This document shows, one piece after another, positions 1-64,000 of a stretch of DNA of 64,000 nucleotides. The notes beneath the pieces are model-generated. The model did not search any database, was not told the origin of the DNA, and worked only from the letters and a program-made list of their open reading frames with translations. Location of the stretch: positions 2,356,001-2,420,000 of the forward strand of contig NW_027331831.1 of assembly GCF_033568475.1 (NCBI RefSeq), written 5' to 3'. The translations under genes were made by a program, and so were the position numbers. Origin of the DNA: Henckelia pumila. Its lineage: Eukaryota > Streptophyta > Magnoliopsida > Lamiales > Gesneriaceae. Within the stretch, counting starts at the first letter, position 1, and every line of letters starts with the position of its first letter.

Positions 1-496
1 GAGGCAGTGTGTTGGCTTAAAGTTGGGCGCTCGCGCGGTAGAAAATTACCGCCCGAGCGCACCTTCTGCAGAACTAACAGTCACGACTGTTTCTGGCATT
101 TTTCTGTCATGGGTTGCATCCTTACGCCTTAAAACGTGTTGTTTCGTGTATAACACTATATATATGGTGGTTATAACATGGAAATCATACACAGAAACAT
201 CTGATAACATACATTTCAGATTTCTGATTCTCAAAATCTCTCCCTCACTTTCTCAAAGAAAAGTAAAAGCATATTTTCGTTCGTAGAAGTTCGTGATATT
301 TGTTGTGCTGCTATATCACGATCGAAAGTCGTTGTATCTTAGAGACGATTGCCGCTAACGTTTAGCACTTGGAACGGGCAATTTCGTCTTGCGGATAGAG
401 AGTTTCTCTCGCCTTGACTGTGTTCATTATTGTCGCTGTTATTGTTGCTGCTGTTTAAACAAAGTTTTTCAGAATTCGGAATACACCCTTATAGCA
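1..496 (+). repeat. 5' LTR of first Copia element, partial
   Basis: This matches 5535-6030 base for base apart from about seven substitutions. It holds a TATA-like stretch at about 151-166 and one GC-rich palindrome at 27-60. It ends in CA, directly before the leader that carries the presumed primer-binding site. Confidence 0.93.
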
Positions 497-536
497 ATCG
501 CAAGACGAAATTCTTTGTATTTCCCGGATTCTGAAG

Positions 537-3500
537 ATGTCTACTGTCTCATTCACTCCGCTCGCTTCTGCCCCCGCTCATGGAGAAAAGCCACCAACGT
601 TTTCTGGTGCCGACTTCAAACGTTGGCAGCAAAAGATGCTGTTCTATCTGACCACCCTTAATCTGTCTAGATTTCTCAAGGAGGATCCCCCCGTCTTCGT
701 TGAAGGCGATTCTGACACACAAAGAAGGGCAGCAATAGATGCATGGAACCACAACGATTTTCTCTGCAGGATTTATATTCTGAATGGCCTCGACGACACT
801 CTCTATAGTGTCTACTCCTCTGTGAAGACGGCCAAGGAATTATGGGATTCTTTGGAAAAGAAGTACAAAACTGAAGATGTCGGCATAAAGAAGTTTGTAG
901 TTGGCAAATTTCTGGACTTCAAGATGGTAGACTCAAAAACAGTAATGAGTCAAGTGCAAGAGATACAAATCATCTTGCATGACTTATTGGCCGAAGGAAT
1001 GGAAATCAATGAACCATTCCAAGTCGCGTCTATCATTGAGAAATTGCCTCCACTGTGGAAAGACTTCAAAAACTACCTTAAGCACAAACGTAAGGAGTTG
1101 AAACTTGAAGATCTTATTGTAAGGCTTCGCATCGAGGAGGACAACAGAAATACCGAGGCCAAGTCACATAAAAAGCTGATGGAAACCAAGGCCAAAGCAA
1201 ATCTGGCGGAGTCTAGTACGAGTCAAAAGAGGAAGCGCCCCCATGATGAAAAGCAAAAGGGAAAAGCGAAGAAATTCCAAGGAAGTTGCTACAACTGTGG
1301 CAAACCGAATCATATGGCAAGGGACTGCCGACTTCCAAAGAAAAATAACAAAAATCAGAAACCAAGGCAAGTGAACATGGTTCAAGAAAGGTATGTACCT
1401 TTAGCACTTTCTGATATTGATCTTAGTGCTGTTATATGTGAGGCCAACATGGTGGATGATCCAAGAGGATGGTGGATCGATACCGGCTCTACGAGTCACG
1501 TGTGTGCCGAGAAAGACATGTATTCCACCTATGTCACCGTTGGGGATCGAAAGTTGTTCATGGGAAACTCCGCAACGTCTGAAGTTGTGGGAGTGGGAAA
1601 TGTGGTGTTGAAGATGACCTCGGGTAAAGAGGTGACGCTAAAAAATGTGCTGCATGTGCCAGACATTCGGAAGAACTTAGTTTCTGGTTCACTCTTGAGC
1701 AAGGCTGGATTTAGAATGGTATTTGAATCTGATAAATTTGTGTTAACTAAATCTGGTGTATTTGTTGGGAAAGGGTACCAAGATAGTGGTCTCTTTAAGT
1801 TAAATGTAATGAATGTTTCCCGCCTTGAGGCGAAGAATAAAGTTATTGGTTCTGCTTACTTGACTGAAAGTTATTATATATGGCATGAACGATTAGGACA
1901 TGTTAACTTCAACACGTTGCAAAGACTTGCAAATTTAAATGTAATACCTATGTTTAAAAGAAATCCACAAAACAAGTGTGAGATATGTGTTAAAGCGAAA
2001 ATGGTTAAAGCTCCATTTCATAATGTCACGAGAAGTACTACGCCACTTGAATTAATACATACTGATGTATGTGATTTAAAAATGGTACAAACACGAGGTG
2101 GAAATAAGTACTTTATAACATTCATTGATGATTGCACCAGATTTTGTTATGTATATTTATTGAAAAGCAAAGATGAAGCGATCGACGCTCTCAAGAAATA
2201 TAAAACTGAGATTGAAAATCAACGAAGTTCGAAAATTAAAATGATTCGAAGTGATCGAGGTGGAGAGTATGTGGCTCTTTTTGAAGAATTTTGCTCAACT
2301 TCGGGCATCATTCATCAAACGACAGCCCCTTACTCACCTCAATCTAATGGCGTTGCAGAACGCAAAAATCGAACATTAAAGGAAATGATGAACGCATTGT
2401 TAATAAATTTTGTCTTACCTCAAAATATGTGGGGTGAAGCGATTCTCTCAGCAACTCACATTCTAAACCGGATTCCAATCAAAGGAAAAGATGAAACACC
2501 ATACGAACAATGGAAAGGTCGTAAACCTTCTTACCAATACCTCAAAGTGTGGGGGTGTTTGGCGAAAGTAGAAGTACCTAAGCCAAAACAAATAAAAATT
2601 GGGCCTAAAACGGTTGACTGTATATTTATTGGTTATGCATACAATAGTAGTGCATATCGATTTTTAATACATAAGTCAACGAATCCTGATATACATGAAG
2701 GCACAATTATGGAGTCAAGGAATGTTGTATTCTTTGAAAATATCTTTCCATGTAAAGACAATAAAGAAACAAGTTCGAACAAGCGAACTCATGAAAACAC
2801 AATTGAAACTCCACAAAACAACGTGGAACCACGACGCAACAAGCGTGCAAGAGTTGAAAAATCGTTTGGTCCTGATTTTCTAACATACATGTTAGATAAT
2901 GAACCAAGAACTCTTCAAGAGGCTTTATCAAATCCTGAGACTCCTTTTTGGAAGGAAGCCATACAAAATGAAATAGATTCCATAATGCATAATCATACAT
3001 GGGAGTTGGTTGATCTCCCTCCGGGATGTAAACCTTTAGGATCCAAGTGGATTCTTAAAAGGAAATACAAAGAAGATGGATCTATAGGTAAATATAAAGC
3101 TCGACTCGTGGTTCAAGGTTTTAGACAAAAAGAGGGATATGATTTCTTCGATACCTACTCTCCGGTTTCTAGAATAACATCCATTCGTGTTCTCATAGCT
3201 ATTGCAGCATTGCATGATCTTGAGATTCATCAAATGGATGTTAAAACTGCGTTTTTAAACGGAGAATTGGATGAAGAAATATATATAAAACAACCAAAAG
3301 GGTTTGTTGTACCCGGAAAAAAACAAAACGTGTGTAAACTTGTCAAGTCATTGTATGGACTTAAACAAGCACCTAAACAGTGGCATCAAATGTTTGACAC
3401 TGCAATGTTGTCAAATGGTTTCACAATAAATGAATGTGATAAATGTGTCTACATTAAAGGTACTACAAATGCATATGTAATTGTTTGTCTTTATGTAGAT

Positions 3501-4442
3501 GACATGTTAATCATGGGTAGCAACAATGAATTGATTGTGAAAACCAAAAAAATGTTGAGACAACATTTTGATATGAAGGATTTGGGATTGTGTGGTATAA
3601 TTCTAGGGATTAAAGTCTCTAGACTTCCTGCTGGAATTATGTTATCCCAAACTCATTATGTAGAAAAGGTTCTTGAACGATTTAATGCCACAAATCATCC
3701 TATGGCTAGAACACCTATGGAATTGGGTACACATTTAGCCAAAAATAGAGGAGAACCTATTTCACAAGTGGAATATGCAAGGGTGATAGGAAGTTTAATG
3801 TATTTAACTAACTGTACTCGTCCTGATCTTGCATATACCGTAAATAAGCTAAGTCGATTCACAAGTAATCCAAGTAAGGATCATTGGAAAGCACTAATGA
3901 GAGTGCTTGGATATTTGAAATACACTTTGAGTTATGGAATAGTGTATACAAAATATCCTGCGATCCTAGAAGGATATTGTGATGCAAATTGGATTTCTGA
4001 CACAAAAGACTCCAAGTCTACGAGTGGATATGTGTTCACTATCGGTGGAGGAGCGGTGTTATGGAGATCCTCTAAACAAACTTGTATAGCTCGGTCAACT
4101 ATGGAGTCCGAGTTTATTGCTCTAGATAAAGCTGGAGAAGAAGCCGAGTGGCTTCGAAACTTTCTCGAAGATATTCCATGTTGGAATAAACCGGTGTCTT
4201 CCATTACGATTCATTGTGACAGTCAGTCAGCAATAGGAAGAGCACAAAGTAGTATGTACAATGGTAAATCTCGACATATTCGTCGGAGACATAATACCAT
4301 AAGACAATTGATCTCGAACGGGGTTATTTCGGTTGACTATGTGAAGTCAAAGGAAAATCTTGCGGATCCGCTTACAAAAAGTATAAATAGAGATCAAATG
4401 TACAAACTACTTGGAGGAATGGGTTTAAAATCCACAAAATAA
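537..4442 (+). CDS. Copia gag-pol polyprotein (1301 residues)
   Basis: A single frame encodes the retrotransposon proteins in Copia order. It has an N-terminal gag, then a CCHC zinc knuckle at residues 251-264 ([14 protein letters not shown]). The aspartic protease has DTGS at about 315-318. The integrase follows, with its zinc-binding His near 450 and catalytic-core motifs near 508-511 (HTDV) and 573 (DRGGEY). Reverse transcriptase starts near 822 and has YVDD at about 986-989. RNase H begins near 1149 (DANW). Integrase before reverse transcriptase identifies Ty1/Copia rather than Ty3/Gypsy. The start ATG lies about 40 bases after the 5' LTR. The frame looks whole. I did not assign a Copia lineage. 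Confidence 0.95.
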
Positions 4443-4979
4443 AATGTTTATAGCGGTAACCCAACCTTGAGAATTTGAGATCTCAAAACCTTGGTTCAAT
4501 GGGACAACTAAGTTATAAATATTAGTTTGAGTACTTGGAAAAATTACTTACTCATTCCTGGAACATCCAAGTTGAAATAACCTGCAAAATGTGGTGAGGT
4601 TAAGTTTTTCTTTTAATGATTCCTATACCTATGAGGTGGAGTAACGCAGGATACTCTTGATAGGAGATCACCTATATAAGTGCAAAGTATTGGCCGCTTT
4701 GATTGCAACACTTATGAATCTAAGATATGGTCCAGGGCCGAAATGGACACAACGTGAGAACAAAATATGTAAGAGTATTGTTATGTAAGTACTATTGTCT
4801 TGGTTTACACAAACGGTTGACTAGTTCAAAACATCGCGTTACTATGCAACTAGTAAATCCGATAATATTTTACTACGGTAGGTTCAAAGCCACAAGCTAC
4901 CTATCCTGATGTAACAATAACTCAAAATGATTTTCTAGTGAGAATGTTACTATACGTGAAATTCATTCATGTGGGGGAT
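4443..4979 (+). other. Copia 3' non-coding segment and polypurine tract
   Basis: About 540 bp lie between the gag-pol stop and the 3' LTR. I see no coding sequence. The purine-rich run at about 4971-4979 directly before the LTR is the likely plus-strand primer site. Confidence 0.7.
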
Positions 4980-6030
4980 TGTTGGAAATTGTATTATTGA
5001 ATGAATTACAATTGAAATGGGCTTGAAAGGGTTTGAATTGATTAACCCAAATTGTTTGTAAAAGCCTTGTCCAAAGTGTTACAAAATTCAAAATTTTGGT
5101 GAAATAAATTGGAGGAAAATGGGAAAATGGTAGTTCCACATTGGAACAACTCCAATTTGTTGTTCACCTTAATTAGTCCAACATTGGACTATGGAATTGG
5201 GCCTTTAGGGCATCAGATGTTTTGTAAAGGGGCAAGACGCTAGTCGATGCAACAAACACACACGCGCGCGCGGCCGGCCGGCTCGGCTCGGCGTGGCGTG
5301 GCGTGGGGTGGCGTGGGGTGGTGTGGTGTGGTGTGGTGTGGTGTGGTCTTCTGATCTGATTATTCTTTTTGAATAAAATTTATTTAAAATAATATTTTAT
5401 TATTTTATTGAGTATGCCCGAGCGGTAAATTATTACCGCGCGGGCGCAGCACCTCACCATGCGAGACAGTGAGTTCAAAACGGCTTGCGCCCGAGCGGTA
5501 AAAAATTGCCGCGCGAGCCCGGTACCAAAATGACGAGGCAGTGTGTTGGCTTAAAGTTGGGCGCTCGCGCGGTAGAAAATTACCGCCCGAGCGCACCTTC
5601 TGCAGAACTAACAGTCACGACTTTTTTTGGCATTTTTCTGTCATGGGTTGCATCCTTACGCCTTAAAACGTGTTGTTTCGTGTATAACACTATATATATG
5701 GTGGTTATAACATAGAAATCATACACAGAAACATCTGATAACATACATTTCAGATTTCTGATTCTCAAAATCTCTCCCTCACTTTCTCAAGGAAAAGTAA
5801 AAGCATATTTTCGTTCGTAGAAGTTCGTGATATTTGCTGTGCTGCTATATCACGATCGAAAGTCGTTGTATCTTAGAGACGATTGCCGCTAACGTTTAGC
5901 ACTTGGAACGGGCAATTTCGTCTTGCGGATAAAGAGTTTCTCTCGCCTCGACTGTGTTCATTATTGTCGCTGTTATTGTTGCTGCTGTTTAAACAAAGTT
6001 TTTCAGAATTCGGAATACACCCTTATAGCA
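4980..6030 (+). repeat. 3' LTR of first Copia element
   Basis: The LTR is about 1051 bp, starts TGTTGG and ends ATAGCA. It includes a low-complexity GGTGT/GGCGT block at about 5260-5346, three GC-rich imperfect palindromes at 5416-5445, 5487-5519 and 5561-5594, and a TATA-like stretch near 5685-5700. The part after 5535 is also present in the 5' LTR. Confidence 0.92.
5260..5346 (+). repeat. GC/GT-rich microsatellite inside the LTR
   Basis: A CACGCGCG run is followed by GGCCGGCCGG and then about a dozen GGCGT, GGGGT and GGTGT pentamers. It stands out sharply from the AT-rich surroundings. Confidence 0.85.
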
Positions 6031-6701
6031 TTTTTTTTATAAACTTCTTTATAATGACTAGCTTCTCGCAAATTTTTTTTATAAAAAATAATAGTATTAA
6101 TTGAAAGAAAACATACATCCAAAATAAATAGGAGACTAAAAAATAATGTCTCTCAGGATATTGCTCTTTTCAAATGATAGATCAAACAAATTTAACTAGT
6201 GACCAAACTCATATAAAACATCAAAAACAATAAGATGAAAATTTAGAGTATGGTTGGATTAAGGCATCTGAAATCATAAATTTTACATTCATGATTTCAA
6301 AAATACAAATCCGTTTGATTTATTTGGATTAATAATTAATAATATGTTAGCATATTTATTTATGAACAATTGTGATGAAAAAAAAATTTACTCAAAATAG
6401 CTGTCATTTTAACTGACCTAAACTAAATTGGGCTCAGCCGAGTTCTAGCATTGGGCCTGTCGGGAGTTAACAACGCTCCATTTTACCCTCACGACGTTAA
6501 ATTTAACCTTCCAATTCGGATACAGAAGTAACAGTATCCATTTCCCAAACACGGCCTTAGCAAAATTTTCCCGCCATTATTGCGAAGGTATCCCTTGTAC
6601 GCGCCAACAGAGGGAGCGTGATGCGATCGCACTAGCTCCTCGACTCTTCTTCTTCTTCTTCTTCTTCTTCTTATGCATTAAGCAAAAGAGCGATAAATCA
6701 G
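6031..6701 (+). promoter_or_regulatory. SMC6 upstream region
   Basis: This is AT-rich DNA between the Copia 3' LTR and the SMC6 ATG. Two site-II-like boxes, TGGGCT (about 6429) and TGGGCC (about 6453), lie 250-275 bp before the ATG. Boxes of this kind bind TCP factors in many plant proliferation and housekeeping genes. A CTT microsatellite at about 6645-6672 falls in the probable 5' UTR. No coding sequence is seen. Confidence 0.5.
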
Positions 6702-9700
6702 ATGGCGGATGCTAGGGTTTTCGCTGACTCGACGCGCCCGCCGAACCGCTTGCAGGCTGGAATCATATCCAAAATCCGACTCGAGAATTTTATGTGCCAC
6801 AGCAATCTGGAAATCGATTTCGGCGATTGGGTCAATTTTATAACCGGCCAAAATGGAAGTAAGTGCTCTCCTTTTTGCCTCTATCTCACGCACACAGACA
6901 GGGCCGCCCGGTCAGGGCTTGTAGTCATTGAAAATTTGGCGTCTTTTTTGTCATTTCTATTTGTATTTACAGGTGGCAAGAGTGCTATTCTGACCGCATT
7001 ATGTGTGGCATTTGGGAGCCGTGCTCGTGGAACACAGAGAGCCAACACTTTGAAGGATTTTATCAAGACAGGCTGCAGGTAGCTGCGTGTGCTTTTATGT
7101 TAAGTTACTGAATAATTTTTCTAAGAGTGATGGTATTGTATGCAGACAAATCTTTTCTTTTGATACATGTGAGATATTTGATGTTTTTGTTTTGTTCGAA
7201 ATGCTAATTGCGATTATTTTGCTTATGTTGTACTGACACTTGTTTAATTTTTATCTTAAATTGGCTAATTTGAGTTTTTAATTGGAGTTGCTTAGTGCAT
7301 AGAAAATTGATGTTTTTAATTATACCGTTTAACTATAACATTTCACATGCATTTATTCTATCTGTTAAGTTCAACTGTTGAAAGAACAGTTTTTCATGTT
7401 ACTTTTACTAGATGTGGGGGTGGGTGCCTCTCATTCTTAGAATAAATATAAAAATAATGTATACAGACATGCCATTCTTATATATTATATATATCTGCCA
7501 TTCTAATGGTCACCTGATAATTTCTGGCATACGAGGCTGTTCTGGGGCATATTTCCACTCCTCGGATCGGCCACTCCAAATTCATGGAAGAAATTTTCCA
7601 TTTTGTTGTTTGAATTTTTTTATGGTCTCTGACTCTATTAGTGTATTATTTTCAGTTGAAGTCATAAATGCGAGTCTTGTAATTGGGGAGCTGCATGTTT
7701 ATGAGTGAAACTACTTGATCTCAATGCTTCTTTTCAGGATGTTAGTTTGATCAGAGAACATTTATAATCAGTATTACATACAAATTTTTTATTGGTCAAA
7801 GATTATGGTATGAACTCAATCATTGGAGTTGCAAGTTCTGTCTTTCAATTATTCCTTCAATACCGCCTAGCCTCGTATGCAATTTTATTTTGTTATTCTT
7901 TAATCCCTATTATATAATTTAAACCAAATAACGATGTTCTTCTTTGTTACTATTAACCAACTTGGAATTTAACCTGTGGAACACAGTTGTTTTCTATATC
8001 TTTCGCACCGTGGACCTATTCTTGCTTGGAGTGCCTCCTAAATCACTTTTCATTTTGGTAACATCATTTATTGACACTGGGTGATTTAGCACTTCAAATC
8101 AAAATCGTCATCAACATTCATCGAGCAGACTTTTGAACATAGATGAGTGGCATGAAAGCTAGGCTAGTTGGGAAAAGTTCAGAATGTTTAGTGCCATACT
8201 TCTAACATCATTCTGATAGTTTGGAGGGCATATATTGTTTTGACTTCTGACTTTGGTTGATGTCACTTGCTCTGATTCATTTTCAGCTATGCTGTTGTTC
8301 AAGTTGAGATGAAAAATCATGGAGAAGATGCTTTTAAGCCAGAAATATTCGGAGATGTCATAATTGTGGACCGTAGAATCTCAGAATCTACCAGTTCCAT
8401 CACTTTAAAAAATTCTCGAGGTTTATTCAATAAGACTTGTATTTTCTTCACTTTAAATATCTATGATAAGGAAATGCATTAGGTTTATGAGAAGGATCTG
8501 TTTCCACCATTTTCAGGATGTCATACCAGTTAGCTAAAAATTTGTGTCCTTTCTTGATGGTTCTTGTTGCTTCCTGCTGTGATTAGTTGCATTTAGCTGA
8601 GACCCACATGCATATATATTTACAACAGGTAGTGACAATGTAAATATACTCTGTAACTGTTGTAGAAATTAATAGTAAATGAAAGCTAGCCCTCCTCCAT
8701 ATATGTGAATAAAAATTAAGTAGCATGTTAGTCTATTGGGAAAATAATCAAATATGGTCATGTTAGTTAGGTATAACTCATTTCTATTTCACCACCTTGG
8801 TAAAATAGAACCCTCAAGGTTCTGATGTCTAGGCCAGTAGGCCATTTTTATCAATCTGTTCTAGTGTTGTATCATGTTTATTTTGTATTCCAATCTTGCC
8901 ATTCTTGTTTTTTTTTGGTTTATAAATTTGTTATGGGACCCTTACCTTATGTTTTGCCATTTTAGTTGTCAAGCAGTTCACAGGTTCATTTCTTATTTAA
9001 CTTCTGACATTTATTGTTTTCCAGGAAGACGGGTGGCTACGAAGAAAGAGGATCTTCGTGAGATCATAGAGCACTTCAATGTGAGTGTTAACGATCACTT
9101 CTATATCTGCAAGAGTTAGTAACTTGCTTTGAAATTGTTCATTGGTGACATTTTTCCAATGTCACAATCCCTCTACCGTTTCTCTCTCTCACTCTGTCTA
9201 TATGGTTTTGTTGAAACCTTTTTACTTGGGTTATGTATAATGTTTTCACGGCAAAGTTGGCCTGCTGGAATTTGGTATATATTCTGCATATGCAGGGTTT
9301 GATATTCATCTACGTACGCAGGTAAGGAGCTAGAGATTTTCCAGGGCTAGGTTATTTTTTTTAAAAAAACTTAATTAAAAAAACTAGAAATTATATATAG
9401 CTTTAAAATCAAAATGTTTGATCAAAAAAAAAAAAAAAATCAAAATGTGATCACATTTGCTTTGAAATTTCTGTTAAGCATTTTATTTCGATGTTTAGTT
9501 TTATGTATCTTCATGAAAATTTTCTCTAGAATTCAGATTTTATTTGTGTTTTGGAGCTCCTAGACTGAATAATGGGAATAAAAGGAGCATACTGTATGCC
9601 TGTGGCAATTGACTTGTGGCACTTGTTATTGCTTCTGGAACATATCTTTTGCCACCAGGGATAGAAGAAAGAAGTAATTCCATTGGCTGTTTTGGTCTAC

Positions 9701-10456
9701 ATCTTGACGAAGATTTTCCATGACTATTCTGGTTTATTTCCATTTCCTCGTAGTCCTCTGCGTTTTAATTGTGTTGTGCTTTGGCGGTGCAGATTGATGT
9801 AGAGAATCCATGTGTGATCATGAGTCAAGACAAGAGCAGAGAATTTTTGCATTCGGGGAATGCGAAAGATAAGTTTAAGGTTGGAAGTTTAAATCTTCTT
9901 GTCGAATAATAACTCAAGGTGGCTAAACTTTACAAACTTCTCTGTATACGATACTCATCGATAGTTTGTTCGTTATTCATTTTGTCTGTTTATTTTTTTA
10001 TCAACTGACAAGTTGGTTGGGTTCTCTCTCTCTCTTTTTGGTGGGTAAGGCACTAGAGTAATTTTTTTACTGGCAAGTAACACAATAATTTACAGTTCTT
10101 TTTCAAGGCCACACTTCTTCAACAAGTGGATGACTTATTAAAAGGCATTGAAAAGCAGCTAAATGATGCAACTGCACTGGTCAATCATCTGGAAGAAACG
10201 CTGAGGCCAATATTAAAAGAACTTGATGAATTGCAAGAAAAAATCAGGAGTATGGAATTTGTTGAAGAGATATCGCAGCAACTGCAGTTGTTGAAGAAGA
10301 AACTTGCTTGGTCATGGGTATATGAAGCCGATAGGAAACTTGATGCGCAACAAAAGAATATTGAGAAGCTAAAAGGAAGGGTACCAACATGTCAAGAAAA
10401 AATTGATGAACAGAAGGTAAGTTGATTTATGGCAGTCTCTTGAGAATTCTTGAAGT

Positions 10457-10501
<45 letters not shown>

Positions 10502-13500
10502 GTGTCTTTGTGTGTGTGTGTGTGTGATATTGTATGTATGTATCTAATCCAGCTTATTAAATTACAGTACTATACATTTTGCTTACTATTTCTGAAGCAT
10601 GACAGATCTTGGGAAGGAATGTTGAAAGAATCTTTAGCCTGAAATTTAGGCCATATTGAGTATGATGGATGTTATGTCTGTTACAATATCCTGTCTCTAA
10701 AGTCGAAATGCTTTAAAATTGGTAGCAATCAGTTATAGTATAAAACGTTTATCGTTATGATCGTTATATTGATTTTTTTCATGAGTTTGCTAGTTTATCT
10801 ATTTATTATTTTTTGTTATTTCTGGTCTATCATTAAAGTTAAACAACTTAATCGACCTAAAAATATCCTTCTTCCATTTTAAGGAGTTGGTTCATATCAT
10901 ATTAATCAATGTGCTTCAGTGTCTGTGTGATGATTATCATTATCGGAGTTTGTGTCACGATTGGATTGGATATAGATTGCTGCCAGATGCTATGATGAGA
11001 GGATTTCTGGTAGTGTGTGGAAGGAAAGCTTTGTTAGGGGGTGACAAGGAGTTGGAATGGCGACGGAGAAAATTTTGTGGTGGCTTCAGGAGGTAGGAAC
11101 TTGTATCTAGTGGCTATAAGTGTTCGGGTTGGGAAATAATGAAGGAACACAGGTCTACCACACCATTTTTGTTAATTATTTGGGTTCTTATGGCATTTCA
11201 CCTATGACTTACTCTCTTGAGTTTGCAATGGACAAGCTTAGTGTGAACAGAGAGGCTGCATGGAATCTGTCCACTGACGAGCAGCAGTTTGCTTGATTTG
11301 CAGCTTGTCATTGAAAAATTTTGCGACCAATTGTCAAAGAAGAAAGATCAGGTAGCAAATATCATGGAAAGTACGTCGGAAGCAAGGAGAATGAAGGAGG
11401 ATTTGAAACAAAGTCTTTCAATGGTATAATTTTTTTTATATCGTCATTTTATAATTCTGTAGAAGCTCGTCTGATTGTGCATATGCCTTAGGTAGACAGT
11501 GATTTAGCTGTGTTACACTAACTTTTTGAGCTTTATAACTCATTTTTTGCCTTGTTAAGCTCATTTTCTTTACTATTATTCAGTTTGTATTCTCTCCTCA
11601 TGGCAAGGAAAACCTTTGTTTGTGTTTTTGGTCAGTAGGCCTAAGTCTATAGAGAATTCTCAATATGCCATGGGTGGAGATTATATCCTCATCTTAGTTG
11701 GATTTGTAAAACCTTATCTATCATCTAGTTCTTGATCATATATCTCTTGAGAAACTGCTCGTAGTCTACGTTATCGTACTTGGTGAATTTGCTTATCTCA
11801 AATCCAAATTGTGGTGGCGTCAGCTTTTTTATTTAATCCTAATCCTATAAAGTTTTTATTTTTAGGCTCTGAAGGAGAAGCTTGAACTAGAAGGCGAACG
11901 AGAGCGCCGGAGTAATGACATTCAGAAGATGGTTCGGCAGGTCAATGTTCTTGAGCAACAGATTCATGATTTTCACGAGCAGCATGTTAGAAGTTCACAG
12001 GTTTATCTACCAACCCTGCTTTTTGCTTAGTTAGTATGATAATGAAAAATTTGAGGCCAAAATTATTTTACCGATCATGTAGCTAATTTGAAATAATGTA
12101 TATTCGAGCTGCATGTTATTTCGGTTTCTTTATTATGATAAGTTCTTGTGCTGAATAAGAGATTGCATCAATTTGTTGTTTTCCTTGTCTTGTTAGGGAA
12201 AAAGTTTATCACATGGGTGTTTCTATTTGGGGTTTGTCAAGAACTCCAGCTAATTACCGACAAACTGTATATATCTTGAAAAATTGTTGCACAGGCTTGT
12301 TAGAGATTTCAAGTTTTAAGAAGCATAAATCGAAGTGGGAAATAAGAAATCCTCCAGCTTCCTTGACTTGTTTCATTTATTTAAATGTACATGGTGTCAA
12401 CCATGGAGAACTTTGGCTTGTTACAGTTATTTTGTGCTCTAATACTTACAGTCTTATGTGTATAGCTTACCTTTTAAGTAGGGGCCGGGTTATTGATGTG
12501 AGGTGGATCCATAAAAGGGGAGGTTATTTTTCCTCAGCAAGGAAAGTGACTTTCCTGGTATGTTGGTCCAAAAATTCAATTAGTTTTGTAGAAGTTTATC
12601 ATCTACTTTGACTCACCTGAAGCACATATAAGAGATCTAAGTCTAGATTGGGTATAAGTAATTTATAAATCGTTATTTGTGTAACCGTTGTTCCCATTTT
12701 TGACACGATATCCTATTCCAATTGCAAATGTGTGTATTCTATTATAAAACACGCACCCTTCTTGTTTTTGGTTCTTTCTAGAAGGTCATTTCTTCTTTCA
12801 TATATGTGAAAGTATTACATTCAAATTTCAAAATAGAAGAAAATGAAGATGGAAAGTTACAATATAATAATTCTTTCTCGACTGGTATGTACTAATCTTG
12901 ATATCCATCTCTATCCTCTCACTACTTTCAATGATAGAAATATGAGTTTTTATACTCGTTGAATATCGGAATTGAAGTGGTCATCTTTTGTATTGTAACA
13001 AGTAGTAAGCCTCATATCACATAGAAACACATTGATAATTGTGATTAGAGCCTCTATGACAGTACTGTGTGGGGCTTGTTTTGCCTTTTCTTTTCTCTTT
13101 TGAGGTAATTCATTTAAGATCGTCAATGTAGTTGTTAAAAAAAAAAGTTACCTTCTACCTTGTCGTTTTGTACTTTCTCCTCTTTGATACCATGATGGCA
13201 TGCAAAAATATGACATTAGTATCTGATTTACCATAGGTGGAAGAAAATGAGATGGAGGAAAGACTCAGGTCTCTCCAAGTTAAGTTAGATGAAGTTAATG
13301 CTAATTGGAACAGGTAATATTACAAATTTCTAGTCAGGTGCAATGTGGATGTGTGTGTGTGTGCGCGCGCTATACTTCGCTGCTGTTTTTTTAAACTGAC
13401 GGAAGTGGTTATATCTAGATTGAAAGAAGAGGAGGATGCAATAATACAAACGGTAACCATGATAGAAAATGAAGTTGAAAAAATTTCCAGTCAGGTGTTG

Positions 13501-16500
13501 TGACTTCTTGTTTTACTTTTTACCTTCTTGGTGTATTTGTGATTCCTGTTCTCCATGTGAATCTGTTATGTGATATTACATGTGCACTCTATACCAGCTG
13601 GAAAAAGGTAAAAGCAAGAAATTTTAATACACTATTTTACTTTGGAAAAGGAGAACAATTATAGCAGACCTGTTTTTGTGATTTTTTTATATCCTGTTGG
13701 TTTAGCAACGAGTTTCTGAAGATATATTTTAGTGCTTTCAGTTGTGTATCCGGATATATGTTCCTCTTAGAGCCTTTTCGTGTCTGAAGCTTTGTATAGA
13801 ATAAGTTGGAATATATGATACACATAATGTGATAATCCTTTCTTCAGATTGAAGATGCTGAAAGAAGTCATCGAGATGTTTCTTCTCGTATACGTGAGCT
13901 CCAAATGCATCAAACAAACAAGGTCTATAAACATCTTTTGAATGAGCGTGCTCATTTTTATCTTCATTGTTCACTTCTATTTTATGTATGATATATGTGT
14001 TGTTGACTTTATATATATTCAATGCCATCATTCCCTTCAAATTTATATACTGGCTTACTGGAATCATTCTCCTTATGCTTGCAGGTTACTGCTTTTGGTG
14101 GTGATCGAGTGTCCAATCTTTTGCAGGCAATTGAACGTCATCATCGACGATTCAGTAGCCCACCTATTGGCCCTATAGGTGCACATGTGGTAATGCATGG
14201 GAGAGATGGTTGCATGCTTCATCCCATTTGAATTCATGACTGTTTAGTGCTATTGTGTATTTGAACACTTGTTGCATGGAAATATATGATGGTGTCACAA
14301 GTGGTTTTTCTTTTTCTTCTTTTATGTCAACCTGAAAATGAAATCCAAATTTTACTGCCCCTGGTTCTTTTCTTCCTTTCTTTATTTTTATGTGTCCTCT
14401 CTCTTACTCCCTCCTTCCTCCTTTCTGTTTCAGTTCCAAACTTTGAAAACTAGGGTGCCAAGTCTCCAAGTTCAAGTTTATATTTTGCATTCACTGCTCT
14501 TATGAAGTGATTTTTCTTCCTATTATACAAGGTCCAACACTCTATATTTAATTGATTATTGTCGGTAACCAATAACCTTGAGCTTATTTTTGTAGTCTGG
14601 ATTGTGTTTCTCCAAGTAATCTGATTCCTTTTTATATAGTTAGCCTTATGATAGAATCAGGTATAACTTCTCCCTTAGTGATTAAATGATTGACTATGTT
14701 AACTCGTTATTTCACTTGATTCGTTGAAGGAATTAAATCCAATACTGGTGTTATGAGTTCTTTTGTATGCTTTCTGATATCAGCTTAGATCTAGCTTCAT
14801 AGATTGATCGATTGCCTTGGATTTTGTCAATCTTTGCATGTGGACCCATATAGGATGTGTTGTGATTATGTTAGAGATAATTCTATCTCAAGCATTCTTG
14901 ATCTGTGGCTTTGCTCAATTGCAGAAATTGGAACACGGAGACATGTGGTCCATTGCTATCGAAAGTGCAGTTGGCAGACTGCTCAATGCCTTCATTGTCA
15001 CGAATCATAAAGATTCCCTTGTTTTAAGAGCATGTGCCAGAGAAGCAAACTATAACCACTTACAGATCATCATATATGACTTTTCCAGACCAAGGTAACA
15101 AGCTGGACACATTTGCATCATGCAATCAATGCCTGTCAAGTTCGACCTGTGAATCTTATTAAACAGCTGAGTTTTTGTCTCTTTATAGAATAAACATTCC
15201 AAGACACATGCTTCCTCAGACTAGCAATCCCACTGCATTCTCAATTATGATCTCCGACAATCCAACAGTGCTCAATGTCTTGGTTGATGTGGTAAAGTTA
15301 GCATTTTCTTCTGGGTTCCTTGCTTAGACTAATTTTTCTCTCTTAAAGTGAATAACCTGGTTCTTATATAAATTACTCTTATTTTTCTTTTCACATATTT
15401 GTGACTTGTGTGTGCTGCACCACTATGCATATTTTAAAATTTGGAAGTGTGTTCAACAATTTGACTGTGTTGAATGAACTCTGGTGGTTTGATGCCGACA
15501 TTGCAGAACGTGGTCTGCACTTCTAACCCACGCTTATTTTTGGCTCTATTGTTAGCATCTCTTGTCTATGTTTGTATTGATTTGACATATTGTCAGCAAT
15601 CTTTTGATTTTCAAATTTTCTTATAGGGCAATTGTGAAAGACAAGTGCTTGTTAAAGATTATGATGTTGGTAAAACAGTTGCATTTGAACAAAGGATATC
15701 AAATCTGAAGGAGGTCTACACATCTGATGGGTACAAGATGTAAGATAACCTAAGTAATCCGTTTTTTTCTTTTGTACTCTCTAAAATCACGTGACTCCTG
15801 TTATTGATCATATTGATGAATTTTCTAAAAAGAACACTGCCCTAGTGAGAGAGTGAGGGGTTCGGCGTTGACCCCTTCTAGTTAATATAAGAGAGAACAG
15901 AATATACAAGGGTGTGGAATCATGCCAAAATCTCACTACAAACAAAAGAAACAAATGAGTGTAAGAAAAAAAATATCGAGATAGTCTGGTAGACAAAACA
16001 ACAGTAGAATCATGCTCTTAGAAAAGTCAAGAAATTTGCAGAGAGAAGAATTTGGTAAAGACAAGTAAAGTGGAATCAGGTGTGCCAGTTTTGGGAGCAA
16101 TTCACGTAAAAAAAAAATGTATACCGAATTTGAAGAATTAGTTTCCTTAACTAATTGAATAATAATTGATTCAGCAATGAGTATAATGTGGGGAAATTTC
16201 CGATGCACTAGATCTTTATTCCTACGATTCTAAGGACTCTTTAGTTATAATCAGTGTGCTAAGAATCGTAAAGTTTTCGGTGAGCGAATGCATAGAAGGT
16301 ATAGAAGAGTTTACATCATGCAAAATTTGTAACTATTTTTGTTGATAATCTTGAGAGGTACAAGTAGATAGTAAACAAATTAAGAAAAATTATCTAAACA
16401 TGGAATGCTTATTCACTCTGAATTGTACGCGGTTTCATCATTGGTGCGAACCTTCCATTATCATCTTGTCTTGCGAGACCATAATTTTTGTCATGCTTTT

Positions 16501-19500
16501 AAGCTCGGGTGACATCATGTCAAATAAAATGTAAGATAAACTTCCATTATTACCTGATCAATAAGATGAATAATATTTTGAGATCATATATAAATATAAC
16601 TGAAGATCAAACATGTGATTCACTTGTACGTAAAAAAACATGTAGTGAATTCTTTTGGTTAAGAATTATTTCATGATATCAAGTAATTTTAGAAAACAAC
16701 AACAATATTTTTACAATGAATTTCTTGGTGAAAAGAAATTATACTGAATGTCATTGTTGGAAATAAATAGTATCATGTTAATATTAAACAGTAGACGGCA
16801 GTCCAAGTAACACATTTTAAATATGTAAAAAAGTCGGGACTTAAAGTGTTTACGTGTTTTAATGTTATGATATATCTCAAGTCTCAACTCCGTTTTAAAT
16901 TTTTTTTGCTCTATTCTATTAAGGGCTTTTGGTTATTTCCACAAATATATTATGCATGCTTTTAAAATAAGCTTTTTATTATTGTTAATACTATGAGGTA
17001 CCTCTTGGTTCATGGACGTCATGAGGAAGGATATAATATAAAAATTATAAATCAATATATTTGGATAAGATACACAAATCTGATTATTTGTAGAACTTGA
17101 GTCAAACATGAGACAAAACAAGGATAAATAATCAATCAGTTTTTTATCGTCCACACCAAACGATGCTCAAATTTTCTGATAAATGTGATGGATTGATTGA
17201 TAACTTATTTTCCCCTTCAATATGTTCGAATGTTCTGTATATATGTAGCTAGGAGAGCAATACCAAAAGTTGAGAAGCTTTAGCAACAACCAGTCAGAGG
17301 TCAGGTTTGTCGTAGTTAAGAGTTTAGTTCTGAAATTTTGAGACAAGTACTAATTTATCTAGGATGTATAAAACTTGTTTCACTTGTAGTATATTTTATT
17401 CCTTCAATCATATTTTATCTTAGTCAACTTTCAGGAAGAGAAATTTGTTGTCTAGCAGAACATATTTTATTCTTTTATACTTGAAGAAATCAGCAGTGTT
17501 GAATGCAATGCCGATCTACTTTATGTCATTGTATCGAGTGCCAAAGGGTATCGTAGATATTATGGAAAAGTATATGAGGGGCTTTCTTTGGGATTGTGTG
17601 GATGGGGGGGAGTCTCATTGTCATTTGGTGGCATGAGAGCAGGTTTGTAAGCCCAAAGTTCTAGGGGGCTTGGGAATAGGGAATATTTGTTTGAGGAATA
17701 GAGTTCTGTTGGGGAAATGGTGGTGGAGATTTTCAGTGGAACAAGAGCCGATGTGGAAAAGGGTCATTAAGAGCAAGTATGAATTACAAGATAATGGTTG
17801 GGACGTTGGTTTGGCTAGAAATGTTACGTTTAGGAGCCCATGGAAGTTTATTTCTATGTCTTACTTGGCTTTTCAATCTTTGGTAAGGGCGGTAGTTAGA
17901 GGGGGGACCAAAGTGAGGTTTTGGGAAGATAGATGGTGGGGGGAGTCTTCGTTTCGGGATCTATTTCCAGCCTTGTTTCAGATTTCTTATGCACATAATA
18001 TGCATATTTCTCATTTCGTGTCAACGGAAAATTCGTTGAATATCGATAACCTTTCTTGGGACTTTCATTTTCCGAGGGATTTGAGGGATCAGGAAATTGC
18101 TGAGGTGGGTGTACTGTTAGATGAGTTGATCAGAGTTAGATTGATTGATGGGGCTGAGGATGTGAGATTGTGGGTTGGGGACCTTTCTGGTATTTTCTCG
18201 GTCAAATCCTTTTTTGAATTCTTCTTTCCTATAGCGATTGCCCTTAGCGATTACCCTTTGTTTTTCTTCTTCAATGTTATTTGGAAATTACCAATCCCTT
18301 CGAAGATTCAAGTTTTTTCTTGGACAGCAGAGTTGGGTAAATTGCCGACTTCGGAATTTGATGCAAAGAAGATGGTCTTCATGTGCTTTGAATCCGAATT
18401 GGTGTGTGTTATGTCGGAAAGAGGGGGAAACTCAGGATCACATGTTTATACACTGTTCTTTCACGTATGGATTTTGGTCGAGGGCTTTGAAGGAAATGAG
18501 GTTAATGTGGGTAACACCTAGATCTCTACAGAAGCTTTTTGCTACGGATCTTGCTTCACTTTTGGGCAAGAAGGGGAGAATATTGTGGTCTTTGGTGGTT
18601 CATGTTATTTGTTGGTCGGTGTGGTTGGAGAGAAATGGTAGAATCTTTGAGAATTGGGAAGAAACGGCGGAAGAGTGTTGGGAAAAGATCAAGATACGGA
18701 TTGCTAGGTGGAGTAGATCTTTTAAGGATTTTCAAAATATTGCAATCTCGGATTTATTAAGGGATTGGTCTTTTGTTTTTTGTTGATATGATTAGGGAGT
18801 CGTTAATTTCTTTTGTAATTAGCGGATATCTTATCCGCCTTTTGTAAGATTTTATTATCGTATATAATATATAAGAGTTTCCTATTAAAAAAATTTTATT
18901 TTTCGTGAATTTAAACTGAGAAATTTCTATTAAAAATTCTTATTTTCTCGTACTTAGTTAAATTAAGTAAGATCTAGAAGAGCCCCGATGATCAATAATG
19001 GTCATGAGAAAAAAAATTCTATTCTAGTTTATAGATCCAAGTAAGATGGGAAGTTACCATCCATGCACTTTCAGTTTAGACCAATTTGGAGCTGGTTTAT
19101 ACCGCTCACCAACAATAATGGCCCGTTTTCTTGATTCTCCGATATCCAGACCTCAGATTATTTTTCGCATACTTCTATCAGCTGACGGTTGAATATTACG
19201 GTATTTGTCTATGTTACTTTCATTCACACAAACCAAGGTCAACTGTTAGATATTACCTTTTTTATTTGTTTTAAAGATATCCTGGGTGGTCTTCCAGCAA
19301 ATTTCTCTTTGGTTTAAATTCACATATTGAACAAGTTTTGACTACGATTCAGTGGTAAAACACAGATACAACTGGATGCATTCCTGCCAAATTACATGTT
19401 TACACTTTTACTTGTTTCTCTTCTGATTGCTTCATATAGAGACTGAATTTTGTTGCATCCGCTGCTCTTTACCAGCAGTGTTTTTTGTCTGCTGAATTTT

Positions 19501-22500
19501 GATTTTTAGTGGAGTTTGAATTAGCAGGATTTTCTCAAGGACTGACAATTCTTTTGCTAGTGTTGGAGATTTCTGATCTTTGTAGTCATGCAATATTTTT
19601 TGTTTGCATTACACAGCTTTTCTAGTTTAAATATAGGGTTCTTTCTATATTTGTGTTCAAAGTGTGAGTATTTTCAAAATTTTCAGTCTGAGTTCAAGTT
19701 TATTTTCTACTCTGCGTGAGAGTTCTCTAATTTGCACCAGCATGGTAGCGGCTCCAATCCAAATGGCCTTCATTTGCAGGTTCTCTCGTGGTTCAGCCCA
19801 GACTATTCTTCCCCCAAACAAAAACATTAGAGCTGGTCGCCTTTGTGGTTCCTTTGACAATCAAATCAAACATCTTGAAAAAGATGCATTAGAAGCGAAA
19901 GAGCACATCCAACAAGGCCGGGGAATAAAACGAAGTAAGGAGACAGAACTAAAGAATCTTCGGGACAAACTAAGCAGTCTAAAGGTATGCCTCCTTTCAA
20001 AAATTCTTTCACCAGCATGCTTTCTGCCAACTAGTTCCTGTAACAACTATACATGGGAAAAACCACAGGAATTAGTTTCCCTTGAGAGCAAAAACAGTCT
20101 GGCTGCAAAGAATAATTTAACAAGCCTGGTCTTCTAACAGAGCCAACATCTATAAATTTAGAGGAGCTAAAGCTCCATATATCACAGGATCTTATGTGAA
20201 TATTATGCTTGGCAGTTGGAGTACATTATGGGAGCAAAGCAGTGTAGTTTTGACTGTTTTGCTGCGAGACGGTTTACTTTAGCTTCGTCGAGTATCTTGT
20301 CACGAAACTTGTAAAATTTAGTGATTAATGAATTTTAGGTAGAAATGTTCCACAATAATCCATCAGTTTCAGTGATATTCAAGTCCTGGGATCTGAAAAG
20401 GAGTCATACTTGAAATGAGGACCAGAAGGAATGTAATGACAATTGATTGAATCGTGGTGAAAAAGAACCCTAAAAGTTTTTCTTGTTGTTTTCCAATGTT
20501 GCTTTCGGTACGGAAATTAGTAATATAATGTATAATGCAGATCATAAAGAATATGTTGACACTTGAAAATTTATTGTTTTACTTATACGTGTCTGCTCAT
20601 TGTACCCGATTATATCGGCAATGATCCATCCTCATGGGTGGTTTCTGTGAATTGCTTGATTATTGCTTTGATATTTCAGGAGAATCACCTACCTTCATTA
20701 TATATAAATATAATATAGTATACCAGTCATCTTATATACCAAATTAATTACCTTTAAATAATAAATGTGAATCAGCAAATTTGGCGATTCTATAATTGGA
20801 TATTCCAAAATGGTTGATGTACTCTTCCTTATCTACTGCTTAAATTCTTTCAGAGGAGGCGCATCAACGTTGAACGGGACTGCAGGTCAAAGGAATTTGA
20901 GCTGCAGGATGTCAAAAAGTTGATATCTTCTGAAGAAACTTCTGCACCTTCCTCTACTGTGGACGAGCTTCATCAAGAGATATCTGTTTGTTTCGCAAAA
21001 CCTATTTATTATTTGTTTATTTACCATGCTATCTAAAGTCTTTGTTGGCACGTATGTAGAGTTCAAGTCTTTCAAATTACTATATATTCTATGACTTGTT
21101 GTTTTACCATTCCTTTGTCTGAAATGATGTGCAGAAACTGAAAGATCGGATAAGAGACAGGGAAATTTTGGTAGAAAAGCTTCAGATCGATGTGAATGAA
21201 GCTGCGGTTAAAGCTAAAGATTTCAGAATTTCATTTGAAAATTTGTGTGGTGATTGCTTTATCATATCATGCCTTGCTGAGTTCTATTGATCACCCATTC
21301 CTTACCTGCCTTCTTTACAATGTAGAGTCAGCGAAATCAGAAATTGATATGTTAGCGGAAACAGAGAAGGAACTAATGATGATTGAGACCACTCTACACG
21401 AGGCTGAAACAGTTCGTCCTTGAACCCTGCTTTATTCATTTGCTTCTCTGTTTTTCTTTTTTAGGCCATGATTACATAGGGTTTTTGGTGTCCTGCAGAA
21501 AAAGAAACATTTTGAGCAAGTGATGAATACTAGAGTCCTTTCCGACCTCAAAAATGCGGAGGCTAAGTATCGGGAACTAGAACAGAATTGTAAGGTGCAT
21601 TTCTATTCTCGCATGGGAAACATAAGTCACCACTGTGTTTCATCATGTTGCTGGAGTGCTTGCAATTGCGTATCTTGTATCCAGTTTCTTTATTCTAGAA
21701 ATATGGACCTGCTTTTAGTAAGGCACCGCCAGGCATGGTAATATATGCATTGCCGAACTAAAGCAAATCATCCGCACATAACCACTAAGTTTTTCTGCAT
21801 GTTGCTTTTTTTTAGACGGGTTATGTTTTTACAACCCATGTGACTGAGTGGTTCCAGAAAGAACCTAGTGCTGAATTGTGGTGAAATTTCAGGAGGACCG
21901 TAACAAAGCGTCTATCATCTGCCCTGAAAGTGAAATTGAAGCTCTAGGAGGCTGCAAAGAAAGCAGTCCTGAGCAACTCAGTGCTCAAGTGACAAGGTGG
22001 AGTCAAAAACTTCAGCGTGAGAGCCAGAGGTATACATTTCGGGTATTCTATCATCAACATTGTAATTTATTTTACTGTTAAAATACAATAAACCTGGAAG
22101 AACTTTGCAGATTTTCAGAATCCATTGATGATCTCAGAATGTTGTATGAGAAAAAAGAGCGTCGAATATCAAGAAAACAACAAACTTACAAAGCCTTTCG
22201 AGAAAAATTAGAAGTGAGTTTAAAAGAAAATGTCATCCTCAATTCTCTTGTTTGATCTGCATGATGTCAACGACACAGCTTTTCTCTTGTAAAATCCTTC
22301 ACCGAGCTCGCTTGTTCTCATTTTTGAGTTGTTTTTGTTGCTTATCTAACTCGATATTTTTTCGTGCAATGTAAAGAAATGTTAACTATTATATTTTTCA
22401 AACTCATTCTTCACGTGCTATACAACGGGGGGAGTGGGACTGTTATGTGTTACTTACTAATCCCTCAATTTCATAGTGTTGCTTGATCTAGTACTTTTTT

Positions 22501-25319
22501 GTTTGTCTTCTTCTTTCAGGGATAAGAATCTGAATCTTGTTTATGTTTCTTGATATCTTGTTTTGATTATTTGATATTGTATTGATAATGATCTCTGGTA
22601 CTTGATTTTCCTATTTTTCCACTTGGATTTATTTCTTGGCCGACCGTGAGTTTTTTAGTTTCCTGCTTTTGTTTCAGGCATGTGATAAAGCGTTACAGCT
22701 GAGATGGAGTAAATTTGAAAGGAATGCAACTCTTTTGAAGCGCCAGTTAACATGGCAGTAGGGCCTCTTCTCTTTACAGTTTTCCTCATCCAAATCGACC
22801 CTTTCTATTTGAAGAAATTTTTTTTCCCAACTTCTAATACCTATTATTCCTATTAGATTTAATGGCCACTTGAAAAAAAAAGGGATCAGCGGTCAAATCC
22901 GAGTTAATTATGAAGAACAGACTCTCTCAGTGGAGGTAAATTGACTGAATTTGTCATGTTACTATAATCTAAAGGGTTCTTTCTGCTTTCCTAAAAGCAA
23001 TTGGATATAAGTTATTGCATTACCAGTCTAAGAGATAAAAAGTGTTCCCAATTTTTTCTGTCTGTCTCATCAGGTCAAAATGCCTCAAGATGCATCAGCT
23101 AGCTCTGTCCGTGACACTAGGGGGCTTTCAGGTTTGCTCTATTGTAGATTACTCGATTTTCTGCTGGCAAGAAGTTTATAAACAAATGCCACTGTCTTTT
23201 TTAGGAGAAGTCATGTACATTTTACTCTTGTTTTTCAAATCACGAGTGAGGTCTTCTTGGTGGCAGTGGTGGTAAATGTGGAGTTCTAGTTGGGATGCTA
23301 GATGTTGAAGATTTCAATGACCATCTTCCCATCTGGTTTGTATTAGAATGGTTGAGAGACTCTTGGTTTAGTTTCGTGCAACTTCACAAAGAAATTTGTA
23401 GCTTTCATCTCCTTAGCAGAAGATTACGCATAAGCTGTTGATAGTTTCAAATTTCCAAGTTTGTAAGTAATCGGCCCCATGATAAACAACCCACATTCAC
23501 CTAATAAAGAAATGAGCTGCTAGATCCAACAAGCAATTTGGAATTAAAACAGTTATTTCAGGTAAGAGTCCATTGCACCTTCCCACACTTGTAAAGGATC
23601 AATTTCAGACTGTAATGCAATCCTTGATAAAGATCTAATATGTGGACAAGTATTATATTCTTTTTTAAAAACATCAGAATACTGTGTAATCTGAATTTGT
23701 TAAAGATACATTGGTAGGCCTCTTCCTCAAGGATATGCTTTCGTTCACAAATTTATTTTGTTGGTGATGGGTTACTTTAGTTGAAAATGAGGAACATCAT
23801 TGAACCTTTAATTGTCCTAGGAGAAACTCGAAGAGTAGACTAAATCCCGTTTGAGCCTTTATATGAAAATGGTGTTTGTTTCACATTTTGTGAAGGAACT
23901 GACATTGCTGCGTGCCAAAGCACGATCTTCTTGGGTTTGAAACTGGCTGCCACAATAGAATATTGCTGAAAGAAAATTACCTGTAGTCGGCAACTGGAAA
24001 CATTATGTTGTAATTTTGCTCTTTGATGTTTGAACAGGTGGTGAGCGTTCCTTTTCAACATTGTGCTTTGCCCTTGCACTTCACGAGATGACAGAAGCCC
24101 CATTCCGTGCAATGGATGAATTTGATGTATTTATGGTGTGCATTCTGACTGAAGTCTATAATTTCCTATATGATACGTATTACTAATCTATCTTCTATAT
24201 TGTTAAATCCACATGGAGGTCAAATCTCCGTGTGTGTTAAGACTTAAGAGACTAAAGTCTGGCAATTAAGAGGAAAACACTCGGTCTGCATTTTATCTGG
24301 AGGGTGCTCTTCTTGCTATTTAGTTCATGAATCATGACAGCATCCTTCATGTTCATTTATATTTTTCTCATCAACATTGGTCTCAATTAGATGTGTCAAA
24401 ATGGGATAGGTCCATCGGGTTGGCCTACCTCGCCATATAAAATAGGTAGGTAGGGTTGACAATTTCTCAACCCATCAAATGGCGGGTCGGCCCGCCTAAT
24501 GGTGGGTCCCCAACCCGCCAAAGTACACGTAAGTCGGATTGGCCTGTCCCGTTATCTAAAATAGGTGGGTTGAGTTGGTGTTTTCTCAATCCGCCTAAAA
24601 AGTGGCCAGAGCTCCTAACGATGGGTTGCGGCGGGTTGTGGGTCGGCCCGTCCCACTAGCTCGCGATGAAATGAGTCACTAACCAATCAGGATGTGTTCA
24701 GCCTTTTTTTGTGCGAACAAGCATATACTAGTTGAACCAGTTGTCTCCAATTATACAGTTGCCAAAGGGTAAAAGTTAAAACCACTTGTGATATTTCATA
24801 TTGAGAAAAAGGGTTCTTTGCATGGACTTGGAAGCCTGTCAAATCGTTATGGTGTTTTGTTTTTGTTTTTTTGTTTCTTACTGTTGCGATTATGCCATCT
24901 TATCTCAAAATGTGAAGGAAATATGATTTTGCAACATCAGCTTGAATCTACTAACAATCACTGAGCTACTACTACATAATTTGTGTATCTTTGATTTTGG
25001 ACATAAAAAAAAGTTTAAGTAATTTAATGTTTTCTATCTTGGTTCAACCCACAGGATGCAGTCAGCAGAAAAATCAGTCTCGATGCTATTGTAGATTTTG
25101 CTTTGGCACAAGGATCCCAGTGGATTTTTATTACTCCTCATGACATCGGGTAACAATCTACCTAGTAAAAAATACTTTTTTGATGCAAAGGTCATGCATG
25201 TTTTTAATTTTTGCTGTTATCATGGAGATCTATCGTTTAATTATTGGTTTTTTTTATTCAGCATGGTGAAACACGATGAAAGGATAAAGAAACAGCAGAT
25301 GGCCGCGCCTCGTGGATAA
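6702..25319 (+). CDS. SMC6: SMC6, structural maintenance of chromosomes protein 6
   Basis: This is the ATPase subunit that pairs with SMC5 in the nuclear SMC5/6 complex for recombinational repair and chromosome stability. I placed 28 exons: 6702-6858, 6973-7078, 8287-8420, 9025-9080, 9793-9879, 10096-10416, 11304-11423, 11866-12000, 13237-13313, 13419-13494, 13848-13922, 14085-14189, 14925-15094, 15189-15291, 15627-15739, 19780-19984, 20854-20985, 21135-21249, 21326-21411, 21499-21594, 21893-22029, 22111-22213, 22678-22757, 22857-22935, 23074-23131, 24038-24135, 25055-25149 and 25262-25319. All junctions are GT-AG and keep frame. The total of 1058 residues is close to the roughly 1057 I recall for Arabidopsis SMC6B. 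Walker A (GQNGSGKS) is at 49-56, the hinge starts near 449 (VTAFGGDR), the signature LSGGERS is at 974-980 and Walker B (FRAMDEFD) is at about 998-1005. Coiled coils lie between. The gene looks intact. Confidence 0.96.
10457..10526 (+). repeat. Compound microsatellite (CT)n(TA)n(TG)n
   Basis: Three dinucleotide runs follow each other in SMC6 intron 6. The tract is non-coding and probably variable in length. Confidence 0.9.
15740..17469 (+). other. Left part of the large SMC6 intron 15
   Basis: This AT-rich DNA precedes the LINE fragment. No open frame resembles a known protein. The 4040-bp intron 15 (15740-19779) is by far the longest of the gene and has clearly been expanded by insertion. 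Confidence 0.5.
17470..18896 (+). mobile_element. 5'-truncated LINE (L1-type) inside SMC6 intron 15
   Basis: Two overlapping frames encode the C-terminal end of a non-LTR retrotransposon ORF2. First comes the end of the reverse-transcriptase region and its connector (from about 17500, with MSLYRVPKG and FLWDC, then [10 protein letters not shown] at about 17650). A zf-RVT domain follows, with a C-x2-C ... H-x4-C knuckle ([10 protein letters not shown], then HMFIHC) near 18400-18455. The frame ends at a TGA just after 18780. A stop interrupts the frame near 17636, and a frameshift of the original ORF lies near 18355. A 3' UTR of about 100 bp ends in a short A run at about 18889-18895. The 5' limit is uncertain by tens of bases. 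The element is in the same orientation as SMC6. Confidence 0.85.
18897..19779 (+). other. Right part of SMC6 intron 15
   Basis: This is AT- and T-rich intron sequence up to the acceptor of exon 16. I see no coding region or repeat that I can name. Confidence 0.5.
24390..24665 (+). repeat. GC-rich repeat with GGCGGGT/ACCCGCC motifs
   Basis: In SMC6 intron 26 a block of about 275 bp is packed with GGCGGGT, GGCCCG and ACCCGCC words in both orientations, unlike the AT-rich intron around it. It resembles a dispersed plant repeat of that composition. The family is not identified. Confidence 0.5.
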
Positions 25320-25899
25320 CTATCGTTTGGTTGCTTTGTTTTCTTATAAACCGTTTACGCAGTTGCTCAAATTTCAGGTCTCGACTAACATGCCAAATTT
25401 CAGATACTCTTATCGATCGGTAGGTCTGGAAAATTGGAGAAGAGACGACTTCATTTATTTATAAAATTCTGAACTTGATTTGTACAAAAACTCGGTAAAT
25501 TTGTAAATTTTGTCAAGAGGACACTTGTCCGGTGTTGATATTGCCCTTGATTGTGTTTCTTCTCTGCTTTATGCTTTGTATCAACTTGTTTCTGCAATCT
25601 ACATGCTGTGAAAATAACTCTTTCTACATTTTTCATTAATGACTGAGAATGATGCTTTACTTTGCAGAATAAAAATCTACATTGTGATGAATGGGAACAA
25701 AAATGAATCTTTGAATGGCAAAAAAAAAAAAAAAACTATTCAAGAAAATGGAAGGTCGATTTCTTGTATGAAAAAATTGTTTTTACACTTATTGGATTTT
25801 TTTTGAGAGGAAGTCAATTATACCGTTACTATAAAAATCTTGGTTTACAATATGTTGAAGTCAAATAGGCAAGTCATCACCAAACATCTACCGACAATG
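25320..25899. other. SMC6 3' flank
   Basis: The stretch is T-rich, with polyadenylation-like signals near 25668 (AATAAA) and an A run near 25720. No gene is seen. Confidence 0.45.
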
Positions 25900-26410
25900 A
25901 CTTCTTAAAAACTTTCCGAAATAAGTAATGAGCAACTCTATTCATCGATTTTTTCATGTGTTATATTGAAGCAAAGATGTTAAACTCCATGAGATCTTGA
26001 ATTTCCAGAGTCAGAATACCGGATCAATTATGACATCAAGAGCTTAAGATAAATTTAAAAAGATGCGAATATCTATAAAGTCGTGTCTCATGTAGAAAAT
26101 CATTTCATATTTAATAGCCATTAGCTCCGCTCCCTTCACCGAATTTGGATGTCGAATTAAACACGTAAAAGCGTCTTGAACTGAACCATGCGAATCTCAA
26201 ACCACCAACCCTATATTAAATATGTTCTCTTGTATATTATAACCCGCATCGACATCCAACCATAAATTATTCGTTGACAATGGGTTCCAAACTTGTTCCG
26301 AAGGCGTCCTCGGTTCTAGTTTAGCCATACAAACCATGAATGAAAGTCGAAAAGAGTTCAGCCATGCACAAACCCAATCAACACGTGACTGGATTAATAC
26401 CAAATACATG
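25900..26410 (-). pseudogene. Degenerate RNase H-like remnant of a non-LTR retroelement
   Basis: On the - strand the frame starting near 26409 reads a WNPL...LDVDAGY segment that resembles the start of the RNase H domain found at the end of plant LINEs (W-x-PP ... K-x-N-x-DA). Further along, in shifting frames, are KGAELMAIKYEM and ALDVI, which fit the same fold. Many stops interrupt it. It looks like an old decayed fragment. The match is by pattern only, so an unrelated AT-rich frame cannot be excluded. Confidence 0.4.
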
Positions 26411-26941
26411 ACAAAAAACCTTCAACATGGTATATTATATAGAACCTTGAAAGGGGTGAAGAAGTTAGTGGAGGCCGATATGTGACACAATTTGTGGAGG
26501 CAGGTTCACATGTTTTATGGATGTGTTCCCTTTCTTTATTAGACAGAGTTAATATAATAATTTAAATTCAATGATCTGATTGATGTAAGATAAATTATTA
26601 ATAATTTGATTGATGTAAAAATAATAATTAATAAATGGATAAGTAATATGACGAAAAAAATACGAAATTGGATGAAATAAATTATACATAAATTAATAGA
26701 TTAGTAATACATCCAATCAAACATGGCTTATTGCCTTATTGTTATAATTGTTATGTGGAATCTACATATATGATATTTTATATTTGTACTATATGAGTTT
26801 ATAATATGAAACACAATGCTATCTTTGTTCATAATAATTATTTGCTAAAACCCTTTTCTTTGAAAACACTAAAAAATCAAACTAAAATTTCTTCTCAACG
26901 AAAGAATGCAACTTTTTGTCATTGTAAATTGAGTAGTTTTT

Positions 26942-27070
26942 TGTGAGATAGATTGATTCGATCTATTTTTACAATAAAATAATGATTTTGACATAAAATA
27001 ATAATTTTTTTCATGGGTCAAGTCAATCACGAGATATATCTGACAAAATTGATCGTGAGATTGTCTCATA
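26942..27070. mobile_element. MITE-like repeat, copy 1 (GTGAGAC-type termini)
   Basis: The ends read TGTGAGATAG and TTGTCTCATA, with the middle rich in AAAATAATGATTTT-like sequence. Read on the - strand it follows the same plan as the repeat at 29901-30010: inverted GTGAGAC ends, an AT-rich middle and a GACCCGTCTCAC-like inner segment. It is non-coding and degenerate. Confidence 0.55.
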
Positions 27071-28015
27071 TAAATTTTTATATTGTTAATTTGCGCTACC
27101 CGGTGGAATAAATAGGAGTTTGGAGAGAATTATTCTTAGTATACCAATATTCAAATTTTCTATTTGAAATATGTTACATGGTTCATGTCAATGAAACTTT
27201 GTCACGGTATTACGTTTAATTAAATTCAATTGTAGGAACATAATTTATTTTTAAATTTATTTTATTTAATTCCACAATGAAATATCTAACAATAATACAA
27301 TATACTTTTAAATAGTAATTGAAAAATTATTCAATATGATCACTTTTGAATTTAAATAACAATTTAATAATAATGAAGATATCCTTTCTTTTCCCGGAAC
27401 CCCAATACATAATCAGTAAAAGCCTACCGATAATTTAAATTTTCGAATGCAAAAAATATATAATATTAGACTAAAAATTTTTAGTTTTAGAAATTCTTGT
27501 TTTCATTAAATTTTATATTATAATCCAAAAATACTATGTTTCACGATGATGGTAATATAGAAAGATAACATCATACTTAGATCAAATGAGTTTTTTTTTT
27601 GTATAAAAATAAAAATTTAGTTGAATTGATTTTTTAAAATGATCAAACGAAGCTCAACTAGAGCTTATTTCAAATTCTGGCGTAGAGACAGAAAGACCCC
27701 ACATTCATAGAAGCCGTTGGGATTTCAAAGCTTCACAAAAATTTGAAGCAGAAGATTATTATCATAGACACTTTAAAATCTTCTGTTTCGTTGCGGAACT
27801 TTCAAGAAATTTTTTTTGAGCAAATAAATAAAAATACTTATTCAAAAATCACAAGAAAAAAAGAGGAAAGAATGTGCCAAATTCCGTGATTCAGAGAGAT
27901 ATATGTTGTTGGAGTCTTGCAGAGAAGACGAAGAAACGGAGCAAAAAACCAAGGCTTCCTTTCGAATTCTTGGAAGCTGAAAAGAAGAGGAAAGATTAGA
28001 GTGCAATTGCAAGCA
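27071..28015. other. AT-rich spacer and 5' flank of the F-box/LRR gene
   Basis: No coding sequence is seen up to the ATG at 28016. The upstream in-frame codons back to 27917 carry no ATG and are probably 5' UTR. Confidence 0.5.
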
Positions 28016-29725
28016 ATGGCATTTTCACCTGAGAAAGAAAACCAAAATTCTCTGTGGTTTAAGCACAAGAAAGCTTTGAACCATGTACTCTTCACAATGC
28101 GCCGCCATTCTCTGACCCCAAAACAAACCCAACCCCAGAATCAAAGGCAACGGCCACCTCTAACTGAATTTCCACAGCCCACCAGCAGAATCCATGATTT
28201 CCCTCTCACAAATCTTGTTTCTGATATCACTTCACTTCTTTCAGATGAAATATTGCTCAAGATTCTTGCAAGGGTGCCAAGATCTCAGAGGAATTCCATT
28301 TTCCTTGTTTCAAAGAGGTGGCTCAGTCTGCAAGGCAGGCTCGTGAGGTCCATCAAGATTCTTGATTGGGATTTTCTGGTTTCAGGTCGACTGTTCTCGA
28401 GGTTCCCTAATCTTATTCGTGTTCATTTGGTTAATGGGTGCTTGATTTCCTCAAGAAATTTTGGTGTTATTTGTACTCACAAGACTGCGTCCTTTCATGT
28501 TGGTCATGACGTTGAGATGAAAGATCGGTTTTTTAATGAAAACTCTGTGTTGGAAGCTGATGAAGTCGACAGAGGTTTAAAGATTTTGGCCAGTGGGTGC
28601 CCAAATTTGAGGAAATTAACAGTGATGAACTCGAGCGAAATGGGGATATTGAGTGTGGCTGAGGAGTGCCCCGCATTGCAAGAACTTGAGCTACATATGT
28701 GCAACGACCAAGTTCTCCGTGGAATCGCTGCGTATCAGAATTTACAGGTTTTAAGGTTAAGTGGTGCTGTGGATTGTTCTTACAATTCATTAGTTTCAGA
28801 TCTTGGATTGACTATTTTAGCACAAGGGTGTAAGAAATTGGTGAAGGTTGAGTTGAGCAGATGTAAAGGGAGTTATGAAGGGATCAAAGCTATCGGGCAG
28901 TGTTGTCAAACTCTTGAAGAGCTGATTATTTGTGATCATAGGATGGAAGATGGATGGATATTCGCACTTCCTTATTGCGAAAAGTTGAAGACATTAAGGT
29001 TTTTATTGTGTAAACAAATTGATCGGGTCTCCGGAGCTGATGAGCATTTAGGACCTTGTTCCGCCCTTGAACATTTGCATATCGAGAAGTGTCAATTAAG
29101 GGACAAGAAGGTTTTAGGGGCATTATTCGTTGCGTGCCAAAACGTGAAGGATGTGGTTCTGAAGAATTGCTGGGGAATAGATGATGATATGTTCAGCACT
29201 GCAAGCGCTTTCAGGTAATGAGATTCTTCTATTCCTTTCATGTTCAGCAAGATTTTGAAAATCTTATGTTCTGTGTTTGATTGATATCTTAACGTTTTCG
29301 ACTTCATTTATGCTGTGATCCAAGTGAAGCTGATATAATGTAAGAACAACCAAGAAAAAGAGAGTTGCATAGGCAATATGATGCCACCTAACCATATAAA
29401 AACCAATAACCAAACTTTTCTGCTGTGTACATTTGTCTAACTTGGGCTATTTTGATTCATCCGCAGGAGAGTAAGATCGCTATCTTTGGAAGGGTGCTCG
29501 TTGATAACGACGGATGGTCTGGAGTCGGTGATCATTTCTTGGAACGAACTTAAGAGCCTCAAAGTGAAATCATGTAACAATATAAAGGATTGTACTCCTT
29601 CGAGTGCTTTTTCTTCTCTCAAGGACTTGAAATGGAAGCCCGATTCGAAATCTATCCTTTCGGCTAATCTTGCAGGAACTGGAATGGGAAAGAAGAATGG
29701 GTTACAGAATTTTCAAGAGATCTAG
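28016..29725 (+). CDS. F-box protein with leucine-rich repeats (RNI-like)
   Basis: The gene has two exons, 28016-29214 and 29467-29725, joined AG|G at a GT-AG junction to give 485 residues. The F-box spans about residues 72-112 ([15 protein letters not shown], then [12 protein letters not shown]). Behind it come degenerate leucine-rich repeats (for example [31 protein letters not shown]), ending in [11 protein letters not shown] and LKSLKVKSC. Such proteins join the SKP1-CUL1 ubiquitin ligase and choose substrates through the repeats; the substrate here is unknown. The ATG at 28016 is the first in frame. Sequence and length resemble the Arabidopsis pair At5g07670/At5g51380 as I remember them. 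The gene looks intact. Confidence 0.9.
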
Positions 29726-31560
29726 TGATTGGAAATCTTTGCCTGGTGCTTAGAACTTCAGATTCTTAAAAAAAACTATGCCCAAAAGCCTTGTTTTCTT
29801 GTGTTCTTACCCGTTCTCTTTATGTAAGATTGGTATTTACAGTTCTTTGTTAGACCTTCAGATTTTTGAATCTACATAATTTCTTGACAAAATCTCCGGT
29901 GGTGAGACGGTTTCACAAGTAAATTTTGTTACTTTTGGTGCTAAAAATATTATCTTTTATTGTAAATATGCGTAAGATTGACCCGTCTCACGGATGAACC
30001 GTCTCGAAACACATTTTTTTCAAATGACATTCATCCCTTGATATTACCTGATAGTGTGTAGTGCAAAACCTAAGAGATGTGTAACTCCATCAACTATCAT
30101 AAAAAACTATCAGCGAAATATGGATTATTAGTGATCATACTTAAGGTGTGTCAAATAACTTGAATCTCAAAGACAAATCATACAAGAGCTTTAAATGAGA
30201 CAATATAGATCATAAGGTGCAGATATCGAGAAAAAGTCGATCGTTGGGATTTGGATCTATCAATTAAGGGGGAAAAAAATAATAGATATGAGCAAGCAAC
30301 GAGGCAAAAAAATAGAGTAAATGTGAAAATAGTGAAACAAGCTATGAAGCTAGTTCAAAGTTCAAAGACTTGTTCAATAAAATCTATGCTTCAAGCAATC
30401 TAATTCTTTCACTCAAATCACTTAGAATATCCCAAAGTGTGAATAGTTTTTAAATAAGCTAAAACCAATTTGTATATCTAGCACTTTCTGTTGTATTCTG
30501 ATCACATATAAATTATTATATTGTGATATGAAAGTATGGTTGGATCCTGTTGTATGATTTGACCATTGCACCTGTATTAAGCCCATGTAAATCGTTTTGT
30601 TATATGATTTGAACGTCTCAACGAGCTTTCTAGATAATAATTGGCCATGTTGTGTGATTTGGACATATTTTAATGATTTTTTCTCCGCTTAAAGAAAAAG
30701 TGAATACATAGAATTAGTTGATTTCGAACTTTCATAAACAAACATGTGTATTTACTTTTCGAATTTATTTTATATATCAATATAATATTGCAACAAACAT
30801 ATTATATATATATTTAAAACTTAAATCCGCAAGAAACTAAGTATATAACACATTATTATATCAAATATTCAAATATATTTGAAGTCGAACTACCTAGAAG
30901 TCTAGAACCAACTTATGTCTAAAATATTTAAAACTCGAATAAAATTGTAAAAACAATCTATTCACCTCTCTCTAAACCTCATTTTTTGTTTATGCCATCT
31001 TAACAAATTTATCATCCATATACTTAATATCATTCATTGTCACATATCACAAATCAAACTACGTTGCCATTTTAAACAAATCATTTTACCCTCTTTAATT
31101 ATACTTATGGCACATATAAACTCTCGTGTGCATGATTTTATCCAACTCCCATCGAAATACCATTGATTAAATATATTGTAAAAAAATAACTTGATTCATT
31201 GAATATTTTTATAAACTCATATAATGGATAAGATTTATACATGTCAAGAACGTACATTAAGCTCCAAAATCATTATTAAATTAAATATAAATAAATATGC
31301 AAGTCAAATATATAATTATTAAAATTTAAAATTTTTTGGATTAAAAAACTAATTCGACTCATCTTATATACGACTGTGGGTCTAGAATATATTCATTTTA
31401 CAATTATTAACGTTATGCAGATATTTAATTAAATTAATAAAATAAATATATGCTATAATTAATACTTAAAACTACAGGGATCAAATTGTGAAATTAACGG
31501 TGAAAAGGGGGTTTATGCAAATGAGGTATAGTTGAGATGGCACATTGAAATTTGTAAATA
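29726..31560. other. AT-rich intergenic spacer
   Basis: Apart from the MITE-like copy at 29901-30010 I see no gene. The region 30650-31450 is very AT-rich and has only short frames. Confidence 0.5.
29901..30010. mobile_element. MITE-like repeat, copy 2 (GTGAGACGG-type termini)
   Basis: It starts GGTGAGACGGTTTCACAAG and ends with GACCCGTCTCAC and GAACCGTCTCG, so the ends are inverted copies. It is about 110 bp with an AT-rich middle. It belongs with the copy at 26942-27070 and has the form of a common plant foldback repeat. Confidence 0.65.
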
Positions 31561-32038
31561 AACCGGATCCAGCAGTTCACCCAAAAACCTTGGCGCACCA
31601 CCACCTGACGGGAAGATCTAACGTCCAAATCTTCTTTTCCGGTGACATAAGTATCGACGTACGGCGGCGCGTAAGACGACATACATTTATCTTTTCCTGG
31701 AGGTACATTTTCTTCTTAAATTGTGAAATCTCGCAGAAATAGCTCATATTGAATGGAAATGGACTGAATTGGAAATAAATATTGGATTGAATTGCTTCAG
31801 AACTCAGTTTATGATGATTGTTAACAAACTCTGAGATAACCAGAGTGTGGGTACTTAATAGATGTTTTGGATGAATATCGAATAAGTGTTTGATAAATTG
31901 TTTTTAATCTCATTTCACGGTATTCACAAAAATGTTGGATGAAGTTCCTGCTGATATATAATTTTGGGGTAATCGTCGACGAATTTCAAGCTCGTAGTTA
32001 ATTAGGAGTGCTTTTCTTTCTCTTCATTTTCAGATTAA

Positions 32039-33160
32039 ATGTCCAATGATGTGGAAAATCCTGAAGATGGAAAGACTTCGAATGTGCGATCAGTTCCATC
32101 TGGAACTCTATCCACTTGGTGCACCGGCTTGCTGCTGCAAGTATCGGTTTATGGAATTGCCGCGGGTTATTGCATATCTGCTTCGTTGTTATCCATAATA
32201 AATAAATGGGCTGTCATGAAATTTCCTTACCCTGGAGCTCTAACAGCGCTGCAATATTTAACCAGTGCAGGTGGAGTATTGATTTGTGGATGGCTTAAGT
32301 TAATAGAACACGATAAGCTCGATCTTCTTACAATGTGGCGCTTTTTGCCTGCTGCATTTATATTTTACTTGTCCCTATTCACAAATAGCGAACTCCTCCT
32401 ACATGCTAATGTCGACACGTTCATTGTTTTTCGCTCGGTCGTCCCCATATTTGTTGCCATTGGTGAAACCCTCTACTTGCACCAGCCTTGGCCTTCTCTG
32501 AAAACATGGTTATCCCTTGGGACGATATTTGGTGGCAGTGTGCTTTACGTCGTAACAGATTATCAGTTCACTTTAATGGCCTATAGCTGGGCATTAGCGT
32601 ATTTGGTGAGCATGTCGATAGATTTTGTTTACATTAAACATGTAGTTATGACAATTGGTTTAAACACATGGGGTCTTGTTCTGTACAATAATCTTGAAGC
32701 CTTGCTGTTGTTTCCTGTGGAGTTGCTTATAATGGGAGAATTGAAGAAGATAGAGCATGAAATTTCAGATGAGTCAGAGTGGCATTCTTTTCAGGTGGTT
32801 TTGCCCGTGGGATTATCGTGTCTGTTTGGTTTAGCCATCTCCTTTTTTGGGTTCTCTTGCCGCAGAGCCATATCAGCTACAGGATTCACCGTTCTTGGCA
32901 TAGTGAACAAACTACTGACCGTTGTGATAAATCTCGTCATTTGGGATAAACACTCAACCTTTGTAGGAACTGTTGGCTTGTTGATTTGCATGATTGGGGG
33001 CATTTTGTATCAACGATCTACTAGCAGCAAATCTAAACCAGCAAAAGAAGTAATAACTCAAGAGAGTGAAGAACACCAGAAGCTGCTTGAAATGCAAAAT
33101 ATTCCTGAGAACAGTGACGATAAAAAGAAAGTTGTTGAAGTGGGAGGAGGAAAATCATAG
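32039..33160 (+). CDS. GONST3: Golgi GDP-sugar transporter GONST3 (GGLT1-like)
   Basis: A single coding exon of 373 residues encodes a nucleotide-sugar/triose-phosphate translocator with about ten membrane helices, for example YGIAAGYCISASLLSIINKW near the N terminus. The GDP-sugar signature G-x-x-N-K is present as GIVNK at residues 287-291. The blocks FPYPGALTALQY, LHANVDTFIVFRS and YIKHVVMTIGLNTWG follow Arabidopsis GONST3 closely, from memory. That protein is reported to carry GDP-L-galactose into the Golgi for pectin (rhamnogalacturonan II) synthesis; substrate here is inferred from that. The C-terminal tail is charged. A pyrimidine tract and CAG sit just before the ATG, and a donor-like GAG|GTACAT lies near 31700, so a 5' UTR intron is likely. 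Confidence 0.93.
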   Translation: MSNDVENPEDGKTSNVRSVPSGTLSTWCTGLLLQVSVYGIAAGYCISASLLSIINKWAVMKFPYPGALTALQYLTSAGGVLICGWLKLIEHDKLDLLTMWRFLPAAFIFYLSLFTNSELLLHANVDTFIVFRSVVPIFVAIGETLYLHQPWPSLKTWLSLGTIFGGSVLYVVTDYQFTLMAYSWALAYLVSMSIDFVYIKHVVMTIGLNTWGLVLYNNLEALLLFPVELLIMGELKKIEHEISDESEWHSFQVVLPVGLSCLFGLAISFFGFSCRRAISATGFTVLGIVNKLLTVVINLVIWDKHSTFVGTVGLLICMIGGILYQRSTSSKSKPAKEVITQESEEHQKLLEMQNIPENSDDKKKVVEVGGGKS

Positions 33161-33540
33161 GCCATCGTTAAAGAGATTTCTGTTAGGTCAATATTTTAAT
33201 TTACTTGTTCAAATGGTTGATGATTGATGGGTTTTGCGAAGGAAAAGATCTCAGGCTTATCAGATGCATCTCACTTTCCAATTCTTTGTTTATGTGGATT
33301 GTTGTCCAAATCAACCCTATGATTGAGGATGTGATCCTTGAAATGTAAACCTCGTGATATCTTCGAGAATGGTGGCATACATTACTCAGTACATCAATAG
33401 TGAGTAGAAAACCAACTGTGAGTAGAAAATGTTATTTCCATCCTTTTTCTTGCATGTTTACTTGGCATGTTTCAACAGATCATCATGCAAACTTTCATTA
33501 CTATGATTTATTGAGACAAAAACAAAATATTCAGACAAAT
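33161..33540. other. Spacer between GONST3 and small gene copy 1
   Basis: This holds the GONST3 3' UTR and the convergent 3' end of the small - strand gene. Nothing else is seen. Confidence 0.5.
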
Positions 33541-33834
33541 TTATTGAAATAAAGCCTTCAAATATTCAAAGCAGCCATTAAATCCCAACCAATTGTTCTT
33601 CTCCTTTCTTTCAAGTCTTGGAAACTCGGTTCTCTCCTCTTCATGAATGATGGTTTTCTCTTCTATCATTGTTTCGCCACAGGCATCATGATCCTCACTT
33701 GACTCAGAAGAATTCGTGCTGTCCGGCAGCTGTTCGTAATCCATGCCGAAAAATTGATTCCGATAACATTGCCAAGAGCTGTCACAGGAATTGAACCTGC
33801 AAGCATCGCATATATCGTATTTTGTAGAACCCAT
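33541..33834 (-). CDS. Unknown 97-residue protein, copy 1 of a local pair
   Basis: I do not recognise this protein. It starts MGSTKYDICDACRFNSC and has Cys at 9, 12, 17 and 23 (C-x2-C-x4-C-x5-C), a Ser/Glu/Asp-rich middle, and an ending GCFEYLKALFQ. There is no clear signal peptide or membrane helix. The case for a real gene is the second copy at 43383-43673: about 80% of residues and every Cys are kept, and so are the 5' flank and the 3' end. A TATA-like TATATATAAG lies about 75 bases upstream on the - strand, and an AATAAA overlaps the stop. The Cys spacing could bind metal, but that is a guess. Confidence 0.65.
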   Translation of the reverse strand: MGSTKYDICDACRFNSCDSSWQCYRNQFFGMDYEQLPDSTNSSESSEDHDACGETMIEEKTIIHEEERTEFPRLERKEKNNWLGFNGCFEYLKALFQ

Positions 33835-34459
33835 ATAGCCTCTTATTTGGTTTTGAATTTTTGATGTGTCGAGAAATTTATGGTGTTATATATATGTGTA
33901 TACTTACTTATATATAGATGATCAATGTTGGAGTTGTGAATGGACAAGGAGTTGGTATCTTGAAAGGAGTATGTGTTATGAGTAAAAAATCATGTTTTTC
34001 TCAAAAAAATTTAGAAAGATATTTTTGTTTTATTAAAAAAAACCAAAATTCTTAATATATACTATCACACACGCTTATACGTTTGTAAAATAGATGCTAT
34101 TTTTATATATATATTTTTTTGTGAATAGAGATGAAATAATGAATAGAAAATAGAAGACTTATTTTAGAATATTGAAAAAAAATGTAATTAAAACAAGAAT
34201 AATGAAAGAAAATAAATTATACTAAAGGGGGAAAAATAAAACATTTTCTAAACAAATTAAAAATATAATTTGTGTCTGTATAGGAATCAAACAAAACTTA
34301 AATTGAAAAAATCGTGTGAAGAAACCCTATCTCGAAACACACTCCTTACCTCAGTTCACCTCCAACGATCTTAGGTTTTTCAGATTGCGTCGTTCTGTGG
34401 ATCTTTCGATTATTGCTGCTGTTTATAGAATTCAAGTCTCACCTTCTTCAATCTCAACG
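33835..34459. other. Divergent spacer between small gene and LUC7-related gene
   Basis: The left part is the small gene's promoter, with a TATA-like run at about 33908-33918 and a block shared with 43674-43827. The right part is AT-rich DNA leading into the 5' UTR of the + strand splicing gene. Confidence 0.5.
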
Positions 34460-37168
34460 ATGGATGCGCAAAGAGCTTTGCTCGATGAACTCATGGGTGC
34501 AGGTTAGATGCAACTTCCTTTGAAACCCTTGTTGTTTCTATTCCGATTCGATGAGCCTTTCTCTTTCTGTTTTTAGCTTATAGTGTCTGTTTTTTTGCTT
34601 TGTTGAAAAATTTGTCACCATTTTTGTTCAATTAATTTGTAGAACATCGGTTGCTTATGACGGAACCAAATTTGAGCGTTACATTAAGAATTTTCGTGAA
34701 CATGAATTGACTTTGCTTAATGAAACCTATTGCATCTTGATTGTCTGGTCCATGGTTACTTTATTTTTTAGCGGATTACAGATTCCATGTATTTTCAGAA
34801 TCCCTACATTTTGCTGTGTATTTTTTTTTCAAGATGTTCTGTTTCAGTTTACCCTGAACTTATGGTTGCTATTGAATGGTCATTGATAGCTCAACAATTT
34901 TCCATGGTTTTTGCAGCACGAAATTTGACCGATGAGGAGAGAAAAGGTTACCGCGAAATTAACTGGGACGACAAGGAAGTTTGTGGATTCTATATGGTTC
35001 GATTTTGCCCTCACGATTTGTTCGTCAACACTCGTAGTGATCTAGGTGCAGTTTCTAACATTTCATTCCTTACACCCTTTAATCTTTATTGCAATTTTTG
35101 GTAGGAAATTCAATTGAAGATTTTAACCAAAGACATTTATTTTTTATTTGAATGATTTATCATTTCTCGGTGAACAAACCAAAGTTATTCCTTTTATTTT
35201 TGCAACTATTTAACTGTTGTATTTATTTTCAGTTCCATGTTATGCTTACAAGTCATTTTTGTGTCTGTTGCAACAGGATTGTGCCCAAAGATTCATGATC
35301 CAAAATTGAAGGAAAGGTAGTGAATGGTTTATCGATCTAGAATTTTTTGTCACGATGATTTTCCAGTGATTATGTTCTTGGTTAATTGAGTAAGCTTGAA
35401 AATAGTTAGATGTTGAACTTCTTCAACTTTTCATTTCGAACAAATTAAATCTCCATTTAAATTTTTTTTAATTGTAGATTATTCATGTGTATTAACTGTT
35501 TATACCATAAACCTGTAGATTCCCATGCATTTCTTGCCTCACGCCTCTCTAGGGATCCTTGTGCAGTTCTTGCCTCGCGCCTCTCTTTAATTTAATTGTT
35601 GTTATATTAGTTGATAATCATTTCACAAAATGCTGGCTTATTCAAGAAGAATTGTATTAGCTACCTGTTGGAATTAATTATTTTACTGTCTTCACAAATC
35701 TGAAGTTAAGCATGCATGAGCTCTCGAGGCATCATATATTTATTTTTGCGTCATAAGCATAATTGTATTTGCCACTGCATGTATGTTGTTTCTCTGTGTT
35801 TGTGTCCACAATTGTGCCAGCAGTCCCAGTTCAAACTACTAATTGAGGTGATTCCATGGTCCATGGTCCATGTATGCTTTGATACAACTTTAATCTATTA
35901 ACTAGAGGACTCTGAAAAACTGGATACATGGGCATTGATGTGATTCCTTTTATAATTTTTTTGACCAGTATCATGCTTATTGTCTTATTCCACAATTGTG
36001 ATGAGATTTGTTTCTCTCTTATAAGTTTTGAGAACTCCCCAAGACATGATTCACATGTGCCCAAATTTGAAGCTGAACTAGCCCACTTCTGCGAAAGACT
36101 GGTAAGTTTCCAATTCAACACTTATGAAGTTCAATGACTCAATAGATTCACATGATGTGACCTTATTTTATGTTAATTTTTAGGTTTCAGACTTAGATAG
36201 AAGAGTTAGACGTGGCCGTGAGCGCCTTGAACAAGATGTTGAAGTCCCTCCTCCACCTCCGATTTCTGCTGAAAAATCTGAGCAGTTGTCTATACTGGAA
36301 GAGAAGATAAAAAACCTACTTGAACAAGTTGAGTCTCTTGGTGAGGAAGGGAAGGTTGATGAAGCTGAGGCCCTCATGAGAAAGGTGTTTTAAGTTTATT
36401 CATTTATTATCTGCTATTTCCTTTTCAATCTTAAAAGAGTTTCTGGGCTAGACCTGCTGACTCTGAGTGCCATGCTTTTCAGGTCGAGATACTGAATATT
36501 GAGAAGACAGTTCTGACTCAGCAACCACAGCAGGATAAACTGTTACTGGCTGCGCAGGAGAAAAAGATGGCTCTATGTGAAATATGTGGTTCCTTTCTGG
36601 TGGCAAATGATGCCGCAGAGAGAACTCAGTCACATGTCACTGGTAAGCAGCATATGGGCTACGGCATGGTTCGTGACTTTCTGGCTGAGCATAAGGTTCG
36701 TATGTTACGTGTTATGTTTCAATGGAGAGTAATGTAATTACACGACGTTATATATACATAACCCATACTCTTTATACCCCATTTGTGAATTTATACAATC
36801 ACCAGGCAGCCAAGGAAAAGGCAAAAGAAGAAGAAAGATTGTTAAGGGAGAAAGAAGTTGAAGAACAGAGGAAGAAACGGGATCGAGAACATGAGAGCAA
36901 ACACAGAATTGACTCAGCTGACAGGGACAGGTATCGAGACAGGGAGAGGGACCGACTACGAGAACGGGATCGTTATCATGAGAGATCTCGTGAAAGGAAC
37001 GGCAGAGGAAGCCGAGATGGGGGAAGGGTATCCGATTTTAAGTACAATAGTTCGAGGAATGGAAGGGAAGGAAGTAGAGATAGATATAGAGACCGTGACA
37101 GAAGCAGATCTCGCTCCCCCATCAGGCATGGTAACAGGAGGTCATCCAGGAGTCCTGTTCGTCGTTAA
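34460..37168 (+). CDS. LUC7RL: LUC7-related U1 snRNP protein
   Basis: Seven exons (34460-34502, 34917-35045, 35277-35316, 36026-36101, 36184-36384, 36483-36695, 36806-37168) give 354 residues in one frame. LUC7 proteins belong to the U1 snRNP and help 5' splice-site choice in the nucleus. Zinc finger 1 is C37-x7-C45-x14-C60-x3-H64. A coiled-coil-like charged stretch follows, then finger 2 at 195-220 (CEIC ... HVTGKQH). The C-terminal third is rich in Arg, Glu, Asp and Ser and ends in SRSRSP and SRSPVRR, an RS-type tail. The start MDAQRALLDELMGAARNLT fits the plant LUC7-related (LUC7RL, At5g51410-like) branch rather than LUC7A/B, judging from memory. Confidence 0.92.
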
Positions 37169-39553
37169 AAGATTGTATGTATAATTTCTGAATCTGAATG
37201 CTGAAGAGGTAGCCATTTTTATGTCCCCCAAGTTTAATGTATGTGTGATTTGGAGTCTCAAATTCTGGTTGTCACTATGAGTGAACTTGTTTTTTGTTCT
37301 CACAGCTCTATTGAGACTATACCGTGTCCCTTTCATCAATATAATTAGAGGAGTAAAACTGAGGTAGGTATAAATTTATCGTCATGACACTTTTTGTCGC
37401 ACTTTGGGTTGATTGATCCATGTATTTTACATGGTTTCCTCTCGAACCCACAGCTTGTTATTGTCTGTTTTGAATGGGATCAACTCATCTCAAGTAGTTT
37501 AAAGAACAGATAACATGTTCGTTCATAGTACTGCTGCTGATGGAGAACTATTGTTTTTACAAAAGTGAGGTAACCTGCCGGTTTATTTACCCTATTAAAT
37601 ATATGCCAATTATCACAATTTTGGGTTTTTCTCTTTTGTTTATTTAGATGCTCTGGTGCAAATTCGAGTCCGATCTATTCGGTAATTCTGGTTATTCAAT
37701 CAAACCACTTGCTTGTGATTGTTGCTTACTTGGACAGCTGTGGTAAACTTTTCTTACCCGATTTGTTTTTCGCCTATTGGACATGGACTTAACTAGTTCA
37801 GCTGTGCTGATACATGGCCTAACATTAATGAAAATATCAGCCGGCTGTTGTAACTGCTTGGATTGATTTAGATTCTATGAGATACTGGATTTAAAAAGTC
37901 AAATGATTTCCTTCTAGTGTGATCTGAGGCGAACACTCGACAGGTGGCGATCAAGGACACTTCGTATTCCCTCATAACTCATTGTCTGCACCTCCAGTGT
38001 GGTAATCAAAAAATTTATAACGTTATTTATACATCGGTTCTTGATAGCAGAAGCTACATTCAAGCCACCAGGATGCGAGCATGCTCTTATTTAAGAATGT
38101 TAGAAAATGGACAATCCATACTATTAGTGACCTTTCTTTATGGAGCAAGGATGGTGAGAGGGCTGCTGTCGGTAACAAATGTTTTCTTGTGGTTGAAATG
38201 TACGGTTCTGTTGGGATAACTTCTATAATGATACCTAGCTGCAATGTTTGTTTGTTTGATATATAGAACCGAGTGTTTTTATGCAAATTGGAGCGTCATC
38301 TGTTTGTCTCGGGCCATTTGTGCTCAACAAAAAGTTGTGATGCTCACTCGATTCTTTGTTGATTCACCAAGCATCGATTCAATTTCAGTCATCTTTGTTT
38401 TGATTTATTTGAATTGAGTTGGATTGGATATGCCGTCCATTTTTTTGGCACAGTACCTTCTCCATAGATATCCGTGTGAAAACACCCTAGAAAGCTGGTT
38501 CTTGATGAAACACAGAAATGAATGTGTCGATATCTCGTTCTCGTTTTCAGTATTGTTTTGCCCGTTTAGTGGTTAATCTCATACTGTATACCTCCAAATG
38601 TTTTTCAATAATTAAGAGTTTACCACCCTCCAGATCAATTCCCTTGCATGTACTTACCGATACAATTTTGGGGAAAAAGGACTAAACTAGTTCTTGCATG
38701 GGAGAAGTCGTCCCAACTGAGGGATCGATTCATCTTGGCTTGAAGTCGAATAGATTATGCTTGCAGCGCGACGCAAAAAAGAAAACTTAAAAAAATGATG
38801 AACATGAAGTGGTTAATTGAATTGTAGTTGTCAGTCAAAGTCATTAATTCAAGTTTAACTAACATGTCATCGTCATGGTTATAGTATCTTAGAATTTGAA
38901 CTTGAATGCCAAAATGTATGCTTCAGCTTTTTATGCACCTAGGAGGCTAGAATCTGTTCTCAATTAGTGTTATGTCATCATGTCTATATATAGGTAAATT
39001 TCACCTTATCTGTGCAAGCACTGTATTAATATTGCATCTAAGGGTGGAAATCTATCAATATATGTGTGATTCAACTGAAAAAAAAAAAATGGATTTCACA
39101 AGTATTGAATCACTACCTTTAGAGGTTCATTGGGGCCGTGTCTGTTCATGTAAGATTTAATTGAATATATACATTGACATTCAAGTGAAAAGAAAGCAAT
39201 CGCAAATGGTCTTTTGGGCTTTTACAGCATACACCTACCCGTGGGTAATTAATATGAAAGATTAAATCTCCACCAAGTATAGAAAAATTGCTCAAATTTG
39301 TTGCAGACCATTATTTATTGATAGAAAGTTTCTCCAGTAACACAAGTCTTTTAAATCCAAAAAAATATAACATCTTACTTGTATATATAATATAATTATA
39401 TATATGTATGTATGTATACATAAATAGACCAAATATAACAAACAAACAAAAAAATAGACCAAATATTATTTCAAAAACAGAAGAAATTTTATCTAATCCA
39501 AAATGTTGGATCAAATAATTCGAATATTGGCCGACATCTTTGGATTGGGTTCG
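37169..39553. other. Intergenic spacer, LUC7-related to small HSP
   Basis: About 2.4 kb of AT-rich DNA. The first 200 bp are the LUC7-related 3' UTR. Only short frames are present and none resembles a known protein. Confidence 0.5.
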
Positions 39554-39841
39554 CGTCTGGAAACTTTCTGGGAGAAGCCCAGTAAGAGCAGATACCGTAC
39601 GAATAAGCCCAAGTACTGTAAGGAATAGGCCCAATTAAGAATTTCATGGGCCTATGAATGCTTCAGTCAAGAGTCCAGAACCATCTCGACGCCTAGTAAC
39701 TTCTACACAATTCCCATCCATACTATAAATAGCCACCATCTCCCTTCTCTGATCACACGCGCTAAAAAACTCACTCGCTTTTAGCACTCCGTATATCATC
39801 CTCAAGTTTTCTTCTCCTCCAAGTTTTCAACCGTATCTGCA
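39554..39841 (+). promoter_or_regulatory. Promoter of the mitochondrial small HSP gene
   Basis: A TATA box (TATAAAT) lies at about 39724-39730, some 115 bp before the ATG. Upstream are two imperfect heat-shock-element-like clusters of alternating GAA/TTC units, CTGGAAACTTTCTGGGAGAA near 39556-39575 and AGAACCATCTCGACG near 39674-39688. GGGCC boxes lie near 39629 and 39648. None of the clusters is a perfect element. Confidence 0.5.
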
Positions 39842-40838
39842 ATGGCGTCTTCACTGGCCTTGAAGAAGCTCGTTTCCTCCGGTATCCTCTCGAGGTCCCT
39901 ACGTCCACTGCGTGCGGTGGCTCAGCCGACCTCCTCGCGGCTCTTCAACTCCAACGCCGTCCGTGAGTACGATAGCGATGAACGTGACATTGATATTGAA
40001 CGTTATCGACCGGATCGCCGCGTGTTCTTACCGTTTTCAGGTAATTATTTTTATTTGACGAGCCTTCTTCTGTCGCATAATGAGGAGCTCTATACGTGAT
40101 GCTGGAACCTCTGTTTCGTGTTGCTGTTTTTGCGGGTGGTTGGTTAGTATTGCCGTATTTAGATGATTTCAGCTGACTGTCGTTTATTTTCAGCATTTCT
40201 AGGTCTTAGGAGGTAAATTTTAATTATATCAGTTGGTATTATTCCTGCTCGCATATTCTCCTCTGTTTGGTAATGAAATTCTTGTGTTACCCTGACGAAA
40301 CGGCTTGTGAATTTTTAGATTTTGTTGCGGATACAGTGAGCTTTTGAATTAAATGTGTGATGGAAGTAGTAGGAATTAGAGAACTCTTTGTTTGTTTTCA
40401 TGGAAATCGAATAACGTCCGCAAGCATGGTATGAGTGCAGATTTTTTCAGCCCATTCTCATCACGCAGTAGCCTGAGCCAAATCCTGAACATGATTGATC
40501 AAGTTGTGGAATCCCCTGTAACTTCGAGCTTCAGAAGAAACTGGGACGCTAAAGAAACAGCTGACGGTCTTCATCTGCGTGTGGACATGCCTGGTCTGAG
40601 CAAGGAGGAAGTCAAAGTATCGGTGGAGCAGAGCACTCTGATCATCAAAGGCGAGGGCAAGAAAGAGTCCGAAGAGGAAGAGACTGTGCAGAGGTACAGT
40701 AGCAGAATCGATCTTCCCGAGAAACTTTACAAGACTAATGAGATCAAAGCCGAGATGAAGAATGGGGTTCTCAAAATTTTCTTGCCCAAGATCAAGGAAG
40801 AGGAGAGAAGTGATGTTTTCAGTGTGAATGTTGAGTAA
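39842..40838 (+). CDS. Mitochondrial small heat-shock protein (HSP22/23.6 class)
   Basis: Two exons, 39842-40040 and 40441-40838, give 198 residues. The N terminus (MASSLALKKLVSSGILSRSL, later SRLFNSNAVR) is rich in Ser, Leu and Arg with few acidic residues, as in mitochondrial targeting peptides. The alpha-crystallin domain covers roughly 100-195, with WDAKETADGLHLRVDMPGL, RIDLPEKLYK and the consensus AEMKNGVLKIFLPK. Such proteins hold unfolding matrix proteins during heat. The single intron falls between the presequence region and the core, as I recall for this class. The gene appears intact. Confidence 0.92.
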
Positions 40839-41287
40839 GTGATGAATCCATCCACACTAAATAACAGGATGTTAGTGAATGGGAATCTCTTTGTTTAGTT
40901 GCTTTTTTTTTTCTGACTTTTTGTGTGAATCTTGTTTTATGAATGGGCTTTCTAGCTGAAAATCATTACCCATTCCCATCGCCTAAATATCAGATTCCCT
41001 GTCCACTTTTTTTTGCTTTAGAAGATTAATTAAAGATATCCCATGAAAACTAAGCTGAGACTTGTTAATATGGTTGTGTATGTTAATGGGCTGCATTACT
41101 ATGGATTCAAGAAATATACAACATTTTAATCAGCCATATAAAAAAACTCATATTAATGAAACACAAAATCTCTTGCGCATTTGAGCTTTACAATTGATTA
41201 CTTTTTATAATTAAGGTTTAAAAAAAAACCTCATTAATAAAACCCAAAACTGACACATATTTGACAGACACTGTATTACATTTATCC
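40839..41287. other. Convergent spacer
   Basis: This holds the 3' UTR of the small HSP gene and the 3' end of the - strand F-box gene. Nothing else is seen. Confidence 0.5.
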
Positions 41288-42385
41288 TCACTTGAGAAAC
41301 CCACAAATAGCGCTAATCTCCCTGTCTACACAACAAGCTTGACATTGCAACTCTTCATCCATATCCCTCCACCCAGATCTCCAGTGATTTTGATGTCGCG
41401 TTTGGCAGAAGACGAGATGCGGATTCAAATTGGGATACTTCACCCACATTCGCCTCAAACATTCCGTCAAACTTTCACGATACAAAGCCAATTTTCTTCT
41501 CAGCCATCTTGGCTTTTGCATGTTACTAATCATATCAATACCCTTGTCTTTAAACCTGTCATCGCCACTCAAAATCAGCATGATGCAAGTGAGATAAAGC
41601 GCACCTACATGCCTTGCATCCACAGCCTTGAGTAGGTATTTGCAAGCTGATTCCATGTCTCCACGGTTGAAGTAGTCCAACTGAATAAAAAAAAATTGAA
41701 AATCAATGTATATAAATATGTGTGCATGCAGTATGTAATTTTGGCTCAATTATTGCATGATATATAAGCCAAAGGAGACCAACAATAATTCAATCGCTTA
41801 ATCATATACAAAATACTAAATAAACTCACCATCGCTTGTCGATAAAACAATTCGGGATTTTCCGAATTCCAGCATTTGTTCAAGAAAACTTGTTGCTCTT
41901 GGCTCAAAGGCGTCCAAGAATCTATAAACTTCTTGTTCAGGGACATATGATGGTATACATGGGAATCCTCACCGATTTCTTTGAAAGTTTTACAACTGTG
42001 TAAGAAACACGGTGTTAATCATTATAAGATCACTTATAAAACAACAACATATAGCACGTATAACTTTAGAAAACCTAGATGGATTATTGGTTCAGTTTTT
42101 AAGGGAAAAGATTTTGAATTTCATAAGAAAAATACATTAATTTGTCTTCAAAATCTTGGATTCGCGGCTTTTTAGGATCAAATTATATAACCTTATAAGA
42201 ATCATGCGCATGCATATATATATATACCTCAATTTGGCGTTGATTATATCGATAATCGAAGATGCTGCTACTCGACCCAAAACTTCACTGACCAATTCAT
42301 TCGGAAGTGTTTCGATTCTTGAAAGGATACGTTGAATTTTTCCGGAATATTGCCTGGGCATGGGTCTCCTCTTCATTCTTGGCAT
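41288..42385 (-). CDS. F-box protein with Sel1/TPR-like segment (At1g67623/At2g35280 type)
   Basis: Three exons on the - strand (42385-42228, 41995-41830, 41680-41288) give 238 residues. The F-box is at about 25-62 (IETLPNELVSEVLGRVA ... AKLRSCKTF). A tandem-helix Sel1-like segment follows (FNRGDMESACKYLLKAVDARHVGALYL). The C terminus keeps a Cys pattern, VFC ... ELQCQACCVD ... SAICG, typical of this plant subfamily. These are presumed SCF ubiquitin-ligase subunits with unknown substrates. The start ATG at 42385 was chosen because the frame upstream of it has no ATG. Confidence 0.85.
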
Positions 42386-43382
42386 GGCTGCAAGCTTCAA
42401 AATATTCCTTTTTCTTTGAGCTTTCCACGTAATAAATCCGATTTTGTTTATATATATATAGTAATCAACAATTTAATGCGTTCGCGAGAGTCCTTGAAGG
42501 TTTCTGCATGGAAACATATTAGAGTTGGAAAAGGAAACAACTTTAATGGTTTCTAGAATATTTTTAAGGAAGGACATTCATCCTTTTTTTACGGTTGTTT
42601 GAAAAGATTTGTGGGCTCTTGATTTTATTCCCACGCATAATTCGTTTCCATTAATTAAATTCCCTTAATAATTACTAATTTTCTTCCGTAAAATCAACCT
42701 TTTTAGCCTTATAACAATCAAATTTTTATTTACTTATTTTATATGAAGACCCGGACGTAATTTTGAAACCTCTATTTTTTAGGGATATTTAGTTACCGAC
42801 TTTTCAGGAGTTTGAGTCTTGAGTCGTTGCCACTAAAATAAAGATATTTATAAACTAAAATACATGGATTAAGAATCATCCATTGTTCTATCAAAAAAAA
42901 AATATAGTTTTAATTTTCTTCTTTTTAATAAACTTTTCTCTCGAGATTCATGTTTCCTCAACGAATTAATTAAAAGAATAAGAGAACGAGGCTTTTCGAA
43001 GCACCATCATTAATAGATAAGACAAACAAAATTATTATTATTTTTTTATAAAAAAAACCACCTAAACAGGTAAGGCGAAAACGCACATCTTAGATTTCTT
43101 TATAATTAACCTGTTTATTACGATTTCTTCATGATTTAACCTGAGTTACTGAATTAGGAAAGAAAGAGAAATCAAGACACAAAGAAACAACCTCTTTTGT
43201 TTTCTTTTTATTATTTTTTTTGAAAATAAGAAATTTTGTTTTTTGGATGTAGAAAGAACCCTTTTAATAACGAAATATAGTACAACAAATAATCCAGACT
43301 AGCTTATGGAAATAACCCCTAAAAATTCTATCGGAAGAAAACCCCTTTCAATGAAAGAAAAACAAAATATTCTACAAATTTA
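42386..43382. other. Intergenic spacer
   Basis: About 1 kb of AT-rich DNA with no recognisable gene. The last ~30 bp belong to the block duplicated from 33515-33540. Confidence 0.5.
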
Positions 43383-43673
43383 TTAAAATAAAGCCTTCAA
43401 ATATTCAAAGCAACCACGGAATCCCAGCCGCTTGTTCTTCTCCACTCTTTCAAGTCTCGGAAACTCTGTCCTCTCCTCTTCATGAATGATGATTTTTTCT
43501 TCTGCCATTGCTTCGCCACAGACATCATGAATCTCAATCGACTCAGAAGAATTCGTACTGACCAGCAACGGTTCGTAATTCATGCCGAAAAATTGATTCC
43601 GATAACATTGCCAAGAGCTGTCACAAGAATTGAACCCGCAAGCGTAACAGATATTGTATTTTGTAGAACCCAT
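43383..43673 (-). CDS. Unknown 96-residue protein, copy 2 of a local pair
   Basis: This is the paralogue of 33541-33834 in the same orientation, about 9.85 kb away. It starts MGSTKYNICYACGFNSC and keeps the four N-terminal Cys and both later Cys. The block WQCYRNQFFGM and the stretches HEEERTEFPRLER and GCFEYLKALF are unchanged. About 18 residues differ, mostly in the Ser/Glu middle, and the final Gln is absent. Homology continues about 150 bp upstream of the ATG. Retention of an open frame at this divergence suggests both copies are, or recently were, under selection. Function unknown. Confidence 0.62.
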   Translation of the reverse strand: MGSTKYNICYACGFNSCDSSWQCYRNQFFGMNYEPLLVSTNSSESIEIHDVCGEAMAEEKIIIHEEERTEFPRLERVEKNKRLGFRGCFEYLKALF

Positions 43674-45745
43674 CTACCCTCTTATTTGGTTTTGAATTTT
43701 TTATGTCTCCAGAAATTTATGGTGTTATATGTGTATACATAAGTATATATATATGTATGATGAATGCTGAAAGAATTTGGATATTGGAGTTGTGAATGGA
43801 CAAGGAGTTGGTATCTTGAAAGGAGTCTGTTTTACTCCTTACTTGGCTAGGACTTGTGTTGTTTACTTCTTGTAAGTCTGAAATTATTAAATCTTGATTT
43901 CTCAACACTTTCTTACGAGTTTTATCCATAATCCATAAACTTGAGATCGCCTAATTTCTGAAGACCATTCGTTTCAATCCGAAATTTAAATGTTGTAATA
44001 ATTTGAAATTCTACATATATCAAATAACATACCCATATTAACGACACGAATGGGGGATGCACGCAGATATCGCGTGTGCTCTTAACTAGTTATTATTAAA
44101 GTAAATATTATTTTAAGTATCAGAAAGTATCTAAACTAACCACGGCATCAAAACAGGCGGCCGTTTTTTAGAACTCCGGAATATCCAATGCTAATTGATT
44201 AAAACACAGAAAACACGAAAAGTTTTTCCATCTTGATTCAATAGGGTTGTTTGTTGGCTCCTCTATGGAAACCTCATCGTCACAGACATTCATGTTGGCA
44301 TTCGAAACACGAGGAGTTCATCTAAGATCAACTTCTGGGGAGATCCCATTAACTTAGTCTTTCCCCCTACATCAACTATTTGACAGACAATTTAATATGT
44401 TTTTGTTGGGACCAGAGCAGCAAGGTTTGTATGTCATGACCAAGGCATGCGCTTTAAAGAAGACTGCATGTTGCTTGCGTCTAAGCACAAAGACGGAGCC
44501 TCCTTGTACACTTTGTGGATTTCTAACTAGTCTTTTCCCCCTACATCAACTATTTGGCAGACAATTTAATATGTTTTTGTTGGACCAGAGCAGCAAAGTT
44601 TGTATGTCATGACTACCAAGGCATGCCATTAAAGAAGACTGCACGTTGCTTGCGTCTAAACACAAAGACGGAGCCTCCTTGTACACTTTGTGGATTTCTA
44701 ACTACTCTGTTTTTTTTAAGGTGAATGAAACCTCCAAAAAGTATGTCCACCACTTGTAATTTCCTTTTGCTCATCAAATGAACCTAAATATGACAAACAC
44801 ATCCTTCCTAGAAAGATCCCACCCTATACTAATATACACAAGCAAAAGAAGAAGATGAGAGTGAACAAAATCTTCAACTCGAAATCATATCCTCTATTAT
44901 TCTACGTACTCTGGCCTACTTACATATATTAATCAAAATGCATCTCATCAAATCAAATAGACTTCAACTACTATGTACCAAGAAAACACAGAGCCTAGAA
45001 GGCACATCACAACCGATAAACAACCGAAATTCATAGAGTTGAGGTGCATAGAGACCTGGAGCAGTTCTAATTAATGAAGGTGGATGACTCAGAATCACTA
45101 TGCCAATAAAACCGGACACCATCCAAATTAATGTACAAATGGCAGTGGTTTTAAGTAAATTCAAATCATAAGGCCATTTGATCAACACATGTAGAGTGCA
45201 AGTGTATTATACAAGAGATTATTACCTATAAAACCAATAAGTATACAAATCAAGACAAAGGCAAACTATTTTTCCTTGCATTTTGCAGATGAAGATCATA
45301 TGGTCATTTAATTCACAGGATATATATATATATTGAATTATACACGAATTCTAAATGTTACCAATAAAACCAGCTACTGTCCCAATTCCCTACAAATCCA
45401 GAGAATGGTTATCACTTTTTTACTTGCATCACACCATTGCAAATCATAGTATCACTTGATCAACACAGTATGCAAGGTCCGTCATAAGATCATATTTAGT
45501 CGATTACCTTGCTAGTAAAATGCATAACATGGTGAATTCGTTTGCAAACTAATTTGAACGATAACTCAAGCAATTTCCCTTCAATTACCACTCCTGCTAG
45601 TCAAGACAAGACCTACGTCAATCAAATTCATAAAATCAGGATCACAAAACAAGACTGTTTTTTTTCTCATAAAAGGAAAAAAGAATCATCCAGTGAAACA
45701 AGTAATCGAATCTCTAAAACCCATGTACACCTATATAGTGGTTGT
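43674..45745. other. Intergenic spacer with tandem repeat
   Basis: This contains the duplicated 5' flank of small gene copy 2 (to about 43827), the tandem repeat at 44355-44703, and AT-rich DNA that includes the 3' flank of the small membrane-protein gene. Short frames at 44397 and 44964 do not resemble known proteins. Confidence 0.5.
44355..44703 (+). repeat. Tandem duplication, two units of about 173 bp
   Basis: Units at about 44355-44527 and 44528-44703 share TTCCCCCTACATCAACTATT, GACAATTTAATATGTTTTTG, GGAGCCTCCTTGTACACTTT and other blocks, with a few substitutions and small indels. No protein is implied. Confidence 0.9.
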
Positions 45746-45922
45746 TTAAACGGCGTCGTCGCGTGATTTCTCGGGCTTCCGGTACTTTTCCTCGACTTTC
45801 TTAGCAGTAAAAAGGGTATCATTGACGACCTTCTTTATATTGGGAACATCGTAATTCTGGGCAATGTAGATTCCGCAAGTAGTTCCAGCTATGAAGAAGA
45901 AGCTCCTCCTTATGATACCCAT
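45746..45922 (-). CDS. Small membrane protein of 58 residues (DUF4535-like)
   Basis: A single - strand exon reads MGIIRRSFFFIAGTTCGIYI, then AQNYDVPNIKKV, and ends KYRKPEKSRDDAV. The first half is one hydrophobic segment (about 7-22) after a basic start; the second half is charged and helical. The pattern MG-I-x-R-x-F-x-F-x-x-G-T-x-x-G-x-Y-x-A-Q-N-Y-x-V-P is that of a family of very short plant proteins (Pfam DUF4535), some of which I recall being linked to mitochondrial complex I; that link is from memory. TGGGCT lies about 55 bp upstream of the ATG on the + strand. At 58 residues it is easily missed by length cut-offs. Confidence 0.78.
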   Translation of the reverse strand: MGIIRRSFFFIAGTTCGIYIAQNYDVPNIKKVVNDTLFTAKKVEEKYRKPEKSRDDAV

Positions 45923-46399
45923 CACTCTCCGCCACTAAAATAAATGAGAAAACGAACAGAGAGTAGGAGTTTTATCGTTCTTTGGGCTTCTCGGCGGGAT
46001 GACTATCGAGATCCTCGAGCAGCGAGTCGGGATCCGCCGGCGGCGGGGGCTGCTGAATGGAAGGGCTCGGAAGGTGTGTGCCAGAAAATTGCTTGCAATT
46101 TGGGGAAAATGCGTTTCTTGAATTCTTCCACCAGATGGATTTATTTCTTGGATTTTATTTATTTAACTTAATTTTTATTTTCGATTTCGAGAATAAGAAA
46201 AAAAAATTGTTCAAAATGAATTCCAAATTTTTGAAAAATGATATATTTAGCCACTAATTTCGATTTAGATTTAAAAAAAATTTTAATTATAATATCGAGG
46301 TAGTAGGTTTTCATAATTTCATGAGTTTTATGGTGGTGAATTGATTATTTTAGTTATTTTTCCAAATACAAGTTACGCTTCTCTTTCGGGTTAGTCTAT

Positions 46400-46590
46400 G
46401 CTACACCGGGCTTTGTCTATGCTAGCACATGGGCACTACCCATGTGCTGCATCCAATGACCCATATTTTTTTGAATTTGATTTGATCTCATTTTAAATAA
46501 GATCATATCAAGTCCAAAAAAACATGGACCATTGGATCCCATTCGGGCACTACCCGAATGGGGTACCATAAACAAAATCGCTACACCGGG
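46400..46590. repeat. Foldback element with nested hairpins, flanked by direct repeats
   Basis: Two short perfect hairpins share the loop CACTA: GCACATGGG/CCCATGTGC (46425-46447) and CCCATTCGGG/CCCGAATGGG (46538-46562). Between them the sequence folds on itself (ATCCAATG ... CATTGGAT, with AT-rich arms). The unit is bracketed by the 11-bp direct repeat GCTACACCGGG at 46400-46410 and 46580-46590. It looks like a MITE-like insertion of unknown family. Confidence 0.7.
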
Positions 46591-47111
46591 AGTGTTTCTC
46601 CCCCTATTTCAATAACATTACATCACGTGGAACCCTTATATTTTTATGAAAACTGACATGTGTGTTAATGATCCAATGGTTGACATTTGACCACATCATG
46701 AGGGAAGAAGTACTCCAAATATAGCATAGAATAATCTTTCTCCTTCATTGATGTTTTAATAAGATTGTGGATTTTATTTATTCCTGATATAAAAATTTTG
46801 CTAAAGAGAATTAGAAGATAATATAACTAAAAGACTTTTTTTTCAAATCAAACGTATTTTAGCTGCATGAATGATGAAACAACAATTCACATATATTTTA
46901 GTGGGCATGCTCATATATATTTCATGCTAATATTTTTTTATGGTATTTCATTCTAATATTTAATTTCATCAAATATATGTATTTGGAGATATCATCTTTC
47001 TTGATTACTTATGTATGTTGAGATAACGATGGGTGATAAAGATGATATGAGTAATTATAAATGTGATAAAATATGGATAAAATAGAAATGAATACGGCAT
47101 AATGATGATAA

Positions 47112-47300
47112 TTTTTTCTTTGATATGTTCGAAAATTATATAATTATCATGTTTTACTATTTTATAGTATTTTAAATATCTTTGCAAAATCAAAATCAAT
47201 GATGAAATTTTTTTCTTTGATATGTTTGAAAATTATATAATTATCATGTTTTACTATTTTATAGTATTTTAAATATCTTTGCAAAATCAAAATCAATCAT
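47112..47300 (+). repeat. Tandem duplication, unit about 98 bp
   Basis: The block from TTTTTTCTTTGATATGTT to CAAAATCAAAATCAAT occurs twice in a row, at about 47112-47203 and 47209-47300, with almost no differences. Confidence 0.9.
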
Positions 47301-47367
47301 AATCGTCAAAAGATATAATTGTAAAATTTCATTTAACACAACCTACATTTAGTGTCTTCACGGGTCA

Positions 47368-47600
47368 ATTATAAGATTGAGATGACTAAAAATTGTGACA
47401 AAAATGATGTGGATAAAAAATTATGTCTCATCTCAACTTCACGAAGTCCATCAATCGATACTTTAAATGATTGTTTGAGCCGGTAGAATAGGTGAGACAT
47501 AATTTTTTATCCACATCATTTTTGTCACAATTTTTAGTCATCTCAATCTTATAATCAATCGATACTTTAAATGATTGTTTGAGCCAGTAGAATAGGTGAG
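47368..47600. repeat. 63-bp perfect inverted repeat plus direct copy of its loop
   Basis: Arms 47368-47430 and 47493-47555 are perfect reverse complements, with a 62-bp loop between. Loop sequence 47451-47495 recurs as a direct copy right after the right arm (47556-47600) with one difference. The whole is non-coding. Confidence 0.93.
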
Positions 47601-48082
47601 TCATTTGATCAATGGTCAAAAGGTTCGATTTTCTTAAACAACATGTTTATGGGTGATGCTATCACACATAATTTAACTCATACGATTTATCTTAGCGTGA
47701 TTTGTAAATTAATGCGTTAATTCAAAATTTAACCAATTAACATGGAGCCTGAGGGAAAAAAAAATAACATTCTCTCTCTTTCTTTTTTTAAGCGGGCTGC
47801 CAGCACTTGGTCATAACCCAAATCAAACTTTTAACATTTTTCACTCTAATACGGACTAGAATCATCTACCGTGGGATCCGGCGCATACGAGAAGAAAATG
47901 AAAAGTCACTCTAAGATCGAAGCAACCATCCGCACCACGTTATATATAACTTGGCCAAAATTTGAGGTTGAACAACATTATATTTAAAATAATAATAATA
48001 TAATTGCATTTTTATAAGATCATTAATGAGGGGAAAAATAATTCAAAACTATATATATATATATATATTACGATGAACTTTC

Positions 48083-48226
48083 TATTGAAATATATTTTAT
48101 ATTATCTTTTGTATATTTTGTAATTATATTTTTCCTTTTATCTCTTAGGTCTTCTAGTTGCATATAAATATTCTTGTATTCATTCTTGTGAATATATCAG
48201 AGAAATATTATTCCATCAGTTTCTAC
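48083..48226 (+). repeat. 5' LTR of second Copia element
   Basis: A short LTR of about 144 bp with a TATA-like ATATAAATATT near 48163. It ends ...TTTCTACA directly before the primer-binding site. It matches the 3' LTR at 52449-52603 over most of its length. Confidence 0.9.
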
Positions 48227-51200
48227 ATGATATCAAAGCTCTCTGGTGTATGCCAATAAAACTATCCTAACCCTACTACACGCAGCCGCCGCCGCCCTCT
48301 TTCTCCACCGCGCCGACCGCCGCCGTTTCCTATGGCAACCACCACCTATTCCGCTGCTGCTCCTGTTACTCCGATCTCCTTCAATGCTGCTGCTCATGCG
48401 CCCTTGAAGCTCACCTCTTCCAACTTTCTCTCATGGCGACTGCAGTTCACGACCCTTCTTACTGGTCATGATCTGCTTGGATTTGTTGATGGTTCTCATC
48501 CCTGTCCACCCAAAAGCGTCACCACAACCACCTCTACTACATTGAATCCTGAGTACACCGCATGGATCCGCCAGGATCAACTAATTTTGAATATTATCAT
48601 TGGATCAATGACTCCCTCATTGATTCTATTTATTGCAACTGCCACCACCTCTGCAGCCGCTTGGAACACCATCACACTCACTTATGGCAAGCCCTCCCGT
48701 GGCCGCATAACTCAGTTAAAGACGCAACTTCGCAATCCTGTGAAGGGTTCTCAGTCCATAACCGAATTCATGCAGTTCATAAAATCCAAAGCCGATGAAC
48801 TGGCTCTCATGAACTCACCAGTTGACATCGAGGATCTTACGATCAAAGTTCTTTATGGTCTGGATGATGATTATAAAGAACTTGATCATGCTATTCAGGC
48901 TCGTGATTCTGCAATCTCGTTTGAGGAACTGCATGATAAACTCCTCAATCATGAAGCGCATCTTACTGCTCGTTGGGACACTCATCTCACCCTTCCAGCC
49001 ACCGCCAACACGTCTACCCGATCGGGTGGCAGCTACCATCGTTCGTCGCCCGTCCCGCCTCCACCTTCCGTCTCGTCTCCCCACCAAGTCCGCCAACCGG
49101 GAGGCTGGGCTTCACGGCAGCCGCCGCCATCCTACCAATCGGCAAACGGCCAGCATGTTCCCTGCCCCTATCTTGGGCGCTGTCAGCTTTGCGGTCGTTA
49201 GGGACATTCCGCTAAACGTTGCCCGGATTTTACTTATCTGCCAGCACCTGCAGCATCCTCTGGGCAGTCGTATTCTACATCTGGTCCATCTCCTCCACCA
49301 GCTGCTTACTCACTTGCCTCACCTTCTCCGTCTGACTGGATCCTTGACTCCGGTGCAACTCATCATGTGGCCTCTGATCTTGCAAACTTTTCCCTTCATG
49401 ACACTTACGTAGGTTCTGATGGTGTCATTGTTGGTGATGGCACTGGTCTTCCCATCACCCACATAGGTTGTCTCTCACCGCCCTTTAACCCTGCTTCTCT
49501 TCACTTTACTTATGCCTTGTGTGTGCCGTCCATTACGAAGAATCTTTTATCCGTTTCACAACTTTGTAAATCTAATGACGTCTTGGTTGTTTTCTCTTCC
49601 TCTGCTTTTCAGGTGAAGGACCGTCGCACCGGGGCAATTCTCCATCAAGGTCCACTTAAGAACGGTGTCTACTCCTGGTCTGAGCGTCCATCGTCATCAC
49701 CATTGGCTTTTACTTCCTCTGTCGTGTCTCTGCCTGTCTGGCATCATCGTTTAGGTCATCCATATGATCGAGTCCTGCGCCACTTAGTGGTGTCAAAATC
49801 GTTGTCATCCTTTAATTTTTCGTTGCGTCAGTTTAATTGTAACTCTTGCAAGTGTAATAAAAGTCATAAATTACCTTTTCATGATTCTTCTTTATCATCC
49901 CAATTTCCTCTTGAACTTTTATTTTCTGATGTCTGAACATCTCCTATTACCTCATGTGATGACTATAAATATTATGTTATTTTTGTTGATCACTACAGCA
50001 AATATATCTGGCTTTACCCTTTAAAACATAAGTCGGATGTTCTCTCTGTGTTTTGGTGTTTCAAGTCCCTAGTTGAAAAACGTTTTGGTCGTCTCATCCT
50101 CACTCTTTACACTGATAATGGTGGTGAATTCCTCGCTCTCAAAGACTTCCTTAGTCAGCATGGAATTTCTCATCTCACTACTCCTCCCCATACTCCCGAA
50201 CACAATGACTTCTCTGAACGCCTTCATCGTCATGTTGTTGAGACTGGTCTAGCACTTCTCCATCATGCGTCTGTTCCCACTAAGTTTTGGCCCTTTGCCT
50301 TGGCCACCGCGGTTTACCTCATAAATCGAATGCCCAAACGCAACCTGTCTTACAAGTCCTCTTTCGAGCGCTTGCTTGGTGCCCCTCCCAATCTCTCTAA
50401 ACTTCGTATCTTTGGTTGTCTTTCCTACCCCTGGCTTCGTCCATATTCTCCCCACAAAATTACCTCGCGCTCATCCCCTTGTGTCTTCCTTGGTTACTCT
50501 CTCACTCAGAGTGTTTATCTGTCTTACGAGCTCTCTTCTGGCAAAATATACGTCTCGCGTCATGTTGTCTTTGTCGAGTCTGAATTTCCCTTTGCCAGTG
50601 GTGGTTCTGGTGTTGGCTCGTCTCTGAGTGTGCCGTCTGATGTGCCGATGGAGGACTCCCTGGTTGCTGATCCTTCACTACCTTATCCCTCTGAACCATG
50701 CACTGCGCCCCCCATCTGCACCCCTGCTAACCCAATCCCGACCCCTCCTCCTATCCCGTCCGAACCACCACCCCTGCCAAACCCCATGGTCGAGCCACCT
50801 ACCCATACATCCCCCACTCATCCTATGGTCACCCGGTCCAGAAACAACATCTTCAAACCAAACCCACGTTTTGCCCTCGCGGTTATTCCTGACTCCACTG
50901 CATCTGAACCCACCACTTATACTTCTGCGCTCAAGGACCCGCGCTGGCGTGCCGCCATGTCTGACGAGTTTGATGCTCTTATTCGCAATCACACATGGGA
51001 TCTTGTTCCCTCTTACGTCTCTCAAAATGTGGTCGGTTGCTAATGGGTGTTTCGGATTAAATGAAAATCGGATGGCTCTGTTGATCACTACAAGGCTCGC
51101 CTTGTTGCGAAGGATTTTCATCAGCTTCCTGGTCTTGATTACTTGGATACTTTTAGTCCTGTGGCGAAACCCACTACTGTTTGCATTCTCCTATCTCTGG

Positions 51201-52448
51201 CTGTCTCCAATGGGTCGTCTATTCGTCAAATGGATGTTAACAATACATTCCTGCAGGGTGATCTGGCCGATTGTGTTTATATGGCGCAACCGCCTGGTTT
51301 TGTTGATACTTCGCTCCCCACCTATGTTTGTAAATTGAACAAGGCAATCTATGGTCTCAAACAGGCACCGCGCGCTTGGTACACTGCGCTTCGTCAGTTT
51401 GTACTCAGTGTTGGCTTCACTTGCTCTCTTGCTGACACCTCTCTATTTGTTTTTCGCTCTAGCAGCATTACTATGTATATTCTTGTCTATGTTGATGATC
51501 TCATTCTCACAGGAAATAATTCTGGTGCTCTTCAGACCTTCATTGATCGCCTCAGCAGTCGTTTCTCTGTCAAGGATCTGGGTTTCTTATCTTATTTTTT
51601 AAGTGTGGAGGTTGCTCCCTATGAAGGGGGGCCTTTGTCTATCGCAGAAAAAATATCTACTTGATTTTCTCACTCGCACGAACATGGTTGACTCCAAACC
51701 AGTTTCTACTCCGCTTGCCACATCGACGTCTCTGCACCTGCTGGACAGTTCTCCCCCTGCTGATGCTACACTGTATCGTCAAACAGTGGGCAGTCTGCAG
51801 TATCTATCTTTTACTCGTCCCGACATTGCCTTTGCTGTCAACAAGTTATTACAGTTCATGCACTCGCCTTCTTCCATTCACTGGGGTGCAGATAAACATC
51901 TCATACGCTACTTAAATGGTACACGTTCCTATGGTCTACTTCTTTGGAAAATTTCCTCTCTGGTTTTGCATGCCTATTGTTATGCGGATTGGGCTGGTGA
52001 TCTTGATGATCGCACTTCCACTGGTGCATATATTGTGTTCTTGGGCTTTACTCCTATCTCAGCTCCAAAAAACAAGGAACTGTTGCTCGCTCTTCTACTG
52101 AGGCTGAATATCGTGTCATTGCCTCTACAGCTGCCGAAATCCAATGGGTTCGATCGCTTCTTCACGAACTTGGGGTTGATATTGGGTCCTCCACAGTTTC
52201 TATATACTGTGACAACATTGGGGCTACGTATCTCTGTGCTAATCCTGTTTTTCACTCCCGCATGAAACATATTGCCTTGGATTACCACTTTGTTCGAGAG
52301 TTTGTTCAGAGTAATCAAATTCGATGTTCTCATATCTCTTCTTCTGATCAGCTGGCTGATGCTCTAACAAAGCCACTTTCCAGTACACGACTGCGTCTAC
52401 TTTGTTCCAAGATTGGTGTCTCTATGAGCTCACCATCTTGAGGGGGCC

Positions 52449-52603
52449 TATTGGAATATATTCTATATTTTGGAATATATTCTATATTATATTTTGTAAT
52501 TATATTTTTCCTTTTATCTCTTAGGTCTTCTAGTTGTATATAAATATTCTTGTATTCATTCTTGGGAATATATCAGAGAAATATTATTCCATCAGTTTCT
52601 ACA
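52449..52603 (+). repeat. 3' LTR of second Copia element
   Basis: This is about 155 bp and includes a short internal repeat of GGAATATATTCTATATT at its start, which accounts for its greater length than the 5' copy. It is followed by the CTTTC target duplication. Confidence 0.9.
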
Positions 52604-52608
52604 CTTTC

Positions 52609-55147
52609 AACCATCATCATTTTGATTTTTGGGTATGTACTAAAACCCTTATAATATATAGTAGCATGCAAATTATACATACTAGAAATATGTATAAAAC
52701 TACAGACAGACTAAAGCAGAGAAGAGAAATTTCGGGTCCGTTTGAGTACTTTAAAAACTTTTTAGCATTTTATAAATGAAAAAAAAAACAAACTTAAAAT
52801 GTGTTTAGACAAGATTTTGATAAAATATTTTTGAAAAATGTTTTTCAAGTATACTTTTTAAATAAAAATTGAGATTTATTTTATAGTATTTTTAGAATTA
52901 ATGAAAGCAATGTAAGACAAAACATACTACTTTTTAATTGTAAAAACGTTTTTACAGAATAGTTGTCCAAAAATATTTTTCTTAAAACAATTTTAAATAT
53001 TTTATAAAAAAAAATAAAAAAACACTTTTATAAAAACATTTGATATATAAGTATATCATATATAGCTTACAATAAACTATGACTCTCTCCCAATTTTTGT
53101 TCTTCGTTTGAGGGTGTCAACTGTCAACTATCAATAGATAAACTCATAAAAATTAATATTATTTCTACATCCTTGCACACACAATAAAAACTCAATTTTA
53201 TTGAGAAGAAGCATCTGGACATTTTAATTTTTTTTCCCTCCAATATTAATTATTAGCTCTGAGTAGCATTCCAAGGTATATGTGAAGTAAACATAAATCC
53301 ATTTTCACCTTTTTACATTGAATTAAGGTGAGAATTTGCATCAAACACGGCTGAAATTTGGAGAAATACAAGTGGACAAGAAGATGGGGCTATCGTTTTT
53401 AGGTTTAAGGGATCACAACATTTTACTTTAAATCGACACTTTTTGCTAAATGTTGTCATCATGTTTCTTGAATTCTCAATATTAAATTTTAAATTTTGAT
53501 TTAATTAAATGCACCTATGGCTGTGAAGCAGTTAAAAGAGTTCGACAGTAGGTCTATATGGGACGAGTAGACACACTCACATTATATATATATATTATCA
53601 CGTGAATTTAAATATTACTATGTCGGGTCATTTTATTTTGTTTTTTGAATATGAGAGGAGTTTGTTATAACAATGAATATATCAGTCTCAAATTGATCGT
53701 ATCTCATACTGATCAAATTTAAGATTTTGGTGTCATATGGACATGAAAGTCATTGACTTACTGATCAAATTTAAGATTTTGGTGACATATGGACATGAAA
53801 GTCATTGACTTATGTCAAAGTTGAAGTTGCTATCATTAACCAAAATTAATTTGTTACTATATTATATAAATTAATGGGGACAATACATGAAAAAATGGTG
53901 GAAGCAAGTAGGGGTTACTTTATAAGAAAGTTACACATGGAATTAATTTTTATCCATTGAAAACTGATACATGTGAAATGCAAACGGACGAAGAGTAAGA
54001 TATGTACATTGGAGTCAGATTCAAGCAGGAGAAGACAAATAGAATGTGTGAAGTAAATTAATTAACAACTGCACATTAATCAAGCAAACCAGACCAATTC
54101 ATCCAATTACAAACACGATTTAAGGAATATTTATATATATATTATTACACTTTCCTTTTTCATAATTCCTGCAACTTCGAACTTTAAAATATTGAATCAA
54201 CATATTAAAATCCGAAAATCAAGTGAATTACATTGAATTTGACCCGATGGATCTAACTTTTCAAAGATCATATATTTTTCCACGACCCAAAAAAGAAAAA
54301 CACCAAAGTCACAAACTATAAAGAAAGGGACTGTATAATTTAAATAAACAATCAAATCTTGAAACATAAATTTATTTGGAAGCCAAAAATGTAGAGCCAA
54401 CTTAATATTCGATTTTGTTGGGGTGGTGGCTTACCCATTGAATCACTAATTTGTTTTGCCTCGGAGCGGAAATGGACCCCAACACCACTGTTGCAAAATG
54501 TGCACGAGACAGCACCTCATATGAATTTAGCTCACGTCTTATCCATCACGCGATTAAATTTTGTCTTTCCATCAAATTTATAAAAACTTTCCACTTTCCC
54601 TAACATATAAATTTTAATTTGCAAAATCAAGATCTAGATTTTGAGTAGTGCATAACTAAACGGGGGTGCGGTATTTTTAGTCATGTATTAGATTCGTTGA
54701 ATCAGTTATGATATTGTTTTGATCGATTTATAATTTTAATCAATTTTCATCAGAATTATACATAATCAAGTAGTGTTTGTCAATGCTTAAAAAACAGTGA
54801 TTCTGAGTTAAGATTTAAAAAAATTATAAAAAAAAACTCATAATCACTTCTTCTTCTTCTATTTTTTTTTATAAGTATTTAACATTTTTTGAAGTATTTG
54901 TGAATACTTTCTAGGATGAAAGTCGTCATCCCAACTTATTGGGTAAATGGCAACAAAAGTAGTATAACAATTGAACTAATAATATACACTAGATTTTGAG
55001 TGTGGGGCTCCGATCCCCGTAAAACTCTCGCCTTCACTATAAAAAAAGGCCACTTCAATTCAGTCTTTCAAATCTATTGTATATTTTTGATATTTTCTTC
55101 TGGAATTTGTATTATTTCCAGAGAACACAATAATAAAATAAATTATA
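52609..55147. other. AT-rich spacer upstream of the peptide gene
   Basis: No gene is seen. There is a 52-bp direct tandem repeat at 53709-53812 and a TTC run near 54845. The last 110 bp form the promoter and 5' UTR of the peptide gene, with a TATA-like CTATAAAAAAAGG at about 55037. Confidence 0.55.
53709..53812 (+). repeat. Tandem repeat, two 52-bp units
   Basis: CTGATCAAATTTAAGATTTT and the 32 bases after it occur twice head to tail, with one substitution. Confidence 0.93.
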
Positions 55148-56687
55148 ATGATGGCTAGATCTTATTTCCTTGTTTTGTGTTTTATTTTATTCATGCATGC
55201 ATGCAAATGCAATGCTCGACCCATATGGCTGAATATTCATCATGAGATGTTTCCACCTCACCAGGTAATTTTGTTTCTGAATTTAATTTCTAAATATAAT
55301 TGATAAAGTTTATATGTGTTTAATATAATTTCTATGAGTATATATGTGATTTGGCTTGGAAAAGATTTTGTTCTCCATTCAGTTCGCAAATGGCTAGTAA
55401 AGACTGATCAAATTAAGAACAAATTTTCAGTCTTTAATATTCGTTTTTCTTGTAGTGCGAAGAACAAGTAAAAGTTGTCGATTCTTGATACAAATTTCAA
55501 ACACATTTTATTTGGTCAACTTAATATATATTATTTGAATCTAGATGAAATTTTTTCAAGTAATTGAGTTTTAGATAAAATTGGATTTGTTTTTTAAAAA
55601 AAAATAAAAATAAAAAATCGATCAGATCTATTGAGTTATATTACTTTTAATTGAAAAACATCACTTTTGTGTATGTTTATTGTTTAGTTAGTTACGTGAT
55701 CATTCTTGTTATTTTCTAAAATCAAATTCATTTATCTCTTATTTTTTTAGGGAAAAAAAAACTATCATTTGATTTTTATTCTTTTGTCCCCGAAAGAAAT
55801 ATTGTCCCCTTTTCATATTGTTAAACATATCAATTTGCTGTGATAATTATATATTCAACTCAAATTCATCGAGTTAATTAGGTCGTAATTACATGAGTTG
55901 TTGATCTTGATCCCCTCGATCAATTAATTACTTTGGATCTGAAAAATACATTGGATTTTAGCTTATGTTTTAATTTGTTCCTTTAATTAACTGGTCGCAG
56001 ATCCAAGAAAAGTTTGAACTTAACGGCAACTCGAGAGATTCGGACACCTCAAAATCAAAGGAAAAAGAAGAAATCCTTCACAAGAAATTAAATGAAGCTG
56101 GCACGAGGGATAATTCAGGTGCACTAGCTTAGCTTTCACTCAAGCCTATCGATATATACAAATCAATATTAATTAAGAAATGTTGTAATAAAAAAAACTT
56201 TGGCATGCTTTAATATTGGATCATTAATCTCGAGCTCATCTTACACCGAGAGAGCTTAACCTAAGAGTGCATTAATTCTGAATGTGTGTAGACCCTACTA
56301 AAATTTAATGCGAGAAGTCTCCCATACCCAGTTAAGAGTGCAAAAAAGTCGAGCTACTTATGTAGCCCGCGAGCAGCTTGGTCAATATTCCACTCGATCT
56401 TGATTCGATCGAGCTCGGGTGTCTAGAATATTTCTTCTAAGCCAAGTTCGAGTTTCAATTATTTGTACTTAATTGATCGAGCTCGGGTGTCTTGAATATT
56501 TCTTTCTGAGTGGAGTTCGAGTTTCAATTATCTGTACTCAACTAGTACTATATATATATGTGTGTGTGTAATTTGAAAAATAACAAATATTTTTGTCGAC
56601 ATGTATTATTCAAATAAGCGTTCGAGATCATGATCTAAATACTAAAATTCAGGATTTCAAGTTTTTTGAGCTTGAATAACTTAGTAT

Positions 56688-56732
<45 letters not shown>

Positions 56733-56877
56733 GATAGAGTTCTTTTATGGTGCCTAACAACTATGCCCAACTCCGTGCCCACCATGTATAAGTCAACTCA
56801 CCAATTGTGCTGGTCAACTCACCTATTGTACATGGTGGGCACGGAGTTGGACATAGTTGTTGGGCACCATAAAAGAA

Positions 56878-56938
<61 letters not shown>

Positions 56939-58143
56939 TCAAGCTCGAGTTTAAAATAGATTACTCAATCGAACTCAAGTAGATATATTTTATAGTGTGT
57001 CAAACTTGAGTAGCATGAACTGGAGCTCGACTCCCGTCGTTTGCACACTCTTTCTGGGTGTTGCATATAATTTTTTAAATTTTAGAGTATAAGTACAATC
57101 TTAGACCCATATTACAACCATAAAATGAAATTGCTCGCACAATCGACGGGACTTGAGCAAGTACTCGAGACTTGCTTATCTCGAGCAAAGATATTACAAA
57201 GAAACTTACCAAATCTACCTAAATAAATTAGGACAACTATCCGCAAACAATGAGAATCGAACTTGAGACCAATTGATCTCATGGCCTCAAGGTGTCGCAT
57301 ATAATTATAAACCCTGTGTGCATGCATAAATTACCTTGGATCTCTAATGTCCCGGCTGTGAACTAGATCACCACTTTTTTATTAAAATAATCAATGCAAC
57401 AAAATATTATACACCAAGAAATAACAAAAATCCAACGATAAAATCAGTACAAAATATCTATATTAGAAATGTTTAAATCGATTTTTATTTGAGATTCTTT
57501 ATATTCCCAAAGTTTTGTATTTCATCTCAACCAACTATTGGGCGTAATGCAGGGGGTGATGAAGATTGGGAGTCTTGGCTTCACAGTGCCATGATCATGA
57601 ACAAAACAAAATTAGAGGTAATTACGAATTAACTCGTTAAATTTTGTTGTTTCTTGAAAAAAAAGTTATATTAAAAATTAACCTCGTGAATTTACACTTG
57701 ACATGACATCTTTCCCCGGGGATGTGTGAGCTCGTACTGTTATTATTTTTGGAATGAATTAAATAAAGATATAATTACAAATTTGTCTAAAAACTTTATT
57801 TTTCAAATGAGTTTTCATTATCCGCGTGAAAATTATATATTTATATTAAAAAAAACATATATATATTTAGAAGGAAATGAATGATATTTTTTTTTTAATG
57901 GAAACTCGCAGTCGCTATCTTTCGATGCGTATTGAGTAAATACCCGGACTAACACAAAAAAAAAAAGTTACAATTTTGTTTATCTACAACTGAAATTCGT
58001 GACAGTATATAATGTGAATATAGGATGAAAGGGTGCCACTGCCACAACGCAAAGGAAGGGGAAAATCATCAATTTTCAGCGACGAAAATTTAACAGTGAC
58101 GGATTACGAGCCACCGCATCGGAAATCTCCCATTCACAACTAA
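55148..58143 (+). CDS. Secreted peptide-hormone precursor, GLV/RGF/CLEL family
   Basis: Four exons (55148-55264, 56001-56118, 57553-57617, 58024-58143) with GT-AG junctions and matching phases give 139 residues. Residues 1-23 are a signal peptide (MMARSYFLVLCFILFMHACK, cut probably after CNA). The middle is hydrophilic and Lys/Glu-rich, with a DEDWESWL patch near 81-88 and basic QRKGRGK at 108-114. The protein ends exactly with DYEPPHRKSPIHN (127-139). Start Asp-Tyr, Pro at 4-5 and end Pro-x-His-Asn are hallmarks of root meristem growth factor/GOLVEN peptides, in which the Tyr is sulfated by TPST and the ligand is read by RGI receptor kinases. Ser replaces the usual Pro at peptide position 9. 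These peptides act in root meristem upkeep and gravitropism. A TATA-like box lies about 110 bp upstream. Confidence 0.87.
56735..56884. mobile_element. Hairpin MITE in intron 2 of the peptide gene
   Basis: It starts ATAGAGTTCTTTTATGGTGC and ends with the near-perfect reverse complement. The arms extend about 55 bases each around a short centre. TA-rich microsatellites flank it on both sides, consistent with insertion at TA. The family is not identified. Confidence 0.85.
56881..56935 (+). repeat. (TA)n microsatellite
   Basis: About 27 uninterrupted TA units directly after the MITE. A shorter broken TA tract precedes it at about 56690-56730. Confidence 0.95.
57060..57345 (-). mobile_element. 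Possible tRNA-derived SINE fragment in intron 2
   Basis: On the - strand a segment reads CACCTTGAGGCCATGAGATC, then GGTCTCAAGTTCGATTCTCA. The latter resembles a Pol III B box (GGTTCGANTCC), and phrases like these head many plant SINEs. I could not define a clear A box, tail or target duplication. Confidence 0.35.
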
Positions 58144-58563
58144 TAAATCTAATATTTCATTTTTATTTATTACTTTTATATAGTTTTATTTCTTAATGAT
58201 ACTCTCTCTCATTGGTCATTATACTTAATCTATATGTCATACACATAACATAAGAGTGCTCTTAATTTACTCTCTTGTTTCTTTTTCATTTCCCCCGGTT
58301 TATCATGTATTTAGTGATATCCATGCTTTGATTATATATATATATATTCGAAAGTTGATTCCATTATTTGTTAGTTTATTTTGCAATAAATGACTTGATG
58401 ATGATCTTAATCCTTGGGATATCATTTCAATGACATATCCAATAATTCAAATTTATTCTTACATGTTCACACGTATGAATGAATATATAAACCATTGGAG
58501 CCGATGTTAAAACTCATAATCCAGTTATCATTTTCAAAAATAAGTTCTAAAAGTCTGGAGGTT
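58144..58563. other. 3' flank of the peptide gene
   Basis: AT-rich, with the presumed 3' UTR. No gene is seen. Confidence 0.5.
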
Positions 58564-58568
58564 GTTAA

Positions 58569-58913
58569 TGTTGGTGTGTTTAGTTTGTCCCACATCGGTT
58601 GGATGAATTGCCTGGGAGTTTTGAGTTAGGTCCTAGTCTCAATTTCTAACATGGTATCAGAGACCGGGTTCCATCGTTATGTGTTGGACGGCCCATAGTT
58701 GGCCTCACCCATCCCATAATTGGGCCACTCATTTAATTTGATCTCCACGTTCCAGTCAATTCATTCATGGACGTGCGAGGGGTGTGTTGGTGTGTTTAGT
58801 TTGTCCCACATCGGTTGGATGAATTGCCTGGGAGTTTAATATATAGGCTTGAACAAACCTCCCTCTTGAGCTAGCTTTTGAGGTGAGTTAGGTCCTAGTC
58901 TCAATTTCTAACA
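58569..58913 (+). mobile_element. TRIM (miniature LTR retroelement) with target duplication
   Basis: Terminal repeats at 58569-58651 and 58785-58913 start TGTTGGTGTGTTTAGTTTGT and end TCTCAATTTCTAACA. A tRNA-Met primer site (TGGTATCAGAGACCGGG) lies immediately after the first (58652), and a purine-rich GCGAGGGGTG lies before the second. The target duplication GTTAA is at 58564-58568 and 58914-58918. At about 345 bp and without coding capacity it fits terminal-repeat retrotransposons in miniature. The perfect target duplication suggests a moderate age. Confidence 0.9.
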
Positions 58914-59168
58914 GTTAAAACTTTACGGCGTCACGACTCACGAGCACATAAATAAACTAAGCAACTGCTCGAATGCTCAGATAATAAAGTTTTGGTGAAG
59001 CTTGGATTTACAGAATTGTTTAGAAAGGTAGACGTAAGAAATAAATCGTAGCGACATGGCAAGAAAACACTTTGGTACTAAAAAACGGGTTCCTGGATGG
59101 TGATGAAAGCTTCCGTCTTGAGTTTTACCAGGGAGAGCAGAAATACAGCACGCATGAATGAATGCCGA

Positions 59169-60664
<1,496 letters not shown>

Positions 60665-60955
60665 TATTATCCTCGGATTTCGATTTGCTTCCACAGCAGA
60701 GACACTGCAAAGGAAATTCAGAGGAAAAAACATATAAGAACGAGATTCGAATTGTCGGAAAATATATTTATCACTGAGAGCAAAGTATGTGCTCAAATGC
60801 TACCGAAGGTCGAGAGAAACGGCGGCGACGGCGGGATGATTTGTGACTCACAGTGGGCGCCGATGAAGATGATTAAAAGCCCTGACTGAACGGGCCTAGC
60901 TCGAAAGAAGCTGAAGGAAGGGCCTAAAATCTAAAATACTGGCCCATTTTCATTT
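60665..60955 (-). promoter_or_regulatory. S20 5' UTR and promoter with site-II boxes
   Basis: Read on the - strand this holds AAAATGGGCCAGTA and TAGGCCCTT, then TAGGCCCGTT. These TGGGCC/GGCCCA-type boxes are typical of plant ribosomal-protein promoters. They lie 35-90 bp upstream of the inferred first UTR exon. Confidence 0.6.
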
Positions 60956-61764
60956 AAACCAATGATTAATTAAAACATCCACGGTCTAGATTCTAGAAAA
61001 AGCCCCAAAAGACGAAATATCGAGTTTAAAATTCATTTTTTTAATAAAAGATAAATGTTTAAAATTAATTTTCACTTTAATTAATAGTTAATTAAAACAT
61101 ACACTTTCTAGAAAAAGTTTTTTGAAATGTACTATAAAATTTTAAATTCAATTATAACAACACGCCAAGAGGGTTCATTTCATTTCATCCGTACAAGTAA
61201 TGCAACGAATCCACTAAATCATGTCACTGGTTGGGTTAAGATTTTTAAAAAATGCTTAAAATTAAACCATTTTTAAAAATGAAAAAGCATTCACACAAAC
61301 GTTTTGAGTAGATCACTGCACGCCAGAAGTGGACCTCATCCTTTTAGGTGTTTTTTTAATTTTTTTAATAAAATTATTAGTACTGGATACAAGAATGGAC
61401 ATGAAAATTTTGGAGAATGACTTTCACTATAAATGTTTTTAAACATATAACATCTTCTACGTGTGTCAAATAAATTTGAAACAAATTCAATATTGAAAAG
61501 GAAAGGTACTTTTTCTTGTCCAAAAGAAGTAAAAGTAATGACATTCGAATCCACAAGGGAACCTTCCATAATATCGGAAAAAGGAGCGAGCTTTACTGTA
61601 ATGATCAACCATTACATCATTGAAAGCAACATTGATGCATCAAAATTTGTTAATAAACTTCTAAATTAACTGATTTTTGCCCAGAAAATTCGGCCCAAGT
61701 AAATGATAGAGAGGCACATCATCTTGAGTCCTCGCACCACACCTAAACTGAGTAATTTGCAAGC
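60956..61764. other. Spacer between S20 and S13
   Basis: AT-rich, with overlapping short frames on both strands near 61340-61670 that match nothing I recognise. The right end is the 3' UTR of S13. Confidence 0.5.
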
Positions 61765-63183
<1,419 letters not shown>

Positions 63184-64000
63184 GGTGGCGGAGCTCGGCG
63201 TTCACCGGCGAAAGTTGGGGTGAGAAGCTGCTGCCCGCTGCTCCCCAACTAGGGCTTAATTTTATTTTGATTTTGCTGCTGAATGACCACTTCTCAGAAA
63301 ATGGGCCAGCCCAGTTCAATTTCAACTAAGGATCGGTAATTCAGCCTTGTGTTTTAAATCATATGGGTTAGTGACTCGGGAATCCAAATTTGATCCATTA
63401 GTCGTATATTATTTTTGCATTGGTATTGGACATTGTGGTATTGTTTTTTTTTTTAAAGGAGGCATTGTGATTTGTGATGTATGCTTTGTTTTTTTTTCTT
63501 AAATAAGATTATAATAATTCCATGTAAAATTAAAGTTTATGGAGTTAGATATATTCACTAATGATATTGAATTACTTTTTGCGGTATAAAAAATTTTGAT
63601 AATGTATAATGGATTAAAATGTAATATAATAAGAAACTACTTTTGGGTTTTTCAAAAAAAAAAAAACTACTTTTGGGTATCAAAGTAATTAATCAAAAGT
63701 AATTATCATATTCAAGATATAAATAAAAATGATTTTGAATGATAATGTTAAAGAATACTATGTATATTTGTTTTAATAACTTTGAGATAATTTGATATTT
63801 TTGGGAAATAGCCACAAACATTACCCCAGCATTTCATTGAGAGGTCTGATTCGAACTAAATGAGGGACGACTAAAATTTCGACTACTTCAACTTAGGTTT
63901 GCATTTCGTTCTTTGTTTTTCCAATTTTGGAACGAAAGTGAAACTTGATTAGAGGTGTTACCAATTTTTAAATTTTTTTTTGTTTTGTTTTTCTTCGAAA
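63184..64000. other. S13 promoter and AT-rich right edge
   Basis: A GGGCCAGCCC motif at about 63303-63312 (site-II-like) lies about 120 bp upstream of the S13 ATG. Beyond about 63400 the DNA is AT-rich with no recognisable gene. Confidence 0.5.

Follow-up and report, generated by a model that had tools for sequence, protein, structure and literature searches.

A probable four-exon gene for an RGF6-like peptide hormone in a 64-kb window of plant DNA

Annotation easily overlooks short multi-exon peptide-hormone genes. The locus at 55148-58143 of the window, by which we mean the whole 64-kb stretch of DNA analysed here, raises the question of whether four small exons encode a genuine hormone precursor and, if so, to which known peptides it is related. 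The features that bear on this question are listed below.

55038..55044, plus strand: TATA-box-like TATAAAA (pattern scan), a weak candidate whose function is tentatively assigned
55148..55264, plus strand: coding exon 1, with the start codon and a second ATG at 55151; encodes the signal-peptide-like residues 1-23 and then RPIWLNIHHEMFPPHQ (translation, hydropathy)
55265..56000, plus strand: intron 1, 736 nt, GC 0.246
56001..56118, plus strand: coding exon 2, 118 nt, variable region (open in frame, GT-AG)
56119..57552, plus strand: intron 2, 1434 nt, GC 0.331, containing a long inverted-repeat element
57553..57617, plus strand: coding exon 3, 65 nt, GGDEDWESWLHSAMIMNKTKLE region (splice-site ranks)
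57618..58023, plus strand: intron 3, 406 nt, GC 0.259
58024..58143, plus strand: coding exon 4 and stop, holding RVPL, a possible SBT6.1-type RXXL site, and the peptide
58102..58140, plus strand: RGF/GLV/CLEL domain DYEPPHRKSPIHN, the predicted mature 13-mer (motif scan, peptide comparison, Pfam)

Once spliced, the four exons (117 + 118 + 65 + 120 nt) give 420 nt including the stop, that is, 139 codons plus a stop codon, and all three introns are bounded by GT and AG, with phases 0, 1 and 0. These lengths and borders agree with the original prediction, which had joined exons of 39 codons, 39 codons plus one base, 65 nt and 40 codons in frame into a 139-residue product; its placement of the peptide directly before the stop likewise holds, DYEPPHRKSPIHN forming the terminus of the precursor in the spliced frame with TAA immediately after it. 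This one CLEL motif makes up the last 13 of the 139 residues, which is the single-domain, C-terminal arrangement of RGF/GLV/CLEL precursors. At the other end, hydropathy peaks at 2.87 over residues 6-16 (11-residue Kyte-Doolittle mean), within a hydrophobic N-terminus of 23 residues. The hydrophobic core is followed by CKCNA/RP, with small residues before R24; judged by eye, this fit to a signal peptide suggests cleavage after CNA, at residue 23. The TATAAAA at 55038 lies just over 100 bp 5' of the start codon; 54600-55200 holds three TATA-like matches in all, this one included.

Splice sites were ranked within 55000-58200 using a dicot splice matrix. The donors of introns 1, 2 and 3 ranked 1, 3 and 2 of 154 GTs, the exon 1 donor (CAG/GTAATT) being the first, while the acceptors of exons 2, 3 and 4 ranked 5, 1 and 10 of 142 AGs. 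Chains that begin at an ATG, encode a hydrophobic N-terminus and end in the peptide frame were enumerated with an intron limit of 2500 nt, or 3000 nt in additional settings. A threshold of 1.0, picked after the site scores were known, returned four chains: the proposed chain from each of two adjacent ATGs (22.9) and, from both ATGs, a chain with an alternative exon 2 at 56292-56418 (21.5). It is conceivable, if rather unlikely, that the same gene and hormone are produced through another exon chain, which would leave the hormone interpretation intact. With the alternative exon 2 the chain scores 1.4 less than the proposed one; lowering the threshold to 0 admits a five-exon chain, whose additional 42-nt exon (56377-56418) takes it to 25.8, above the proposed chain, because the extra positive-scoring sites add to the sum; and both exon 2 and exon 3, 183 nt in total, could be skipped in frame, the open exon 1-exon 4 join leaving a 78-residue precursor that keeps both a signal-peptide-like segment and the hormone. 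However, the proposed chain takes the region's three best donors and is the top-scoring four-exon chain in three settings, tied only over the start codon (dropping the signal-peptide filter lets a start at 55193 draw level with both earlier ATGs). Confidence is lowest for exon 2, and the gene as a whole is well supported.

How often such a chain arises was gauged by dinucleotide shuffling of the DNA 5' of exon 4, exon 4 itself being kept, with 200 shuffles for each of three settings; the observed score was reached in none of them. At threshold 1.0 with the signal-peptide filter, any chain at all appeared in 6/200 shuffles. The figure rose to 44/200 at threshold 0 (maximum score 17.6) and to 73/200 when threshold 1.0 was kept but the signal-peptide filter dropped (maximum 16.8). 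Base composition is of little help in supporting the exons: the GC of exon 4 was attained by 59 of 2219 intron windows, that of exon 3 by 281 of 2384, that of exon 2 by 402 of 2225 and that of exon 1 by 459 of 2228.

The terminal motif is itself rare. The pattern D[YF]x7Px[HN]N-stop matched once in the six frames of the 64-kb window, which hold no other CLEL-pattern match, and in none of 60 Markov-simulated windows; from composition, about 0.001 matches to DYx7Px[HN]N-stop are expected per window. This speaks against a chance motif closing an unrelated frame, as do the Pfam match described below and the chain starting with a signal-peptide-like segment, and we regard such a coincidence as extremely improbable, even with a family signal limited to the last 21 residues and a short end, P[IRV][HN]N-stop, which alone is not rare by chance (19 occurrences across the 60 simulated windows).

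Assignment to the RGF/GLV/CLEL family, as originally proposed, is borne out by D1, Y2, P5, P10 and N13, by the C-terminal position of the peptide, by the hydrophobic N-terminus, by the length of the precursor and the presence of introns, and by a sub-cut-off match to Pfam GLV1-2 (PF21529). This match has an E-value of 0.0025 and 19.1 bits for the whole protein, and 0.00026 and 22.3 bits for exon 4 alone; both scores are under the gathering cut-off of 28.1 bits, and the match spans the last 21 residues only. The published 21-mer of Arabidopsis eCLEL6 likewise scores under the cut-off (27.4 bits), so 28.1 bits is a demanding threshold for the domain by itself. Pfam found nothing of the GLV kind in exons 1-3 or in one near-reversed decoy. 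Since the gathering cut-off is missed, we do not file the precursor as a GLV1/2 orthologue. A Pfam PIP5K match (E 0.076 and 0.041; 12.7 and 13.6 bits against a cut-off of 27) was discarded.

According to PMC8329595, D1, Y2, P10 and N13 are characteristic of Arabidopsis RGFs, while P5, H8 and P9 are described there as highly conserved rather than invariant. All four characteristic residues are present in DYEPPHRKSPIHN, which also has P5 but carries K8 and S9 in place of the highly conserved H8 and P9; in the peptides compared, K8 occurs also in RGF6 and S9 also in AtCLE18. The same source describes, in lycophytes, a Group R with a central R/K, N12-N13 and 9-18 residues past the peptide, and a Group H in which most precursors end with the peptide. 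The window peptide combines an R7-K8 core with H12, which RGF6 also has, and is followed by no tail, and thus its core points to Group R but its end does not. At 139 residues, the precursor falls inside the usual 79-182 given for RGF precursors in PMC8708909, where 203 RGF genes are counted over 24 species and introns, varied in number and length, are reported for most RGF genes. Spliced models were required in PMC4016512 to detect conifer CLEL genes, some of them alternatively spliced. An RGF gene with introns is no surprise.

To place the peptide among its relatives, its 13 residues were compared with 20 published peptides: 13 Arabidopsis RGF/GLV/CLEL and two PSY rows from the table of PMC11534595, together with four peptides of PMC8708909 and a single one of PMC5641559. 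Peptides of 15 and 16 residues were trimmed simply to 13 letters, which leaves GLV8 out of register, and the set covers neither the 12-letter SlRGF2 nor the other sulfated peptides of the PMC11534595 table. The best identities among the 20 were 10/13, 10/13, 9/13 and 9/13, which bears out the resemblance to published RGF/GLV/CLEL peptides; when the 13-mer was freely permuted 20,000 times, at most 8 residues were identical to any of these 20.

One of the two closest peptides is RGF6/GLV1/CLEL6 (Arabidopsis At4g16515, DYPQPHRKPPIHN), with 10/13 residues identical and a PHRK core and PIHN end in common. Its precursor is of similar length, with 147 residues against 139 for the window gene, and both match Pfam GLV1-2 below the cut-off. 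The window peptide differs from it at E3, P4 and S9, and its precursor stops at N13, whereas CLEL6 runs on with at least E. Also at 10/13 is DYAQPHRKPPIHN, common to six eudicot proteins in PMC8708909, which has A3-Q4 and P9 where the window peptide has E3-P4 and S9. Peach CTG134 (DYSPARRKPPIHN) is identical at 9/13 and has S3, A5, R6 and P9 as listed. The CLEL domain of AtCLE18 (At1g66145, DYESHHAHSPIHN) is likewise identical at 9/13 in the published row and shares DYE and SPIHN, but its core is HHAH instead of PHRK. From the R/K core of RGF6, the peptide is probably best labelled RGF6-like, and the locus is very likely a functional nuclear gene of a plant, encoding an RGF/GLV/CLEL peptide hormone that most resembles RGF6/GLV1/CLEL6.

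AtCLE18 carries weight for two further points. A precursor of the CLE18 type, combining CLE and CLEL domains, is not supported, a CLE domain 5' of the CLEL domain having been sought without result: the patterns P.GP.P.H and GP[DN]P.H had 0 matches in the six unspliced frames of 53500-59000, and reading through the spliced precursor revealed none. Six simple patterns searched in six frames over the same interval gave 0 matches near the gene for a second CLEL, a CLE, a PSY-like or a CEP-like domain, an additional domain of the kind that PMC4016512 describes in conifer CLEL genes with alternative splicing. The C-terminus of LjCLE34 resembles that of AtCLE18 (PMC5570945).

The second point is the serine at position 9, from which the peptide had been called a variant ligand. 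The serine is there, but the suggestion of a new kind of ligand was overstated: AtCLE18 has Ser at this position in the published row, and by our own count from the table of PMC11534595 the residue before the last Pro is other than Pro in 5/13 Arabidopsis members (RGF8 and RGF9 have R there, GLV8 has K, GLV9 T and CLE18 S), hence the window peptide is not a new kind of ligand. Neither the exact 13-mer nor PHRKSPIHN, RKSPIHN or KSPIHN was found in the literature searched, whose coverage leaves out most subscription journals and supplementary tables, so the 13-mer cannot be called unpublished; among the literature matches listed, SPIHN occurred once, in a paper with AtCLE18. The combination of a PHRK core with DYE and SPIHN might hint at a Ser9 subgroup linking the CLEL domain of CLE18 to RGF6-like ligands and having its own receptor preference, a speculation to which we give little credence. 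A Ser9 peptide could nevertheless be used to probe the role of position 9 in receptor binding.

What is seen directly is the DNA, the exon chain, the motif and the statistical support for them. By analogy with its relatives, the peptide would be secreted, processed, modified and sensed by a receptor, and any effect on growth would follow from the same comparison. According to PMC7162652 and PMC4983112, maturation begins with removal of the signal peptide, followed by an SBT6.1 cut in the variable region; TPST sulfates the Tyr after Asp, the last proline is hydroxylated, and Asp-dependent subtilases, SBT3.8 among them, free the N-terminus after the Golgi. Along these lines, the 139-residue prepropeptide would enter the secretory pathway via its N-terminal signal peptide and would undergo cleavage in its variable region by a subtilase of the SBT6.1 type, for which RVPL is a possible site. 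TPST would sulfate Tyr2 of DYEPPHRKSPIHN, Pro10 would be hydroxylated, and an Asp-dependent subtilase would release the N-terminus, the C-terminus being already fixed by the stop codon. Perception of the resulting 13-mer would then fall to RGI/RGFR leucine-rich-repeat receptor kinases; for RGF1, PMC6749341 reports that an RXR motif of the receptor recognises the last Asn and that sulfation is important for binding.

The cut in the variable region deserves comment. An RXXL or RXLX subtilase site is found in 10/11 GLV precursors in PMC4983112, and pattern search finds one RXXL site in the window precursor, RVPL at residue 103. Shuffling the variable region yields an RXXL or RXLX site in 3146 of 5000 cases, and the evidence from RVPL is therefore weak. 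The precursor has no RR pair at all, and thus neither the RRLR/RRAL sites of CLEL6 nor any other RR-type SBT6.1 site.

Several repeat elements lie in and around the gene. Intron 2 contains an inverted repeat at 56685-56932, with 107-nt arms that are 94% complementary and a 34-nt loop, whose MITE-like core (GAGTTCTTTTATGGTGCC...) is embedded in TA microsatellites, as well as direct repeats at 56407-56541 of 30 nt (97%) and 38 nt (84%), spaced by 68-69 nt. Just 3' of the gene lies a 345-bp TRIM-like element at 58569-58913. Its terminal repeats (58569-58651 and 58785-58913) begin with TG and end with CA, the first lacking an internal 46 nt of the second and being otherwise identical; a primer-binding-like TGGTATCAGAG follows the first repeat, and GTTAA flanks both sides. 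By reading, 495-4442 is an unbroken stop-to-stop frame of 1315 residues resembling a Copia-type polyprotein, and a second Copia-type element, split over several frames, occupies 48260-52441 and ends about 2.7 kb 5' of the gene.

From the 35 open frames of at least 110 residues in the window, ten were taken for a Pfam survey: seven scored above a Pfam cut-off, one (10081-10425) had below-cut-off matches only, and 60425-60799 and 36695-37168 had no Pfam match. The named frames are the following.

6636-7082: AAA_23, with a weaker SMC_N match (Pfam)
27890-29218: F-box (Pfam, 0.1 bit over the cut-off)
32039-33160: TPT (Pfam)
40380-40838: HSP20 (Pfam)
41288-41749, minus strand: TPR_27, plant family (Pfam)
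59169-59543, minus strand: Ribosomal_S10, S10/S20-like piece (Pfam)
60425-60799, minus strand: further S10/S20-like piece (by reading only)
62670-63248, minus strand: Ribosomal_S13_N, S13/S15-like piece (Pfam)

Pieces of ribosomal-protein genes on the minus strand (59169-63248) thus adjoin the hormone gene. Together with the two Copia-type elements, the frames surveyed point to plant nuclear DNA. Rfam, at gathering scores, and ARAGORN gave no match in the window. Two weak matches to solved structures, one to a methylase (E 0.18) and one to a methyltransferase (E 0.45), in a search covering chains of at least 20 residues and so no 13-mer ligand, were dismissed as chance. Pattern-matching stretches occurred in viral (12) and prokaryotic (88) contigs, and tblastn confirmed 0 as microbial or viral relatives, a result that is silent on plants.

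Repeat elements within intron 2 and just downstream would suit a pseudogene or an unexpressed relic of an RGF gene, but the unbroken frame and the canonical splice sites, highly ranked within their region, make this improbable. We instead consider the gene to be probably functional and an ordinary addition, of RGF6-like type, to the known RGF/GLV/CLEL family. Found by reading the sequence alone, it provides a useful positive control for such reading and adds a further probable RGF6-like ligand from a plant.
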